From Parasedimentitalea psychrophila (lineage in GTDB: Bacteria > Pseudomonadota > Alphaproteobacteria > Rhodobacterales > Rhodobacteraceae), in NCBI RefSeq assembly GCF_030285785.1, contig NZ_CP127249.1, positions 1 through 64,000 on the forward strand: a DNA stretch of 64,000 bases, given 5' to 3'. Below the pieces are notes generated by a model, which had not been told where the DNA came from, did no database searches, and worked only from the letters and a program-made list of their open reading frames with translations. Each line of letters opens with the position of its first letter. Within the stretch, counting starts at the first letter, position 1. Below are positions 1-64,000 of the stretch, piece by piece. The position numbers and the translations under genes are program-made.

Positions 1-1389
1 ATGGCTGAAACAACAACAAACGCATCACCGAATTCCTACCGTCCAAAGCGGCATGTGGATCTTGCGGATGTTGTCGCCGATAACGCCTATGTCGTGGCCA
101 ACCTTGCGAGTCATAAACAGCGCGGGCTGGAGTGGGCCATTCGCGCCCGCTGGATTGCGATGCCTCTTATCGGGGTGATGTTGATCTTTATAAACCCGTC
201 CTGGGATGTTCTCTACTATCACGGGGTACTGGCCTTGCTGTGCCTGAATGGCTGGCTGATGGGCCGCTTGGGGAAAGTGGGCCGGTCAAAGGCAGAGCTG
301 TTTTTGATCTTTGTGGACCTGTTGATCATGACCTTGGGCATGGTGCTGCCAAACCCGTTTGCGCCCCAGGATTTTCCGATCGCAATACAGTACCGGTTCG
401 ATAACTTCATTTATTTTTACGTCATTTTGGCGGCTGGCACATTGGCCTATTCCTGGCGCACGGTGATCGCCATTGGCACCTGGACGGCGGGACTATGGAT
501 GACAGGCGTCGTCCTGGCCTGGTGGCTGTCGCCAGTGGATGAGCCGCTGAGGCAACAGGCGGCTGATGTCTTTGGCGACAACGCGATGCTGAAGCGGTTC
601 ATGGATCCAACCGACTTTATGATTCATCTCAGGGTGCAGGAGGTGGTGGTTTTTGTCATCGTCGCGGTGATCCTTGGGTTTTCCGTGCGCCGGTTCAATG
701 CGCTGTTGATGAACAATGCCAGCCTGACCCGGGAGCGGACCAACCTGTCGCGATATTTCTCGCCCAATGTGGTGGAGCAGCTGTCGCAAAACGATGAGCC
801 CCTGAAACAGGTGCGCAGGCAGGATGTGGCGGTTCTGTTCATCGACATCATCGGCTTTACCCGGCTGGCTGCCGGGCTGGATGCCCTCGATGTGATCGAG
901 CTGCTGCGCGGGTTTCATGGTCGGATGGAGCGCGAGGTGTTTCGCCACCATGGCACGCTGGACAAGTATCTGGGCGATGGGCTGATGGCCACCTTTGGAA
1001 CCCCGATGGCGGGCACTCAGGATGCCACCGATGCCCTGGCCTGTGCGCAGGACATGATCTCGTCGCTGGAGCAATGGAACCTGGTGCGCCGCCGTGCGGG
1101 GGACCCCGAAATCCGCGTTGGCATCGGTGTTCACTTTGGCGAGGCGGTCTTGGGCGACATTGGCGCCAACCGATTGGAATATGCAGTGATCGGCACTGCC
1201 GTAAATGTCGCGGCACGCCTGGAAGTTATGACCCGAGAGTTGCAATCGGACATCGCGATAAGCGACCGGCTCCGCCAGCAAATTCAGATGGAGAATATCG
1301 AGGTCGCTCTGCTCGATCCGTTTATCCAGCAGCCTGATCAAGAGATTCGCGGTCTGGATCAACCGATGAGCGTCTGGACATCGCGCTGA
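1..1389 (+). CDS. Membrane-bound class III adenylate/guanylate cyclase
   Basis: This protein probably makes cAMP or cGMP. The first ~240 of 462 residues hold about six hydrophobic segments, which would anchor it in the inner membrane. The C-terminal half (about residues 270-440) is a class III cyclase catalytic domain. It shows the metal-binding FIDIIGFTR motif (Asp near residue 282), LDKYLGDGLMATFG with the purine-recognising Lys, and VIGTAVNVAARLE near the end of the domain. The ATG is at base 1 of the window, so its ribosome binding site and promoter are not visible and a longer N-terminus cannot be excluded. The next gene is a chemoreceptor in the same direction. Substrate specificity cannot be settled by eye. 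Confidence 0.9.
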   Translation: MAETTTNASPNSYRPKRHVDLADVVADNAYVVANLASHKQRGLEWAIRARWIAMPLIGVMLIFINPSWDVLYYHGVLALLCLNGWLMGRLGKVGRSKAELFLIFVDLLIMTLGMVLPNPFAPQDFPIAIQYRFDNFIYFYVILAAGTLAYSWRTVIAIGTWTAGLWMTGVVLAWWLSPVDEPLRQQAADVFGDNAMLKRFMDPTDFMIHLRVQEVVVFVIVAVILGFSVRRFNALLMNNASLTRERTNLSRYFSPNVVEQLSQNDEPLKQVRRQDVAVLFIDIIGFTRLAAGLDALDVIELLRGFHGRMEREVFRHHGTLDKYLGDGLMATFGTPMAGTQDATDALACAQDMISSLEQWNLVRRRAGDPEIRVGIGVHFGEAVLGDIGANRLEYAVIGTAVNVAARLEVMTRELQSDIAISDRLRQQIQMENIEVALLDPFIQQPDQEIRGLDQPMSVWTSR

Positions 1390-1593
1390 TCCATAGCCGC
1401 TTCAGCACGCCGGAAAATGCGCATTTTGGATGGGTCCCGGCCGTTTCCTGATCTACCTCCATTTTTGCGACAAATTAATATCTTATTGAGCCATGGGCTT
1501 GTGTGGTTTCCGCAGCGACGCATGGCGGACAGTAACTCAATTGAAACCACAAGTTGTAAATATCCCACCTACAACCAGCTAGGGATGAATGCT

Positions 1594-3054
1594 ATGACAA
1601 CTGAAGCGCGGGACCTGATACGTACATGGTTTGATTTTGGCGACGAGAATGCAAAAACTCTGGCGGAGCTTGGTCAGATCCTGCGGCCAAATTTCGACCA
1701 GATTTTGGATGAGTTCTATGAGGTGATTTTAAATCGACCGGAAACCGCCCAGTTTTTTGAGGCTCCGGGTCTGATCGAACATGCCAAAGCCGCCCAGAAA
1801 TCCCATTGGGAATGTCTGTTTTCAGGCAAATTTGACAGGAAGTATCTTGAGTCCGCCGAACGGGTCGGCCGTGTTCATTTCCAAATCCAGTTGCCGTTTC
1901 TGCTTTATCTTGGCGGCTATTCAGAGGCTGGGTCCAAAATGCTGAATCTGGTTCTGAACCGGGGTCGACTGGGCAGCAAAAAGAAAACTGCACAACAGGC
2001 CGCGCTTTTGATGCGGGCGATGATGGCGGATTGTGAACGGGTGATTGACGCCTATTTTCAGGCACAACAGCAAGAACAGACACGGGCGATGACCATCATG
2101 ACGGATGGGATCAAACAGCTGGAACAAGGGAATCTCACTCATAAAATCCGCAAGGACGAAGGCGGTGGGTTTCCAGATAAATTCGACACCATACGCATAT
2201 CATACAACACTCTGATTGACCGGTGGTGCAGCACCATCGGATCGTCGACAACCAGCGCCCATTCCGTTGACGAAAAAATGGCCTCGACCTCTCAAATGAC
2301 CCGCGATCTGGCTGACCGGTCCGAACAACAGGCCGCAACTCTGGAGGAAGCGGTCGCCGCGGTCAGCCAGATATCTGCAAACACCAAGGACACCAGCGCC
2401 ATGGTGTTCAAGGCGTCCAAAAAGTCGGAACAAAATCACCAGGACGCGGAAAGGGGCGGCGCCGTGGTCAAACAAGCAATTGAGGCCGTTGTCCGAATTG
2501 AAGAATCCTCCGAGCAGATTGCCAAATTTGTGGACGTGATTGATGACATCAGCTTTCAGACCAATCTTTTGGCGCTGAATGCCGGGGTCGAGGCCGCACG
2601 AGCCGGGGATGCTGGACGTGGGTTTGCTGTTGTTGCCTCAGAGGTGCGGGCGCTGGCCGCACGGGCATCGCAATCGGCAAGTGAGATCAAGTCGCTGATC
2701 GCAGCAAGCACAGTCCAGGTGCGCGAAGGCTGTGAATTGGTCCGACAGACAGGTGAAAGCCTGAAGGGCATCCGCATGGGCGCCGGTTCTGTGTCAGATC
2801 TGATGGAGGAAATCGCCGAGGTCATTTCTGCCCAGTCACAGAGCCTGGTTGAGGTCGACGCCAGTATGACGGATTTAGGCCGCACCACACAGGACAGTGC
2901 GGCTTTGGCCTCCAAGGTCTTTGAAACCACAGCCGGGTTGGCTGCAGATTCGGCGGCCCTCAAGCAAAACATGGACGGCTATAGACTCAGAACAAGTGAC
3001 AGCACCGAAAGACTTATGGATCTGGAATATGAAAAAGCAGAGCGAGCCGGATAA
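1594..3054 (+). CDS. Soluble globin-coupled methyl-accepting chemotaxis protein (HemAT-like)
   Basis: This is a likely oxygen-sensing aerotaxis transducer of 486 residues. The N-terminal ~165 residues match a protoglobin/globin-coupled sensor domain, with a candidate proximal haem ligand in GRVHFQIQLPF. The C-terminal half is an MCP signalling domain containing the hairpin-tip region QTNLLALNAGVEAARAGD and GRGFAVVASEVRALA, which contacts CheA and CheW. No transmembrane segment is visible, so it should be cytoplasmic, as in HemAT. The frame is open back to 1417, but AGGG at 1581-1584 is well spaced for ATG 1594, and the extra upstream residues do not resemble the family. ATG 1585 is an alternative. 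Bases 1390-1593 hold nothing else recognisable. Confidence 0.88.
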   Translation: MTTEARDLIRTWFDFGDENAKTLAELGQILRPNFDQILDEFYEVILNRPETAQFFEAPGLIEHAKAAQKSHWECLFSGKFDRKYLESAERVGRVHFQIQLPFLLYLGGYSEAGSKMLNLVLNRGRLGSKKKTAQQAALLMRAMMADCERVIDAYFQAQQQEQTRAMTIMTDGIKQLEQGNLTHKIRKDEGGGFPDKFDTIRISYNTLIDRWCSTIGSSTTSAHSVDEKMASTSQMTRDLADRSEQQAATLEEAVAAVSQISANTKDTSAMVFKASKKSEQNHQDAERGGAVVKQAIEAVVRIEESSEQIAKFVDVIDDISFQTNLLALNAGVEAARAGDAGRGFAVVASEVRALAARASQSASEIKSLIAASTVQVREGCELVRQTGESLKGIRMGAGSVSDLMEEIAEVISAQSQSLVEVDASMTDLGRTTQDSAALASKVFETTAGLAADSAALKQNMDGYRLRTSDSTERLMDLEYEKAERAG

Positions 3055-3208
3055 AATGCCTCACTGCGGGACTGCCATTGTGACCGAAAGACCCGCGCCC
3101 TTGGGGGTTTTTTGGGAAATCAAAAATTGATCCTGACCTAAGTCTATTCAGTGAGGGTTCAGGATCGCCACTTAGCCCGCCTCCATTCTATCTTGGAGTG
3201 GTGCGGCG

Positions 3209-3757
3209 ATGTTCAGAATTTTTGGCTTAACGAAGAACGGACTTGTTCTGTTTGGGGTGTTGCTTTCTATCCTCTGTGGCCGTGGTCAGGTTGAACGCAC
3301 GGGCGACTATCTGCAAATTGCACTGCCTGTGGCGGCATTTGCCTGTTCTGTTTCAAATGGCGAAGCCCTCAACACGTTCCTGCGGTTTGTCTTGGTTGAA
3401 GGGGTTGTTCATGGCACCAAGAGGGGCTTGGATGCTGCGCCGATTAACCATCGACCCGGCGGTGGCCTGCAGGGGTTCCCCTCGGGTCATACGGCGGCGG
3501 CCACATTTGGCGTCAGCAGCCTGGTAAACAGCTGTGTGAAGAAAAACCCCTGGGTCCAGGGCGCAGTCATTCTGAGCGGCGGCTACGTGGGGGCATCCCG
3601 CATCGAGGTGGGGGCACACTTTCTGTTTCAGGTTGTCGCGGGCGCCCTGCTGGGCTGGCTGGGGGAACGGTCCTCAATGTTGTTTCGGATATTGCGGATT
3701 GTTACGCTTCGCCGGTATCGGCAGTTTGCACGTAGATTGATTTTGACCAGACTGTGA
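3209..3757 (+). CDS. PAP2-family membrane phosphatase-like protein with altered motif
   Basis: A 182-residue membrane protein of the type 2 phosphatidic acid phosphatase family, which usually dephosphorylates lipid phosphates or undecaprenyl pyrophosphate. The middle motif GFPSGHTAA is intact. The third motif reads SRIEVGAHFLFQ, that is SR-x5-H-x3-Q, so the usual charge-relay Asp is Gln. The first motif (K..NHRP) has atypical spacing. Activity may be lowered or altered. GGAG about 10 bases before the ATG supports the start. It lies before a glycosyltransferase and a DedA-LssY gene, which suggests a joint role in membrane lipid or lipid-carrier metabolism. Confidence 0.78.
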   Translation: MFRIFGLTKNGLVLFGVLLSILCGRGQVERTGDYLQIALPVAAFACSVSNGEALNTFLRFVLVEGVVHGTKRGLDAAPINHRPGGGLQGFPSGHTAAATFGVSSLVNSCVKKNPWVQGAVILSGGYVGASRIEVGAHFLFQVVAGALLGWLGERSSMLFRILRIVTLRRYRQFARRLILTRL

Positions 3758-3893
3758 AGCAGGGCACATCATTGTCCTGGCCATATTGGCGGCGGAGTCG
3801 GCGCCCCACTGAAGGGGCGGATCCAAACGGGCTTAAGGTGGGCTTCAGGTTTCAGAGCGAGGAGAGCGCATTGCCGCTGCCTCTGGAGCCAAA

Positions 3894-4643
3894 ATGAAAC
3901 CGCCAAGCCTTGCGATCATTATCATCACCTTGAACGAAGAGCAGCGCCTGCCTCTGCTGCTTGGAGATTTGCAACGCCAGACATGGACCGATTTTGAGAT
4001 CATACATGTTGATAGCAACAGCACCGATCAGACCCTGCGACGATCCGCCCAGATCTCGGCCCAGTTTGCTCATTACCGTATCATCGATATGCAACAGCGC
4101 GGGGTCAGTCTGGGCCGCAACATGGGCGCCCGGCAAGCCCGGGCAGACCGGCTGCTGTTTCTGGATTCTGATACACGCCTGGCGCCTGATTTTCTGGAAA
4201 CCGCCCTGCAAGAGCTACAGCAGCGTGATCTGGGGGTTGGTATTGTCTGCATGGCGACAGATGGATTGGCCTTTCGCCACCGGGTCAGTTTTGGTTTGTT
4301 CAACGCAGGCATTCGCCTAACATCACATTTCTTTCCAACAGCAATTGGCGCCTGCCTGTTTTCCGCGCGTGAAATCCATGCCGAAATAGGCGGTTTTGAC
4401 GAGCGGTTGAGGCTTTGTGAAGACTGCCATTACGTGCTCAAGGCATCAAAGGCGCAGCGGTCCACCGTCGGGGTGCTGCGCAGCCGGTTTGATTTTGACC
4501 CCCGGCGTCTGGATCAGGACGGATTTCTGCGAACCGGTTTCACTTATTTTCGGGCCAATCTGTACAGATTTTTCCGGGGCGAGCTGGTGCACAATCAAAT
4601 CCCCTATGAATTTGGTCATTATCGGTCGGGTCCCCATGATTGA
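3894..4643 (+). CDS. Family 2 glycosyltransferase
   Basis: A 249-residue GT-A-fold glycosyltransferase. The N-terminus AIIIITLNEEQRLP is the nucleotide-sugar binding strand, VDSNSTDQT follows it, and the metal-binding DSDT lies near residue 91. The downstream ED in LCEDCHYVLKA is a candidate catalytic base region. No membrane segment is obvious, so it probably acts at the cytoplasmic membrane face. GGAG seven bases before ATG 3894 supports the start. Its stop overlaps the start of the DedA-LssY gene by eight bases (ATGATTGA), which implies translational coupling. The acceptor and donor sugar are unknown. Confidence 0.85.
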   Translation: MKPPSLAIIIITLNEEQRLPLLLGDLQRQTWTDFEIIHVDSNSTDQTLRRSAQISAQFAHYRIIDMQQRGVSLGRNMGARQARADRLLFLDSDTRLAPDFLETALQELQQRDLGVGIVCMATDGLAFRHRVSFGLFNAGIRLTSHFFPTAIGACLFSAREIHAEIGGFDERLRLCEDCHYVLKASKAQRSTVGVLRSRFDFDPRRLDQDGFLRTGFTYFRANLYRFFRGELVHNQIPYEFGHYRSGPHD

Positions 4644-5988
4644 AACACTCGCGCAATTCGGAAATATGCTGCTGTATCCCGCTGTCGCCCTGATCGCCTA
4701 TTTTGACACGCTGATCGGTGTCGGCTTTTTTGTGTTTGGCGAAATTGCCTTTGTCACTGCCGGCGTGCGATGGGCTGCAACCGGAGACATCTGGATTGTA
4801 ATATTGGTCCTATGTGCTGCCTGCTCTGGTGATCTGACAAGTTTCGGACTGGGGCGGCGGTATGGCGCGCGCGCCGCGTCCCGATGCCTAAAGCCACTAA
4901 GTCGCAGGCGTCAGTGGCGCAGGGCGCGTCGGTTGCTGATGCGGTATGGCATCGGCTTTGTGATCGTGGCCCGTTTGCTGGGGCCGGTGGCTTGGATCAC
5001 CCCATTCCTTGCGGGATCACTGGCCATGCCGGCTCGCCGGTTTGCCCTTGCAACAGTTCCAGCCGTCCTGATCGGAGCTGGCCAGTTTGTCCTGTTGGGG
5101 TATTTTGGGGCGAATGCAGGCCCGCTGTTGCAACGGGCATATGCATTTTTGAGTGACCATATGGGGATATTTGCCATGGGGTTTGCCATTTTCTGCGCCA
5201 CCGGTGTGATCTGGAAAATGCAAAGGGGGGGGCGGCTGGTGCAGCTGCTCTGCGCGGTGATCACCGCTGCGGCCATAGTCCTGGGCGCAAATCTCTACTA
5301 CTTTTTTGCCAGTGGTGCGCATGCCGCGACCTCACTTGAGGGGCAGCCGCAAACCGTGGGCCTATGCGATTTGAAAACAATGGATCTGCGGGTGTATCCG
5401 GGCAATACAAACATGCACTTACCACAGCCGATCAACGTGCTCCTCATCTCGGATGTTTCACCCGAAGTGGTCATGTCAGGTCTGGGGTGGCAGCAGAACA
5501 TGACCTTTAGCCGCGACAGAATAGGTCTAAAAACATATGTCGAGCTTTTGGTGAAAAGAACGCCGCCCGTTTCAGAAATGTACTATTTTGGGCAACCCGC
5601 GCAATCAGCGTTTCAGTTGCCGGGGTCGCTCACTGAACGGGTCCATATTCGCTGGTGGCCGGCTGGCTGGTTGGGGGACCAGCAGATTTATGTCGGAGCG
5701 ATCAGCCGAGATGAAGAAATTGCGATCAAATACTATCGTGCGATCCCGGCCTTGCTGCATGATATTGAACCCGAGGTTGACCGGGTTCGTGACCTGCTGG
5801 CAGCCCAGATCGTTGGGCATTCCGAGCTGAGCGTTCTGGGGCTGGCGCCATTGCAGAAACCAGTACACGACGGTCAGGAAAGTGACTATCAGACCGATGG
5901 TCGGCTATTGGTGGTTGGCAGTTCCTACAGGTCGCTTCTGCCTCAATATTATAATTGCCTGAGTTTGACCCAAAACGGAGAAGTCTGA
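4636..5988 (+). CDS. DedA-family membrane protein fused to an LssY C-terminal domain
   Basis: A 450-residue protein. The N-terminal half is a DedA/SNARE-associated membrane protein: GEIAFVTAGVRWAATGDIW, a GRRYG motif after the second membrane segment, and MRYGIGFVIVARLLGPVAWI. DedA proteins are implicated in flipping undecaprenyl phosphate or phospholipids. After two more hydrophobic segments, roughly residues 235-440 resemble the LssY C-terminal domain (QPINVLLISDVSPEVVMSGLGW, IYVGAISRDEEIAIKY). The open frame extends upstream inside the glycosyltransferase, but the ATG at 4636 overlapping that gene's stop begins exactly at the DedA homology. Gene order PAP2-GT2-DedA/LssY suggests one lipid-linked pathway. 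The next gene starts on the base after its stop. Confidence 0.8.
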   Translation: MIETLAQFGNMLLYPAVALIAYFDTLIGVGFFVFGEIAFVTAGVRWAATGDIWIVILVLCAACSGDLTSFGLGRRYGARAASRCLKPLSRRRQWRRARRLLMRYGIGFVIVARLLGPVAWITPFLAGSLAMPARRFALATVPAVLIGAGQFVLLGYFGANAGPLLQRAYAFLSDHMGIFAMGFAIFCATGVIWKMQRGGRLVQLLCAVITAAAIVLGANLYYFFASGAHAATSLEGQPQTVGLCDLKTMDLRVYPGNTNMHLPQPINVLLISDVSPEVVMSGLGWQQNMTFSRDRIGLKTYVELLVKRTPPVSEMYYFGQPAQSAFQLPGSLTERVHIRWWPAGWLGDQQIYVGAISRDEEIAIKYYRAIPALLHDIEPEVDRVRDLLAAQIVGHSELSVLGLAPLQKPVHDGQESDYQTDGRLLVVGSSYRSLLPQYYNCLSLTQNGEV

Positions 5989-6648
5989 ATGCGTGTTTTG
6001 CTGGTCGAAGATGAAAAGTTGATCGCAGATGCGGTGAAGGTTTCCATGACGCGCGATGGTTACCATGTGGATTGGGTAGCCGATGCCAATAGCGCCGAAG
6101 ACGCCCTGGTCACCTCGCAGTTCGATCTGGTTATCCTGGATCTGGGCCTGCCGGGCAGAGATGGATTGAGCCTGCTGCGCTGGCTGCGCAACACTGACCG
6201 CAATGAACCCGTGGTCATCCTGACAGCGCGTGAAGCGGTGGAGAACCGGATCGAAGGGCTAGATCTTGGTGCCGATGATTACATGACCAAACCCTTCGAC
6301 ATGAAAGAGCTTTTGGCGCGGGCGCGGGCGCAGATAAGGCGCGCAAACGGACGTAGTGCGCCGCGACTAACCCATGGTGACATCGAAGTGGACCCGGCGG
6401 CGCATACCGTCACCCACAAAGGAGAGGTTGTTGAGATTTCGCCGCTGGCCTTTCAGGTTTTGGTGCTGCTGCTGGAACGCAAGGGGCGTGTGGTCTCAAA
6501 GGACGATCTGGCCGAAAGCCTGTATGGCTGGGAAGAGGGGGCGGAAAGCAACACAGTCGAAGTCTATGTTTCGCAGATCCGCCGCCGTCTTACCGGCGAT
6601 CTGATCCGTACCATTCGCGGTATCGGCTACATCATCGACAAGGACTGA
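5989..6648 (+). CDS. OmpR-family response regulator
   Basis: A 219-residue two-component regulator. The receiver domain (about residues 1-115) has the acidic pocket VEDE, phospho-acceptor Asp51 in FDLVILDLGLPG, the conserved Thr in VVILTAREA, and Lys in DDYMTKPFD. Residues ~125-219 form an OmpR/PhoB winged helix (LAFQVLVLLLERKGRVVSKD, TVEVYVSQIRRRL). The layout is like the QseB/TctD/PmrA subgroup. ATG follows the DedA-LssY stop directly, and the kinase gene starts two bases after its own stop, so all three are probably co-transcribed. The pair may respond to envelope stress and act on the upstream lipid genes; that is inference. Confidence 0.93.
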   Translation: MRVLLVEDEKLIADAVKVSMTRDGYHVDWVADANSAEDALVTSQFDLVILDLGLPGRDGLSLLRWLRNTDRNEPVVILTAREAVENRIEGLDLGADDYMTKPFDMKELLARARAQIRRANGRSAPRLTHGDIEVDPAAHTVTHKGEVVEISPLAFQVLVLLLERKGRVVSKDDLAESLYGWEEGAESNTVEVYVSQIRRRLTGDLIRTIRGIGYIIDKD

Positions 6649-6649
6649 C

Positions 6650-7972
6650 ATGCGCAAGAATTCCATTCGTTCCAGAATTCAGTGGCGGCTCATCCCGCTT
6701 ATTCTGTCCTGTTGGGTGGGCGCGTCGGCGCTGGTCTACTTTGGCACCCGCTCTGAGTTGCGGGATGCGCTGAATGCCCAGGCAGATATTATGGCGACGA
6801 TCATCGCCAGGATGCAATCAGATGAGATTGACGCCGCCGATTTTGGCAAAGGTCTGGAACGCTATGAAGATGACTATCTGATCCGGATCTGGTCACCGGA
6901 TGGGCAATTCCTGTTTGATTCACAGACCACTTTATTGGACGGATCCTTTGCTTTTCCACGGGCCACCAAACCAGCGGAATTGGGCCCTGAGTGGCGACAG
7001 TCAGAATATCATATGCAATCGGGCGGTCGTATCCTGATTGCGCGACTGAAGGAGGAAACAAACGAGCTGATACTGCAGGTCACTTTGACCTCACTGCTGC
7101 CACTCGCCCTGGCTTTCCTCGGGTCGATCCTGGCGGTTCTGTTGTTTGTGCGCAACGGCCTTATGCCGCTGACCCAATTGTCCGATGAACTGGCCAATAG
7201 AACGGCTGCGGAACTGAAGGATCTGCCCGATCAGGATCAGGCAGAAGAGCTGCAGCCAATTGTGACATCACTGAACGGGCTGTTCGATCGCATTCGGGGG
7301 CTCCTTGCGCGAGAGAGGCGGTTTGTTGACGATGCCGCCCATGAACTGCGAACGCCGTTGACGGTGATCAAGGCACAGTGCCAGTCCATTGATCCGGCGA
7401 CCCTGGACGCGGAAACAAAGCAGCGCCTGGACAGTGTGGTGGAAGGGGTTGACCGCATCACTCAACTCAGCGCGCGATTGTTGGATCAGGCGCGGGCGGA
7501 GCAGCCAGCACCCAGAATGTCCACCGTCAAAGTGGCCCCCTTGCTGAGAGGTGTTCTGGCTGATCTCATGCTACAGGCCGAGGAGGCCGGGGTCACCGTT
7601 GAACTGCTGTGCATGGACGAACCAGTGATCCTATGCGCGTCAGATGATCTTCGGGTGATTTTGAGAAATCTGGTGGAGAATGCCATCAAGTTTTCTGCTG
7701 ATCCGGGACGGGTTTGCGTAACCTTGAAGACAGATTTCTTGGCCGTCGAAGACAACGGTCCGGGAGTCCCTGAGGATCAGCGTTTACATGTCTTTGATCG
7801 GTTTTTTCAAATGCCGGAAACAGAAGCGGCGCGGATGAGACGCGGGGCCGGCCTGGGGCTGTCTATCGTGATGTCTCTGTCACAGAGAAATGGAATGCTG
7901 GTGTCGGTTACCGACAGCGTTGAATTGGCCGGGGCGTGTTTCAGATTAGATTTTTCTCAAGCCAAACCATAA
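6650..7972 (+). CDS. Two-component sensor histidine kinase
   Basis: A 440-residue membrane kinase, partner of the response regulator just upstream. Two transmembrane segments (about residues 12-30 and 142-164) flank a ~110-residue periplasmic sensor. Phospho-acceptor His231 lies in DDAAHELRTPLTVIKAQ, followed by the N box LRNLVENAIKFS, the G1 box VEDNGPGVP and the G2 box RGAGLGLSIV. The shape matches the QseC/PmrB/TctE type. The sensed signal cannot be read from sequence. Confidence 0.92.
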   Translation: MRKNSIRSRIQWRLIPLILSCWVGASALVYFGTRSELRDALNAQADIMATIIARMQSDEIDAADFGKGLERYEDDYLIRIWSPDGQFLFDSQTTLLDGSFAFPRATKPAELGPEWRQSEYHMQSGGRILIARLKEETNELILQVTLTSLLPLALAFLGSILAVLLFVRNGLMPLTQLSDELANRTAAELKDLPDQDQAEELQPIVTSLNGLFDRIRGLLARERRFVDDAAHELRTPLTVIKAQCQSIDPATLDAETKQRLDSVVEGVDRITQLSARLLDQARAEQPAPRMSTVKVAPLLRGVLADLMLQAEEAGVTVELLCMDEPVILCASDDLRVILRNLVENAIKFSADPGRVCVTLKTDFLAVEDNGPGVPEDQRLHVFDRFFQMPETEAARMRRGAGLGLSIVMSLSQRNGMLVSVTDSVELAGACFRLDFSQAKP

Positions 7973-8013
7973 CGCCTCCAGCTTATCTTCAGGTTGATGC
8001 CGAGGTTGAACCT

Positions 8014-8142
8014 GTGGAAACGGGCCGTAAGATCTCCACTTGGGCCTACCTGACAAGCTCGGCGGCTGCGATCCTTGCGATTTCGGCCGTATGGCAGGTG
8101 TCGGATCCGGTGGATCCAGCCAGCGCCTCCAGTGCTGAGTAG
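8014..8142 (+). CDS. Possible small single-span membrane protein
   Basis: A short open frame of 42 codons starting at GTG 8014, with GAGG about eight bases upstream (8002-8005). It contains one hydrophobic stretch, AAAILAISAVWQV, preceded by basic residues, and ends in a small acidic tail. The same frame is open further upstream into the end of the kinase gene. Third-position base use is similar to neighbouring genes. It follows the two-component pair and could be a small membrane partner of the kinase. No family is recognised, and it may not be a gene. Confidence 0.33.
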   Translation: METGRKISTWAYLTSSAAAILAISAVWQVSDPVDPASASSAE

Positions 8143-8152
8143 TGCAAAAAAC

Positions 8153-8177
8153 AAGGCTCCCACTTTCAGGGAGCCTT
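8153..8177 (-). terminator. Perfect hairpin with a T tract on the minus strand
   Basis: AAGGCTCCC at 8153-8161 and GGGAGCCTT at 8169-8177 form a perfect 9-bp stem with a seven-base loop. The A-rich run at 8145-8152 becomes a T tract on the minus strand, so the hairpin has the form of an intrinsic terminator for leftward transcription. Both flanking genes read rightwards, so it is either a terminator against antisense transcription or a weak stop for the two-component operon. The rest of 7973-8228 holds only the small putative gene. Confidence 0.55.
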
Positions 8178-8228
8178 CAGCTTCACCAGCTACTTGCTCA
8201 CAATGCAACTCGAACCGGGAATGCGAAT

Positions 8229-9350
8229 ATGGGTAAACATCAAGAAAACAAATTTTGGTCTTTGAGCCGTAACATCAGGGATGTTGTCGGTGGGATGCTG
8301 ATCTTGAACATGCTGGGCCTTGCCGCAACCGCATCGTCCGACACATTGGAAACGGTTGTTCAATCTGCGGATTTTGCCATCAATGGGGTTGCCGTCACTA
8401 GGGACGGGCGGGTGTTTGTCAGCATGCCGCAGTGGACCTCGGTGCCATCCCCGTCCGTCGGGGAAGTCCTTGCTGGCGGTGTTCTGACCCCCTATCCGGG
8501 CAATGACTGGAACCGGTTTGACGCTGACTTGGCCTTTGATCGTTTCACCAACGTCAATGCGGTTCATGCGGATGGGGTCGGCTCCCTGTGGGTGGTCGAC
8601 TATGCGGCGCCACAATTTGGGCCGGTTATTGTCGGCGCCCAAAAGCTGGTACAGATTGACCTGGCCAGCAACGAGATTGTCCGCGTTTACCGGTTCGACA
8701 AAGACGTATTGCCGGACGGTGCCAAGCTGAATGACGTGCGGGTCAATGCCAAAACAGGCACCGCCTATATTTCGGAATTCGGCCTTGGTGCGATCATCGT
8801 CGTCGATCTGCAAAGCGGCGACGCGTTTCGCGCTCTCGACCAGCATAGCTCAACCCGCGCCCATCCTGATGTGGTCTCAAGCTTTTTGGGCGAAGAATTC
8901 CGCCCCAATCACCTGCAGGTCAATGATATCGAACTGAGCGCCGATGGGGAGACGCTTTATTATCAACCGACTGGCGGGCCCGTCATGTGGCAAATTCCAA
9001 CAAAAGCGATTGCCGCGCCGGCGCCCAATGCCGATCTTGAACCCCTGATCCAAGTGGTCGGCAAGACCATGACCATTGGTGGCGTATCACGTGCCCCAAA
9101 CGGGCATCTGATGCTTGGCAGTGTGCAGGACAATACGGTTTGGTCCCTAGACCCTGAAACCGGCGAAAAGACGGCTCTGATCCAGGATGACCGGCTGTTG
9201 TGGCCGGATACGATGAGTGTGGGACCCGATGGGTATCTCTACATTCCTGCGCCACAATTGCGCCTGCTGCCCAAGTTCAACAACGGCCAAAGCAAAGTGA
9301 TCGGGGAGTTCAGCGTCTATCGCATGAAACTGCCGACAAGTTACCAGTGA
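8229..9350 (+). CDS. Secreted Yellow/major-royal-jelly-protein-like beta-propeller
   Basis: A 373-residue protein with an N-terminal hydrophobic export signal (VVGGMLILNMLGLAATASS) followed by propeller repeats typical of the MRJP/Yellow and SMP-30-like fold: GSLWVVDYAAPQFGP, LNDVRVNAKTGTAYISEFG, LQVNDIELSADGETLYYQP and MSVGPDGYLYIPAPQLR. Bacterial members are mostly uncharacterised; some may bind or oxidise small ligands. ATG 8229 with GGGA eight bases upstream was chosen over the longer open frame from 8142, which would precede the signal peptide with a hydrophilic segment. The next gene encodes a di-heme cytochrome c, which hints at periplasmic redox work. Confidence 0.78.
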   Translation: MGKHQENKFWSLSRNIRDVVGGMLILNMLGLAATASSDTLETVVQSADFAINGVAVTRDGRVFVSMPQWTSVPSPSVGEVLAGGVLTPYPGNDWNRFDADLAFDRFTNVNAVHADGVGSLWVVDYAAPQFGPVIVGAQKLVQIDLASNEIVRVYRFDKDVLPDGAKLNDVRVNAKTGTAYISEFGLGAIIVVDLQSGDAFRALDQHSSTRAHPDVVSSFLGEEFRPNHLQVNDIELSADGETLYYQPTGGPVMWQIPTKAIAAPAPNADLEPLIQVVGKTMTIGGVSRAPNGHLMLGSVQDNTVWSLDPETGEKTALIQDDRLLWPDTMSVGPDGYLYIPAPQLRLLPKFNNGQSKVIGEFSVYRMKLPTSYQ

Positions 9351-9370
9351 AATCCAGGAAAGTTAGCCAG

Positions 9371-10330
9371 ATGAATACCAGCAAAACCATAGCCAGAATT
9401 GCAATTTTGGGCGCATTGACTGCCGCCCCTGCGGGGGCCGACAATGTCATCCCCGATGCCCCAAGCTGGTCCACACCAGCAAGAACAGACGTAGCCGGAC
9501 ACGAAGCGGGGCAGGGGGATCTCACTGTCGATGGCAGCGATCAATCCTATACCCAGGTTCAGATCGACGACAAATTCAGTGCGCCTGATTGGTTCCCTGA
9601 CCAGCATCTGCCAATGCCCGAAACCGTGCAATTCGGCAAAGGTCCAAAGGTCTGGGCCTGCGCGTCTTGCCACCTGACATCCGGCACCGGACACCCGGAA
9701 TCTGCCAGCCTTGCCGGGTTGGACAGCGCCTATATGCAGGCGCAAATGCGGGCCTTTTCCGACGGTACGCGGGTCGATTATTCCGGCCATATGAACCGAA
9801 TGGCGGCGCTGATGACGCCAGAGGAAATTCAGACGGCAAGTGATTGGTTCGCAAGTCTGACACCGCGCACGTTTATTGAGGTCATTGAGACAGAGACTGT
9901 GCCGGCCAGCTACATTGACAGTACCCGAATGCGCCTACTGACAGAGGCCGAGCCTCGTGAAGAACCCATTGCTGGCCGGATCATCGAAATTCCGGTGGAT
10001 CCGGTGCAAGTCAAGCTGCGCCACCCGGTCAGCAATTTCATCAGCTATGTGCCAACAGGAAGCATTGCCCGTGGAGAGGCCCTTGTGTCTGGTGACAATG
10101 ACCGAACCTATGCCTGTGCCGGGTGTCATGGGGACGATCTGACCGGCACCGAAATTGCACCGGTCATTATCGGCAATTTTGGAATTTACACGGTTCGCCA
10201 GTTGCATGGCTTCAAATCTGAAACCCGGTCCTCCGAGGAAGCATCATTGATGTCCGATATCGTGGTGGATCTTACCGATCAAGACATCATCGACATCGCC
10301 GCTTACCTCAGCGCCCAACAGATAAACTGA
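9371..10330 (+). CDS. Periplasmic di-heme cytochrome c
   Basis: A 319-residue exported cytochrome with signal peptide MNTSKTIARIAILGALTAA. It has two c-type haem sites, CASCH in the first half and CAGCH in the second, each starting a cytochrome c domain of class I type, so it resembles tandem cytochrome c4-like proteins. Candidate axial Met ligands lie in MNRMAALMTPEE and in EASLMSDIV. The open frame runs back to 9200, but ATG 9371, with AGGA upstream, gives the signal peptide. It starts 20 bases after the MRJP-like gene and probably forms an operon with it, passing electrons to or from an unidentified partner. Confidence 0.88.
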   Translation: MNTSKTIARIAILGALTAAPAGADNVIPDAPSWSTPARTDVAGHEAGQGDLTVDGSDQSYTQVQIDDKFSAPDWFPDQHLPMPETVQFGKGPKVWACASCHLTSGTGHPESASLAGLDSAYMQAQMRAFSDGTRVDYSGHMNRMAALMTPEEIQTASDWFASLTPRTFIEVIETETVPASYIDSTRMRLLTEAEPREEPIAGRIIEIPVDPVQVKLRHPVSNFISYVPTGSIARGEALVSGDNDRTYACAGCHGDDLTGTEIAPVIIGNFGIYTVRQLHGFKSETRSSEEASLMSDIVVDLTDQDIIDIAAYLSAQQIN

Positions 10331-10353
10331 ACAACATGTGTGAGCGATATGTG

Positions 10354-10369
10354 AAGTGCGACTCTTGTT
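10354..10369 (+). repeat. IS30 element left inverted repeat
   Basis: AAGTGCGACTCTTGTT. It pairs with the complement of 11425-11440 with a single mismatch. Confidence 0.8.
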
Positions 10370-10387
10370 GAGCTCAGGGTAGGGGGC

Positions 10388-11389
10388 TCATCGCATTTCC
10401 TCCAATATCTTTTCGCGGAAGACTTCGGCCGGCGTTTTCCATCCAAGGCATTTGCGGGGTGTGTTGTTGAGGCGGTCACTAATTTCCTTGATGTCGTGGT
10501 CAGACATTGACCGGATGTCACGCTTCCGCGGCAACCAGCGCCTGGCTCGTCGATTGGTGTTCTCGACTGTGCCTTTCTGCCAGGGTGAAGATGGATCACA
10601 AAACCACGTCAGGGTCCCGATCTCGGCTTGCAGATGCGGCCAGGAAACAAACTCGGTTCCGCGATCAAAGGTGATGGATTTACGGGCCATGAAGGGCAGA
10701 TCTCTGATCGCCTTGATGATCTTGCCCATGACCGGTTTTGTGCGCTTGCTTGGATTCTTCAGCAGCACCGTGAAACGGCTCACGCGTTCAACCAGAGTAG
10801 TAACGTTCGTCTGCCCAAGCTTCTGTTTGAACAGGATCAAGTCTGCTTCCCAGTGGCCAAATTGACGCCGGTGGGCCACATCATCCGGGCGAAACAAGAT
10901 GCTGACATCGCGGTTAAATTTCGGGAGTAGGTGCTTTCTGGCGCGCCGCGGTGTACGTGATTTGCGGTGTGTTGGAAGATACCACCACAGCTCTTTGTTC
11001 AGGCCTTCCTTTGAGTAGATGTAGCGATAGATTGTCTCTTGGCAGACCCGCAGTGCTGCGTTGTCGTAAATCATGCGGTTGCCGATCTGCTCAGGTGTCC
11101 AACCGTTTTTGAGACGTTCGACCACGTACTTACGTAATGCCCGATGCTTGATCAGTTTACGTTCTCGCGCACGCCGCCCGGACGCCACCAACTGGGCAGC
11201 AGCACCGTAGTACCCATCACACTTCGGCATACACGGGTCAGAGAAATGGTTGCGCTTCAGCTCTCGAAATATCGTAGATCGACAACGCTTCAAAACACGT
11301 GCCATCTCGTCAACAGGGACCTTTGCGTGTCTCCAGCGTTCTATTCTGCGTCGTTCTGTGATACTAAGTTGGCTATAAACGGTTCCCAT
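10388..11389 (-). CDS. IS30-family transposase
   Basis: A 333-residue DDE transposase that would mobilise the surrounding element. The N-terminus has a helix-turn-helix of IS30 type (QLSITERRRIERWRHAKV, MARVLKRCRSTIFRELKRN). The catalytic core shows HWEADLI (first Asp), SITFDRGTEF (second Asp) and PWQKGTVENTN (Glu), all in expected order and spacing, followed by the usual RLNNTPRKCLGWKTPAEVF tail. Length equals the family norm and there is no frameshift, so it may be active. Confidence 0.95.
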   Translation of the reverse strand: MGTVYSQLSITERRRIERWRHAKVPVDEMARVLKRCRSTIFRELKRNHFSDPCMPKCDGYYGAAAQLVASGRRARERKLIKHRALRKYVVERLKNGWTPEQIGNRMIYDNAALRVCQETIYRYIYSKEGLNKELWWYLPTHRKSRTPRRARKHLLPKFNRDVSILFRPDDVAHRRQFGHWEADLILFKQKLGQTNVTTLVERVSRFTVLLKNPSKRTKPVMGKIIKAIRDLPFMARKSITFDRGTEFVSWPHLQAEIGTLTWFCDPSSPWQKGTVENTNRRARRWLPRKRDIRSMSDHDIKEISDRLNNTPRKCLGWKTPAEVFREKILEEMR

Positions 11390-11424
11390 GCCGATTCCTC
11401 TTGTTAGATAAACTACTGTTTTCT

Positions 11425-11440
11425 AACAAGAGTCGCAGTT
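11425..11440 (-). repeat. IS30 element right inverted repeat
   Basis: Read on the minus strand this is AACTGCGACTCTTGTT, matching the left end except for one base. It is followed inward by the transposase promoter region. Confidence 0.8.
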
Positions 11441-11571
11441 GGGGGTAGCGCGCACCGCTACACAAACACCGCACGCATAATCGGTCTTATGTTAAATCAA
11501 AGCCAAGTCACATTTACCTTCAAGACCCGGCCCAAACGTCCAGAATGCACAGCCGGGACAACCCAATTCGG

Positions 11572-12186
11572 TCATATCTCTAAAGACACCCACAACACCC
11601 GAGCGTCCTCGTCGCTGGTGGATACACAGCCATGCCCCATGCTGCTATCATAGTAGACGCTGTCACCCGCGACCATCATCAGAGGCCGATAATGTTCCGT
11701 GTACAGCGTCAGCGAGCCACTGATCACATACATGAATTCTTCGCCTCGATGGCGCACCCAGTTTTCATATTCACTGACATCGCGTGCTTTGATGGTGCTG
11801 ATATACGGCAGCATCCGTTTGCTGGTAAGCTCGGTACACAGCAACTCGTGATCATAGGTTGCGGTTTCCTGATGTTCACCCTTACCGGTCAACGTATAGT
11901 CACGACGCCCCGAGATATCGCTTTTACCCGACTGCACAAACAATTGTGGTGTCTTCAGTTCCAGCGTCTGCATCAGCCGTCGAATGATGTCGAAACTGGG
12001 CTTAGTCAAATTATTCTCGATCTTGGACAAAGTGGACCGGCCAATCGCAGCCGCCTTTGCCACGTCCTCCAGCGTCAGCCCCTTTTCCTTGCGCGCCACG
12101 CGAATCATCTGCCCCAGAACCTGGCCATCAGGCGCGTCACCGACCTCGGCCATGGGGCCTGCGTCTTCTGTCTGAACCGGTTCCAT
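11572..12186 (-). CDS. XRE-family transcriptional regulator with C-terminal cupin
   Basis: A 204-residue regulator. Residues ~23-80 are an XRE helix-turn-helix (IRVARKEKGLTLEDVAKAA, GRSTLSKIENNLTKPSF). Residues ~125-204 are a cupin ligand domain (HRGEEFMYVISGSLTLYTEH, MMVAGDSVYYDSSMGHGCVS). Such proteins usually sense a small metabolite such as an amino acid, polyamine or sulfonate. It is divergent from gcvTHP, so local control of glycine cleavage is plausible, but the sequence does not prove it. Confidence 0.88.
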   Translation of the reverse strand: MEPVQTEDAGPMAEVGDAPDGQVLGQMIRVARKEKGLTLEDVAKAAAIGRSTLSKIENNLTKPSFDIIRRLMQTLELKTPQLFVQSGKSDISGRRDYTLTGKGEHQETATYDHELLCTELTSKRMLPYISTIKARDVSEYENWVRHRGEEFMYVISGSLTLYTEHYRPLMMVAGDSVYYDSSMGHGCVSTSDEDARVLWVSLEI

Positions 12187-12498
12187 GCACGTTTTCTCCC
12201 ATCTGCAAGCAATTTAGTCCCGTGCCTGCATAACTCAAAACAACCTTATGATCAATTATGTTGCCAATAGGGGAAAAATTTCCTAAACGAACATTATGAG
12301 CCCTTTACGTATACAAGTGCATACACTGTTGATTTGAACCCGCCACTCTCCGAGGCCGCCAGATGACCTTTGTCCGACCAGAAGTGATCCACTGTTGTTC
12401 AACCGATCAGAATTATCCAAACTCCGGTTGGGCACATTGCATTCGACAGGTTTCAAATTCCGCACACCTGAACCGCCCCCAACCGAAAGGCCCCAGCC
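12187..12498. other. Divergent intergenic region between the XRE-cupin gene and gcvT
   Basis: These 312 bases carry the promoters of both genes. The left part is AT-rich. One quasi-palindrome is visible near 12309-12324. No glycine-riboswitch-like conserved core was recognised, and no small gene is supported. Confidence 0.6.
12309..12324. promoter_or_regulatory. Quasi-palindromic candidate operator
   Basis: GTATACAAGTGCATAC has arms GTAT-x-CA and TG-x-ATAC around a two-base centre. It lies in the divergent region about 120 bases from the regulator gene and 175 bases from gcvT, a reasonable place for binding by the XRE-cupin protein. The assignment rests on symmetry and position only. Confidence 0.35.
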
Positions 12499-13596
<1,098 letters not shown>

Positions 13597-13614
13597 ACCC
13601 CAGGAGAGTCGAAA

Positions 13615-13980
13615 ATGACCACCTATTATTCCGAAGAGCACGAATGGCTCACCGTTGACGGCGACACCGCCACCGTTGGCATCACCCAACACGCCGCCGA
13701 CCAGCTGGGCGAGATTGTTTTTGTCGAGCAGAAAGAAGTCGGCGACGATTTTGAAAAAGGCGACGACATCGGCGTCATCGAATCCGTCAAGGCCGCTTCG
13801 GAAATCTATGCCGCTGTTGATGGCGAAGTGCTTGAGGCCAATGGCACGCTGGAAGAAAACCCCGGCGCCCTGAACGACAGCCCCGAAGGCGACGCCTGGA
13901 TCTACAAGATCAAGCTGACCAATACCGATCAGCTTAACGATCTGATGGACCTGGACGGCTACAAAGCCTTCATCGGCTAG
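13615..13980 (+). CDS. gcvH: Glycine cleavage system H protein
   Basis: A 121-residue lipoyl carrier that shuttles the aminomethyl group between P, T and L proteins. The lipoylation site is Lys59 in IGVIESVKAASEIYAAV. The usual opening YSEEHEWLTVDGDTATVGIT and the acidic C-terminal part are present and the length is typical. AGGAGAG upstream of ATG 13615 is a strong ribosome binding site. A 113-base gap separates it from gcvP. Confidence 0.97.
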   Translation: MTTYYSEEHEWLTVDGDTATVGITQHAADQLGEIVFVEQKEVGDDFEKGDDIGVIESVKAASEIYAAVDGEVLEANGTLEENPGALNDSPEGDAWIYKIKLTNTDQLNDLMDLDGYKAFIG

Positions 13981-14093
13981 CCCTTTGCGGATCCAGCCGC
14001 CAATCGGATCCGCATTTTCATCTGGCTAAAAATATCCCCGCCGGAGGCTCCCCCTCTCCCGGCCCGCGCTGATCTCTCCAAAGGAACACCAAC

Positions 14094-16949
14094 ATGGCCT
14101 TCAAGCTGACCGATTACGAAGCCTATGACTTTGCCAACCGCCGCCACATTGGCCCCAGCTCCCGCGAAATGGCGGATATGTTGCAGGTGATCGGCTTCAA
14201 AACCCTGGACGAGCTGATCGACGCGACGGTGCCTGCCTCGATCCGCCAGGCTGAGCCGCTGGACTGGGGCCCCGCTATGACCGAGCGCGACGCGCTGTTC
14301 CACATGAAAGAAGTCGCAAGCAAAAACAAGGTGCTGACCTCGCTGATCGGTCAGGGCTATTACGGCACCTCCACCCCGGCGCCGATCCTGCGCAATATCC
14401 TGGAAAACCCGGCCTGGTATACCGCCTATACCCCCTATCAGCCGGAAATCTCGCAAGGTAGGCTTGAGGCGCTGTTGAACTTCCAGACCATGGTCAGCGA
14501 TCTCACCGGCATGGATATCGCCAATGCCTCGCTGCTGGACGAGGCCACCGCCGCCGCCGAAGCCATGGCGATGGCCAAACGGGGCAGCCGCTCCAAGGCC
14601 AATAACGCCGCCTTCTTTGTCGATGAAAACTGCCACGCGCAGACCATCGCGGTGATCAAAACCCGCGCTGCCCCCCTGGGCGTCGAAGTGATCGTTGGCA
14701 ATCCCGATGATATGGTCGCCGAGATCGTCTTTGGGGCGATTTTCCAATATCCCGGCACCTATGGCCATGTGCGTGACTTCACCGCCGAGATCAAGGCACT
14801 GCATGATAACAAAGGTCTGGCCATTGTTGCCGCCGACATTCTGGCGCTGGCGCTGCTGAAATCGCCCGGTGAAATGGGTGCCGATATTGCCATTGGCTCG
14901 ACCCAGCGCTTTGGGGTGCCGATGGGTTACGGTGGCCCACATGCCGCCTATATGGCCACAACTGACAAACTGAAACGCGCCATGCCCGGCCGTATCATTG
15001 GTGTGTCGATCGATTCCCATGGCAACAAGGCCTACCGGCTGGCGCTGCAAACCCGCGAACAGCATATTCGCCGCGAAAAGGCCAACTCCAACGTCTGCAC
15101 TGCGCAGGCACTACTGGCGGTGATGGCGTCGATGTATGCGGTCTATCACGGCCCCGACGGCATCAAGGCCATCGCCCAATCGGTGCACCGCAAAACCTCG
15201 CGGCTGGCTGCCGGTCTCGAAGAAAACGGTTACACAGTTGAGCCCGAGGTGTTCTTTGACACCATCACCGTTGAGGTCGGACCGCTGCAGCGCACCGTGC
15301 TAGAGGCCGCTGTTGCCCGTGGCATCAACCTGCGCAAGGTCGGGACAACCAAGGTTGGCATCTCCCTGGACGAACAGACCCGCCCCGAAACCATCGAGGC
15401 GGTCTGGGGTGCCTTTGGCATCAACAAGACAGACGACAGTCAGGCCAACCGCGCCTATCGCCTGCCCGAGCACGCGCTGCGCGAAAGCAGCTATCTGACC
15501 CACCCGATCTTCCACAAGAACCGGGCCGAGGCCGAAATCGTGCGTTATATGCGCCGTCTGGCGGATCGTGATCTGGCGCTGGATCGCTCGATGATCCCGC
15601 TGGGCTCCTGCACCATGAAACTGAACGCCACCATCGAGATGATCCCGGTGACCTGGCCTGAATTTTCCAATCTGCACCCCTTTGTGCCGCAGGATCAGGC
15701 GCTGGGTTACGCCCAGATGATCGACGATCTGAACGACAAACTGTGCCAGATCACCGGCTATGACGCGATCTCGCAGCAGCCCAACTCGGGCGCGCAGGGC
15801 GAATATGCCGGCCTTCTGACCATCCGCAACTACCACGCGGCCAGGGGCCAGGGTAATCGCAACGTCTGCCTGATCCCCACCTCGGCACATGGCACCAACC
15901 CGGCCACCGCGCAGATGGTTGGCTACAAGGTGGTACCGGTAAAGGCGGACGAGGACGGCAATATCGACATCGCCGAATTCCGCGCCAAGGCCGAATTGCA
16001 TTCGGACAATCTGGCCGCCTGCATGATCACCTATCCCTCCACCCACGGCGTGTTTGAGGAGACCGTGCAAGAGATCTGCCAGATCACCCATGATCACGGC
16101 GGTCAGGTCTATATCGACGGTGCCAATATGAACGCCATGGTCGGACTGGCCCAGCCGGGCAAGATCGGCGGCGACGTCAGCCACCTGAACCTGCACAAAA
16201 CCTTTTGCATTCCGCACGGCGGCGGCGGTCCCGGCATGGGTCCGATCGGGGTGAAATCGCACCTGACCGAGCACCTGCCCGGCCATCCGGAATACGGCTC
16301 GGCGGTGGGGCCAGTGTCGGCAGCGCCCTTTGGCTCGCCCTCGATCCTGCCGGTCAGCTGGGCCTATATCCTGCTGATGGGCGGCGCGGGCCTGACCCAG
16401 GCCACCAAGGTTGCCATCCTCAACGCCAACTATATCGCAGCCCGCCTGAAAGATGCTTACGGCATCCTTTACAGCTCCAAAACCGGCCGCGTCGCGCATG
16501 AGTGCATTCTGGACACCCGGCCACTGGCGGATGCGGGCAATGTGACCGTCGATGACATCGCCAAGCGCTTGGTCGACAGTGGTTTCCACGCCCCGACCAT
16601 GTCCTGGCCAGTGGCCGGCACGCTGATGGTGGAGCCCACCGAGTCCGAGCCCAAGGCCGAGCTGGACCGGTTCTGCGACGCCATGCTGTCGATCCGCGCC
16701 GAGGCGCAGGATGTGATCGACGGCAAGATCGACCCGGACAACAACCCATTGAAAAACGCGCCTCATACGGTGCGCGATCTGGTGGGCGACTGGGACCGTC
16801 CCTACAGCCGCGAGATCGCCTGTTTCCCTCCGGGATCTTTGGGTGTCGACAAATACTGGTCACCGGTCAACCGCGTCGACAACGCCTACGGAGACCGCAA
16901 CCTGATCTGCACCTGCCCCCCCATGTCAGATTACCAAGACGACGCCTGA
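14094..16949 (+). CDS. gcvP: Glycine dehydrogenase (decarboxylating), P protein
   Basis: A 951-residue single-chain PLP enzyme that decarboxylates glycine and loads the aminomethyl group onto GcvH. It has both halves: an N-terminal P-protein domain ([35 protein letters not shown]) and the catalytic C-terminal half ([20 protein letters not shown]). The PLP Lys lies in [18 protein letters not shown], with the glycine-rich loop after it. The joined form is usual in many Proteobacteria. It is the last gene of the gcv operon and is convergent with znuA. Confidence 0.97.
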
Positions 16950-16974
16950 TACCGGCAGGCCGACCAAAACAGCG

Positions 16975-17000
16975 CAGCCCCGTCCCTTGCGGCGGGGCTG
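16975..17000 (-). terminator. Hairpin between convergent gcvP and znuA
   Basis: CAGCCCCG at 16975-16982 pairs with CGGGGCTG at 16993-17000. On the minus strand it is followed after a few bases by a short T run (16966-16969), so it fits best as the end of znuA and may also serve gcvP. Confidence 0.5.
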
Positions 17001-17010
17001 TCGCATGGTG

Positions 17011-17952
17011 CTAGGGGCAACCCGCCATCCGCTGTCCCAGATCCAATAACAAGGCCGGGTAAAACTGCGGCCCCAGCGGGATTTCCGTCCCCATCGGGTC
17101 AATCACTGCCGTCTTGGCCCCGGTGCCATCCAGCACTGCCGCAACCAATCCCGGATTGAACTGTGGTTCCGAGAACACGCAGCTCACCCCCAGCTCCGCC
17201 ACCGTATCCCGCACCTCGACAATCCGCGCCGGGCTGGGAGAGCTCGCATCCCCCAGTGAAATGGCCGCCAATGCCGACAGCTCAAAACTGGTCTCAAAAT
17301 ACTGAAAGGCATCGTGGAAAACTACAAATCCACCGTTGCGCAGCGGCGCCAGAGCAGCGTCAATGGTGACCACAGCCTGATCGATTTCGGCCCTGCCAGC
17401 CGCAGCATTTGCACGATATGTCTCGGCGTTCACCGGATCAAACTGCGCCAGTTCAATGGCGATCAGTTCCAGCCACAGCTTGCCATTCTCTGGCGCTAGC
17501 CAGGCATGCGGATCAATGCCCTCATGGCCGTGAGCGTCATCATGCCCGTGATCATCGTGCCCATCCTCTTCGGTCTCACTGTCATGGTCGGCAAACCGCG
17601 CTCCCTCGCGAAACGGCAGCACAGTTATCCCGTCGCTATCCAGCAGCTCTATCACCGTTGCATCCCGCGCCAGCGTTTCAACCGATCCCTCCAGCCAAGG
17701 GGTCAGACCCTCGCCCATCCAGATCACAAAATCCGACCGGCTCAGCGCCATCGCCTCGGACGGTCGCATCGAATAGCCATGCGGCGAGGCCCCCGGTTGC
17801 ATCACCAGATCCGGGGTGCCAACCCCCATCATCACCCGCGCCACCAGCCCATGCACCGGCGCGATGTCAGTGGCTACACGCGGCACCTCCGCCTGCCCTG
17901 CGCCGGTGAATAACAGGCTGGCCGCAATTGTAATAAGGGCTGTTCGGAACAT
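17011..17952 (-). CDS. znuA: Zinc ABC transporter periplasmic binding protein ZnuA
   Basis: A 313-residue cluster A-I metal-binding protein that delivers zinc to ZnuBC. It has a signal peptide (MFRTALITIAASLLFTGAG), metal-site His residues in GASPHGYSMRPSEA and EGIDPHAWLAPENG, and a His/Asp-rich loop between them (DGHDDHGHDDAHGHEG) typical of zinc-specific members. FVVFHDAFQYFE and CVFSEPQFNP supply further conserved positions. ATG 17952 is preceded by AGG at suitable distance; an in-frame ATG at 17964 would add four residues. It is divergent from zur-znuCB across two Zur-box-like sites. Confidence 0.95.
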   Translation of the reverse strand: MFRTALITIAASLLFTGAGQAEVPRVATDIAPVHGLVARVMMGVGTPDLVMQPGASPHGYSMRPSEAMALSRSDFVIWMGEGLTPWLEGSVETLARDATVIELLDSDGITVLPFREGARFADHDSETEEDGHDDHGHDDAHGHEGIDPHAWLAPENGKLWLELIAIELAQFDPVNAETYRANAAAGRAEIDQAVVTIDAALAPLRNGGFVVFHDAFQYFETSFELSALAAISLGDASSPSPARIVEVRDTVAELGVSCVFSEPQFNPGLVAAVLDGTGAKTAVIDPMGTEIPLGPQFYPALLLDLGQRMAGCP

Positions 17953-17964
17953 GGAGTGCCTCAT

Positions 17965-17982
17965 GTGATTTTATAACATTAC
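17965..17982 (-). promoter_or_regulatory. Zur-box-like site next to znuA
   Basis: On the minus strand this reads GTAATGTTATAAAATCAC, close to the GTTATA-centred dyad of alphaproteobacterial Zur operators. It lies directly upstream of the znuA start, where zinc-loaded Zur would block transcription or initiation. Confidence 0.75.
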
Positions 17983-17995
17983 GAGGCTTGTTAAA

Positions 17996-18014
17996 TGTCA
18001 TACTATAACATATC
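17996..18014 (-). promoter_or_regulatory. Second Zur-box-like site, zur-znuCB side
   Basis: The minus strand reads GATATGTTATAGTATGACA, sharing ATGTTATA with the first site. It is 37 bases before the zur start codon and would let Zur repress its own operon and znuA together. Confidence 0.75.
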
Positions 18015-18051
18015 AAGCGATAAATGACCTGACCCAGCGGAGACGTGAAAG

Positions 18052-18534
18052 ATGGGATCCATCGGCTTTACCACCCACGACCATGCCACCTGCATCAGTG
18101 ATTGCGTTGCCGCCGCCGACCAACGCTGCCTTGAACAGGGGTTGCAACTGACTCCGGTGCGCCGCCGGGTGCTGCAAATCCTGCTGCAACAGCACCAGTC
18201 GCTTGGGGCCTATGACATCTTGGACCACCTGCGCGAAGAGGGCCTGGGCTCGCAGCCGCCAGTGGCCTATCGGGCGCTGGATTTTCTGGTCAAACACGGC
18301 TTTGCCCACAAAATTGAACGGCTGAACGCCTTTATTGCCTGCACCCACCCCGGCGACAGCCACGCGCCCGTTTTCATGATCTGTCGTCAATGTAATGCGG
18401 TGGCCGAGACCCATACCAACCTGAACGACGGCCAGTTGGGACAGCTGGCCCAAGAGGCCGGGTTTCAGATCGAGGGCACCGTGGTCGAGGTCGAGGGCCT
18501 GTGCCCGAAATGCCAGGACCTCCCCGCATCATGA
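18052..18534 (+). CDS. zur: Fur-family zinc uptake regulator Zur
   Basis: A 160-residue Fur-family repressor. The winged helix covers about residues 25-90 (LTPVRRRVLQILLQQHQSLG, PPVAYRALDFLVKHGFAHKI). The C-terminal metal and dimer region has HAPVFMICRQCNAVAE and a terminal CPKC, the two CXXC pairs that hold structural zinc. Its position in front of znuCB and across from znuA points to Zur and not Fur. Its stop overlaps the znuC start (ATGA). Confidence 0.94.
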   Translation: MGSIGFTTHDHATCISDCVAAADQRCLEQGLQLTPVRRRVLQILLQQHQSLGAYDILDHLREEGLGSQPPVAYRALDFLVKHGFAHKIERLNAFIACTHPGDSHAPVFMICRQCNAVAETHTNLNDGQLGQLAQEAGFQIEGTVVEVEGLCPKCQDLPAS

Positions 18535-19283
18535 GTCTGGTCACCTTAAAAGACCTGAGCATCCGTCACAGCGGCAATCCGGTCTTAACGGATGTCAATT
18601 TCAACATCACCAAAGGTGAGATCGTCACTTTGGTCGGGCCAAATGGCTCGGGTAAATCGACGCTTTTGCGGGCCATCATCGGCGCCCTACGGCCAAGTTC
18701 CGGCCAGGTGATCCGCGCGCCCGGGTTGCGCATCGGCTATGTGCCGCAAAAACTGCATATCGACGCCACCCTGCCCCTGACCGTGCGCCGTTTTCTGAGC
18801 CTACCAAAACGGGTGTCCAATTCTGTGGCAGAACAGGCCCTCGACCAGGCCGGAGCGGGCCAACTGGCAGGCCGACAGATGTCGCGCCTGTCTGGCGGCC
18901 AGTTTCAACGGGTTCTGCTGGCCCGCGCATTGTTGTGTGATCCGCAATTGCTGATCCTAGACGAGGCGACGCAGGGGCTGGATCAGCCCGGTTCCGCCGC
19001 GTTTTACCAGCAGATCGAAACCGTGCGCCAGCAATTGGGCTGCGCCGTCCTGATGGTCAGTCATGAATTGCATGTGGTGATGGCGGCTTCTGATCGGGTG
19101 ATCTGCCTGAATGGCCACATCTGCTGCGAAGGTGAGCCCGAACATGTGGCCTCGGCCCCCGAATACCGCGCCCTGTTTGGCACCGGAACCCAAGGCGCAC
19201 TGGCGCTGTACCGGCACGAGCACAATCATTCGCATGACAGCGATTGCGGTCACGACCCCCACAGACACAAGGCCGCAGAATGA
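18531..19283 (+). CDS. znuC: Zinc ABC transporter ATP-binding protein ZnuC
   Basis: A 250-residue ATPase of the zinc importer. Walker A is GPNGSGKST, the signature motif LSGGQFQRVLLARAL, Walker B LLILDEATQGLD, and the switch His lies in LMVSHELHVV. The C-terminal tail is His-rich (HEHNHSHDSDCGHDPHRHK), which is common in zinc transporter subunits and may bind zinc. ATG 18531 overlaps the zur stop by four bases, and its own TGA overlaps the znuB ATG, so the three genes are translationally coupled. Confidence 0.95.
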   Translation: MSLVTLKDLSIRHSGNPVLTDVNFNITKGEIVTLVGPNGSGKSTLLRAIIGALRPSSGQVIRAPGLRIGYVPQKLHIDATLPLTVRRFLSLPKRVSNSVAEQALDQAGAGQLAGRQMSRLSGGQFQRVLLARALLCDPQLLILDEATQGLDQPGSAAFYQQIETVRQQLGCAVLMVSHELHVVMAASDRVICLNGHICCEGEPEHVASAPEYRALFGTGTQGALALYRHEHNHSHDSDCGHDPHRHKAAE

Positions 19284-20086
19284 TGCTATTTGACAGTTTT
19301 CTGATCTACCCGGCGCTGGCCGGTCTTGGGGTTGCCATCGCTGCGGCGCCGCTGGGCTGTTTTGTGGTCTGGCGCCGGATGGCCTATTTTGGCGACGCCA
19401 CCGCCCATGCCTCGATCCTTGGGGTCGCCCTGGCGCTGAGCTTTGAGATGTCGATCTTTGCCGGTGTGCTGATTGTGGCCCTGTTGATGGCCGCCACTGT
19501 CTCAACCCTCAGCAATCGAGGCTATGCCATGGATACGATATTGGGCGTACTGGCCCATTCGGCGCTGGCCTTCGGCCTGGTGGCAGTGTCATTTTTGCAA
19601 GGCGTGCGGATTGATCTGATGGCCTATCTGTTTGGCGAAATTCTGGCGGTGGATCTGCTTGACCTCACGGTGATCTGGGCCGGCGCCCTGCTGGTGCTGA
19701 CCTTGCTGTGGTGGCGCTGGTCGGCCTTGCTGACCGCCACACTGAACCCGGATCTGGCCTATGCCGCAGACATCGACCCGCGCCGCGAGCAATTGGTGCT
19801 GACTTTGGCGCTGGCGCTGGTTGTCGCGGTGGCCATCAAGGTTGTCGGCGTGTTGCTGATCGCCGCATTGTTGATTATCCCCGCCGCGGCAGCCCGCCCC
19901 TTTGCTGCCACCCCGGAACGCATGGCGCTGATGGCCGCCGCTATTGGCGCGATATCCGCTCTTGGCGGGTTGCAACTGGCCTTTGTTTTCGACACCCCCA
20001 CCGGGCCAACCATTGTATGTCTGGCGGCGATGTTGTTTGCCCTGTCCAGTGTCGCCAGCCTGCTGTTTCGCGGCAGCTCCGCCTGA
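19280..20086 (+). CDS. znuB: Zinc ABC transporter permease ZnuB
   Basis: A 268-residue inner-membrane permease of the ABC-3 metal family, with about eight hydrophobic segments (for example LAGLGVAIAAAPLGCFVVW, TLALALVVAVAIKVVGVLL, LLIAALLIIPAAAARPFA). The motif WRRMAYFGDATAHASILGVAL is typical of the ATPase-contact region in ZnuB/TroC proteins. ATG 19280 overlaps the znuC stop. It is convergent with the hybrid kinase gene and only 17 bases separate the two stops. Confidence 0.95.
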   Translation: MMLFDSFLIYPALAGLGVAIAAAPLGCFVVWRRMAYFGDATAHASILGVALALSFEMSIFAGVLIVALLMAATVSTLSNRGYAMDTILGVLAHSALAFGLVAVSFLQGVRIDLMAYLFGEILAVDLLDLTVIWAGALLVLTLLWWRWSALLTATLNPDLAYAADIDPRREQLVLTLALALVVAVAIKVVGVLLIAALLIIPAAAARPFAATPERMALMAAAIGAISALGGLQLAFVFDTPTGPTIVCLAAMLFALSSVASLLFRGSSA

Positions 20087-20103
20087 CGCCGCCCTCTGGA
20101 GAA

Positions 20104-22383
20104 TCAGGTTCCGGTTCTTAATACATCTCCGGTTGCCAATATCTTTTCAATGGCACCCCACAGAGCCTTTTTATTGATCGGTTTGCTCAGAAACCCATCC
20201 ATGCCGACCTGCAGACATCTCTCCTTGTCTGCAGACATAGCATTGGCGGTCAGCGCAATGATCGGACAATGGTCAAGGCGATCTGCAGCCTCAAGCTCGC
20301 GGATGATCAACGTCGCTTCCAAACCGTCCATTTCCGGCATCATCATATCCATCAACACCACGTCAGGACGCGAGTCGCGGTACATTTGAACAGCTTCGAG
20401 CCCATTGGCCGCCACCAGAATTTCAGCCGGTACATCCTTTAACATCTTGCGCACCACCAGTTGATTGATCTTGTTGTCCTCAGCCAGCAGCACCCGCAAT
20501 GTCTTGCTCCCCTGGAAGTCTCTCACCGGGTCGGGGCCGGGATCAGCCTGCAGCGGAGCCAGGTGCAAAGACCGGCTGATCACACTGTGCAACTGCGCCG
20601 ACCGTACCGGTTTCAGGGCCAGCTCATAGGGGCCAAGCATCCGTTTTGTTTCTGCATCCAGGGATTGCTCGACTGACGACAAGATCACCAGAGGCAGGTT
20701 CGCATGTTCAGGAATAGCGCGGATCCGACAGGCCAGTTCCCGGCCATCCATACCCGGCATCTGGTAGTCCTGCAGCACCAGATCAAATCTCTCACCGCGG
20801 GCCCGAGACGCCGCCAAAATCTCCAGAACTTCCCCCCCCGAAGACGCCAGAGTACAGTGCATGCCCCAGGTTGTCAGCCGCTCGAAAAGGATCGTGCGGT
20901 TCAGCTCGAGGTCATCAACAACCAGAACTTTCAACCCTTTCAGGTCAAGATTATCAGCCCAGACAGGTTCGCAATTTTCACCGCTGGCCAACAACGGCAG
21001 ATGCATTGTGAACACCGAACCTGCCCCCGGATTGGACTGGGCCGAAATCGATCCTCCCATCAATCGCAGCAGCCGTGTGGAAATCGCCAAGCCCAGACCT
21101 GTGCCTTCAAAATTCCGGGTTGCGGCACCGTCCACCTGCTCGAAAGCATTGAAAATATGCTCCATTTTATCTTCAGGAATGCCAATTCCGGTGTCGGTGA
21201 CAGTTATGGCCAAATCACAGAGATCACCGTTCATGCCGCCGGAGACATCAATAAAAACATACCCGTCCAAAGTGAACTTAACCGCGTTGCCAAGGATATT
21301 GGTAATCACCTGCCGAACCCGGCCCACGTCACCCTCAAAAACCGCCGGCAGATCGGGGTCATACCGCAGGGTAATTTCCACCCCTTTTTCGACAGCCGTC
21401 GGCGACAGCAATGTCACCACGTCTTCCATTGAGGTCTGGAGATTAAAGGTGCAAGATTCCAGCTTCATTTTACCGGACTCAATCTTTGAGAAATTGAGGA
21501 TATCATTGATGATGGTCAACAGCGCCGCGCCGGATGTGGCGATGGTCTCCGCATACATCTTCTGATCTTCGTCCAGTTCGGTCTCCAGGATCAGTTCCGC
21601 CATCCCAATCACCCCATTCATCGGAGTGCGAATTTCATGGGACATATTGGCCAAGAACTCGGACTTGGCCCCATTGGCGACATCCGCGGCCTCGCGGGCC
21701 TGCTCCAGGGCAAACTCGCGTTCGTCTCGTTCGACAAAGGTATCCTCCATGACCCCAACCGAAAAATTCAGCGCCGAGTACTCTCGCGAGGCGTACCAGG
21801 GCAACCGCATGGATGGTCGCTTCAGGCCGGAAATCGCATCTGACATCCGTTGATGGATCATCTGCAGCGGCCGCATCGCCAGCATATGGATCAGGTACAA
21901 GACCAGCAGCGACAGCGCCGCAACCGTCAGCACTGTCCACAGAATCGTCTGATGTACCCTTTGTTGCAGCATGATCTGGCCTTCGGCGGTGGACCATTTG
22001 ACAACCATATGGGCAAAAACCATGCCTTCCCATTCAATTGGCCGATCATACAACACAAAACTTCCGGGTTCCCCCGCCGCCGCCGTCCGGGCCGCCGCAA
22101 TGACTATCCTGTCTTCATTCAGGATCTGGATTGTCAAAATATTGGGATTGCGCGCAATGGCCTCGGTCAGGCCGGTTTCCAGCACCGGCACGTCCTCGAC
22201 AATAATGGCATCCAGCATCAGGCCGCCCAGCAAGGAGACCGTGAGATCCGCCTGCGCAGACAGTTGCTGCGTCATTCTCTGTGTCTCGTAGCGACGTGCC
22301 AGATCACCGACGACCCAGGCGACCAAAGAGGCCGCCAGCGCCATCGACACTACAATTTGGAAAAGGATACCCGTTCGCTTCAT
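20104..22383 (-). CDS. Hybrid sensor histidine kinase with two receiver domains
   Basis: A 759-residue membrane kinase. Two membrane segments (about residues 7-27 and 148-168) enclose a ~120-residue periplasmic domain. A short linker leads to the HisKA domain with His249 in [18 protein letters not shown], then the ATPase domain ([36 protein letters not shown]). Two receivers follow: [19 protein letters not shown] with [13 protein letters not shown], and [15 protein letters not shown] with [13 protein letters not shown]. There is no Hpt domain, so a separate phosphotransferase is expected. It follows a PhnD-like binding protein by 22 bases, which suggests that protein presents the ligand. An in-frame TTG directly precedes the ATG. 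Confidence 0.92.
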
Positions 22384-22405
22384 CAAAGAATGTCTTTCAT
22401 GCTCT

Positions 22406-23305
22406 TTAAAATAAGGTGCTTCGGGTCATTGCTCGGCGGACAAAATCGAAATCCGCATCGGTGCCCTCCAAAAATCCGTTTTTCGAAATCTGGCGCACGA
22501 TCTCATCGTTCTCAGACGAGAGCATGACCCGTCGCATGGCTGCCACAATCCGGGGCGGCACATCTGCACTGGCCAGCCAGGGTTTGGTGACATTATCAAA
22601 CGACACCAGCTCCCGAATGGGGACTCCTTTGGCAACCAGCTTCTTGTAAGTGCTCTCTTTCAGGGCGCCAGCAGAGAACCGGCCGGCCCCCACTGCTTCG
22701 CCAACCAGATCATGGCGACCAAGGTAGGCAAAATCCTGCAGCGCGGCACTGCTGATGCCAGCCTCCAGCAGATGGGCCTGCGCCAGGTAGCGGCCAATCG
22801 TCGACAGCTCATCGCCAAAGGCAAAGCTGCGTCCGGACAATTGGTCCAGCGATTGAATGTCGCTGTCCGCATGAACCACGATGACACCTTTGAAACGCTT
22901 GGCGCCATTTTTGGATTCCATTGTCACCAATTGAACGCCCGAATTTCGCGCCATGACATGCACATAAGAGGCTGGGCCAAAACGGGCGAAATCCACCTCG
23001 CCACTGGCCAGCTGGTCAATCCCGGCTTGGTATTCCTTGGCGATTTTCATCTTGATGGTGACCGTTTCCCCCAGCTCCATGCTCATCCGTTCGGCCAGGA
23101 ACAATAGGAACGGGCGATATTGCCGAACTGTGTCGGTTGGTTTGTCGGCGGCATAGGTGCCAAAAGTCAGAGTCAGATCTGCCTGGGCAGTCATTGGCAG
23201 GGCACTGAGCCCGGCGGCAATAGCAACAGCCCCGAGCTGGGCGGCCAAGCGACGTTTGGGCAAGTAACGACTGATTTTTCGAACAATGGAAAATACAAAG
23301 GTCAT
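22406..23305 (-). CDS. PhnD/PtxB-like periplasmic substrate-binding protein
   Basis: A 299-residue exported binding protein of the phosphate/phosphite/phosphonate family. The signal peptide ([19 protein letters not shown]) precedes [34 protein letters not shown], the serine-rich turn in [16 protein letters not shown] and [19 protein letters not shown] are typical of PhnD-like proteins. No permease or ATPase gene is nearby; the next gene is a hybrid kinase, so it more probably acts as a ligand-presenting sensor subunit. AGGA upstream of ATG 23305 supports the start. Confidence 0.85.
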
Positions 23306-23464
23306 AACGTTTCCTCAGGTTGCAAGTCTGCCACTTAATCCAGTTGATTCCCAAACCCAACCTGATCACACCAATTAGAAGATAAGGTTAACTTGATCCA
23401 AATCCCCCCCCAATTTGCCGCTTTGAGTGATTTCTTCTGGTCCGTTAACCAAACGGTAAGATTC

Positions 23465-23482
23465 ATGACGTTTTCATGACAA
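23465..23482 (-). promoter_or_regulatory. Candidate Pho box
   Basis: The minus strand reads TTGTCATGAAAACGTCAT, with two GTCAT units spaced 11 bases apart, as in PhoB sites (CTGTCAT-N4-CTGTCAT). It sits in the 227-base divergent region, 160 bases before the PhnD-like gene and about 50 before the rhodanese-YidC fusion gene. A TTGACA at 23484-23489 on the plus strand could be a -35 element for the fusion gene. Confidence 0.4.
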
Positions 23483-23532
23483 CTTGACATAAGTTTTATG
23501 GACCGGCGCAAAATCGACCGGCGCGGACACAC

Positions 23533-26500
23533 GTGAAAAATTACATTGAACCCTTTCTCCTGCAGTGGGCTACCCGGTTCAGCCGTGCAATTGCGGCTGC
23601 CGCCGCAGCGGTTCTGCTGCTGCCCGCCACCGCACACGCAATCCCCTCACCCGAACTGGTGATCGGCTCCGTCTCCTCCCTGGGGCAGGTGCTTGCCGTT
23701 GGCTTTGCGATGCTTTCAGGCGTCGGCGCACTGGTCGCGACAAAGCTTGGCTTCGCGCCCAAAAAGGGCGGAGCCGCATTGCGTTACCCGGTCCGGCTGA
23801 TCGCAACCCTGGTCCTTTTTGCAGGCGGGCTATTGGCCCTAAACTACTGGCAATACACAAAACAGGCCTCGACTGAACTGGCCCGATTACAGGCCACCCT
23901 GGTGCGACCGGCACAGTTTTCCGGCACTTCGATCAAGGATGCCACGCTGAAGGAAACCAGCTTTTTAAAGCAAGAGGATCATCCGTTGGCGATTTCAACC
24001 CGGGAGGCAGCTGCTTTGCTAGAGGGCGGTGTTACGCAGTTTTACGATGTCCGTGAAACAGGCGAAAACGCCATGGGCACGCTTCCGGGTGCAACCCACA
24101 TCCGGTTCCCAGATTTCCTGCAGTCGCAGCCGGTGACCGGCAATCAGCCCGTCGTTCTGTTCTGCCACAATGGCAACCGCAGTTCGGAAACCTGCGAAAA
24201 ACTGGCTGCAATGGGTATTGACTGCCGCTTTATCTCAGGCGGTATTGAAAAATGGATTGTTGAGGGCAACGGCTTTAGCGACGCGCAGGTCAAATCGCTG
24301 TCCGACCTGCGCGCCATTCCAGAATACCCAGGCAAGGACGTCTTGCTGGGCACCGATGATTTCAAATCACTGCTCGACACCGAAGCCCTGCAGATCGTCG
24401 ACACCCGCTATCCCGGCGACTTTGAAACCGGCCACCTGCCGGGGGCGGTGAACATCCCCATTCGCGCCCTGCCAACGGACGAGCTGATGCGTCGCATTGA
24501 GGCGCTGGACCCCAGCAAACCCACCATTGCCGCCTGCTATGATCGCCGCAGCTGCTTTATGGGTCAGGTGCTGGGGCTGGAACTGGCACAAAAAGGCTTT
24601 GATTTCCGTGGCCGCTATACCCTGCCGTGGGAGTTCTTTATTCCGCCCGCACCAAAACCGCATATTCAGGACTGGCAAGCGGCCCAACAGCTAGGCCTGT
24701 GGGATCAGGCTATATCTGCCGTTGCTACCGGATTGCTGTGGATCCACGCGCGCAGCCATATCCTGCTGGGGCTATTGGGTCTGTCACTGCTGACCCGGTT
24801 GCTGATCCTGCCGGTGGCGCTGAAATCCGAACGCGATCAGATCACCACCGCCGCAACTGCGGATGAGCTGAAGGCCGTCAAGGATAAGCTGACCGGCGAT
24901 CCGGTCCGCAAGGCCCGCGCGGTGCAGGCCTTTTACGCAGACAAGGGGCTGACCCCGATGCGCAACCTGACGGCGCTGCTGTTCCTGCCGGTGATGATGA
25001 TCGGTGTATCCGCTGCCCAACAGGCCAGCACCACACTGCAAATCCCGTTCCTGTGGATGTCGGATCTGGGCCAGCCCGATCCCACCTTTATTCTGCCGCT
25101 GCTGTTCACCGCGCTGGCCGGGATCTATCTGGCCTGGGCCGTGGCCAAGACCCCACGCCAGACCATGCTGTGGCTTGGTCTTGGCATGCCGGCGCTGTTT
25201 GCCATGGTGTTTGCCCTTGGTGCAGCGGCCAACGCCTATTTGTGCTGCAGCCTGACGCTGCTGCTGGTGCAACGCGCCTATGTCACCGGCCTGTTCAGTC
25301 GCCTGCGCCAAGCTCTTGCGGTTCGCTCACACAAGACCGCGCTGCGCAGCCTGCCGCGTGGTGTCATCCCCATGGGCTATAGCGAGGAACTGGCAAGCTC
25401 GGGCAACAAAGCTCTGCGGCTGTCGATCCTGAAAAACGCCGGCCTGCCGGTGCCCGGCGGTGTTGTGGTTCGGTCTGAGGCGATTGCCGATCTCCGTCAG
25501 ATGTCTGCTGCCCAAAAAGATGCATTTGCGGCGCAAATCTGGCGTCTTGCCGGTGAAAAACCCTGTGCGGTGCGCAGCTCGGCCAGCAACGAAGACGGCG
25601 CCGATCAAAGCTTTGCCGGGGTGTTCGATTCCGTGCTGGATGTGACAGCTAACACCATGCGCGATGCGCTGGACCAGGTGGTCGCCAGCTTCACCTCTGA
25701 CCGCGCTGCCAGTTATGATCTGGGCGCCACTGACGAAAACGCGGGCAATATTCTGGTGCAGCAGATGGTGCAGTCGGAATACGCCGGAGTCATGTTCACC
25801 CAAGACCCCACCGCCCCCGGTATGGTTATGATCGAATGGGTCAATGGCTGTGGCGAGGACCTGGTCTCGGGTCGCGTCACCCCAACCTCGCTGCGCTTTG
25901 GCCGCTATACTGGCATGCCCGCCGATGCCGAGCAGGATCAGACCCTAGACCTGGCCCCACTATTGGAATTAGGCCGCCAGATCGAGCAGACCTTTGGCTG
26001 CCCCCAAGACGTGGAATGGGCCTATGCCGATGGCCAGTTTCAGATCGTCCAAAGCCGCGACATCACTACGCTCAATCTCGGCTCCGAGCAGGAAAAAATC
26101 CGTCTCGCCGAATGGCGCGGCGTGTTGGACCGCTTTGCCGATGCCGATCCGGATCGACCCATACTGGAACAGGATGAAATGTCCGAGGTGCTGCCGCGCC
26201 CCACCCCGCTGTCCTTCTCGCTGATGGGGCGCATGTGGTCGCCCGGTGGCAGCGTCGATCTGGCCTGCCGTCAACTGGGAGTGCCCTATGGCCTGCCCGA
26301 AGGGCCGGATGGCCATATGGTCAACCTGTTTGGCAAAACCTACGTTGATGTGGCGCTGAAACAGGGCATGACGCTGAACGTCAGCACCTCCAAGGCCAAA
26401 CAACTGCGCAAGCAGGCCCGGCCGATGGTCGAGACGTTCCGGGGTGAAGTGATGCCCGAACTGGCCGCGCAATTGGCCCTGTGGCAGGCGGTGGATTATA

Positions 26501-27564
26501 CCGCCCTGCCGCTGCCCAAGCTGGTTGAGACCATCGACACGCTGCAACAATTGCTGGTGCAGGACATCTATGTCGAAGCTGAAAAGATCAACATTCTGGC
26601 CGGTTTCACCATGGGCGAGGCCAGTGCGGCAGCGCAAGACAATCCCGCCCTGCGCGCGCAGCTGATGCAGGCTGCACTGCCCAATGCGCCGTCTAGCCTG
26701 ATCGCCAGCTGCAGGGGAAAATCCGCCCAAACACGGGCGTTGCAACTGATGGGCCACCGCTCAATCTTTGACTACGAGCTGAGCTCGCCGCGCTATATTG
26801 AGGCCCCTACCCTGCTGTGGTCGCTGCTTGACACCACGGCAGACCTCGCCCCCACGACCCCGCCACCTGCAAATCTGCCGGGAGAGCTAAGCGAGGTGCT
26901 GGAACTGGCGGTGGCCTTCCAGGATCTGAAGGAACAGGCCAAACACGAAGCCCTGCGCGTGGTCTGCGAAATTCGCCGCGCTGTGCTGGCCCTTGGCCGT
27001 GTCACCAAACTGGACGCGTTGATCTTTCACCTGACACTGGATGAGTTGCTATCCGCTGACTGGAGCCAGCCCGAGGCTCGACAGACGGCGCAAATCCGCA
27101 AGGATCAGGCCGAGCTGCGCCAGAAATCGGCCCCCACGGCGGTCAGCCTGACCCTGCGCGACTGCGAAATGCTGTCACTGGGCAGGCTAGCTCAAGCAGG
27201 CGATGACAGCCTTGGCGGCACCTGTGTCTCGGGCCAGCAAAACGTCACCGGGCGGGTGTTCTGGGTCGAGGACGAAAGCGCCATTGACCCGGCCACATTT
27301 GACGGCTTCAGCGATGGGGACATTCTGGTTTGCCGGATGATCAACCCTGCCTGGCTGCCAATGGTGCAGCGCTCCGGCGCGGTGCTTTCCGAGGTCGGCG
27401 GCTGGCTCAGCCATATGGCGATTGTTGCCCGCGAGAAAGACATCCTGATGCTGGTGGGCTGCAAGGGGCTGGATCAACTGGAGACCGGCAGTCGGATCAA
27501 GGTCAGCAATGACGGCACCATTGAAATGGCTCAGATCACCGAGTTGAAAGTTGTCTCGGCCTGA
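23533..27564 (+). CDS. Rhodanese-rhodanese-YidC-like-PEP-utilizing fusion protein
   Basis: This 1343-residue protein joins modules normally found apart. Residues 1-110 hold two or three hydrophobic segments. Residues ~150-255 are a rhodanese with candidate Cys211 (LFCHNGNRSSE), and ~275-375 a second with Cys335 (AACYDRRSCF). Residues ~405-600 resemble YidC/Oxa1: LTRLLILPVALKSERDQ, ARAVQAFYADKGLTPM, then FLWMSDLGQPDPTFILPLL. Residues ~620-860 are a pyruvate-phosphate dikinase N-terminal ATP-binding domain (GNKALRLSILKNAGLPVPGG, CAVRSSASNEDGADQSFAG, VEWAYADGQFQIVQSRDI). A middle region recalls rifampin phosphotransferase, and ~1235-1340 is the swivelling domain with His1294 (GGWLSHMAIVARE). No PEP-binding barrel follows. 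The GTG start is within a divergent promoter region. Function is unknown. Confidence 0.88.
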   Translation: MKNYIEPFLLQWATRFSRAIAAAAAAVLLLPATAHAIPSPELVIGSVSSLGQVLAVGFAMLSGVGALVATKLGFAPKKGGAALRYPVRLIATLVLFAGGLLALNYWQYTKQASTELARLQATLVRPAQFSGTSIKDATLKETSFLKQEDHPLAISTREAAALLEGGVTQFYDVRETGENAMGTLPGATHIRFPDFLQSQPVTGNQPVVLFCHNGNRSSETCEKLAAMGIDCRFISGGIEKWIVEGNGFSDAQVKSLSDLRAIPEYPGKDVLLGTDDFKSLLDTEALQIVDTRYPGDFETGHLPGAVNIPIRALPTDELMRRIEALDPSKPTIAACYDRRSCFMGQVLGLELAQKGFDFRGRYTLPWEFFIPPAPKPHIQDWQAAQQLGLWDQAISAVATGLLWIHARSHILLGLLGLSLLTRLLILPVALKSERDQITTAATADELKAVKDKLTGDPVRKARAVQAFYADKGLTPMRNLTALLFLPVMMIGVSAAQQASTTLQIPFLWMSDLGQPDPTFILPLLFTALAGIYLAWAVAKTPRQTMLWLGLGMPALFAMVFALGAAANAYLCCSLTLLLVQRAYVTGLFSRLRQALAVRSHKTALRSLPRGVIPMGYSEELASSGNKALRLSILKNAGLPVPGGVVVRSEAIADLRQMSAAQKDAFAAQIWRLAGEKPCAVRSSASNEDGADQSFAGVFDSVLDVTANTMRDALDQVVASFTSDRAASYDLGATDENAGNILVQQMVQSEYAGVMFTQDPTAPGMVMIEWVNGCGEDLVSGRVTPTSLRFGRYTGMPADAEQDQTLDLAPLLELGRQIEQTFGCPQDVEWAYADGQFQIVQSRDITTLNLGSEQEKIRLAEWRGVLDRFADADPDRPILEQDEMSEVLPRPTPLSFSLMGRMWSPGGSVDLACRQLGVPYGLPEGPDGHMVNLFGKTYVDVALKQGMTLNVSTSKAKQLRKQARPMVETFRGEVMPELAAQLALWQAVDYTALPLPKLVETIDTLQQLLVQDIYVEAEKINILAGFTMGEASAAAQDNPALRAQLMQAALPNAPSSLIASCRGKSAQTRALQLMGHRSIFDYELSSPRYIEAPTLLWSLLDTTADLAPTTPPPANLPGELSEVLELAVAFQDLKEQAKHEALRVVCEIRRAVLALGRVTKLDALIFHLTLDELLSADWSQPEARQTAQIRKDQAELRQKSAPTAVSLTLRDCEMLSLGRLAQAGDDSLGGTCVSGQQNVTGRVFWVEDESAIDPATFDGFSDGDILVCRMINPAWLPMVQRSGAVLSEVGGWLSHMAIVAREKDILMLVGCKGLDQLETGSRIKVSNDGTIEMAQITELKVVSA

Positions 27565-27576
27565 CCTTTGAAACAA

Positions 27577-27613
27577 AAATGGCCCGCCTGCCAGAGTGGC
27601 GGACGGGCCATTT
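27577..27613. terminator. Bidirectional terminator between convergent genes
   Basis: AAATGGCCCG at 27577-27586 pairs with CGGGCCATTT at 27604-27613, with further partial pairing inside. A-rich sequence on the left and T-rich on the right let it serve both the fusion gene and the leftward polysaccharide genes. Confidence 0.78.
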
Positions 27614-27640
27614 AGACCAACGACCTAGAGCCCAGCCCCT

Positions 27641-29062
27641 TTAGCTGCGCGCATAAACATCATCGTAGCGAATGATATCGTCCTCACCCAGATAGCTGCC
27701 GGTCTGCACCTCGATCAGCACCATCGGCAGTTTGCCGGGGTTTTCCATTCGGTGCACCGCGCCCAGCGGGATATAGACCGACTGGTTTTCCGTCACCAGT
27801 TTCACCTCACCGTCCACCGTCACCTTGGCGGTCCCTTCAACCACGATCCAGTGCTCAGAGCGGTGATGATGGCTTTGCAGGCTCAGCGCCGCACCGGGAT
27901 GCACCACGATGCGCTTGACCTGGAACCGCTCGCCCACCACTAGGCTCTCAAACCAGCCCCAGGGGCGGTGATCCTTGGGAAAGGCGGTCGCCTGAGCCGC
28001 CTGCTTCTCTTTCAGCGCCGCCACTGCCAGCTTCACGTCTTGCGCCCGGCTGACATCCGCCACCAGCACCGCATCCGGCATCGCCACGGCAATGATGTTC
28101 TTCAGCCCGATACCGACAACTTCCAGGCCCGCGTCCTCGGACCTGAGCAGGCTGTTTTCGCAGTCGATCGCGGTGGCATTGGGCGACAGCACCACGCCAT
28201 TCGCATCCGGCCCGGCCTCGCGCCAGACCGCATCCCAGCCGCCCAGATCGGACCAGCCGGCGGCAAAGGGCACAACGGTCAGGTTATCGGCCCGCTCCAT
28301 CACCGCATAGTCAATAGAGATATCATCGGCGCCGCCCCAGGCCTGTGGATCCAATCGCAGGAACCCAAGATCGGGCTGCCCCTGATCCACCGAAGCCTGC
28401 ACCGGATCCATCAGTTCTGGCGCATGGGTGCGAAACGCATCCACAATCGTCTGCACCGAAAACAGGAAGATACCGGCGTTCCACAGGTAGTTGTCCGCCG
28501 CCAGCATCTGTTCTGCCGTCTCGGCATCGGGTTTCTCGACAAAGCGCTTCAGCCCAATGGCCCGCGGCGAGAAATCACCCGCGTCCCCCTGCAGCTCCAG
28601 ATAGCCATAGCCGGTTTCGGCGTGGGTCGGCTTGATACCAAAGGTCACCAGCTGCCCCTCACGCGCCGCCGCCTCACCTGCTGCCACCGCAGCGCGAAAG
28701 GCTGCGGCATCGGGCACCACGTGATCTGACGGTGCCACCAGCATCAGCGCCTCGGGGTCGGTCTTTTGCAAATACAGCGCCGCCGCCAGAATAGCCGGAG
28801 CGGTATTGCGGCCCTCGGGCTCGATCAGAATGGCACCGGGATCAATGCCTACCTGCGCCAATTGCTCGGTCACGATAAAGCGAAAATCCGAGTTGGTCAG
28901 CACCAAGGGCGCGCCGTAGCCATCCCCGGCCAATCGCTGCGCCGAGGCCTGAAACAGGGTCGTCTCCCCCAACAGTGGCGAGAATTGTTTTGGGTAGCTT
29001 TTACGCGACAGCGGCCAAAGCCGGGTGCCAGAGCCGCCGCAAAGAAGAATGGGGGAAATCAT
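27641..29062 (-). CDS. manC: Mannose-1-phosphate guanylyltransferase / mannose-6-phosphate isomerase
   Basis: A 473-residue bifunctional type II enzyme making GDP-mannose. The N-terminal nucleotidyltransferase domain starts with PILLCGGSGTRLWPLSRKSY (GGSGTRLWP nucleotide loop) and has FVEKPDAETAEQ. The C-terminal cupin isomerase domain has HPGAALSLQSHHHRSEHW and VYIPLGAVHRMENPG. Length is usual. It lies 16 bases after the GDP-fucose synthase gene in the same direction and supplies the substrate for Gmd. A cytoplasmic enzyme for a capsule, LPS or exopolysaccharide. Confidence 0.95.
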   Translation of the reverse strand: MISPILLCGGSGTRLWPLSRKSYPKQFSPLLGETTLFQASAQRLAGDGYGAPLVLTNSDFRFIVTEQLAQVGIDPGAILIEPEGRNTAPAILAAALYLQKTDPEALMLVAPSDHVVPDAAAFRAAVAAGEAAAREGQLVTFGIKPTHAETGYGYLELQGDAGDFSPRAIGLKRFVEKPDAETAEQMLAADNYLWNAGIFLFSVQTIVDAFRTHAPELMDPVQASVDQGQPDLGFLRLDPQAWGGADDISIDYAVMERADNLTVVPFAAGWSDLGGWDAVWREAGPDANGVVLSPNATAIDCENSLLRSEDAGLEVVGIGLKNIIAVAMPDAVLVADVSRAQDVKLAVAALKEKQAAQATAFPKDHRPWGWFESLVVGERFQVKRIVVHPGAALSLQSHHHRSEHWIVVEGTAKVTVDGEVKLVTENQSVYIPLGAVHRMENPGKLPMVLIEVQTGSYLGEDDIIRYDDVYARS

Positions 29063-29078
29063 AAAACGATCCTAACCG

Positions 29079-30041
29079 CTATTTTTGACGTAATTCGTCC
29101 GTGTCTAAAGTTAAAAACCAATCATAAGTGCCCTTGATGCCGTCCTCTAGCGCAATGCTGGAGTGCCAGCCCATCTGGGCCAAGCGCGACACATCCATCA
29201 GTTTACGCATGGTGCCATCAGGTTTTGAGGCGTCTTGCGTGATCTTGCCAGTAAATCCGGTGATACCTGCAACCATCTCGGCCAGCTCTCGGATGCTGAT
29301 ATCACTGCCCGAACCGACGTTGATGTGGCTCAGCATGGATTCGGTATTGGCGGCATAGATTTCGGCGTCCAGACCCAGCACAAACAGGCTGGCTGCCGCC
29401 ATGTCATCCACATGCAGAAACTCCCGCCGGGGCTTGCCCGATCCCCAGATCACCACCTCGTCAGCACCAGACTGCGCCGCCAGGTGAAAGCGACGGATCA
29501 GCGCGGGAAGCACATGGCTGTTCTCGGGGTGAAAATTATCACCGGGCCCATAAAGATTGGTCGGCATCACCGAGCGATAATCCGTGCCATATTGCCGGTT
29601 ATAGCTCTCGCACAGCTTGATACCGGCGATCTTGGCAATGGCATAAGGTTCGTTGGTGGGTTCCAGGGGGCCAGTCAGCAGCGCCGCCTCAGCCATCGGC
29701 TGATCGGCCATTTTTGGATAGATACAGGATGATCCAAGTTGCAGCAGTTTCTGCACCCCAGCCAGATAGGCGGCGTGGATCACGTTGCACTCAATCATCA
29801 GGTTTTCATAAATGAATTGCGCCGGATAGCTGTTGTTGGCGACAATGCCACCCACCTTGGCGGCCGCCAGAATCACCTGATCGGGTTTCTCCTCGGCAAA
29901 GAACGCCTGCACTGCTGCCTGATCGGTCAGGTCCAGCTCAGCACTGGTGCGGGTGATCAACTGATGATCACCTTTCGCCTGCAACTGGCGCAGGATGGCA
30001 CCGCCGACCATGCCGCGATGGCCTGCCACATAGATCCGCAT
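29079..30041 (-). CDS. fcl: GDP-L-fucose synthase
   Basis: A 320-residue short-chain dehydrogenase that epimerises and reduces GDP-4-keto-6-deoxymannose to GDP-L-fucose. It has the Rossmann loop [12 protein letters not shown], the SSCIYP serine motif, and the catalytic YAIAKIAG (YxxxK). [20 protein letters not shown] is typical of WcaG/Fcl. Its ATG is four bases beyond the gmd stop, so the pair should act in sequence and be co-expressed. Confidence 0.95.
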
Positions 30042-30045
30042 GTCC

Positions 30046-31167
30046 CTACCCCTCGACCGCGACCGGAAGGTCCATACCGTGCTGCTGCAACAGCGCGTGA
30101 CGGCGTGCAGCTTTCAGATCCTCGGCCGCCATTTCAGCGCACATCTCTTGCACGGTGATTTCAGGCACCCAGCCCAGTTTCTCCTTGGCCTTGGCCGGAT
30201 TGCCCAACAGGGTTTCCACCTCGGCGGGGCGGAAATACCGCGGGTCAATCCGCATCACCACATCGCCGACGCTCAAAGCCGGGGCATTATCACCGGCAAT
30301 TGCAGCAACCGTTGCGATCTCGTCTAAACCACTGCCCGAGAATTCCAGCGTGATTCCCAGCTCTTCGGCTGACCATTGCACAAACTGGCGCACCGAATAC
30401 TGCACCCCGGTGGCAATGACAAAATCCTCAGGCGCGTCTTGCTGCAGCATCATCCACTGCATCCGCACATAATCCTTGGCATGGCCCCAGTCGCGCAACG
30501 CATCAATATTGCCTAAGTACAGACAGTCCTCCAGCCCCTGCGCGATATTGGCCAGCCCACGGGTGATCTTGCGGGTGACAAATGTCTCACCGCGGCGCGG
30601 GCTCTCGTGGTTGAACAGGATGCCGTTGCAGGCATACATGCCGTAAGCCTCGCGGTAGTTCACGGTGATCCAATAGGCGTACATCTTGGCCACGCCGTAG
30701 GGGCTGCGCGGGTGGAACGGTGTGGTCTCCGTCTGCGGGGTTTCCCGCACCAAACCGTAGAGTTCCGAGGTCGAGGCCTGATAGAACCGGGTTTTTTTCT
30801 CCAGTCCCAGAAAGCGGATCGCCTCGAGCAGCCGCAGGGTGCCCATGGCATCCACATCGGCGGTGTATTCGGGAGCATCAAAACTGACCGCTACATGAGA
30901 CTGCGCCCCGAGGTTATAGACCTCGTCCGGCTGCACCTCCTGCAGGATCCGGGTCAGGTTGGAGCTGTCGCTGAGATCACCGTAATGCAGTTTAAAACGG
31001 GCATGATCGGTGTGGGGATCCTGATAAATGTGATCCACCCGCTGGGTGTTGAGCGAGCTGGCGCGGCGTTTGATGCCGTGCACTTCATAGCCTTTTTCCA
31101 ACAGAAGCTCCGCTAGGTAAGAGCCGTCCTGACCGGTCACCCCGGTGATAAGTGCTGTTTTGGTCAT
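30046..31167 (-). CDS. gmd: GDP-mannose 4,6-dehydratase
   Basis: A 373-residue NADP-dependent dehydratase giving GDP-4-keto-6-deoxymannose. Signatures are [28 protein letters not shown] with catalytic Ser/Thr-Glu, the [10 protein letters not shown] YxxxK motif, and [17 protein letters not shown]. Length and order are normal. It begins the gmd-fcl-manC set. A 97-base non-coding gap separates it from the nucleotide-sugar dehydrogenase gene upstream. Confidence 0.96.
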
Positions 31168-31264
31168 TCAGTTGCCAATCGTTAATCTGTCCCGCAGCCC
31201 GGGTAGGCATCAGGCATGCCACTGCCGCGGCGGCAGTTCAATAGCCGCCCCCAAAGAACAAGCT

Positions 31265-32542
31265 CTAAAGGCGCAGGTCGGATTGTTCCGCAGATAAAAC
31301 ATATTTCAAATCATACACCACCGCACCGGAACGGCCCAGAGCGCGAATCTCTGCCTCACCCATGGCGCGGAATTCGTCATGCGCCACCGCCAGAATAATG
31401 CCCTCATAGTCGCCCTGCTTCGGATTCTGAACCAGATCCAAGCCAAACACCGCCTGCGCATCGGCGGCGGCGACATTGGGGTCATGCACATCCACCGCGA
31501 CGCCAAACTCCTCAAGCCCCCGCACCACATCAATCACCCGGGTATTACGCAGGTCGGGGCAGTTTTCCTTGAACGTCAGCCCCAGCACCAGCACCCGCGC
31601 ATCCGCCATCTGAATACGACGCTTCAGCATCGCCTTGATCATCTGCTGAGCCACATACGCGCCCATACCATCGTTCAACCGCCGTCCGGCCAGCAGGATT
31701 TCGGGGTGATATCCCACCTGTTCCGCCTTGTGGGTCAGGTAATAGGGATCGACCCCAATGCAATGGCCCCCCACCAACCCGGGGCGGAACGGCAGGAAAT
31801 TCCACTTGCTGCCCGCCGCCCTCAACACCGCCTCGGTGTCGATCTCCAGCCTGTTGAAAATCTTTGCCAGCTCGTTGATCAGCGCGATGTTGATATCGCG
31901 CTGGCTGTTCTCGATCACCTTGGCGGCCTCGGCCACCCGGATGCTCTCGGCGCGGTAGGTGCCGGCGGTGACAATCTCATTATACAGCGCATCCACCCGA
32001 TCCGCGGTTTCCGGCGTCGAGCCCGAGGTCACCTTGACGATTGTGGTCAACCGATGGGATTTATCGCCGGGATTTATCCGCTCGGGGCTATAGCCCACAT
32101 GGAAATCCCGGTTGAATTTCAACCCGGACTGCGCCTCGAGGATCGGCACGCAATCCTCTTCGGTGGCGCCGGGGTAAACGGTGGATTCGTAGATAACGAT
32201 GTCCCCCGGCGCCAGCACCCTGCCCACCAGCTGCGACGCCTGTTCCAGCGGTCCCAGATCGGGGCGGCGGCTGGTGTCAATCGGGGTTGGCACGGTGACG
32301 ATATAGATGCGGCAATCGGCTATTTCCGTGACATCGCTGGTAAAGCGCAGTTGGCGGGCCTGTGCCAGTTCATCCGGGGCTATCTCGCGGGTCAGATCCT
32401 GACCGGCGTTGAGTTGATCAATGCGGGCCTGATTGATATCAAAGCCCACCACATGGCGCTGCTTGCCAAATTCCACAGCCAGCGGCAGCCCGACATAGCC
32501 CAGGCCAATCACACAGATCCGATCCTCCGCCGCATTGCTCAT
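31265..32542 (-). CDS. Nucleotide-sugar dehydrogenase (TviB/WbpA-type)
   Basis: A 425-residue UDP-sugar 6-dehydrogenase that oxidises a UDP-hexose or UDP-HexNAc to the uronic acid. It has the NAD loop [18 protein letters not shown], the stretch [19 protein letters not shown], and the catalytic Cys in [19 protein letters not shown], followed by [15 protein letters not shown]. The best general fit is the TviB/VipA UDP-N-acetyl-hexosamine dehydrogenase group, as the active-site segment differs from the UDP-glucose enzyme. It lies upstream of gmd in the same direction and probably feeds the same polysaccharide. Confidence 0.92.
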
Positions 32543-32613
32543 TTCTTGCTACCTCTTGATCATCGGATACGCCTGCCGTCTCTCCTATAAGTCAGCGTCA
32601 GCCACCGCAACCA

Positions 32614-33297
32614 TCAGGACACCACCACAATATCACTGACATCCGGGTCTACATCACGACAGGCCGCCAACAAGCGTGGGATCAGATGTGCCATCACATA
32701 GGTGGCATGGAACCGGCTCGGGGCGATCAGCGTCAACCGCCCGCCTGCTCTGCCCTGCCGGGTCAGGGCCTGAACCCATGCGGTATAGCCTGCCGGATCC
32801 TCCGCATGCATCAGCCCCTTGGTCAGGCTCCATTCACTGCCATCTGACAGATCCGGCGCTGGCGCCGGGCTGCTGACCGGCAGTGGCACCACATTGCTGG
32901 GTACTGCATCATCGCCGCTGAGGCGCTGTTCAAAGTCCGGCCCTACCGCGGCCCAGATATCCTGGGTGTCGCTGAGAATACGCTCAAGATTGATGCCGTA
33001 TTCACTGACCCGGCCGCGATAGCCCTGACGTTTGACCACCAGCCAGCCCAGAGCCCGCAGCTTGGCCATCTCGCGCTTTACGGTGCGTTCATCCACATGC
33101 CACATGCGGGCCATCTCGCGCTGACCCACCGCCAGCTCATCCCGGCTCCAGTTGTAGCGGGCGGTGATCAGGGTCATGAGTCGCAGCACCAACCGTTGCT
33201 TGCCCTTGTCGGAGGCCAGCGCATGCGTTCCCAGCGCTGTGAGGATATCATATTTGATAACCGAAGCATTGCGCCCGGCGGGTTTACTAGCAAGCAT
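32614..33297 (-). CDS. DnaA-like plasmid replication initiator
   Basis: A 227-residue protein of the DnaA-like replicase type described for Rhodobacterales plasmids. The N-terminal part has a winged-helix region (LAVGQREMARMWHVDERTVK, KLRALGWLVVKRQGYRG). The C-terminal ~65 residues resemble domain I of DnaA: SLTKGLMHAEDPAGYTAWVQ, LTLIAPSRFHATYVMAHLIP. There is no AAA+ ATPase domain. ATG 33297 has GAGGG six bases upstream; the open frame continues to 33360. It is divergent from parA across an iteron-like region, the usual module layout. It defines the window as part of a non-chromosomal replicon, or of an integrated one. Confidence 0.82.
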   Translation of the reverse strand: MLASKPAGRNASVIKYDILTALGTHALASDKGKQRLVLRLMTLITARYNWSRDELAVGQREMARMWHVDERTVKREMAKLRALGWLVVKRQGYRGRVSEYGINLERILSDTQDIWAAVGPDFEQRLSGDDAVPSNVVPLPVSSPAPAPDLSDGSEWSLTKGLMHAEDPAGYTAWVQALTRQGRAGGRLTLIAPSRFHATYVMAHLIPRLLAACRDVDPDVSDIVVVS

Positions 33298-33544
33298 CTC
33301 TGCCCTCGTGTTAACATCCTGCGCAGCCGCAGGTCTGTACCTCAGATGTCCCGGCATCACCGGCCAGGATCATGGTAGACTGATTTGCCACTGGCTGGCT
33401 CTTGGCTGTGTCTCCAACCGGGCCAACTCAGCGCTATTCGTCACCGTTGCCTGATTTGCGTCCTTTTGCTTGATTCTGTCAAGCCCTCTGTGATTTGTAC
33501 GCTGACCCTAATCCCTATTTCAAAATATTTATTGGTATTAATGG

Positions 33545-33632
33545 TATTGGGGGACATGCTGTCTGTCCCCTATTGGCGCAAAAATGTCCCCCAATATGCG
33601 GTGTGGGGGTAAATCATGTCCCCCTAAATATG
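33545..33632. repeat. Iteron-like GTCCCC repeats
   Basis: ATGTCCCCCAATA occurs at 33584-33596 and, inverted, at 33545-33557. Related copies are TGTCCCCTATTGG from about 33564 and ATGTCCCCCTAAATATG at 33616-33632. Four related units within 90 bases beside an AT-rich stretch and the initiator gene suggest initiator binding sites. Confidence 0.6.
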
Positions 33633-33715
33633 CCCTTTATATCAAGTGTTTCGAATCGCTTACGGCAGATCGCTGCGAATCGCTCGGGCCCCTTTGAATC
33701 CGCTATACAGGGCTG

Positions 33716-33731
33716 CGTCCCCGCGGGGACG
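33716..33731. promoter_or_regulatory. Candidate parS palindrome, copy 1
   Basis: CGTCCCCGCGGGGACG is a perfect 16-bp palindrome with the 14-bp core GTCCCCGCGGGGAC, 120 bases before parA. The same core recurs twice within parB, which supports a centromere role for the ParB protein. Confidence 0.7.
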
Positions 33732-33769
33732 GAACACCTCATTAGACGATAATAGCTTTTGCGTTTTTT

Positions 33770-33807
33770 GCAAATCCGCCGTAAATACCCAGTAAGGCGG
33801 AATTTGC
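33770..33807. repeat. Hairpin upstream of parA
   Basis: GCAAATCCGCC at 33770-33780 pairs with GGCGGAATTTGC at 33796-33807 with one bulged base and a 15-base loop. It is 43 bases before the parA start and could affect parAB expression. There is no T tract, so a terminator is unlikely. Confidence 0.45.
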
Positions 33808-33850
33808 GTCCACATAAAACGCAAACGTCGAGCAGAGATGAGGATCGTAA

Positions 33851-35155
33851 ATGTTTACCCACCAAGACCTGTCACAAATGCAGGCCAAATCGCTCAAGAT
33901 GCAAAGCTGGATCAGGCAGCAGACTTTCTCGCCCGAGATGGAGAAAAAGCTGCGTCGCTTTTCCAGCTGGGAGGTGGCCGAGCTGATATTCAAGGTCAAC
34001 CAATCCACCCTGCGCGGTCGCCTAGCTGCCGACCCCAGCCTGCCTCAGGGCCAGGTCGAGGCCGACGGGCGGCAGCGCTGGTATTCGCTGGAAGAGATCA
34101 ACGAGCTGCGGCGCCGCATCAAGGTGAACCGCAAGTCGCTGATGCCGGACCGTCCGGCGGGCAAGCGGGCGCTGCGGGTGGCGATCTCCAACTTCAAGGG
34201 CGGCGCCGGCAAATCCACCGTGGCGCTGCACTTTGCCCATGCCGCGGCGCTGGACGGCTACCGGGTGCTCTGCGTTGATTTTGATCCGCAGGCCACATTG
34301 TCCCATTCGATGGGGCTGAACGACGTGACCGAGGATTATACCGTCTGGGGCATCATGGCCCGTGATCTGGTCCGCGAGACCGAGCGGATGAACGCCACCT
34401 CTCAGGGTGCCGAATCCGGCGCCGCCCTGCCCCACCGTCGCCTACCCGAGGCGATCACCGACATGGGGTTGCAGGATCTGCGGGTCAGCGATTTCATCAA
34501 ATCCACCAGCTGGCCCACCATCGACCTGGTGCCCAGCTGTGCCAATGCCGCCTTTGTTGAATTCGCCAGTGCGCAGTATCGCCACCTCAATCCTGAATGG
34601 TCATTCTTTGCGGCGGTGTCGCGCTATCTGGATCAGATCCCGGCCGAGGATTACGACCTGATGATTTTCGATTGCCCGCCGGCCATTGGCTATCAGTCAA
34701 TGAATGCGGTGTTTGCTGCCGACATGCTCTATATCCCCTCCGGCCCCGGCTATTGGGAATATGATTCCACCACCTCCTTTATCGGCCAGCTGTCCGAAGC
34801 CCTGGAGGATCTGTCGGCGTTCAACGGCATTGTCCCCACCGGGACAGCCACCCTGCCCAAGGTGTTTCAGGATGTGCGGTTCCTGCTGACGCGTTATGAA
34901 TCGGGCAATGATCTGCACCGGGCCATGCGCGATGCTTTTGGCAATGTGTTCGGCGAACGACTGGCCGAACACCCGATTGAAATGACCCGTGCGGTGGAGC
35001 AATCCGGCCGCTTCCTCAGCTCGATATACGAGATAGACTATCGCGATATGACCCGCGAGACTTGGCGCCGGGCGCGGGCCTCCTTTGATCAGGCCTACAG
35101 TGAATTCAAGACCAATGCCCTGTTGGCCTGGGATGGGTTGGAGGATGAGACATGA
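33851..35155 (+). CDS. parA: Plasmid partitioning ATPase ParA (RepA-like)
   Basis: A 434-residue ParA of the long type with an N-terminal DNA-binding region (FSSWEVAELIFKVNQSTLRG), as in repABC RepA and P1 ParA, allowing autoregulation. The deviant Walker A FKGGAGKST lies at about residues 115-123, with CVDFDPQATLSHSMG and later YDLMIFDCPPAIGYQSMN completing the nucleotide site. AGGA before ATG 33851 fits. Its stop overlaps the parB start (ATGA). It drives segregation of the replicon together with ParB and the palindromes. Confidence 0.94.
   Translation: MFTHQDLSQMQAKSLKMQSWIRQQTFSPEMEKKLRRFSSWEVAELIFKVNQSTLRGRLAADPSLPQGQVEADGRQRWYSLEEINELRRRIKVNRKSLMPDRPAGKRALRVAISNFKGGAGKSTVALHFAHAAALDGYRVLCVDFDPQATLSHSMGLNDVTEDYTVWGIMARDLVRETERMNATSQGAESGAALPHRRLPEAITDMGLQDLRVSDFIKSTSWPTIDLVPSCANAAFVEFASAQYRHLNPEWSFFAAVSRYLDQIPAEDYDLMIFDCPPAIGYQSMNAVFAADMLYIPSGPGYWEYDSTTSFIGQLSEALEDLSAFNGIVPTGTATLPKVFQDVRFLLTRYESGNDLHRAMRDAFGNVFGERLAEHPIEMTRAVEQSGRFLSSIYEIDYRDMTRETWRRARASFDQAYSEFKTNALLAWDGLEDET
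34831..34846. promoter_or_regulatory. Degenerate parS-like palindrome inside parA
   Basis: TGTCCCCACCGGGACA keeps both outer arms TGTCCC/GGGACA but has a changed centre. It encodes a VPTGT peptide that parallels the VPAGT encoded by the perfect copies. It could be a weak ParB site or chance. Confidence 0.3.
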
Positions 35156-36270
35156 GCAAGCGTCGCGTCTTTGACATCAACTTCCCCAGTGCCCCACCCG
35201 AAGCCGCAGCCCCCCCTGTCCCCGCGGGGACAGAGCCGTCACCCGTCGCCGAACCCCGGCGCGGTCCTATGGCCACCGCGATCTCGGAAAATGCCGACGC
35301 GCTGCGGGTGCGGGCGGATGCAGAACAGAAAATCCGCGCTGAAAACGACCGGTTGGCGCATGAGTTTGTGCGGCTGAAAAAGCTGGGACTGATGGTGGAT
35401 CGGATTCCGCTGGACCAGATTGAAACCACAAAACTGACTCGCGACCGCAGTTTGACCCGGGATGTGGATCTGGACGAGCTGATCACTTCGATCCGCAGTC
35501 TTGGCCTGTCCAACCCCATTAGGGTTGAACAGGATGGCGATGGCTATCAGCTGGTTCAGGGCTTTCGTCGTCTGGCGGCTTACCGGGCGCTGTACGCCGA
35601 AACCGGCGACGCGCTATATGCGACAATCCCCGCTGGGCTGGTGGCGCAAGGGGAAACCCTGCAGGGCCTGTACCGCCGCATGGTGGATGAAAATCTGGTG
35701 CGCCGGGATATCTCCTTTGCGGAAATGGCCCAACTTGCGCTGTCTTATATGCAGGACGACGCCACCGAGGCCACCACGTTGGAGCAGGCTATCAGCACGC
35801 TGTATGTCTCGACCGGTCGTCAGAAGCGCAGCTACGTGCGCCATTTTGCCGAATTGCTGGAATGGCTCGGAGAGGATCTGCGGTTCGCTGAAATGATCCC
35901 GCGCGCGCTGGGTCTGGATCTGAAGAAACGTCTAGGCGATGACGGCGATCAGCAGGCGGCGCTTCGGCGGAAACTGCAAGAGGAGCAGCCGCAAACGGCG
36001 GAGCAGGAATTGGCCATTCTGCGTGCTGGCTTGGATCGGTCGGTGCCCCGTGCGGCCAGATCTCCGGCCAGATCTGCAGCCCGTGTGGACAGCGCCAAAA
36101 CCACCCTGCGCTGCACTGTCCCCGCGGGGACAGTCCGCTGTCTGGCGCGCAACGGACGCATTGAGATGGCCATGGAGAAAGACTTCTCGACCATTGACCA
36201 GCGCCGTCTTGAGGGGGCAATTGCAGCCTTTTTTGAGGCCCTCGATAATGCGCCAGAGGATGACTCCTAG
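35152..36270 (+). CDS. parB: Plasmid partitioning protein ParB (RepB-like)
   Basis: A 372-residue centromere-binding protein. It has the ParB/Srx N-terminal domain (LDELITSIRSLGLSNPIRVE, YQLVQGFRRLAAYRALY with the GxRR-type motif) followed by the helix-turn-helix region (RRDISFAEMAQLALSYMQDD, TLYVSTGRQKRSYVRHFAEL). The low-complexity N-terminus and a segment near the C-terminus both contain VPAGT, encoded by perfect copies of the putative parS palindrome. The start overlaps the parA stop by four bases. A strong hairpin follows 26 bases after the stop. Confidence 0.92.
   Translation: MSKRRVFDINFPSAPPEAAAPPVPAGTEPSPVAEPRRGPMATAISENADALRVRADAEQKIRAENDRLAHEFVRLKKLGLMVDRIPLDQIETTKLTRDRSLTRDVDLDELITSIRSLGLSNPIRVEQDGDGYQLVQGFRRLAAYRALYAETGDALYATIPAGLVAQGETLQGLYRRMVDENLVRRDISFAEMAQLALSYMQDDATEATTLEQAISTLYVSTGRQKRSYVRHFAELLEWLGEDLRFAEMIPRALGLDLKKRLGDDGDQQAALRRKLQEEQPQTAEQELAILRAGLDRSVPRAARSPARSAARVDSAKTTLRCTVPAGTVRCLARNGRIEMAMEKDFSTIDQRRLEGAIAAFFEALDNAPEDDS
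35216..35233. promoter_or_regulatory. Candidate parS palindrome, copy 2, inside parB
   Basis: CTGTCCCCGCGGGGACAG is a perfect 18-bp palindrome within codons near residue 23 of ParB. The core equals that of copies 1 and 3. Confidence 0.7.
36115..36134. promoter_or_regulatory. Candidate parS palindrome, copy 3, inside parB
   Basis: ACTGTCCCCGCGGGGACAGT is a perfect 20-bp palindrome near ParB residue 323, the longest of the three copies. Confidence 0.7.
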
Positions 36271-36296
36271 GCCATTCTATCGGTGATATCGCACAT

Positions 36297-36320
36297 CGGG
36301 TAACCCATGCGGGTTACCCG
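36297..36320. terminator. Hairpin between convergent parB and the OmpA-like gene
   Basis: CGGGTAACCC at 36297-36306 and GGGTTACCCG at 36311-36320 form a perfect 10-bp stem with a four-base loop. No T tract follows on either strand, so its efficiency as a terminator is uncertain. Confidence 0.5.
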
Positions 36321-36348
36321 ACTGGTTGTCGCCACTAGGGCAGGCGGC

Positions 36349-37386
36349 TTAGTTCACTACTGAGAATTCGATACGGCGGTTCTTGGCCCGGTTCTGCGCG
36401 GTGTTATTGGGCACCAGGGGCTTTGTTTCGCCATATCCGGCTACATTCATGCGGGCCTGGGCAATTCCTTTGGCCTGCAGGTAATCCGAGACCGCGGTGG
36501 CGCGTTGCTGGCTCAATCCCAGATTCCACGATGCCTTGCCCTGACTATCGGTATGGCCGCCAATTTCGATGACCAGATCCGGGCAACGGCTGACGACGTC
36601 ATAGAGCGTGTCCAACAGGGCTGTTGAGCTGGGCTCGAGCCGGGCCGCAGACGGGGCAAAATTGATGCTGCCCGTGCGGGACAGGATTTCAAAGCGACCA
36701 ATACAGGCGGTGCGGTCAAAATTGCCTTCGGTCTCCATTGCCGCTGAGGCGGTCACAACAGGCGTTGCCGGCGGCGGCGCAGATCCGGGGGCGGTGCGGT
36801 CAAAGGTCAGGTTCAGGCTGACAATGGCCAGCGGCGTGATCGTCACCCCCGCCGCCTCTTCCAGTTTTGCCCGTCCGGGTTCTAGCCCGAAATCCTTCAT
36901 CAGAATGGGGATCGGCTTGACGGTGGCGACGTTGATCCGGTCATTCGACAGCAGAGAGACGATGACAGGTGCCGTCAATTCAGCCTTAACCCCATGTAAT
37001 GACAGCGAAAATGGCAGTGTTACTTCTTTTCGGCGCAGGTCTGACAGATCGCCCAGGATTGCGGCGTCCAAATGCGTGGTGATGATAGCTTGCGGGTGCA
37101 AAAATGTTTCGAAAAACAAAAAACGCATCCGCACGTTGCGCAGATCGACTTTGGTATCAACCGAATCCAGCGCGATGGTCAGCACCGCGGTGCCGTCTTC
37201 GCTGATCTGGCCATTGACAGTGGCAAAGCTGTTTGTCTCGGCAATATGGCCCTTTTTGATCGACATATAGGTGATGTTCGACGCCGCCTGATCCAATTGC
37301 CAGCCGTTTTCAAAAGGGCTCTGTGCCAGCAGAAACCCTGGCCAAAAGATGAGCAACAACGCAGAGAGAGATGGAAATAGCCGCAT
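36349..37386 (-). CDS. YceI-like and OmpA peptidoglycan-binding protein
   Basis: A 345-residue exported protein. After a signal peptide (MRLFPSLSALLLIFWPGFLL) comes a YceI-like domain at about residues 25-200: WQLDQAASNITYMSIKKGHI, MRFLFFETFLHPQAIIT. The C-terminal ~110 residues are an OmpA domain (FAPSAARLEPSSTALLDTLY, IEIGGHTDSQGKASWNLGLS, VAGYGETKPLVPNNT) that binds peptidoglycan. ATG 37386 has AGAGG upstream; the open frame to 37446 lacks a signal peptide at its start. It is divergent from the caspase-like gene, 184 bases away, which suggests an envelope-anchored partner of that module. Confidence 0.86.
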   Translation of the reverse strand: MRLFPSLSALLLIFWPGFLLAQSPFENGWQLDQAASNITYMSIKKGHIAETNSFATVNGQISEDGTAVLTIALDSVDTKVDLRNVRMRFLFFETFLHPQAIITTHLDAAILGDLSDLRRKEVTLPFSLSLHGVKAELTAPVIVSLLSNDRINVATVKPIPILMKDFGLEPGRAKLEEAAGVTITPLAIVSLNLTFDRTAPGSAPPPATPVVTASAAMETEGNFDRTACIGRFEILSRTGSINFAPSAARLEPSSTALLDTLYDVVSRCPDLVIEIGGHTDSQGKASWNLGLSQQRATAVSDYLQAKGIAQARMNVAGYGETKPLVPNNTAQNRAKNRRIEFSVVN

Positions 37387-37570
37387 GAAGAGACCTCTTT
37401 CTAAAAATTTTAAATCCAACCTCGACGAAAAAAAGTCAAAGCACAAACTTAACGGGATATATGTATACTAACAGGAAACTTGCGCCCCAAGGCAAGGAGC
37501 GCGATAGTTTGCCAAATAATTTCCGGCAGCTTTTTGTGCTGCCATCGTCAATTTGCTTGGAGATTTGTCT

Positions 37571-39055
37571 GTGAAAAAAGTCTGGTGGATCTTTCGACTG
37601 CTGATCCTGTGTGCGGCTGTCCCATTTGGCTGGGGCAGCCGCGCCAATGCCGAAGAACGGCTGGCGCTGATCTTTGGCAATTCCTCTTACGGCTCGGTGG
37701 CGCCGTTGGACAACCCTGTGAACGATGCTGAACTGATTGGGCAGGCTTTGACCCAGGTGGGGTTCAGGGTGACCTTGCTGAGCGACGCAAGCCAGATTGA
37801 TATGAAACGGGCCATTGCCCAGTTTGGCCGCGATCTGCGCAAGGCCGGCAGTGATGCCACCGGGCTGTTCTATTACGCCGGTCACGGGGTGCAAAGCTTT
37901 GGCAACAACTACCTGCTGCCGGTAGATGTGACGCTGTCGGATGCGGCGGATCTGGATCTTGTCGCGGTGGAAGCTCAGTCGGTGCTGCGGCAGATGGCCT
38001 CGGCGCGCAACCGCACCAATATCGTGATCCTTGACGCCTGTCGCAACAATCCGTTCAGCGACATTTCCGAGCTGAACGACAATGGTCTGGCCGAGATGAA
38101 GGCGCCCACCGGCACCTTTCTGGCCTATGCCACCGCGCCCGGCAGTGTGGCGCTCGACGGGCAGGACCAAAACAGCCCCTTTACCAAGGCGGTGGTCGAG
38201 CAGATTTTGGTGCCCGGTCAGCCCATTGAACAATTGTTCAAACAGGTACGCCGGTCGGTGCTGAAGCAAAGCAACGGATTGCAGACGCCCTGGGATGCCT
38301 CCTCTCTGGTCAGCGATTTCCGGTTTGTCGAAAAGCCGGAGCAGCCCACTCAGGCCCAGGCCGGCGAGTTGCAGGTCTGGCAATCGGTGCAGGCCACCCG
38401 CGATCCGGTGCAACTGACACTGTTCCTGCGCGGATATCCGGACGGCGACTATGCCGGTGCCGCCCGTCTGTTACTGTCCGAGGTGATCGCCGCGGAACTG
38501 GCCCCTCCGGCCACCGACCCCGTTGCGCCGCCAGGTGACACGGAAAACCTGCTGTTCCAGTCGGCTCAGGCCGATGGCAACCTGGCAGCCTATGAGGCTT
38601 ATCTGAAAGCCTACCCGGACGGAACCTACGCGGAAATGGCCCGATCAGAAGTGATGGCGCTGAGCAAGGGAAGCAGTGCAGATCCGCTCGCCGGACCAGA
38701 TGAAGGGACTGTGGCGGTAGCCACCGCCGCGCCCTCTCCGCTACCAACACAACCCGAGGCGGGGCCCGTTACCTTTGCCAGCCCGCTGGTTTCGGGTCTG
38801 GATCCCGTCTCGGGCAAATCTCTGGCCGAGCTGATCACCGGCTCACCTGAATTTCCGCCAATCGAAGGCCTGCCCGAGTCTTATTGGAAAGATCAGACAT
38901 GCTCGAATTGTCACCAGTGGAATCGCGAGCGGTTGTGCGACCAGGCAAATGCCTATCTCAGCCTGACCATGCAGCGGTCGCTGTCCAAACAGCACCCCTT
39001 TGGCGGCGTCATGAAACGCGCCCTGAAAAGCTGGGCCACGGGTGGTTGCCAATAG
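37571..39055 (+). CDS. Exported caspase-fold (peptidase C14) protein with C-terminal CXXCH
   Basis: A 494-residue protein with signal peptide (WIFRLLILCAAVPFGWGSRA) and a caspase p20-like domain at about residues 28-250: LALIFGNSSYGSVAPLDNPV, the catalytic His105 in FYYAGHGVQ, and Cys157 in ILDACRNNPF. A low-complexity linker with two short helical repeats (FLRGYPDGDY, YLKAYPDGTY) leads to a ~55-residue tail with C444-S-N-C-H448, followed by two more Cys (RLCDQ and GGCQ). The CXXCH could bind c-type haem or a metal, or form disulfides. The GTG start has GGAG eight bases upstream. It lies beside the OmpA-like gene and is convergent with the ExbBD operon. Confidence 0.87.
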   Translation: MKKVWWIFRLLILCAAVPFGWGSRANAEERLALIFGNSSYGSVAPLDNPVNDAELIGQALTQVGFRVTLLSDASQIDMKRAIAQFGRDLRKAGSDATGLFYYAGHGVQSFGNNYLLPVDVTLSDAADLDLVAVEAQSVLRQMASARNRTNIVILDACRNNPFSDISELNDNGLAEMKAPTGTFLAYATAPGSVALDGQDQNSPFTKAVVEQILVPGQPIEQLFKQVRRSVLKQSNGLQTPWDASSLVSDFRFVEKPEQPTQAQAGELQVWQSVQATRDPVQLTLFLRGYPDGDYAGAARLLLSEVIAAELAPPATDPVAPPGDTENLLFQSAQADGNLAAYEAYLKAYPDGTYAEMARSEVMALSKGSSADPLAGPDEGTVAVATAAPSPLPTQPEAGPVTFASPLVSGLDPVSGKSLAELITGSPEFPPIEGLPESYWKDQTCSNCHQWNRERLCDQANAYLSLTMQRSLSKQHPFGGVMKRALKSWATGGCQ

Positions 39056-39127
39056 GACGAGCCTGTCGGCCTAAGACAATCAATACTCCCGCCCGTCGTT
39101 GGCCTTCTGACGAAGGCGCGCCTTCCG

Positions 39128-39165
39128 TTGGGCGTGGCACCGCGCTTGCGCGGTGCCACGCCCAA
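39128..39165. repeat. Long perfect hairpin between convergent genes
   Basis: TTGGGCGTGGCACCGCG at 39128-39144 is exactly complementary to 39149-39165, with a CTTG loop. This 17-bp perfect stem sits in the 198-base gap between the caspase-like gene and the operon that converges on it. No T tract is present. The rest of the gap shows no gene. Confidence 0.65.
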
Positions 39166-39253
39166 GGCCGCCAAGGTGGATCAACGCAGTTGGGGCATCT
39201 GCGGGCGCGGGAGAGGTTTGAGCAGGATTTGAATGAGCCGGGCAGCCATGCCG

Positions 39254-40816
39254 CTACTGCGCAGTTGTGGTGACAAAGAAATACACCCATTCGCCTTTGA
39301 AGCCGGGGTAGGTCGCGCGCGTTTCGGTGACGCGCTCGGACAGCCAGCTCAGATAGCCGGCGGCCTCTTCACTGAGCGGGCGCACCCCGGGATACAGCGG
39401 ATGCGAGGCGGCAAAGGCCACTGCGATTTCCTGACCATAGGGCGGGCCGACGGTGATTTGCAGGCCACTGTCCGCAGCTGTTTTGGCGCCCACCCGCATG
39501 CGGCTTTGCGCCGTTGTCAGGCTCAGCGGCACCGCGTCATTGGGGGTCAGGTGCAGCACTGCACCTCCTGCATCGAAATAATCCACATAGACATAGGCAT
39601 CATAATCGGGCGCGGTCAGATCAAAGAACATGCGCTCACCCTGAACATAGTCCAAGACCTGCGCGTGGGTGTCAGAGCCGATCAGCAGCGGATTGGTGAT
39701 CTGGTCGGTGCTTTGCGGCAAGCCGACATTTGAAATGCCCGCCAGCGCGCCACATTGCGGCCGGGGCAACAGTTTCATCTGGTCCGAGACGTGGATATCG
39801 GCGCCCATTTGTGCCTGCAAAGCCGCCAGCACCGGCGCGCGCAATCCGACTTCTGGCAGGTGGCCGCGCAGGGCCAGGGTGGCGGTTTCGGGATCAAACT
39901 GGACCTGCAATCGCGAACAGGGCACCGCCGCCAGAATGCCACCCACGCCATCGCGCAATGTGTCACCCGTGGAGGCGATGTCGCCGGGCCTCATGAAGCT
40001 CTGGAAGGCGGCCAGAGACACCGGATCGGCCTGGTCTGCGCCCGCGCCGGAAAAGGCCAGCGCGGCCTTGATATGGGGCACTTCGGGGTCTGACAGGGCT
40101 GCTTTGACCGGGGCAGGGGGGTGCTCGGCCACAGCTGTTGGTTCGGGCTCTTGTTGCGGGCTGGGCTTGCTGTCCGGTTGGGTCAGCGCCAGCGGCTGGG
40201 CATCAGGGGGCAGTTGCAGAGTTGCCGTGCTGGCGGCAGCTGCGGGGAGCACGGGTCGGGGAACAGGGATCAGAGAGGCCGCAGTGCTGGGCTGCACCGA
40301 GGTCGCGGTCAGCGGCGGCAGGGCAGGGTGCGCGGTCTCGCTCGCCTGTGATACCACCAGCGCCGCTGGTTTGGCGGCAACCGGATTTGGCGCCGTTGCG
40401 GCCGCTAACTGCGGCGATGGAAGAGGGCTTGGAGGCATCGCATTGACCCGTGTTTCCAACGGCTTGGCCTGCGGTGGAGGGTCCTGTTTTGCGGTGAGTG
40501 CGGTGCTGTCAGGCTGGGCCTGGGCCAGCTGAGAGCCCTTTGGCGCGATGCTCTGGGCTGTTGACTGTGGCACCGCCCCAGCAGCGACGGCTTCGCCGCC
40601 TGCCTCGCTTTGCGCGGCGGGATCGGCCGCGGGCCGCTGCGGCACCGCTTCGGTGCGGGGAACGCGATAAGACTGCAACTGCAGCTCACTTTGGGGGCTG
40701 GGCTGTTGGTCCACCGGATCGGGTTGCAGGGACCACAACAACACGGCGGCAAAACCCAGATGCGCCAAGACCGAGCCAGACAGGCCAGCAAACCATATGG
40801 CCGGGTGTCGTGTCAT
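39254..40816 (-). CDS. TonB-like anchored protein with DUF4384-like C-terminal domain
   Basis: A 520-residue protein with one N-terminal membrane segment (WFAGLSGSVLAHLGFAAVLL), then a ~200-residue Pro/Ala/Gln-rich linker like that of TonB or TolA. A BON-like segment follows (LQVQFDPETATLALRGHLPE), then a DUF4384-like beta domain (FFDLTAPDYDAYVYVDYFDA, VLHLTPNDAVPLSLT, ITVGPPYGQEIAVAFAAS). DUF4384 is often attached to kinases and caspase-like proteins. The start overlaps the second ExbD gene by four bases, so it probably replaces TonB as the periplasm-spanning part of an ExbBD motor. No standard TonB C-terminal domain is seen. Confidence 0.75.
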   Translation of the reverse strand: MTRHPAIWFAGLSGSVLAHLGFAAVLLWSLQPDPVDQQPSPQSELQLQSYRVPRTEAVPQRPAADPAAQSEAGGEAVAAGAVPQSTAQSIAPKGSQLAQAQPDSTALTAKQDPPPQAKPLETRVNAMPPSPLPSPQLAAATAPNPVAAKPAALVVSQASETAHPALPPLTATSVQPSTAASLIPVPRPVLPAAAASTATLQLPPDAQPLALTQPDSKPSPQQEPEPTAVAEHPPAPVKAALSDPEVPHIKAALAFSGAGADQADPVSLAAFQSFMRPGDIASTGDTLRDGVGGILAAVPCSRLQVQFDPETATLALRGHLPEVGLRAPVLAALQAQMGADIHVSDQMKLLPRPQCGALAGISNVGLPQSTDQITNPLLIGSDTHAQVLDYVQGERMFFDLTAPDYDAYVYVDYFDAGGAVLHLTPNDAVPLSLTTAQSRMRVGAKTAADSGLQITVGPPYGQEIAVAFAASHPLYPGVRPLSEEAAGYLSWLSERVTETRATYPGFKGEWVYFFVTTTAQ

Positions 40817-41220
40817 TGGTCGCGCTCGGGGGTGACCACCAGAACCACATCGCGTATTCCCAGCGTCTCGGCGCGGGTGACATAGGGCAGAACATGGCGC
40901 AGCTCGGCAGCGCGGTGGGCGTTGATACGCAGGCGCAACTCGGGTTGCCGTTCCAGCTGTGCACTCAGCGCCGCATCCAGATCTAGCTTGCTGATGTCGT
41001 CGCCATCCAGCGCCAAGGCGCCATCGGCGGCAATCGCCAGAGTGATGCCGCCGGCCGGCATATCCCGCCCGGTCTGGGCGATCGGCGGGCGGACCTCAAA
41101 CGGCGCGGTGGCATCCATGCGGCCGATCAGCATGAAGAACACCAGCAGGAAAAACACCACGTCGATCAGCGCCACGATGGTTTCCGACTGTGCGGCGCGT
41201 TTGGGGCGGGTCAGCTTCAT
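40813..41220 (-). CDS. ExbD/TolR-family protein, second copy
   Basis: A 135-residue stator protein: a short cytoplasmic N-terminus, one membrane helix (TIVALIDVVFFLLVFFMLIG) with the proton-path Asp in LIDVVFFLLVFF, and a periplasmic domain. Its ATG overlaps the stop of the first ExbD gene, and its stop overlaps the start of the TonB-like gene, so three genes are coupled. Confidence 0.9.
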   Translation of the reverse strand: MKLTRPKRAAQSETIVALIDVVFFLLVFFMLIGRMDATAPFEVRPPIAQTGRDMPAGGITLAIAADGALALDGDDISKLDLDAALSAQLERQPELRLRINAHRAAELRHVLPYVTRAETLGIRDVVLVVTPERDQ

Positions 41221-41630
41221 CGGCGTGGCTCCAGCCGCAGCACCCGCAGGTGCTGCACCCCAGCCATTGCGGCGGCATCCATCACTGAAATCAGCGCTTG
41301 GGTCGGCGCCGCGCCCGAGGGCAGGATCAGCACCTGCATCAGCGGTTCCTCGGCCAGTTCCTGCACCAGCCGCAGGCCAAGGGCGGTGGCATCAAGCGGG
41401 GTGCCCTGCACCACCATCGCCCCATCGGCGCCAATGCGGATCATGACCGTTCCCTCTGGCGTAGCCGAGGCCTGCGCCGCGCCAGCCTCGGACGGGCGCA
41501 CAGCGGGGATCATGTCGAGGTTCAGATAGGTCGAGGTGACCATGAAAAACACCAACAGGATCAACATCACGTCGACCATCGGCACCAGCGAGATCAGGGC
41601 CCCGGCATGGGCCGGACGCTTGAGGTTCAT
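41217..41630 (-). CDS. ExbD/TolR-family protein, first copy
   Basis: A 137-residue biopolymer transport protein. The membrane helix LISLVPMVDVMLILLVFFMV carries the conserved Asp in VPMVDVMLILLVFFM, required for proton-motive-force use. The periplasmic domain ends in an Arg-rich tail (LRVLRLEPRR). It starts 12 bases after the ExbB gene. Two different ExbD subunits would make a mixed stator. Confidence 0.92.
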   Translation of the reverse strand: MNLKRPAHAGALISLVPMVDVMLILLVFFMVTSTYLNLDMIPAVRPSEAGAAQASATPEGTVMIRIGADGAMVVQGTPLDATALGLRLVQELAEEPLMQVLILPSGAAPTQALISVMDAAAMAGVQHLRVLRLEPRR

Positions 41631-41642
41631 GGGAGACCTGCG

Positions 41643-42260
41643 CTAACGGGTCTCATGGATCAGCAGCAACCGGCCAACGGCGCTTTCGATAAGCTGCGCG
41701 GCACCATCGATACGGGCGGCAAACAAGCCGGCGGCGATGGCGGCGGGAATGGCCACCAGCAACCCGGCGGCAGTGGTCAGCAGCGCCTGCCAGATGCCGC
41801 CCGCCAGCACCGATGCATTGGCTGCTCCCTGCGCCAGTTCCAGCTCCTGAAACGACTGGATCATGCCCAGCACCGTGCCCAGCAACCCCAGCAAAGGGGA
41901 GACCATGGCGATCAGCTCCAGCAACCGGATCAGGCTGTTCATCTGCATCACTTCGGCGTTGCCGCGGCGCATCAGCTCGCCCTCAAGACGCGGGCCGCTC
42001 AGGCCTTCGCTCAGGGCCTGCATGGCATAGCGCATCACCCGGTCTGCCGGCGAGCGCCCGTCGGACATCGCCGACATGGCTTTTTCAGGCGCGCCTGCTT
42101 TCCAGAACTCCAAGGCCTGGCCACGGCTGTCTTCGCCGGACCGTACCCGCCACAACTGCGCCAGTTTGACCCCGATCAGGGACAGCGAAAACACCGACAT
42201 CACCGCCAGCAACATGATCACCGGACCGCCGGTGGTCAGCATTTCGAAAATCGCCGCCAT
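41643..42260 (-). CDS. MotA/TolQ/ExbB proton channel family protein
   Basis: A 205-residue inner-membrane protein with three membrane segments: VIMLLAVMSVFSLSLIGVKL, then LIRLLELIAMVSPLLGLLGT and LLTTAAGLLVAIPAAIAAGL. The signature region LLGLLGTVLGMIQSF and the TTAAGLLVAIPA stretch identify the family. ATG 42260 lies two bases after the upstream stop; the longer frame to 42347 overlaps that gene. It forms the channel of the ExbBD motor encoded by this operon. Confidence 0.92.
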   Translation of the reverse strand: MAAIFEMLTTGGPVIMLLAVMSVFSLSLIGVKLAQLWRVRSGEDSRGQALEFWKAGAPEKAMSAMSDGRSPADRVMRYAMQALSEGLSGPRLEGELMRRGNAEVMQMNSLIRLLELIAMVSPLLGLLGTVLGMIQSFQELELAQGAANASVLAGGIWQALLTTAAGLLVAIPAAIAAGLFAARIDGAAQLIESAVGRLLLIHETR

Positions 42261-42262
42261 CG

Positions 42263-42706
42263 CTATTTCACCAGCTGCGCAGAGGATTTCGAGCCCAGCT
42301 CTAGGATTGGGAAACAATCCATCTGATCCTCGTTCTGCGGTTGGCATGAGGTCACATCATGCAGTAGAATTTCCGAGATATTGGCGCAGGAAATCTGCGG
42401 AATTTCGAATAGTTTCAAGGTTGTACGCTGTACCGGTAGCGGTGCGGCGTCAATCGACAGCAACCGGTCGATCACCCCTTGTCCGTCCAGAATCGCCAGC
42501 GACATTTCAAAGCCAGCAAAGCTTTTCCCGGTTTGGTTTCGAAACAGAAAGAACGCCCGGCAGCCGCCGCCTTCGATCTCTTCTACCTTGTTCAACTCGA
42601 CCTTTAGCAGGCCTGTTAACTGGCCGGTTTCGGCATGGCCGGTCACCGGCAGTGTCACCGGCAGTGTCGCCAGCAAGCCTGCAGCAACCATGGATTTCAA
42701 ATTCAT
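42263..42706 (-). CDS. Unknown exported protein of the ExbBD operon
   Basis: A 147-residue protein with a signal peptide (MVAAGLLATLPVTLPVTGHA) and four cysteines in the mature part (GGCRAFF, ISCANIS, TSCQPQN, DCFPIL), which suggests two disulfides in a periplasmic domain. GGAG upstream of the ATG supports the start. The family was not recognised. Tight linkage to the ExbB gene (two-base gap) implies a role with the motor. Confidence 0.72.
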   Translation of the reverse strand: MNLKSMVAAGLLATLPVTLPVTGHAETGQLTGLLKVELNKVEEIEGGGCRAFFLFRNQTGKSFAGFEMSLAILDGQGVIDRLLSIDAAPLPVQRTTLKLFEIPQISCANISEILLHDVTSCQPQNEDQMDCFPILELGSKSSAQLVK

Positions 42707-42729
42707 CTGTGTCTCCGTTGTTGTCTTGC

Positions 42730-43575
42730 TCAGCTGAGTGTCATCAGGGCCTTTTCGATTTGATCCATCATCTTGTTGGCGCCCTTCAGATCACGGGATT
42801 TCAATAGTCTGGCAGCCTGATGTATCGCCCGGTCCAGTTTACTGCGCGCGCCGCCGGGGCTGCGGGCAACATTGGCACGCAGCCCCTGTGCCCGTTTCAC
42901 CCCGGCGCCCAGAGACATCTTGTCCCGGCTGCGCTGCGCGTCGGACTGGGTTTTTTCTGCGCTGTCCACCGTCTTGCCGATCTTGGCCAGCGCCATTTCC
43001 ATCATCGAGACCAGCGTTTCGGCCTCTTGCAACCTGCCGTCGTTGACCTGCTTGACGGTCTTGGCTAGCGCCCGGTTCAGTTTTGTCTCAAGAGGGCCCG
43101 GCGCCAAGGCAATGCGCGGGCGAATTTTCTTTAACCTTTGCACCAGCTCCTTGGCGCCTGAGCCGCTGCCGGTGGGAGGGGCCAAATCTGCAACCTTGTC
43201 GTCCCTGACCACGGCGCCGGATTTTTCCGGCTTCAGACTGTCCAGAAGATTGCCGCCCTTGTCAAAGAACAGCACGTTGACCTTCGGCTGATTCTTACGC
43301 AGAAATTTCTTCAGCTGGGTTGTGACCTTGGCCGAAACCTTTTCGCAGATCATTTCCATTTGATCCGACCGCACCACAAATGTGCCCCAGATCATTGGCG
43401 GCCCACCCCCGGCTTTTTTCAATGCCGCGCCAAGCGCCTCGGGTTTTTTACCCGGTTCGATCATCAGTACCGGATCGTTACTTTTATCGAGACAAAAGCC
43501 AAAACACATACGTTTGCGGGTGCCCTGGCGCACCATCGATTTGACTTCGTCCCCGGCAATACGGGTTGCGGCCAT
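42730..43575 (-). CDS. Unknown basic helical protein, first gene of the ExbBD operon
   Basis: A 281-residue cytoplasmic-looking protein with no signal peptide or membrane segment. The N-terminal ~115 residues look like a small alpha/beta domain (MCFGFCLDKSNDPVLMIEPG, PPMIWGTFVVRSDQMEMICE). The remainder is Lys/Arg-rich and probably helical, with similar pieces LAKTVKQVNDGRLQEAETLV and AARLLKSRDLKGANKMMDQI that recall paired helical repeats. ATG 43575 with AGGGAC upstream was chosen over the open frame to 43692. It is divergent from tssA and 23 bases before the next gene, so it may link the motor to the T6SS. No function is assigned. Confidence 0.7.
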   Translation of the reverse strand: MAATRIAGDEVKSMVRQGTRKRMCFGFCLDKSNDPVLMIEPGKKPEALGAALKKAGGGPPMIWGTFVVRSDQMEMICEKVSAKVTTQLKKFLRKNQPKVNVLFFDKGGNLLDSLKPEKSGAVVRDDKVADLAPPTGSGSGAKELVQRLKKIRPRIALAPGPLETKLNRALAKTVKQVNDGRLQEAETLVSMMEMALAKIGKTVDSAEKTQSDAQRSRDKMSLGAGVKRAQGLRANVARSPGGARSKLDRAIHQAARLLKSRDLKGANKMMDQIEKALMTLS

Positions 43576-43751
43576 ATTCAAGTCCCTACAAAAACATTGA
43601 AACCAATTGACTTTAAGAAAACGATAAGGCTCACTTGTGGTCAAGTTATTGTTTATTGTTTCGCATTCCGAACTCTCCAACGGTGCCGTCATTCTGCTCC
43701 GACACGTGGTGGCATGGGTAAGGAAGGCTGGCTATTCAGGAGGTCTATTTT
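43576..43751. promoter_or_regulatory. Divergent promoter region between the ExbBD operon and tssA
   Basis: These 176 bases have an AT-rich centre (about 43590-43670) and should hold the promoters for both the leftward motor operon and the rightward T6SS operon. AGGAGG at about 43739 serves tssA. No clear operator was recognised. Confidence 0.5.
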
Positions 43752-44798
43752 ATGGACCCAGCTGTTTTGTTGCAGCCCAAAGGGGATGACACCCCAAGTG
43801 GCGACGATCTGGAATATGATCCGACGTTCACGAATATGGAACTGGCTGCACAGCCGGGCGAAGAGGTGGTGCTGGGGGATAACACCACCGAAGCCTCTGA
43901 TCCGGATTACCGTGAGGTTCAGAAAAACGCTCTGGTCATTCTGGACCGCAGCCACGATCTGCGGGCGGCGGTATTTTTGGCGGATGCCATTCTTCATTCC
44001 GAAGGGCTGACGGGTTTTGCTGATGTGACCAGCTTTATTCGCGGCTGCCTGGAGCAATACTGGGAGACGTGTCATCCCGAGCTGGACGAGGATGATGGCG
44101 ACCCGACAATGCGCATCAACAAGGTGCAGGATCTCTGTGGCCAGCCCGATGATATGGCAGGCCCGTCGCCGGTATATCGCTCGTTGCGGCGGGCGGCTTT
44201 AAGCAACAGCCGCGGGTTTGGCCAGTTTTCCCTGCGCGATATCGAAGCCGCCGAAGGTCTGATCTCTGCACCCAGTGATATGGCAACGGTGCCGGATACC
44301 GCCACGGTCAGTGCCTCGTTTCAGGACAGTGACAAAGAAGAGCTGGAGGCCCGCGTCGCGGCCATTGAGCTTTCGGCAGAGAATGTCGCCGCGATCTCGG
44401 CGGTGTTTGATGAGCAGACTCCGGGGCAGGGGCCTGATTTGCAGCCCTTGGTCAAACTGTTGCGACAGATGGCCAAACGATTGCGCGATTATGCCAGCAT
44501 GGCGCCGGCCGAAACAGTGGATGAAACCGCAGCGGACGAGGCCGGCGGCGAGTCATCGGTTCGCGGGTCGGTGGCCGGTGGCAGCGTTGGAGGCATCAAT
44601 TCTCTTTCGGATGTGACCAATACGCTGGACCGGATTATCGGCTATTACCAACGGGCCGAGCCGTCCAGCCCACTGCCAATCCTGCTGGAACGGGCCAAAC
44701 GATTGGTGGGGGCAGATTTCCTGACAATCGTCAATGATATGGCCCCGCAGGGTATCGACAATGTCAATTTGATTGGCGGCATTGACGACGACGACTGA
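43752..44798 (+). CDS. tssA: T6SS protein TssA
   Basis: A 348-residue TssA with the ImpA N-terminal domain (about residues 5-130: LEYDPTFTNMELAAQPGEEV, YREVQKNALVILDRSHDLRA, CLEQYWETCHPELDEDDGDP). The C-terminal ~70 residues (SLSDVTNTLDRIIGYYQRAE, PLPILLERAKRLVGADFLTI) form the conserved end of the short TssA class. TssA primes and coordinates tail sheath and tube assembly on the baseplate. It opens the T6SS operon with a strong AGGAGG site and is followed 66 bases later by tssB. Confidence 0.93.
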   Translation: MDPAVLLQPKGDDTPSGDDLEYDPTFTNMELAAQPGEEVVLGDNTTEASDPDYREVQKNALVILDRSHDLRAAVFLADAILHSEGLTGFADVTSFIRGCLEQYWETCHPELDEDDGDPTMRINKVQDLCGQPDDMAGPSPVYRSLRRAALSNSRGFGQFSLRDIEAAEGLISAPSDMATVPDTATVSASFQDSDKEELEARVAAIELSAENVAAISAVFDEQTPGQGPDLQPLVKLLRQMAKRLRDYASMAPAETVDETAADEAGGESSVRGSVAGGSVGGINSLSDVTNTLDRIIGYYQRAEPSSPLPILLERAKRLVGADFLTIVNDMAPQGIDNVNLIGGIDDDD

Positions 44799-44864
44799 AT
44801 ATAGCCGCCACAGCCCGTTTTTCGGGGCCGCTGGCATAACGATTATTGAGTAAGGGAGTATCAG

Positions 44865-45380
44865 ATGGCCGGCAGTTCACAGAAATTCATAGCGCGAAAT
44901 CGGGCGCCAAGAGTTCAGATCGAATATGATGTCGAACTTTATGGCGCCGAGAAAAAGGTCCAGCTTCCCTTTGTGATGGGGGTGGTGAGCGATCTGGTTG
45001 GCAAATCCGAGGTGGAGCAGCCGAGCGTTGCCGATCGGAAATTCCTGGAAATTGATGTCGACAATTTTGACGACCGGATGAAATCGATGGCCCCGCGGGC
45101 GGCGTTTACTGTGCCCAACACCCTGACCGGTGAGGGCAATCTGGCGGTCGATATTACATTTGAGAGCATGGATGATTTCAAACCTGCCGCCATTGCCGCC
45201 AAGGTGGCGCCGCTGCGTGAACTGCTTGAAGCCCGCACCCAGCTGTCCAACCTGATGACCTATATGGACGGCAAGACCGGGGCCGAGGATCTGATTTCAA
45301 AAATCATTCAAGACCCAAGCCTGTTGAAAACCCTCGCGGCGCAGGCAGCGCCGGGTGGCAGCAGCGACGCTGAAGAATAA
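44865..45380 (+). CDS. tssB: T6SS contractile sheath small subunit TssB
   Basis: A 171-residue VipA/ImpB protein that forms the contractile sheath with TssC. Family stretches are RVQIEYDVELYGAEKKVQLP, NFDDRMKSMAPRAAFTVPNT, LLEARTQLSNLMTYMDGKTG. Length is normal. The tssC start follows 11 bases after the stop. A second, closely similar TssB domain starts the fusion gene at 56679, so this replicon carries two related copies. Confidence 0.96.
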   Translation: MAGSSQKFIARNRAPRVQIEYDVELYGAEKKVQLPFVMGVVSDLVGKSEVEQPSVADRKFLEIDVDNFDDRMKSMAPRAAFTVPNTLTGEGNLAVDITFESMDDFKPAAIAAKVAPLRELLEARTQLSNLMTYMDGKTGAEDLISKIIQDPSLLKTLAAQAAPGGSSDAEE

Positions 45381-45391
45381 GGAGGGTAGAC

Positions 45392-46888
45392 ATGGCTGAA
45401 GAACAACTCGAGGCGGAAGCCGCCGGTGGTGAAGAAGCATTTGGCTCAAATGAATTTGCAAGCCTGCTGCACAAGGAATTCCGACCCAAATCGGATCAGG
45501 CAAAGACAGCGGTAGAATCGGCGGTCAAAACGCTGGCCGAACAGGCGCTGGCCAATACCGCGCTGATCAGCGATGACGCGCTGCGCTCAATCGAAAGCAT
45601 CGTTGCTGCGATCGACAAAAAACTGACCGAACAGGTCAATCTGGTGCTGCACAACGAAGAGTTCCAGAAACTGGAGAGCGCCTGGCGTGGTCTGCATTAT
45701 CTGGTCAACAACACCGAAACCGACGAACAGCTGAAAATCCGGGTGATGCCTATCTCCAAGAAAGAGATGCACAAAACCCTGAAGAAATTCAAAGGCACAG
45801 CCTGGGATCAATCGCCGATCTTCAAAAAGCTGTACACCGAGGAATTCAGCCAGTTGGGCGGAGAGCCTTATGGGGCCTTGGTTGCGGACTATCACTTTGA
45901 CCATTCGCCGCCAGATATCGAACTGCTGGGTGAAATGTCCAAGATTGCGGCCGCAGCCCATGCGCCACTGATCACCGGGGCGCAGCCCTCGCTGTTTCAG
46001 ATGGACAGCTGGTCGGAACTGTCGAACCCGCGTGATCTGACCAAGATCTTTCAGACCCCGGAATATGCCGCCTGGCGGTCGCTGCGGGAAAGCGAAGATT
46101 CCAAATATGTTGGTCTGGCGATGCCACGGTTCCTGGGCCGGATGCCCTATGGCTCCAAAACCGATCCGGTCGAAGAATTTGCCTTTGAAGAAGACACCGG
46201 CAGTTCTGAAAGCGGTCACTATTCCTGGGTCAACGCGGCCTATGGCATGGCGATGAACATCACTCGTTCGTTCAAAGCCTACGGCTGGTGTTCGCGTATT
46301 CGCGGTGTTGAAAGTGGTGGCACGCTGGAAGATCTGCCGTCGCATACCTTCCCCACCACCGATGGCGGAGTCGATCAGAAATGCCCGACCGAAATTGCCA
46401 TTGATGACCGGCGCGAGGCGGAATTGGCGAATAATGGCATGATGCCGTTGATCCACCGCAAAAACACCGATGTGGCCACCTTTATGGGGGCGCAATCGCT
46501 TCATAAACCTGCTGAATATGATGACCCGGACGCATCCTCGAACGCCGCACTTGGCGCGCGGTTGCCCTATCTGTTCGCCACCTGCCGGTTTGCACATTAT
46601 CTGAAGTGCATGGTGCGCGACAAAGTCGGATCCTTCAAAAGTCGCCAGGGGATGGAAACCTGGCTGCAGGATTGGATCAACAATTACGTTGATTTCAACG
46701 CCGAGATTTCCTCGGAAAACGAAAAGGCGCGCAAACCTCTCGCCGCTGCCGAAGTGGTGGTGGAAGAGGTCGAGGGCAATCCGGGCTATTACAGCTCAAA
46801 GTTTTTCCTGCGCCCGCATTATCAGCTTGAAGGCCTTTCTGTCTCATTGCGGCTGGTATCCAAACTGCCCTCGGAAAAAGGGGCCTGA
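45392..46888 (+). CDS. tssC: T6SS contractile sheath large subunit TssC
   Basis: A 498-residue VipB/ImpC/EvpB protein. It carries NEEFQKLESAWRGLHYLVNN, the central region GALVADYHFDHSPPDIELLG, MPRFLGRMPYGSKTDPVEEF, and the C-terminal sheath region NYVDFNAEISSENEKARKPL. It assembles with TssB around the Hcp tube and its contraction drives secretion. AAGGAGGG upstream is strong. It is the standard, non-fused TssC and most likely the main sheath subunit. Confidence 0.96.
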   Translation: MAEEQLEAEAAGGEEAFGSNEFASLLHKEFRPKSDQAKTAVESAVKTLAEQALANTALISDDALRSIESIVAAIDKKLTEQVNLVLHNEEFQKLESAWRGLHYLVNNTETDEQLKIRVMPISKKEMHKTLKKFKGTAWDQSPIFKKLYTEEFSQLGGEPYGALVADYHFDHSPPDIELLGEMSKIAAAAHAPLITGAQPSLFQMDSWSELSNPRDLTKIFQTPEYAAWRSLRESEDSKYVGLAMPRFLGRMPYGSKTDPVEEFAFEEDTGSSESGHYSWVNAAYGMAMNITRSFKAYGWCSRIRGVESGGTLEDLPSHTFPTTDGGVDQKCPTEIAIDDRREAELANNGMMPLIHRKNTDVATFMGAQSLHKPAEYDDPDASSNAALGARLPYLFATCRFAHYLKCMVRDKVGSFKSRQGMETWLQDWINNYVDFNAEISSENEKARKPLAAAEVVVEEVEGNPGYYSSKFFLRPHYQLEGLSVSLRLVSKLPSEKGA

Positions 46889-46953
46889 TTCTCACTGAAC
46901 AGGCCAATCTCATAATGCTCGTAACGAGTTGATGAATTTGAAAGGAAAATAAA

Positions 46954-47454
46954 ATGGCTGCTAACATGTTTGTCAAAATTTCGGACATAACAGGCGATGC
47001 AATGGAGACAGGTCACAAGGACTGGATCGTTGTTCAATCTGCCAGTTGGAATGTTGAACGTGCGGTTGAAATGACCGATCTGGGCTCGACCCAGCGGATG
47101 CATGCCAACTCGAACTTTGGTAAGGTCGAGCTGTCATCCCAAATGGGCAAGGCGTCGAATGATCTTGCGCTGTCGGTTGCAAACGGCACTGTCCGCAAGG
47201 AAATCAAAATGGATTGGTGTCGCTCGGGTGACAGCGCCGCTGATGGCCTGCTGGTCTATTGTATCTGGAAGCTGAAAGACGTGGTGATCGATAGCTATTC
47301 GCTGTCGTCCAGCGAAGATGGTATTCCGGAAGAGACCTGGACACTGGCCTATGCTGCGATGGAAATCGAGTATAAGTCGACCGACCAGAAAACCGGCAAA
47401 CTGAAGACTGAAGGCAACTTTAAGTGGAACGTTCAGACTGGCAAAGTCGAGTAA
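46954..47454 (+). CDS. hcp: T6SS tube protein Hcp (TssD)
   Basis: A 166-residue Hcp family protein, forming hexameric rings of the secreted inner tube. The family layout is seen from MFVKISDITGDAMETGHKDW to the C-terminal KTEGNFKWNVQTGKVE. AAGGAAA upstream of ATG 46954 supports the start. A strong terminator directly follows, which would give hcp more transcript than the baseplate genes downstream. Confidence 0.95.
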   Translation: MAANMFVKISDITGDAMETGHKDWIVVQSASWNVERAVEMTDLGSTQRMHANSNFGKVELSSQMGKASNDLALSVANGTVRKEIKMDWCRSGDSAADGLLVYCIWKLKDVVIDSYSLSSSEDGIPEETWTLAYAAMEIEYKSTDQKTGKLKTEGNFKWNVQTGKVE

Positions 47455-47466
47455 TCTCGCTTTGCT

Positions 47467-47498
47467 ACTCCGGGCACTTCGGTGCCCGGAGTTTTTTT
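47467..47498 (+). terminator. Intrinsic terminator after hcp
   Basis: ACTCCGGGCAC (67-77 of the 474xx block), a TTCG tetraloop and GTGCCCGGAGT form an 11-bp stem followed by seven T residues. It lies 12 bases after the hcp stop and 34 bases before the tagJ start, inside the T6SS operon, so it should act as a partial stop that favours tssA-B-C-hcp expression. Confidence 0.93.
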
Positions 47499-47531
47499 GT
47501 CCAATAGATTTTAGCGACGGAGCACTGTGTG

Positions 47532-48335
47532 ATGACACCCGAAGAGCATCTAAAATCTGGTGATCCCGCGGCGGCGCTAAAGGCGCTGCAAGACCGGGTG
47601 CGCGCCGACCCGTCGGATGCCAAGCTGCGTATCTTTCTGTTCCAGCTCTTGTGTGTGCTGGGCGATTGGAAACGCGCCATCGCGCAGTTGAAACTGAGCG
47701 CTGAACTAGACGAAGGCGCCACCCTGATGGCCAAGGCCTACCGCGAGGCGATCATCTGCGAGGTTTACCGCGAAAAGGTCTTCGCAGGCGAAAAAGACCC
47801 GATGATCTTTGGCGAGCCCGAAGAATGGCTGGCGCTGTTGATTGAGGCTCAGAAATTATTGGCGCAGGGTAAGGTGGAAAAGGCCGCCGCGCTGCGCGCC
47901 CGCGCCTTTGACGGCGCCCCTGCCAGCACCGGGGAGATCAACGGCGAACGGTTCGACTGGATCGCGGATGCCGATATGCGCCTGGGTCCGGTGCTTGAAG
48001 TGATTGTAAACGGCCGCTATTTCTGGCTGCCTTTTGCGCAGATCAGCAAGTTGGAGATCGAAGAGCCCTGCGACCTGCGGGACGCCGTGTGGACGGCTGG
48101 TACCCTGACGCTGGTCAACGGGGGCGAAGTGGCGGTGCTGATTCCGACCCGCTATCCAGGCTCGGCCACTGCCGAGCCATCGCTAATGCTGGCGCGGGCC
48201 ACCGACTGGCGCGATGCCGGCCACGACACCTTTGTCGGCTTGGGGCAACGGTTGTTGACCACCGAGAAGGGCGATTTTGCCCTGATGGATCTGCGCAGCT
48301 TGCAGATAGATGGCCAAGAGGTCGCCAATGGCTGA
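47532..48335 (+). CDS. tagJ: T6SS accessory protein TagJ (ImpE/SciE)
   Basis: A 267-residue ImpE-family protein. The N-terminal helical half (AALKALQDRVRADPSDAKLR, LFQLLCVLGDWKRAIAQLKL) resembles tetratricopeptide-like repeats; the C-terminal half (FDWIADADMRLGPVLEVIVN, YFWLPFAQISKLEIEEPCDL) is the TagJ-specific domain. TagJ binds TssB and is thought to help sheath recycling with ClpV. CGGAG lies ten bases before ATG 47532; a GTG three bases earlier is the alternative. Its presence marks the imp-like T6SS lineage. The stop overlaps the tssE start. Confidence 0.92.
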   Translation: MTPEEHLKSGDPAAALKALQDRVRADPSDAKLRIFLFQLLCVLGDWKRAIAQLKLSAELDEGATLMAKAYREAIICEVYREKVFAGEKDPMIFGEPEEWLALLIEAQKLLAQGKVEKAAALRARAFDGAPASTGEINGERFDWIADADMRLGPVLEVIVNGRYFWLPFAQISKLEIEEPCDLRDAVWTAGTLTLVNGGEVAVLIPTRYPGSATAEPSLMLARATDWRDAGHDTFVGLGQRLLTTEKGDFALMDLRSLQIDGQEVANG

Positions 48336-48825
48336 CAAGACCCTTGGCGAACGCCTGCAGCCTTCCTTGCTGGACCGGCTGACAGATCAGCAACCGGCAA
48401 ATCTGAAGGAAACACGGGATTCGCGGGTCATTGACCTCAACCGCCTGCGCGAGATCATCCAGCGCGATCTGTCCTGGCTGTTGAACACCCATAGCGCCGA
48501 AACGCATTTTGACACCGAAAAATTTCCCTCGGTGGCGCGGTCTGTGATCAACTATGGCTTGTCCGAAGTGACGGGCGAATATTCCACTGATGAAAAAGCC
48601 GAGGCCATCCGCCGCTCGATCGAGCAGGCCATTTCCACCTACGAGCCGCGCATCATCGAAGGCTCGGTTGATGTTCTGTTGAGCAGCGGCACCAATGACA
48701 CCAAAATGACCGTTGGTCTGGATATCCGGGCTGACATGTGGGCACAGCCAATGCCGCTGGAATTGTTCCTGCGCAGCAAGGTTGATTTGACCACCGGCGA
48801 AGTCGCAGTGGAAAGGGGGCTGTAG
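48328..48825 (+). CDS. tssE: T6SS baseplate protein TssE
   Basis: A 165-residue gp25-like wedge protein. It contains ERLQPSLLDRLTDQQPANLK, INYGLSEVTGEYSTDEKAEA and the conserved end of the lysozyme-like gp25 fold (TYEPRIIEGSVDVLLSSG). ATG 48328 overlaps the tagJ stop by eight bases (ATGGCTGA). An upstream in-frame ATG at 48310 lies further inside tagJ and is less likely. Confidence 0.93.
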   Translation: MADKTLGERLQPSLLDRLTDQQPANLKETRDSRVIDLNRLREIIQRDLSWLLNTHSAETHFDTEKFPSVARSVINYGLSEVTGEYSTDEKAEAIRRSIEQAISTYEPRIIEGSVDVLLSSGTNDTKMTVGLDIRADMWAQPMPLELFLRSKVDLTTGEVAVERGL

Positions 48826-48826
48826 C

Positions 48827-50704
48827 TTGGACACTCGGCTTCTGGAACATTATGAAAACGAACTGAACTATCTGCGCGATATGGGCGGAGAATTTGCCGC
48901 CGCCTATCCAAAGATTGCCTCGCGTCTGGGCATGGAGGGGATCGAGGTTCTGGATCCTTACGTGGAACGTCTGCTCGAAGGGGTGGCGTTTCTGTCGGCG
49001 CGGGTGCAGCTGGAGCTGCAACTGCAATATCCTAATTTCACCGCCAACCTGCTGGAAATCATCTATCCGCATTATCTGGCGCCAACCCCGTCGATGATGA
49101 TCGCCGCCTTCAAGCCCGACGTCAGCAACTCGGCGGTCAAAAGCGGCTATGTGTTGCCGCGCCATTCCATTCTGCGCAGCCGCTTGACCGAGGGGGAACA
49201 AACCGCCTGCGAATTCCGCACTGCCTCCGAGATGACCATGTGGCCGATCGAAATCACCGAGGCCGAGTATATCGACGGGCGTGGCGAACTGGTGGCGGCG
49301 GGGGTGGCCAGCGGGGTGGATGCCCGCGCCGGTATCCGGCTGCGGCTGCGGCGCAGTGATGGCGAGGCGATCTCGGATCTGGCGATGAATAATCTGACGC
49401 TGTATCTGAGCAACGCGGCGGGCAATAGCTGGCCGCTGCTGGAACTGCTCTGCACCCAGGTGCAGGGGCTGGTGGCGCGCTCTACCGACCGGCGCGCTGA
49501 TTGGCACATGGCGCTGCCAGAGGGGCGGATTGTGCAGCGCGGGTTTGAGGCGGACGAGGCCCTGTTGCCCACCCCGCGGCAGGTGTTTGACGGCTATCGC
49601 CTGCTGCAGGAATACTTTGCCATGCCCGAGCGGTTCCGCTTTGTCGAGTTGCAGGGGCTGCGGACAGCGTTGCAACGGGCCAAGGGTCCCGAGGTGGATA
49701 TCTATATCCTGCTGCGCGAAGGCATGAGTGAGGTCGCTCCGGTGGTGGCGCCCGAGGTGTTTACCCTCAATGCCGTGCCCGCAGTGAACCTGTTCGAGAA
49801 ACGCTGCGACCGGGTGCAGATCGCGCCGCATGACACCGAACATCACGTGGTGCCCAACCGCACCGCCGGGCTGGATTTTGAGATTTACAGTCTGAACACT
49901 GTCACCGGCATCAGCGGCGAGGGTGAAGACGATGTGATTTTCCGGCCGTTTTACTCGGCCACAGATTTTACCGCCTCGGGCGAGAATTTTCCGGCCTATT
50001 ACAGCGTAAAACGACGGATGCGGCAGCGCTCCGAAAAGGAACGGCTGCGCGGGGTGCGGAGTTCCTACCTTGGCTCCGAGATGTATCTGACACTGGTGGA
50101 CCGGTCCCAGGCCCCCTACGGGGCTGATCTGGAACAGCTGGCGGTCAAGGCCTTGTGCACAAACCGTGATTTGCCGATGCTGCTGGCCACCGGGGATGAC
50201 AATGTGTTCCACCTGCCCGAAGGCGGCCCGGTGACCTCGATCACCCTGCCGGTCTCTCCGACCCGGCCGCGTCCGACTCTGGCACAGGGCGATACCGCCT
50301 GGCGGCTGATCTCACATCTGAGCCTGAACTATGCCTCTATTACCGAAACCGGCAAGGGGCAGTCGGCAGCGGCGCTGCGCGAACTGGTCGGGCTTTATGC
50401 GCCACTGGGCAACCGGGTGACCGAGAAACAGCTGGAGGGGATCGTGTCGATTTCGACCCGCCCCATCGTGCGCCGGATGAGCGACGAAGTTCTGTCCACC
50501 GCGGTGCGGGGTCTGGAGATCACTCTGGGCTTTGACGAAAGCTTTTTCGAGGGCAGCAACATCTATGCGCTTGGCGCTGTGCTGGAACGGTTCTTGCGCC
50601 GCTATTCCACCATCAATTCATTCACCGAAACTGTCCTAAAAACTGAAAAACGCGGGGAAATTGCCAGATGGCGACCGGAAAAAGGTCTGGGCCGGATACT
50701 CTGA
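48827..50704 (+). CDS. tssF: T6SS baseplate protein TssF
   Basis: A 625-residue TssF/ImpG/VasA protein of the baseplate wedge. The N-terminal signature LEHYENELNYLRDMGGEFAA and YPKIASRLGMEGIEVLDPYV is clear, as is the C-terminal ITLGFDESFFEGSNIYALGA. The start is TTG 48827, supported by AAGGGGG seven bases upstream and by the match of the first residues to the family. It overlaps tssG by 37 bases. Confidence 0.95.
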   Translation: MDTRLLEHYENELNYLRDMGGEFAAAYPKIASRLGMEGIEVLDPYVERLLEGVAFLSARVQLELQLQYPNFTANLLEIIYPHYLAPTPSMMIAAFKPDVSNSAVKSGYVLPRHSILRSRLTEGEQTACEFRTASEMTMWPIEITEAEYIDGRGELVAAGVASGVDARAGIRLRLRRSDGEAISDLAMNNLTLYLSNAAGNSWPLLELLCTQVQGLVARSTDRRADWHMALPEGRIVQRGFEADEALLPTPRQVFDGYRLLQEYFAMPERFRFVELQGLRTALQRAKGPEVDIYILLREGMSEVAPVVAPEVFTLNAVPAVNLFEKRCDRVQIAPHDTEHHVVPNRTAGLDFEIYSLNTVTGISGEGEDDVIFRPFYSATDFTASGENFPAYYSVKRRMRQRSEKERLRGVRSSYLGSEMYLTLVDRSQAPYGADLEQLAVKALCTNRDLPMLLATGDDNVFHLPEGGPVTSITLPVSPTRPRPTLAQGDTAWRLISHLSLNYASITETGKGQSAAALRELVGLYAPLGNRVTEKQLEGIVSISTRPIVRRMSDEVLSTAVRGLEITLGFDESFFEGSNIYALGAVLERFLRRYSTINSFTETVLKTEKRGEIARWRPEKGLGRIL

Positions 50705-51726
50705 GCCATTTTGACAAACTGGTCGAAAACCCTGGAAAACATCATATTTTTCAGGCGCTCAGAGTGTTGGAAGCCCATTACGCCGAGGCCCCGCGTCTGG
50801 GCGAAAGCCGCCGCCCGCGGCAGGATAAGCTACGTCTGGGCCAAGAGGCCGAGCTGGCGTTTCCGCCCAACACAATTGCCGATTTTACCCCACCACAGGG
50901 TGACCAGCCGGCGCGGCTGACCAATCGCTTCTTTGGGCTGTTTGGGCCGCAGGGCCCGTTGCCGCTGCACCTGACCGAATACGCCCGCGACCGCAAACGC
51001 AACCACCGGGACCCGACGATGGTTGGCTTTGCCGATATGTTGACGCACCGGATGATGGGGCTGCTGTACCGGGCCTGGGCCCAGGGCCAGCCGGCGGTGA
51101 GTTTCGACCGGGATGAGGACCCACTGGCGCGCAAGGTGGCGTCGCTGGCCGGGTATAACGGTGACAGTTTGCGGGGCCGCGATGCGATGCCGGACATGGC
51201 CAAGCTGCATTTCGCCGGCCATCTGGGACAAGAGGCCAAAAACCCCGAGGGGCTGGTCTCTATCCTGTCGGCGTTTTTTGATGTGCCGGTGCAATTGCAG
51301 GAATTTATCGGCAGCTGGCTGGATCTGGAACCGGATGACCAATGGCAGTTGGGCCGGGCCGGCGGGCTGGGTCAATCCACCAGCATCGGGACAAAAGTCT
51401 GGAGCCGCAGTGCCAAGTTTCGGCTGCGGATCGGCCCTCTGAGCCTGGAGGATTACCAACGCCTATTGCCCGGTGGCCCGGCGCTAACCCGGATGCGGGC
51501 GATTGTCCGCTCTTATATTGGCGATGTGCTGGATTGGGACGTCAATCTGGTGCTGGCCGGCGATCAGGTGCCGCGCGCCAGTCTGGGCGGCACCACCCAA
51601 TTGGGCCACACGTCCTGGATCGGCAGTCGTCCAGACCCCGATGCGGAACGCCCAGATGTTGATGATTTATACCTGTACCCCAGTCTTGGGGATCTACAGG
51701 CAGACAGTTTAAAGGGAGGTATTTGA
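50668..51726 (+). CDS. tssG: T6SS baseplate protein TssG
   Basis: A 352-residue TssG/ImpH/VasB wedge protein that pairs with TssF. Signatures are NPGKHHIFQALRVLEAHYAE, LTNRFFGLFGPQGPLPLHLT, RDPTMVGFADMLTHRMMGLL and VWSRSAKFRLRIGPLSLEDY. The N-terminal 37 bases overlap tssF, typical for this pair. The clpV start follows one base after its stop. Confidence 0.95.
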   Translation: MATGKRSGPDTLSHFDKLVENPGKHHIFQALRVLEAHYAEAPRLGESRRPRQDKLRLGQEAELAFPPNTIADFTPPQGDQPARLTNRFFGLFGPQGPLPLHLTEYARDRKRNHRDPTMVGFADMLTHRMMGLLYRAWAQGQPAVSFDRDEDPLARKVASLAGYNGDSLRGRDAMPDMAKLHFAGHLGQEAKNPEGLVSILSAFFDVPVQLQEFIGSWLDLEPDDQWQLGRAGGLGQSTSIGTKVWSRSAKFRLRIGPLSLEDYQRLLPGGPALTRMRAIVRSYIGDVLDWDVNLVLAGDQVPRASLGGTTQLGHTSWIGSRPDPDAERPDVDDLYLYPSLGDLQADSLKGGI

Positions 51727-51727
51727 C

Positions 51728-54436
51728 ATGACTGAGATCAGCCGCGTGGCCCTGTTCGGAAAGCTGAACAAATTGGGCTACCAAGCCGTCGAAAGTGCAA
51801 CCGTGTTCTGCAAGATGCGGGGCAATCCATATGTTGAGCTGGTGCATTGGATGCATCAGATCCTGGCGGGACAGGACAGCGACCTGCACCGGATTGTCGC
51901 CCATTATGACCTCGACCCTGGCAAGATTGCCGCCGAGATGACCCGGTCACTGGATATGCTACCGCGCGGCGCCTCGACCATTTCAGACCTCAGCGATCAC
52001 CTGATGGACGCGATGGAGCGTGGCTGGGTCTGGGGCTCGCTGCTGTTTTCAGCCAATCAGGTGCGCAGTGGCTATCTGCTACTGGGGATGCTGAAAACCC
52101 CAGCCCTGCGCAATATCCTGACGTCGATGTCGCCCGAACTGGCGCGCATCGGGGCGGATGATCTGGCCGACAATTTCATCAAGATTACTGATGGATCGCC
52201 CGAGGAAACTATGGGCGCGCAGGATGGCTCGACCACCGGCGGTGGGGCTGCACCGGGCGAGGCCTCGGACGCGATGGCGCCGGCCGTGATGGGCAAGGGC
52301 GAGGCGCTCGAGAAGTTTTGCACCGATATGACCGAGCAGGCCCGCAATGGCGAGATTGATCCCATCGTTGGCCGCGACGAAGAGATCCGCCAGATTGTTG
52401 ACGTGCTGATGCGGCGGCGGCAAAACAACCCGATCCTGACCGGTGAGGCCGGGGTGGGCAAAACCGCGGTGGTCGAAGGCTTCGCGCTGCGGATTGCGCG
52501 GGGCGATGTGCCACCTGCCTTGCATGATGTGCGGCTGCTGATGCTGGACGTGGGCCTGTTGCAGGCCGGCGCCAGCATGAAGGGCGAGTTTGAAAACCGT
52601 CTGCGTCAGGTGATTGACGAGGTTCAGTCCAGTGATGTGCCGATTGTGCTGTTCATTGACGAGACCCATACCCTGATCGGCGCCGGCGGGGCTGCGGGCA
52701 CCGGCGATGCTGCCAACCTGCTGAAACCGGCTCTGGCGCGCGGCACCCTGCGCACCATCGGCGCGACGACCTGGGCCGAGTATAAGAAATACATCGAAAA
52801 AGACCCGGCACTGGCCCGGCGCTTTCAGGTGGTGCAGGTGGACGAGCCGAGCATCCCCAAGGCCATTCTGATGATGCGGGGCATTGCCTCGATGCTGGAA
52901 AATCACCACCGGGTGCAGGTGCTGGACGAAGGCATCGAGGCCGCCGTCAGCCTGTCGGCGCGTTACATCCCGGCGCGGCAACTGCCGGATAAATCGGTCA
53001 GCCTGCTGGACACCGCCTGCGCCCGCGTGGCGGTGAGCCAGCACGCGGTACCGGCCGAGGTGGACGATTGCCGCCGCCACATCGAGGCGCTGACCACCGA
53101 GCTGCTGATCATCGGTCGCGATGAAACTGCCGGGTATGAGGTCGGCGACCGACGCGAGGCGGTTGAGACAGCCAAGAGTGCTGAGGAAGACCGGCTGGTT
53201 GGCCTGAGCGAACGCTGGGATGCAGAGAAGGCGGTTGTCGAAGAGATCCTGGATCTGCGCGCCAAACTACGCGAGGGCGCCGCACCTGTGGATGCCCCTG
53301 CAGAGACTGAGGACGAGACTGGCGATAGCCCGCTGGACGATGCGGCCCGCGCCGATCTGATGCAGCAGTTGCGGGCAAAGAACACCGAGCTGGAAACCCT
53401 GCAGGCGGAAAGCCCGTTGATCCTGCCGATTGTCGATCATCAGGCGGTGGCCAGCGTTGTTGGTGACTGGACCGGCATTCCAGTGGGTCGCATGGTCAGC
53501 GATGAGATCGAAACCATTCTCAACCTGGAAGAACATCTGGCCAAGCGGGTGATCGGACAGGATCACGCGATGAAGATGATTGCCAAGCGCATTCAAACCA
53601 GCCGCGCCGGGCTGGACAACCCATCGAAACCAATTGGGGTGTTCCTGCTGGCCGGGACCAGCGGTGTCGGCAAGACCGAAACCGCACTGGCACTGGCCGA
53701 GGTGCTCTATGGTGGTGAACAGAACGTCATCACCATCAACATGTCGGAATACCAAGAGGCCCATACGGTCAGCTCCCTGAAGGGCGCGCCTCCGGGCTAT
53801 GTCGGCTACGGCGAAGGCGGTGTGCTGACCGAGGCGGTGCGGCGCAAGCCATACTCGGTTGTGCTGCTGGACGAGGTTGAAAAGGCCCACCCCGATGTGC
53901 ACGAGGTGTTTTTCCAGGTCTTTGACAAAGGCGTGATGGAAGACGGCGAGGGCCGGGTGATCGACTTTAAGAACACCCTGATCCTGCTGACCTCAAACGT
54001 AGGGTCCGAGTTGATTATGGATCTGTGCAGCGACCCGGACCTGTTGCCGGAACCCGAAGGCATCACCAAGGCACTGCGCGATCCGCTGCTGAAAGTCTTT
54101 CCGGCGGCTTTGCTGGGGCGTCTGGTCACCATTCCCTATTACCCGCTGAGCCCGGACATGATCGCCAAGATCACCGTGCTGCAACTGAACCGGATCAAAA
54201 AACGGGTGATGGAATCGCACAACGTGCCGTTTGAGTACTCGGATGCGGTGGTCGATAAGATCGTTGAGCGCTGTCAGGAACTTGAATCCGGTGGCCGCAT
54301 GATCGACGCGATTGTGACCAATACCATGCTGCCCGATATCTCGGCTGAGTTCCTGAAGCGCCTGATGCAGGGCACAGAAGTGACCAAGGTTGGGATCGAC
54401 GTCACTGACGGAGAGTTTTCTTATAGTTTCGATTAG
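51728..54436 (+). CDS. clpV: T6SS sheath-recycling ATPase ClpV (TssH)
   Basis: A 902-residue ClpB-type AAA+ ATPase that disassembles contracted sheaths. The ClpN domain is at about residues 1-150. The first ATPase has Walker [14 protein letters not shown] near residue 240 and Walker [17 protein letters not shown] coiled-coil middle region follows. The second ATPase has [19 protein letters not shown] near residue 643, [19 protein letters not shown] and [20 protein letters not shown] upstream is strong. A 92-base gap follows before the next gene. Confidence 0.96.
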
Positions 54437-54528
54437 ACAGTTGGTTTTCTTGGCGCTGTGATGGAGATTTTTGATCCCCTCAACGTTGCCAATTCCAATT
54501 CATAGAACCAAAGGTAAGGATATCCAAA

Positions 54529-55764
54529 ATGGCCAAAACAACTGTCACCAAACATAAGTTCTATGTTGTCGATCTGATCCGTAGCAAACCTAAAACCACA
54601 TATCTCGAAATCCCGAAATACCGGGTTGATGTGGAAATTGAGGTGACGACCAAGGCGACGTTGAAAAAGCCTGCGGAAGTGCCAAGCACCAAGATGAAGC
54701 GCTTGGAAGAGGCGGGCAGGGCCGAGCTGGAGCGCTATGAGACGATCATTGCGCAAGAAGCGGCAACGCTGGACGCTAAGGTCGCCAAATTGATGGCAAC
54801 CCCCGGTGAAAAAGCCAAAGCTGACGCTGAAAAAATGATTCAGGCCAGTAACGCCATGATCAAAAATGCCCTGGCCTCGGCTGAGGGCGCAGCGCAAAAG
54901 GCTATTGAGACCCGCCTGAAGAAAGAAGCCAAGGGCGATAGTTTGCTGACCGAAGCGCGGGTTAAAACCACGCTTAAGGTTACAGTGGGGGTCATCAAGA
55001 TTGCCGGATCTGTGGCCAAGCTGGTGGCGACGTCAGGGGCCGAAGTCACCTCGTATAAAACCATTCTGGTTCAGGTGGTGAAGTTGGGGCTTGAAGTCAA
55101 TCAACAGCTGAAGAATGAGGCCAAGCTGCGCAAGGATCTGTATAGTGGCATACAGGCATATATCGTACTGCGTGGCACCGTTTTGATGCAGGCAGCTGAA
55201 CGGCAGGGGATCACCGATACCAAAGGAATTTCCCCCAAACATCCACTGGATGCCGTTAAAAAACTGACTGCAAAAGCCTTGGCCATGGGGGAAGAAGTGA
55301 CCAAGGGCCGGGATGCGAAAAGTATCGCCAAAGAGCTGTTGAGTGCCACCGTCAAGGGGATCAAAGCCAAGGTCAATGATGCGGAAAGTGCCCGTAAAGC
55401 CTATCGGGAGCACACTACGAAGACCCGTCAAAAAACCGATGATCTGGGTGGTGCAGCCGATAAGTTGATGAAAAAGGCCCGCGCCTCCAAAACTTTGAAA
55501 GACGGGATCAAATTGGGCGCGGAATGTATGACCCTGAAACGGGCAGCCAGCGAATTGGCCGCCAAGTTGCAGGACCGTGAAAAATTTCTGGAGGAGATGC
55601 AGGCCCTGATGGAAGGCAACGGTATGAAAGTGGATGATGCCACCACCATCGAAAAGCTGAAAGCGCTGGATAAGAAAAGCATCGCCACCGAGGCGGGTAC
55701 GGTTTTGAGCACTATCAAGACCATTAAATCCATGGTGGGTAATGTTGCCGATGCCGTCGGCTAA
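54529..55764 (+). CDS. Unknown lysine-rich helical protein in the T6SS cluster
   Basis: A 411-residue protein not recognised. About the first 50 residues look like a small beta domain (KFYVVDLIRSKPKTTYLEIP); the rest is almost wholly predicted helix by composition, rich in Lys, Ala and Glu, with long coiled-coil-like stretches (KLMATPGEKAKADAEKMIQA, LMKKARASKTLKDGIKLGAE). A mildly hydrophobic segment is TLKVTVGVIKIAGSVAKLVA. There is no signal peptide. AAGGTAAGGA precedes the ATG. Placed between clpV and the ion-channel gene in the same direction, it could be an effector, a tether or a structural accessory. Third-position GC is lower than in its neighbours. Confidence 0.72.
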   Translation: MAKTTVTKHKFYVVDLIRSKPKTTYLEIPKYRVDVEIEVTTKATLKKPAEVPSTKMKRLEEAGRAELERYETIIAQEAATLDAKVAKLMATPGEKAKADAEKMIQASNAMIKNALASAEGAAQKAIETRLKKEAKGDSLLTEARVKTTLKVTVGVIKIAGSVAKLVATSGAEVTSYKTILVQVVKLGLEVNQQLKNEAKLRKDLYSGIQAYIVLRGTVLMQAAERQGITDTKGISPKHPLDAVKKLTAKALAMGEEVTKGRDAKSIAKELLSATVKGIKAKVNDAESARKAYREHTTKTRQKTDDLGGAADKLMKKARASKTLKDGIKLGAECMTLKRAASELAAKLQDREKFLEEMQALMEGNGMKVDDATTIEKLKALDKKSIATEAGTVLSTIKTIKSMVGNVADAVG

Positions 55765-55834
55765 TAGGCTGGAACGTTCGGTCCTGGCAGCATGTGAAAT
55801 GTTGCCAGGCGTCTAACAAAGGAGACAAGAATTC

Positions 55835-56689
55835 TTGGAAACGGACCTTCAAGAAACCACGTTGCGTGACCGCGCTCGGGCCTTTGTAGAGCGTGATAGT
55901 GTCAGGAACACGATCCTTGGCGTTATCATTTTCAATGCAATCACTCTGGGGTTGAGTACGTCATCTACGGTGACAGATCAGATTGGCGGATTGCTGTCAG
56001 TAATTGACCGCACCGTGCTGGCGATCTTTGTCGCGGAACTGGCGCTCAAGTTTTTTGCCTATGGCTGGCGGTTTTTTGCTTCGGCCTGGAATATATTTGA
56101 TCTGCTGGTGGTTTCGGTTGGATTGTTGCCCGATAAACAGGGGCTGTCGGCGCTGCGCGGGCTGCGTGTGGTGCGCGCCTTGCGATTGCTGTCGGTGGTG
56201 CCGCAGATGCGGTCCGTGGTGCAGGCGTTGCTGGATGCGCTGCCTGGCATGGGCGCCGTCATCGTGATGCTGTCGATTGTCTATTATGTCTTCGCGGTGA
56301 TGGCGACGCTTATGTATGGGCCATTTTTTGACGAATGGTTCGGCACCCTGGGCCGGTCGATGTATTCGCTGTTCCAGATCATGACACTGGAAAGCTGGTC
56401 GATGGGGATTGTGCGGCCGGTGATGGTGGTGTTCCCGATGGCCTGGGTGTTTTTTGTACCCTTTATCATCATCACCGCCTTCTCGGTGTTGAACCTGTTC
56501 ATCGGTCTGCTGGTCAACACCATGCAGACCGCGGTGGAGGATGACGACGAGGCGGAATTTGAAAAGCTGCGCGAATTGGTGCGCACAGAAACCGATATTG
56601 TAGACGTGCATGTGATGGAACTGCGGCAGGAGATCCGATCTCTGCGCGAGGAACTGTTAGCACCACGGGGAGAGTCGAATGGCCAGTAG
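55835..56689 (+). CDS. NaChBac/NavAb-type voltage-gated sodium channel
   Basis: A 284-residue single-domain channel. S1 is ILGVIIFNAITLGLSTS, S2 has the conserved Glu in FVAELALKFFAYG, S3 the Asp in WNIFDLLVVSVGLL, and S4 the gating Arg at every third place (LRGLRVVRALRLLSVV). S5 is followed by the pore loop with selectivity filter TLESWSM, the bacterial Nav filter, and then S6 (FIIITAFSVLNLFIGLLVNT). A C-terminal coiled coil (VMELRQEIRSLREELLA) would tetramerise it. The start is TTG 55835 with GGAG 11 bases upstream. Its last 11 bases overlap the TssB/TssC fusion gene, implying coupled translation within the T6SS operon. Confidence 0.93.
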   Translation: METDLQETTLRDRARAFVERDSVRNTILGVIIFNAITLGLSTSSTVTDQIGGLLSVIDRTVLAIFVAELALKFFAYGWRFFASAWNIFDLLVVSVGLLPDKQGLSALRGLRVVRALRLLSVVPQMRSVVQALLDALPGMGAVIVMLSIVYYVFAVMATLMYGPFFDEWFGTLGRSMYSLFQIMTLESWSMGIVRPVMVVFPMAWVFFVPFIIITAFSVLNLFIGLLVNTMQTAVEDDDEAEFEKLRELVRTETDIVDVHVMELRQEIRSLREELLAPRGESNGQ

Positions 56690-59600
56690 CTCGCAAAAAT
56701 TTATCGCACGTAATCGCGCTCCGCGGGTGCAGATCGAATATGACGTCGAACTGTACGGTGCCGAGAAAAAGGTGCAGCTGCCCTTTGTCATGGGGGTGAT
56801 GAGCGATCTGGTGGGAAAGTCCAAGGTGGCGCAGCCCGCCGTGGCGGATCGAAAATTTCTAGAAATTGACGGTGATAATTTTGACGACCGGATGAAGGCA
56901 GTGGCCCCGCGTGCGGCCTTTAGCGTGCCGAATACGCTGACCGGAGAGGGCAATCTGGCGATTGATCTGACGTTCGAGAAAATGTCGGATTTCTCTCCCG
57001 GAGCCATTGCTGCGGGGGTGGACAGTCTGGCGCCGCTGCTGGAGGCCCGCAGTCAGCTGAACAATCTGATGGCCTATATGGATGGCAAATCCGGGGCTGA
57101 GGCGCTGATCGAAAAAATTCTCGGCGATACCAGCCTGCTGTCGGCCTTGTCCTCGGACGGGCCGGATGCAGAGGTCGGCATGGCGGCGGCACTGTCCAGC
57201 CTGCGCGACGTTGAGCTGCCGCAGGCAGAGGTTGACCAAAGCGGCGATATTCTGGCTGGCCTGAGCGCGCGCGCGCCGGAAGAGACCGCTAAAGCGGATG
57301 ATCTGGGGTCGGCTCTGTCCAGTCTGGCAGCGGTTGAGATTGAGGAGACGCCTGCTGATGACAGCACCGATATACTGGGCGACCTCGCGGCGCAGGAGTT
57401 GGTCGAAGCGGTCGACACCAGCACTGATGATGCGCTGAGCAGTCTGGCGGCGGTTGAGGTCGACGAGGCTCCTGAGGACGACAGCGCTGATATACTGGGC
57501 GACCTCGCGGCGCAGGATGTGGCCGAGGCGGTCGACACCAGCTCTGATGATGCGCTGAGCAGTCTGGCGGCGGTTGAGGTCGACGAGGCTCCTGAGGACG
57601 ACAGCGCCGATATACTGGGCGACCTCGCGGCGCAGGATGTGGCCGAGGCGGTCGACACCAGCTCTGATGATGCGCTGAGCAGTCTGGCGGCGGTTGAGAT
57701 TGACGAGACGCCTGAGGATGACGGCACCGATATATTGGGCGACCTTGCGGCGCAGGATCTGGCCGAGGCGGTCGATACCAGCTCTGATGACGCGCTGAGC
57801 AGTCTGGCGGCGGTTGAGGTCGACGAGGCTCCTGAGGACGACAGCGCTGATATACTGGGCGACCTCGCGGCGTTGGATGTGGTCGAGGAGGTCGACACCA
57901 GTTCCGATGACGCGTTGAGCAGCCTGGCGGCGGTTGAGATTGGCGAGGGTCCCGAGGACGACGGCGCCGATATACTGGGCGACCTTGCGGCGCTGGATCT
58001 GGCCGAGGAGGTCGATACCAGTTCCGATGACGCGTTGAGCAGGCTGGCAGCGGTTGAGATTGACGAGGCTCCTGAGGACGACAGCGCTGATATACTGGGC
58101 GACCTTGCGGCGCTGGATGTGGCGGAGGAGGTCGATACAGGGGCTGATGATCTGTCGGCTTTGCTGGGCGGGCTGGACGATGTGGCGACGCCCCAAGACA
58201 ATATAGATGACATTCTGGGCGGTTTGGGCGACCTGGGTGCCGAGGAGACCGACGCGCCCTTGGATGCTGGTGGGCTGGATGACCTGTTGGGAGATCTGGA
58301 GGCCGCCGATGCCGAAACCGAAGAGGCGGACGCGCAAGGGCTGGACGATCTGTTGGGCGACCTGTCGGATGCCGAGGACGGGGATGATCTGGATGGGTTG
58401 TTCGCTGACCTGGAAGACGATGCCGCAGCCGAGCCGGAGGGCGGTGATGGCCTTGATGATTTGCTGGGCGATCTGACCGGGGCGGATGACAGCGGGCTTG
58501 ATGCGCTGCTGGGCGACACCTCCGAGGGTGAGGACGGTGATTTGGATCTGGACGATCTTTTGGGATCGTTGGAGGATGACAGCCCTGAGGCGGGGGATGA
58601 TTTAGACGATCTTCTGGGTGCGTTGGACAGTACTGATGACAGTACCGATGACGGTGCGGCAGAGGCTGCGGAGGCAGTGAAACTCAGCCAGACCGAAGAG
58701 CCTGAATTTGCCTATGGCACCCTCAGTGCGAGCCGACCTGAGCCGCAGCGATTGGTACGCAAGCGGTTCCGACTGGCCATCCTTGGGGATTTCTCGGGGC
58801 GGGCGGCGAAAGGCATTGTCGAGATCGGAGATCAGTTGGCGGCGCGTCGGGCGGTCATTCTGGACCCGGATACTGTTGAAGACGTGATTGAAAGTTTTGC
58901 CACCGAATTGGTGTTGCCGATTGGCCGGGATGGCGCTGGCATGGCGGTGAAGCTGGGCGGGCTGGACGATCTGCACCCGGATGAGCTGTACGAAAACGTC
59001 GAGCTGTTTTCCGAGTTGGTCGGGCTGCGCAAGCAATTGCAAAGCGGGGTGACGGCGGATCATGCGGCCAGCACACTTCGCGCCTGGGGTGAGAAACACG
59101 GCACCCGCGTCAGCCCTCCGAAACCACGCTCCGGCGGCAATGCGGTGCCTGCGGATTGCCGGTTGAGCGCGTTTCAGCTGTTGGTTGGCGATGCCGAGAA
59201 CCAGTTGGGGCAGGTCTCGCCGGTGCAGGATCTGCTGGCGCGGGTGGTTGGCCCGCATATTCGGGCGCTGCCCAATGCGGATGTGGCCGCAATGATTGTG
59301 GCGGTGGACGCGGCGCTGTCGGATGCCATGCGCATGGTGTTGCACCACCCGGAGTTCCAGTCGCTGGAGGCGCAGTGGCGGTCGCTGGATTTGATCGCGC
59401 GATCGGTTGAGGACGACGACACGCTGGACGTGATGCTATATGATATCTCGGCCGAGGAACTGGCGGCAGATTTGACCGCGAGTGAGGATCTGAGCGACAG
59501 CGGTTTCGTCAAGTTGCTGACCGGTGAGCCGCTGGACGAGGAAAACGGACGCGGCGGATATTCGGCGCTGATCGGGTTGTATCAGTTTGAGGAAACCCCG

Positions 59601-60428
59601 CCCCATGCGGAATTGCTGGGCCGGATTGCGCGGGTTGCGGCGCATGTGGATGCGCCTTTCCTGGCCGGAATATCGCCTGCATTCCTGGAGACGGAAAAAG
59701 ACAAACTGCCATCCGTGGTGACTAAGGCCTGGGATACGCTGCGGGGCATGGGTGAGGCTGGGCATTTGGGTCTGGTGTCGCCACGCTTTATGCTGCGCCG
59801 TCCATATGGCGCCAAGAGCGAGCCGATCTATGAGTTCCAGTTTGAGGAATTCACCGAAAGCGAAGGTCTGCGCGGCCTGCTTTGGGCCAACCCGGTGGTG
59901 CTGGCGGCGATCCTTTTGGCGCGCTCGTTCAAACAGAACGGGGCCTCGATGGGGCTGGGGCAGATCATGTCGCTGGGTGACATTCCGTTCCACTATGTCA
60001 ACGACCGATTTGGCGATCAGGTGGCGCTGCCCTGCACCGAGCGCAATATAAATCTGGACAAAATCGCGCTGGCACAGGAGCGCGGATTTATGGCGGTGTC
60101 GGCGATCAAAGGACGGGATGAAATCCGCCTGACCTCGTTTGGCTCGCTGGCGGGCGGGGATATTCTGGGGCCCTGGACAGGCATGCCAGCGCCGGACCCG
60201 TCGCCGCCGGATCCAAAACCCGCCGCTGCGGCTGACCCGGCTGGCGATGATCTTGACGATCTGGGGCTGGACGATCTGGATCTGGACCTTGGCCTTGATG
60301 ACGATGATAGTGGTCTGGGTGATCTTGACGATCTTCTGGCTGGATTTGGCGATGATACCGATGACAGCGGCGAGGATGACGATGACAGTATGGATGCCGA
60401 TCTTGCTGCGCTGTTGGACGATTTATGA
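56679..60428 (+). CDS. TssB-TssC-like fusion with acidic repeat linker
   Basis: A 1249-residue protein. Residues 1-165 are a TssB domain nearly parallel to the tssB product. Residues ~211-490 are seven 40-residue acidic repeats (core DILGDLAA, then VDTSSDDALSSLAAVE), from an exact 120-bp DNA period. Residues ~525-660 carry many LDDLLGDL-type motifs. At ~686-800 is a second VipA-like segment (RFRLAILGDFSGRAAKGIVE), then at ~850-1165 a TssC-like region (MVLHHPEFQSLEAQWRSLDL, SALIGLYQFEETPPHAELLG, PRFMLRRPYGAKSEPIYEFQ). An acidic tail closes the protein. GGGGAG precedes the ATG within the sodium channel gene. It may correspond to the second TssC (ImpD/TssC40) of imp-type systems. Function is unproven. 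Confidence 0.85.
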   Translation: MASSSQKFIARNRAPRVQIEYDVELYGAEKKVQLPFVMGVMSDLVGKSKVAQPAVADRKFLEIDGDNFDDRMKAVAPRAAFSVPNTLTGEGNLAIDLTFEKMSDFSPGAIAAGVDSLAPLLEARSQLNNLMAYMDGKSGAEALIEKILGDTSLLSALSSDGPDAEVGMAAALSSLRDVELPQAEVDQSGDILAGLSARAPEETAKADDLGSALSSLAAVEIEETPADDSTDILGDLAAQELVEAVDTSTDDALSSLAAVEVDEAPEDDSADILGDLAAQDVAEAVDTSSDDALSSLAAVEVDEAPEDDSADILGDLAAQDVAEAVDTSSDDALSSLAAVEIDETPEDDGTDILGDLAAQDLAEAVDTSSDDALSSLAAVEVDEAPEDDSADILGDLAALDVVEEVDTSSDDALSSLAAVEIGEGPEDDGADILGDLAALDLAEEVDTSSDDALSRLAAVEIDEAPEDDSADILGDLAALDVAEEVDTGADDLSALLGGLDDVATPQDNIDDILGGLGDLGAEETDAPLDAGGLDDLLGDLEAADAETEEADAQGLDDLLGDLSDAEDGDDLDGLFADLEDDAAAEPEGGDGLDDLLGDLTGADDSGLDALLGDTSEGEDGDLDLDDLLGSLEDDSPEAGDDLDDLLGALDSTDDSTDDGAAEAAEAVKLSQTEEPEFAYGTLSASRPEPQRLVRKRFRLAILGDFSGRAAKGIVEIGDQLAARRAVILDPDTVEDVIESFATELVLPIGRDGAGMAVKLGGLDDLHPDELYENVELFSELVGLRKQLQSGVTADHAASTLRAWGEKHGTRVSPPKPRSGGNAVPADCRLSAFQLLVGDAENQLGQVSPVQDLLARVVGPHIRALPNADVAAMIVAVDAALSDAMRMVLHHPEFQSLEAQWRSLDLIARSVEDDDTLDVMLYDISAEELAADLTASEDLSDSGFVKLLTGEPLDEENGRGGYSALIGLYQFEETPPHAELLGRIARVAAHVDAPFLAGISPAFLETEKDKLPSVVTKAWDTLRGMGEAGHLGLVSPRFMLRRPYGAKSEPIYEFQFEEFTESEGLRGLLWANPVVLAAILLARSFKQNGASMGLGQIMSLGDIPFHYVNDRFGDQVALPCTERNINLDKIALAQERGFMAVSAIKGRDEIRLTSFGSLAGGDILGPWTGMPAPDPSPPDPKPAAAADPAGDDLDDLGLDDLDLDLGLDDDDSGLGDLDDLLAGFGDDTDDSGEDDDDSMDADLAALLDDL
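57310..58149 (+). repeat. Seven tandem 120-bp repeats in the fusion gene
   Basis: The unit begins about GCGCTGAGCAGTCTGGCGGC and returns every 120 bases without drift: near 57310, 57430, 57550, 57670, 57790, 57910 and 58030. Units two and three are almost identical; the outer units diverge. A degenerate copy of the same peptide pattern precedes them. The exact period keeps the reading frame and suggests growth by unequal crossover. Confidence 0.9.
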
Positions 60429-60491
60429 TGTTAACATTTAGCATATCAATGTATTTTTTGTGCCCGGTTTGCCCCGGTGAAAAGAGGCGTC

Positions 60492-62591
60492 ATGGCTGAA
60501 AGTAAACCACATGAGCATAGCATTGTTTGGATGACCGGCAGTTATAAGGCCCGTGATCTGCTGCTGAAACGTGCGATCATACGCGAAGGTCTGAGCATGT
60601 TGACCGAAACGACGGTTGAGTTTCAGTGCAAGAACAAGGCGGTGAAGCTGGATCAGATTGTCGGCCAAACCATGAACCTGCATGTGATGACCGATGACGG
60701 TGTTGATCAGAAGTATTCAGGCCTGTGTATCTCGGTTGAAAATCTGGGGATGCGGGATGGATATGGTCACTACGTGGCCGAGGTGCGGCCGTGGTTCTGG
60801 CTGCTGACCCGGACGCAGGATTGCCGGGTGTTTCAGAACCTGTCGGCGGTCGACATCATCAAGCAGATCCTGAACGAACATGGCTTTAGCGATTTCAGGG
60901 ACAGGTTGAGCGGCAGCTATGAAGCACGTGAATACTGTCTTCAGTATCGTGAAAGCGATTTTGATTTCCTCTGCCGCCTGATGGAGGAAGAGGGAATCTA
61001 TTACTATTTCGACAGTACCAGCGATAAGAACGCGGCTGAAAAGCTGCTGCTCTGCGATGGTGTCAGCGGCCATTCTCCGATCAGTGGCACGTCGACGATA
61101 GAATTCCACGCGCGCGATGACGCGGACCGGCGGCGCAAGGATCACATCGCGGAATGGGGCCGCGAAGAGATGCTGACACGGGGCAAAGTCACCCTGAATG
61201 ATTTTGATTTCCTGTCGCCGTCTGCGGATTTGAAGGTGAACAACAAAATCGAAAAAGGCAGTCATAACCACAAAGATCATGAGGTTTATGACTATCCGGG
61301 TCACTATCGCAAAAACACCGGGCTGGGCAACACTCAGGCGCGGGTGCGGATGGAGGCCGAGGCGATACGGCACAAACGCTGGCGTGGCGCGTCAAGCGTG
61401 CGGGGGCTGGCAGCAGGCTATACTTTCAAGCTGAAGAACCACCCGGAAAAGGACGCCAACGCCGAATATCTGGTGGTGGATTGCATCCACTACCTACAGG
61501 TGGCCGGCGATTTCTCTGAGCGCGAGTCACAGAAGAAACGACCTCAGAACAGTGGCGAGATGCGCCACGACCTGAAGGCCGCGAACATGGACTTTCCCGA
61601 AGAGATGAAGGGCGATGCCTATTCTTCGACCTTTGGGGCGATTCCAAAGCAGGACCAATACCGTGCGCCGCTGGCGACGCCCTGGCCCGAGATTCCCGGG
61701 CTTCATACGGCCATCGTTACCGGCCCGGCAGGTGATGAAATCTGGACCAATGAACATGGCCAGATCAAGGTGCAGTTCCATTGGGACCGCGAAGGCAAAA
61801 GTGACGAAAAATCCTCGTGTTTTGTGCGGGTGGTGACGCCGTGGTCCGGCAAGGGTTGGGGCATGGTGGCGGTGCCGCGTATTGGTCAAGAGGTGGTCAT
61901 TCAGTTCGAAGAGGGCGACCCTGACCGGCCAATCTGCACCGGTATGCTGTATAACAAGGACACCATGCCGCCCTATAACTACCCGGATGATCAGACCCAG
62001 ATGGGGTTCAAGACCAACTCGTCCAAGGGGGGCGGCGGCTATAACGAGTGGATGTTCGAGGACAAAAAAGACGCCGAAATGATGCGGGTGCAGGCGCAAA
62101 AAGATCATCAGATGTTGGTTAAGAACAAGTCGGTAGAGACCATCGGCCTGGATGAGATAGACGCTGGTGCTCATGACGAAGACGGCTGTGTTAGCCGCGT
62201 GGTCAAGCAACATGTGACAGAGACCCTGCTGGATGGGGATCACTATTTCACCATCGAGACTGGCAGTCAGGAAATTGAGATCAAGACGGATAAGACCCAG
62301 ACCATCGAGGGCAAGCATACCAAGACCATTACCGGCAATGATGCGACAACTGTGAAAACCGGTAATATGACGGTGGATGTCAGCTCGGGTAAGATTGAAA
62401 TGACCGCAGCAATTGAAATTTTGCTTAAGGTTGGCGGATCTTCGATTAAGATCGACAATTCCGGGGTGACAATCAAAGGGCCAATGATCAAGATCGAAGG
62501 CACGGCCATGGTCGAAGCCAAGGCCCCCATGACGACCGTTAAGGGAGACGCAATGCTGACCCTTAAGGGTGGTCTGACGATGATAAACTAG
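60492..62591 (+). CDS. vgrG: T6SS spike protein VgrG (TssI)
   Basis: A 699-residue VgrG, forming the trimeric tip of the Hcp tube. The gp27-like part has LLKRAIIREGLSMLTETTVE, YCLQYRESDFDFLCRLMEEE and GIYYYFDS. The gp5 OB-fold has VTGPAGDEIWTNEHGQIKVQ and WDREGKSDEKSSCFVRVVTP. It ends in a beta-helix needle with repeats such as TDKTQTIEGKHTKTITGNDA. No effector domain is attached. ATG 60492 with AGAGG was chosen over GTG 60477. It is followed by a small unknown gene, PAAR and FHA genes. Confidence 0.95.
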   Translation: MAESKPHEHSIVWMTGSYKARDLLLKRAIIREGLSMLTETTVEFQCKNKAVKLDQIVGQTMNLHVMTDDGVDQKYSGLCISVENLGMRDGYGHYVAEVRPWFWLLTRTQDCRVFQNLSAVDIIKQILNEHGFSDFRDRLSGSYEAREYCLQYRESDFDFLCRLMEEEGIYYYFDSTSDKNAAEKLLLCDGVSGHSPISGTSTIEFHARDDADRRRKDHIAEWGREEMLTRGKVTLNDFDFLSPSADLKVNNKIEKGSHNHKDHEVYDYPGHYRKNTGLGNTQARVRMEAEAIRHKRWRGASSVRGLAAGYTFKLKNHPEKDANAEYLVVDCIHYLQVAGDFSERESQKKRPQNSGEMRHDLKAANMDFPEEMKGDAYSSTFGAIPKQDQYRAPLATPWPEIPGLHTAIVTGPAGDEIWTNEHGQIKVQFHWDREGKSDEKSSCFVRVVTPWSGKGWGMVAVPRIGQEVVIQFEEGDPDRPICTGMLYNKDTMPPYNYPDDQTQMGFKTNSSKGGGGYNEWMFEDKKDAEMMRVQAQKDHQMLVKNKSVETIGLDEIDAGAHDEDGCVSRVVKQHVTETLLDGDHYFTIETGSQEIEIKTDKTQTIEGKHTKTITGNDATTVKTGNMTVDVSSGKIEMTAAIEILLKVGGSSIKIDNSGVTIKGPMIKIEGTAMVEAKAPMTTVKGDAMLTLKGGLTMIN

Positions 62592-62600
62592 GTGGGACTG

Positions 62601-63203
62601 ATGATTTTTAATGACCTGGTAAAAATGCCGACTGACCCGGTGGCGAAATTGCTGTCACGGGCCAATGTCATGTTGAAAACACCGTTGCAGGCGCCACCAA
62701 CGGCGGGCGCCTCTGAGGTGCTGCAAGAGCTGAGCGACAAGGGCGCGCTGGTGGACCTGTTGCGGCTGCTGGCGATCTTGCTGCCGCCGCGCGAGAGGGT
62801 CTGGTGGGCCTGTCTGGCGGCCCGCGATTACATCGGGCCGCGCTCAGATAACGACCCGCCCTCGCTGACCGCATCCGAGGCCTGGGTTTATGATCCGTCG
62901 GAGGAAAACCGCGATGCGGCGCGGATAACCTTGGACCACGCCTATGTCGATGATGACACGGTGAATTGCGCGCTGGCTGTGTTGTATGCTGATGGCACCC
63001 TGGGACCGGGGGACCTGAAACAATATCCCGCGCCTGCCGGGGCCTCGGAAACCGCAGCATTTGCCATGAATATGGTAGCCTTGTCAGAATTGTCTGATAA
63101 GTTTGAAGAGCATGGCCAGATTTTGGTCAAGCGGGCGGTGAATATTGGACGCGGTGGCAACGGGCAGGCGGATTCTGTTCAGCCCGCAAAAGATAACGAT
63201 TAA
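62601..63203 (+). CDS. Small T6SS-associated protein of unknown function (DUF6931-like)
   Basis: A 200-residue protein between vgrG and the PAAR gene. It is largely helical, with LVDLLRLLAILLPPRERVWW and ACLAARDYIGPRSDNDPPSL as its most distinctive stretch, and a second helical part (AAFAMNMVALSELSDKFEEH). This resembles what I recall of DUF6931 proteins found beside T6SS spike genes, but that is from memory. AGGTGG five bases before ATG 62601 favours this start over GTG 62592. It could be an adaptor or chaperone loading cargo on VgrG or PAAR. Confidence 0.78.
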   Translation: MIFNDLVKMPTDPVAKLLSRANVMLKTPLQAPPTAGASEVLQELSDKGALVDLLRLLAILLPPRERVWWACLAARDYIGPRSDNDPPSLTASEAWVYDPSEENRDAARITLDHAYVDDDTVNCALAVLYADGTLGPGDLKQYPAPAGASETAAFAMNMVALSELSDKFEEHGQILVKRAVNIGRGGNGQADSVQPAKDND

Positions 63204-63222
63204 CGAGGAGGAAGGTTAAGCC

Positions 63223-63522
63223 ATGGGAATGCCCCAAGCCCGTCTTACGGATCTACATGCCTGCATGTTGCCTTCGATACCGCCGCCGCCGGTGCTGCCG
63301 GTGCCGACCCCTATTTTGCCGCCCTGTGCGGTGACTGTGCTGGTCGGTAAACTGCCGGCCGCGCGGCTAACGGATATGGTGACTGCGGCGCCGCCGCATC
63401 CCATTATCAAAGGCTCGATGACTGTTTTGATCAACAAACTCCCGGCGGCCCGCATTGCGGACAACGCCGCTTGCGGTGGCTTGATCCTCAAAGGCGAGTT
63501 TACTGTTTTGGTCGGAGGATAA
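63223..63522 (+). CDS. PAAR-domain spike tip protein
   Basis: A 99-residue PAAR protein that caps the VgrG needle with a zinc-bound cone. Paired PAAR-type segments are seen: MPQARLTDLHAC, GKLPAARLTDMV and NKLPAARIADNAACGG, with His and Cys residues placed as metal ligands (HAC, PPHP, ACGG). A Pro-rich stretch (IPPPPVLPVPTPILPP) lies in the first half. No toxin domain is fused, so any effector is carried separately. AGGAGGAAGG lies upstream of the ATG. Confidence 0.93.
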   Translation: MGMPQARLTDLHACMLPSIPPPPVLPVPTPILPPCAVTVLVGKLPAARLTDMVTAAPPHPIIKGSMTVLINKLPAARIADNAACGGLILKGEFTVLVGG

Positions 63523-63530
63523 CGCCACTT

Positions 63531-64000
63531 ATGGCCGTGACACTGAAATTTCAAAGCTCGGGCTCCATTCCCGGAGATTCTGCGCCGGTGCCGATGCGCG
63601 GTCCCAGCCTGACGGTTGGGCGGGGTAACAGCAATGATCTGGTGTTGCCGGATCCCGACCAGTTGCTGTCGCGCACGCACTGTGTGATCGAAGACCACAA
63701 CGGCAATATCGTGGTGGTCGATCTCAGCTCAAACGGGACCTTTCTGAACTACTCAAAAATCCCGCTGGGACGGACCCCAACTCCATTGAATAATGGCGAT
63801 GTATTGTGCATCGGCAATTACGAGATGGTGGTGGATATTCGCGATGAGCTGGCAGAAGCTGGCGAGATGATTGCCGCCCCGGCAGCGCAGGCTGGGGTGT
63901 CGCATGGTAATGCCGACAACGCGCCTGACCCAATGGATTTGCTGGACGATGTCGGGCCGGGTGGTGATTTTCTGGATGATCTTCTGGGCGGATCCAAACC
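63531..64000 (+). CDS. FHA-domain T6SS protein, cut by the window end
   Basis: The first 156 residues of a protein whose N-terminus (about 20-105) is a forkhead-associated domain: LTVGRGNSNDLVLPD, LLSRTHCVIED and DLSSNGTFLN are the phospho-threonine binding loops. FHA proteins (ImpI/TagH/Fha) regulate T6SS assembly through phosphorylation by PpkA. After the domain comes an acidic linker with MDLLDDVGPGG and FLDDLLGGS, the same LDDLLG motif that recurs in the fusion protein at 56679. The ATG is eight bases after the PAAR stop, with GGAGG overlapping that stop. Confidence 0.9.
   Translation, partial: MAVTLKFQSSGSIPGDSAPVPMRGPSLTVGRGNSNDLVLPDPDQLLSRTHCVIEDHNGNIVVVDLSSNGTFLNYSKIPLGRTPTPLNNGDVLCIGNYEMVVDIRDELAEAGEMIAAPAAQAGVSHGNADNAPDPMDLLDDVGPGGDFLDDLLGGSK

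Follow-up and report, generated by a model that had tools for sequence, protein, structure and literature searches.

A voltage-gated sodium channel gene at a conserved place in the type VI secretion operon of Rhodobacterales

Bacterial voltage-gated sodium channels (BacNavs) are ancestors or cousins of the channels of nerve and muscle. They have been discussed in connection with pH and motility and, to our knowledge, their natural role is poorly known. The TLESWSM filter of NavAb and NavMs selects Na+, and when depolarisation opens such a channel, Na+ enters and the depolarisation deepens. Type VI secretion systems (T6SSs) of the H1 type have a post-translational trigger pathway that combines a Ser/Thr kinase with FHA.

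A roseobacter T6SS1 that includes a sheath fusion named TssCL has been described (PMC9515649). As far as the accessible text of that paper goes, its gene content, gene order and TssB-TssB-TssC(N) fusion architecture are the same as those of the locus reported here, the roseobacter clusters are considered nearest to H1-T6SS, and Ruegeria sp. ANG-S4, which corresponds to our locus L036, is included. The terms ‘channel’, ‘sodium’ and ‘ion trans’ have no occurrence in its main text, supplements aside, and ‘channel’, ‘sodium’ and ‘ion transport’ have none in the accessible part of PMC4337385; a further report (PMC11556119) concerns a plasmid T6SS without a channel. T6SSs are linked with membrane voltage through the ion-selective, channel-forming effectors Tse4 (PMC12169545) and Tse5 (PMC9637101). 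According to the accessible parts of these reports, the two are injected toxins, unlike the BacNav of a core operon considered here. A link of T6SSs with a voltage-gated sodium channel was not found among the matches listed in the literature within our reach, from which most subscription papers and the supplements were absent. No channel link was found among the matches listed for roseobacter T6SSs, BacNav physiology, TssB/TssC fusions and TssCL. The channel and the T6SS are thus each of a known kind, and their union is, to us, apparently new. The channel, with its linkage to TssCL, is an addition to the roseobacter T6SS1 of PMC9515649.

The T6SS operon of the window and its channel

A contig of 91,805 bases (C3, 91.8 kb) begins with the window, by which we mean the whole 64,000-base stretch of DNA that was analysed. 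As parA/parB-like ORFs are present on this contig, it is probably a plasmid. The names of the window genes were partly assigned by order in annotated plasmids, and those assigned by position and order are marked as such below.

43752..44798, + strand: tssA (PF06812, 2.6e-27)
44865..45380, + strand: canonical tssB (by position and order)
45392..46888, + strand: canonical tssC, with VipB and VipB_2 domains
46954..47454, + strand: hcp (by position and order)
47529..48335, + strand: tagJ (ImpE; PF07024, 4e-43)
48310..48825, + strand: tssE (by position and order)
48827..50704, + strand: tssF (by position and order)
50668..51726, + strand: tssG (PF06996, 2.1e-100)
51728..54436, + strand: clpV (TssH), laid out like tssH in annotated plasmids
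54529..55764, + strand: slot gene, encoding a helical protein of 411 aa, a candidate effector of slot family F0
55835..56689, + strand: T6SS-type voltage-gated sodium channel (BacNav), 284 aa
56144..56212, + strand: S4 and start of the S4-S5 linker of the channel, with R108, R111, R114, R117 and R126
56384..56404, + strand: selectivity filter TLESWSM of the channel (residues 184-190)
56525..56686, + strand: cytoplasmic C-terminal tail of the channel after S6, 54 aa, coiled-coil-like
56679..60428, + strand: TssB/TssC sheath fusion (TssCL), consisting of TssB, acidic repeats, the TssC N-terminal domain and an acidic tail (PF05591, PF05943)
60477..62591, + strand: vgrG (domain search)
62592..63203, + strand: DUF6931 protein (PF22011, 1.7e-43)
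63223..63522, + strand: PAAR protein (position as in annotated plasmids)

Further along the same contig, genes for FHA and for a Ser/Thr kinase follow, and other ORFs were interpreted by reading as TssK, TssL, TssM, TagF and PppA. The cluster resembles H1-type T6SSs, which use PpkA/PppA/FHA threonine phosphorylation, in the presence of TagJ, FHA and Ser/Thr kinase. It differs from them in the addition of a voltage-gated channel and TssCL, and the neighbouring ORFs, as far as they could be judged by reading, revealed no TagQRST-like sensor gene. Upstream of tssA, positions 36349-42706 encode ExbB, two ExbD proteins, a DUF4384/TonB-like protein and a YceI-OmpA protein, together with an ORF that reads as caspase-like. 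We considered whether the ExbB/ExbD/TonB-like genes are tied to the channel and rejected this; among the loci examined they accompany all of 8 with the channel but also 6 of 12 without it, and are therefore not channel-specific.

The channel ORF starts with TTG, 3' of AAAGGAG. Homology to BacNavs extends over the whole channel. Pfam Ion_trans is matched at residues 26-235 (E 9.3e-38), and the best relative among solved structures in a phmmer search is 5hvx (3.5e-75, residues 13-244), which we take to be NavMs; the NavAb group ranks after it (8.5e-66 and weaker). In common with NavMs and NavAb, the protein has by sequence a six-segment Ion_trans fold, an S4 ladder, TLESWSM, an S6 Asn and a coiled-coil-like tail. 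Each of the five listed arginines is present in 43/43 T6SS rows, and also in the 26/26 family and 20/20 class comparison rows. The filter is identical in 43/43 T6SS rows, in which R1-R4, the S2 Glu, the S3 Asp and the S6 Asn are likewise invariant. This invariance argues that conduction and voltage sensing have been kept, beyond mere bulk, and the protein seems to be maintained as a working voltage-gated channel. The earlier note had claimed NavAb-type hallmarks for this gene, namely an S4 Arg ladder, TLESWSM and a C-terminal coiled coil, and these claims are borne out by the domain match, the sequence matches to solved relatives and the intact residues, the tail being coiled-coil-like. The median tail length is 53 aa for T6SS rows, 49 for class rows and 37.5 for the remaining rows of the family. 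A longer tail was rejected as a hallmark of T6SS channels, long tails also being found in class-level channels outside T6SSs.

The same note had placed the gene, on the same strand, between clpV-linked genes and a TssB/TssC fusion with an 11-base overlap, and its coordinates, strand and length proved exact; TssCL starts 11 bases before the channel stop. Within 54300-57000, no promoter-like site was found versus 1.8 expected, and terminator-like sites (3 versus 3.2 expected) were at chance level. A stable hairpin without a T-run is present just 5' of the channel (55783-55808; region z -3.7). At L038, a different sequence gives a hairpin at the same place upstream of the channel, and others do likewise; perhaps the hairpin serves mRNA processing or stability.

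Distribution and descent of the T6SS-type channel

We surveyed 394 genomes of the family, of which 263 gave a Nav-like match. The ranked scores display a gap between the 36th genome (328 bits) and the 37th (301 bits). All of the 36 best matches (at least 328 bits; the window itself and the 35 loci L040-L074) lie within a T6SS, and the place and strand of the channel inside the cluster are conserved in 36/36 genomes, our own included. This recurrence of position far exceeds chance. The clpV gene is upstream of the channel in all 36 except L069, where the contig begins 1.5 kb 5' of the channel and clpV accordingly falls on a separate contig (L104). The sheath fusion or its C-terminal half is found 3' of the channel in all genomes but L074; at L040, L044, L047 and L057 the contig ends within the fusion. 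Seven more named loci (L032-L038) match the same placement, L037 being on the same contig as L067. TssG was found in 36/36 channel genomes versus 65 of the other 358.

The weaker Nav matches gave a different picture. The 26 family loci examined (25 from the survey, L075-L099, and L039) had no T6SS query-set match (0/26) within flanks of about 9 kb on each side, or about 5 kb for L075 and one side of L097. One of them, L079 (G000:C1:1661487-1662227), is a second Nav of our own genome, 49% identical to the first, and has no T6SS genes within about 9 kb. In a survey of the class, 118 of 385 genomes had a Nav match; T6SS linkage outside the family was rejected for 20 of the stronger loci (19 genomes), none of which is near T6SS genes, and the Peteryoungia Nav (48% identical) has no T6SS genes nearby either. 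Unlike the other NavMs/NavAb-type channels examined, which are away from T6SS genes, the T6SS-type channel forms a separate branch tied to the operon. Since another Nav-like match is present in 24 of the 36 genomes holding it, the T6SS copy seems to be a specialised one.

Among plasmids, 38 records matched, 21 of them at 60% identity or more, all from Rhodobacterales: 17 from Leisingera and one each from Phaeobacter, Ruegeria, Qingshengfaniella and Parasedimentitalea. The plasmid copies are annotated merely as ‘ion transporter’, and in all three of the plasmids examined in this identity range the channel is in a T6SS. At the record start of Parasedimentitalea marina pW43D (L163, NZ_CP033223.1), the channel annotation is shortened and its neighbours, the sheath fusion among them, are fragmented; this copy therefore looks degenerate and its T6SS is apparently decaying. 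The T6SS-type channel also occurs on chromosome-size contigs, for example G255 C1 (3.9 Mb) and G239 C1 (5.6 Mb). Since 36 of the 394 genomes and, in addition, 21 named plasmids carry the channel, the adjacency is not peculiar to one strain, and its identical place in 36/36 genomes and 3/3 plasmids means that a functional tie to the T6SS is well supported.

The trees constructed were quick ones, with branch support by SH-aLRT only. When 89 channels were placed in a tree, a single branch (SH-aLRT 93) parted the 43 T6SS rows from all others; deeper joins are weak. Distances between channels correlate with those between T6SS cores (Mantel r 0.879, n=41, 0/2000 permutations as high), with r falling to 0.69 without the four deepest lineages. 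Across 11 channel pairs dN/dS is 0.04-0.27, indicating purifying selection. On the T6SS-core tree the channel state changes 9 times, and therefore the T6SS can do without a channel, which is not universally required. This count does not separate gain from loss. Taking into account that the deepest lineages of the subtype (L071-L074) hold the channel, its distribution suggests one gain followed by repeated loss. Judging from sequence comparisons, the channel is very probably a functional part of the T6SS, and the best explanation is that it is a dedicated ion-channel component of Rhodobacterales T6SSs, acquired once and kept.

TssCL and the slot gene as neighbours of the channel

TssCL combines VipA, VipA and VipB domains in one protein, besides the normal tssB and tssC of the operon. 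PF05591 matches residues 10-159 and, weakly, a second stretch, and PF05943 matches residues 871-1156; the NCBIfam matches are TIGR03358 and, below its cut-off, TIGR03355. VipB_2 was not matched in the TssCL of the window and was matched in the canonical TssC of the same operon. The earlier designation as a TssB/TssC fusion therefore needs qualification. A whole TssB is present, with acidic repeats and a weak second TssB-like stretch, but the TssC part consists of the N-terminal domain only. The repeats of the linker (57180-58600) are roughly 40 residues long and DDALSSLAAVEVDEAPEDDSADILGDLAAQ-like. TssCL ranges from 1059 to 1712 aa where the locus is uncut and the start could be assigned. Of the 34 loci with an assignable start, 33 have it overlapping the channel stop by 1-11 bases, and in the 34th TssCL starts 1 base after; only its C-terminal half is found in seven more channel loci, and L074 is without TssCL.

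Genomes without the T6SS-type channel contain 69 T6SS places, of which 39 were examined, 22 of the same subtype and 17 of other subtypes. Both genes are absent in 17/17 of the latter. Counting one locus per genome, 33 have both genes, 16 neither, five TssCL only (L100, L101, L103, L118 and L127), one the channel only (L074) and one is undecided; the two states agree in 49 of 55 loci. Among eight independent pairs, TssCL differs in the same way as the channel in 5-6 and in the opposite way in 0-1. With a median p of 0.0625 this concordance is not significant, but it is suggestive.

At L106, the gap between clpV and vgrG (about 8500-9250, reverse strand) contains a peptide resembling the channel N-terminus (score 56 versus a best of 49 in 300 shuffles) and one resembling the TssCL tail (143 versus 66 in 500 shuffles). 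These remnants are the scar of a joint loss of both genes. The scar was detected only by ORF reading and scoring against shuffles, and tblastn at E 5 gave no channel remnant in channel-less loci. In their stop/start overlap, their mostly joint presence or absence and the joint scar at L106, the channel and TssCL resemble a two-gene module.

One or two ORFs of at least 250 aa occupy the slot between clpV and the channel in 27 of 41 channel loci, and none does so in 14. They comprise three families, F0, F1 and F2 (18, 10 and 4 members), which are highly helical by composition and swap in and out of the slot among relatives; there is a single strongly hydrophobic stretch in F0 and a pair of them in F2. 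We regard the slot proteins as candidate effectors. The 411-aa protein of the window belongs to no Pfam (E 0.001), NCBIfam or PADLOC family, and searches of Pfam, PADLOC and PDB sequences for relatives of the slot proteins gave merely weak coiled-coil-like matches, the strongest being CREPT (1e-05, L063, below cut-off) and LeoBC (0.00018, L034). A protein 28% identical to the 411-aa protein is encoded on a Hyphomicrobiales plasmid (L167, CP131057.1), with no T6SS match within about 9 kb. Hyphomicrobiales UR115 was rejected as a T6SS case; its slot-like protein and Nav are apart, and the stretches examined had no T6SS match.

Two channel-less loci, L109 and L127, have a slot gene, and thus the channel is not simply the immunity protein of the slot protein. 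Together with the 14 slot-less channel loci, this led us to reject cognate immunity as a general rule, and in this form the suggestion in the earlier note that the channel protects from pore-forming effectors is weakened.

Possible roles of the channel

Among the three roles that the note had suggested, voltage or sodium control of the T6SS is favoured over protection and over repair of the membrane potential. Repair is unlikely on physical grounds, because opening of the channel deepens depolarisation. Our tentative proposal, which we regard as possible rather than probable, is that a depolarisation signal carried by the channel gates the T6SS, with TssCL as the likely partner. At rest the channel would be closed. 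Depolarisation caused by a rival's attack, a pore-forming toxin or a breach of the envelope would open it, and the Na+ influx would turn a small or local depolarisation into a rapid electrical and Na+ signal throughout the cell, by which assembly or firing of the T6SS would be gated. The channel would be a sensor-amplifier upstream of these events, acting together with TssCL, which may cap, seed or release the sheath; the translation of TssCL overlapping that of the channel and its lack of the C-terminal sheath domain are the basis for assigning it this downstream part. A stronger version is an electrically excitable weapon, in which depolarisation would produce an all-or-none signal and thereby assembly or firing through the non-canonical sheath subunit. 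We consider this version doubtful.

The main rival to gating is that the channel serves homeostasis or survival, helping an attacking or attacked cell to regain its balance of ions, pH or turgor when the T6SS is active, while leaving firing uncontrolled. The nine tolerated changes on the tree would agree with this, as would the pH and motility context in which BacNavs are discussed and the marine or saline hosts in those named plasmid records that state a source. However, opening would deepen the depolarisation, another Nav-like match already exists in 24/36 genomes and the overlap with the sheath gene is left unexplained, and we judge homeostasis unlikely. The overlap, along with the conserved tail positions in T6SS rows, could also be accommodated if the channel used its C-terminal coiled coil to tether TssCL or the sheath to the membrane, in which case conduction would be incidental. 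Such a scaffold is distinctly unlikely when the filter and gating charges are invariant in 43/43 rows, class-level channels outside T6SSs have long tails too and TssCL occurs without the channel at five loci.

The slot protein may be a pore former against which the channel confers cognate immunity or self-protection, and this would make sense of the slot gene just upstream in 27/41 channel loci and of the hydrophobic stretches in F2 and F0. Apart from the slot-less and channel-less exceptions, one channel family is common to three slot families and independent pairs give no significant association of slot and channel (median p 0.219), making this reading very unlikely. A gene carried by the operon or plasmid without a T6SS role would be in keeping with its location on C3 and on 21 plasmids. 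The long retention under purifying selection, the occurrence on chromosome-size contigs and the overlap with TssCL render such a passenger still less probable. Tse4 and Tse5 provide a precedent for the channel itself being injected to depolarise a target cell. Here, the core-operon place is conserved and effector-like turnover is not seen, there is no conserved immunity-like neighbour and the chromosome commonly encodes another channel of this family; this reading is very improbable.

Our results tie one BacNav lineage to a contractile weapon by position, descent and selection. Natural contrasts are offered by loci that have both genes, only one of the two, or none. If the channel does control firing, excitation-contraction coupling would have a counterpart in bacteria, a BacNav would have a function assigned to it and control of the T6SS would have a new input.
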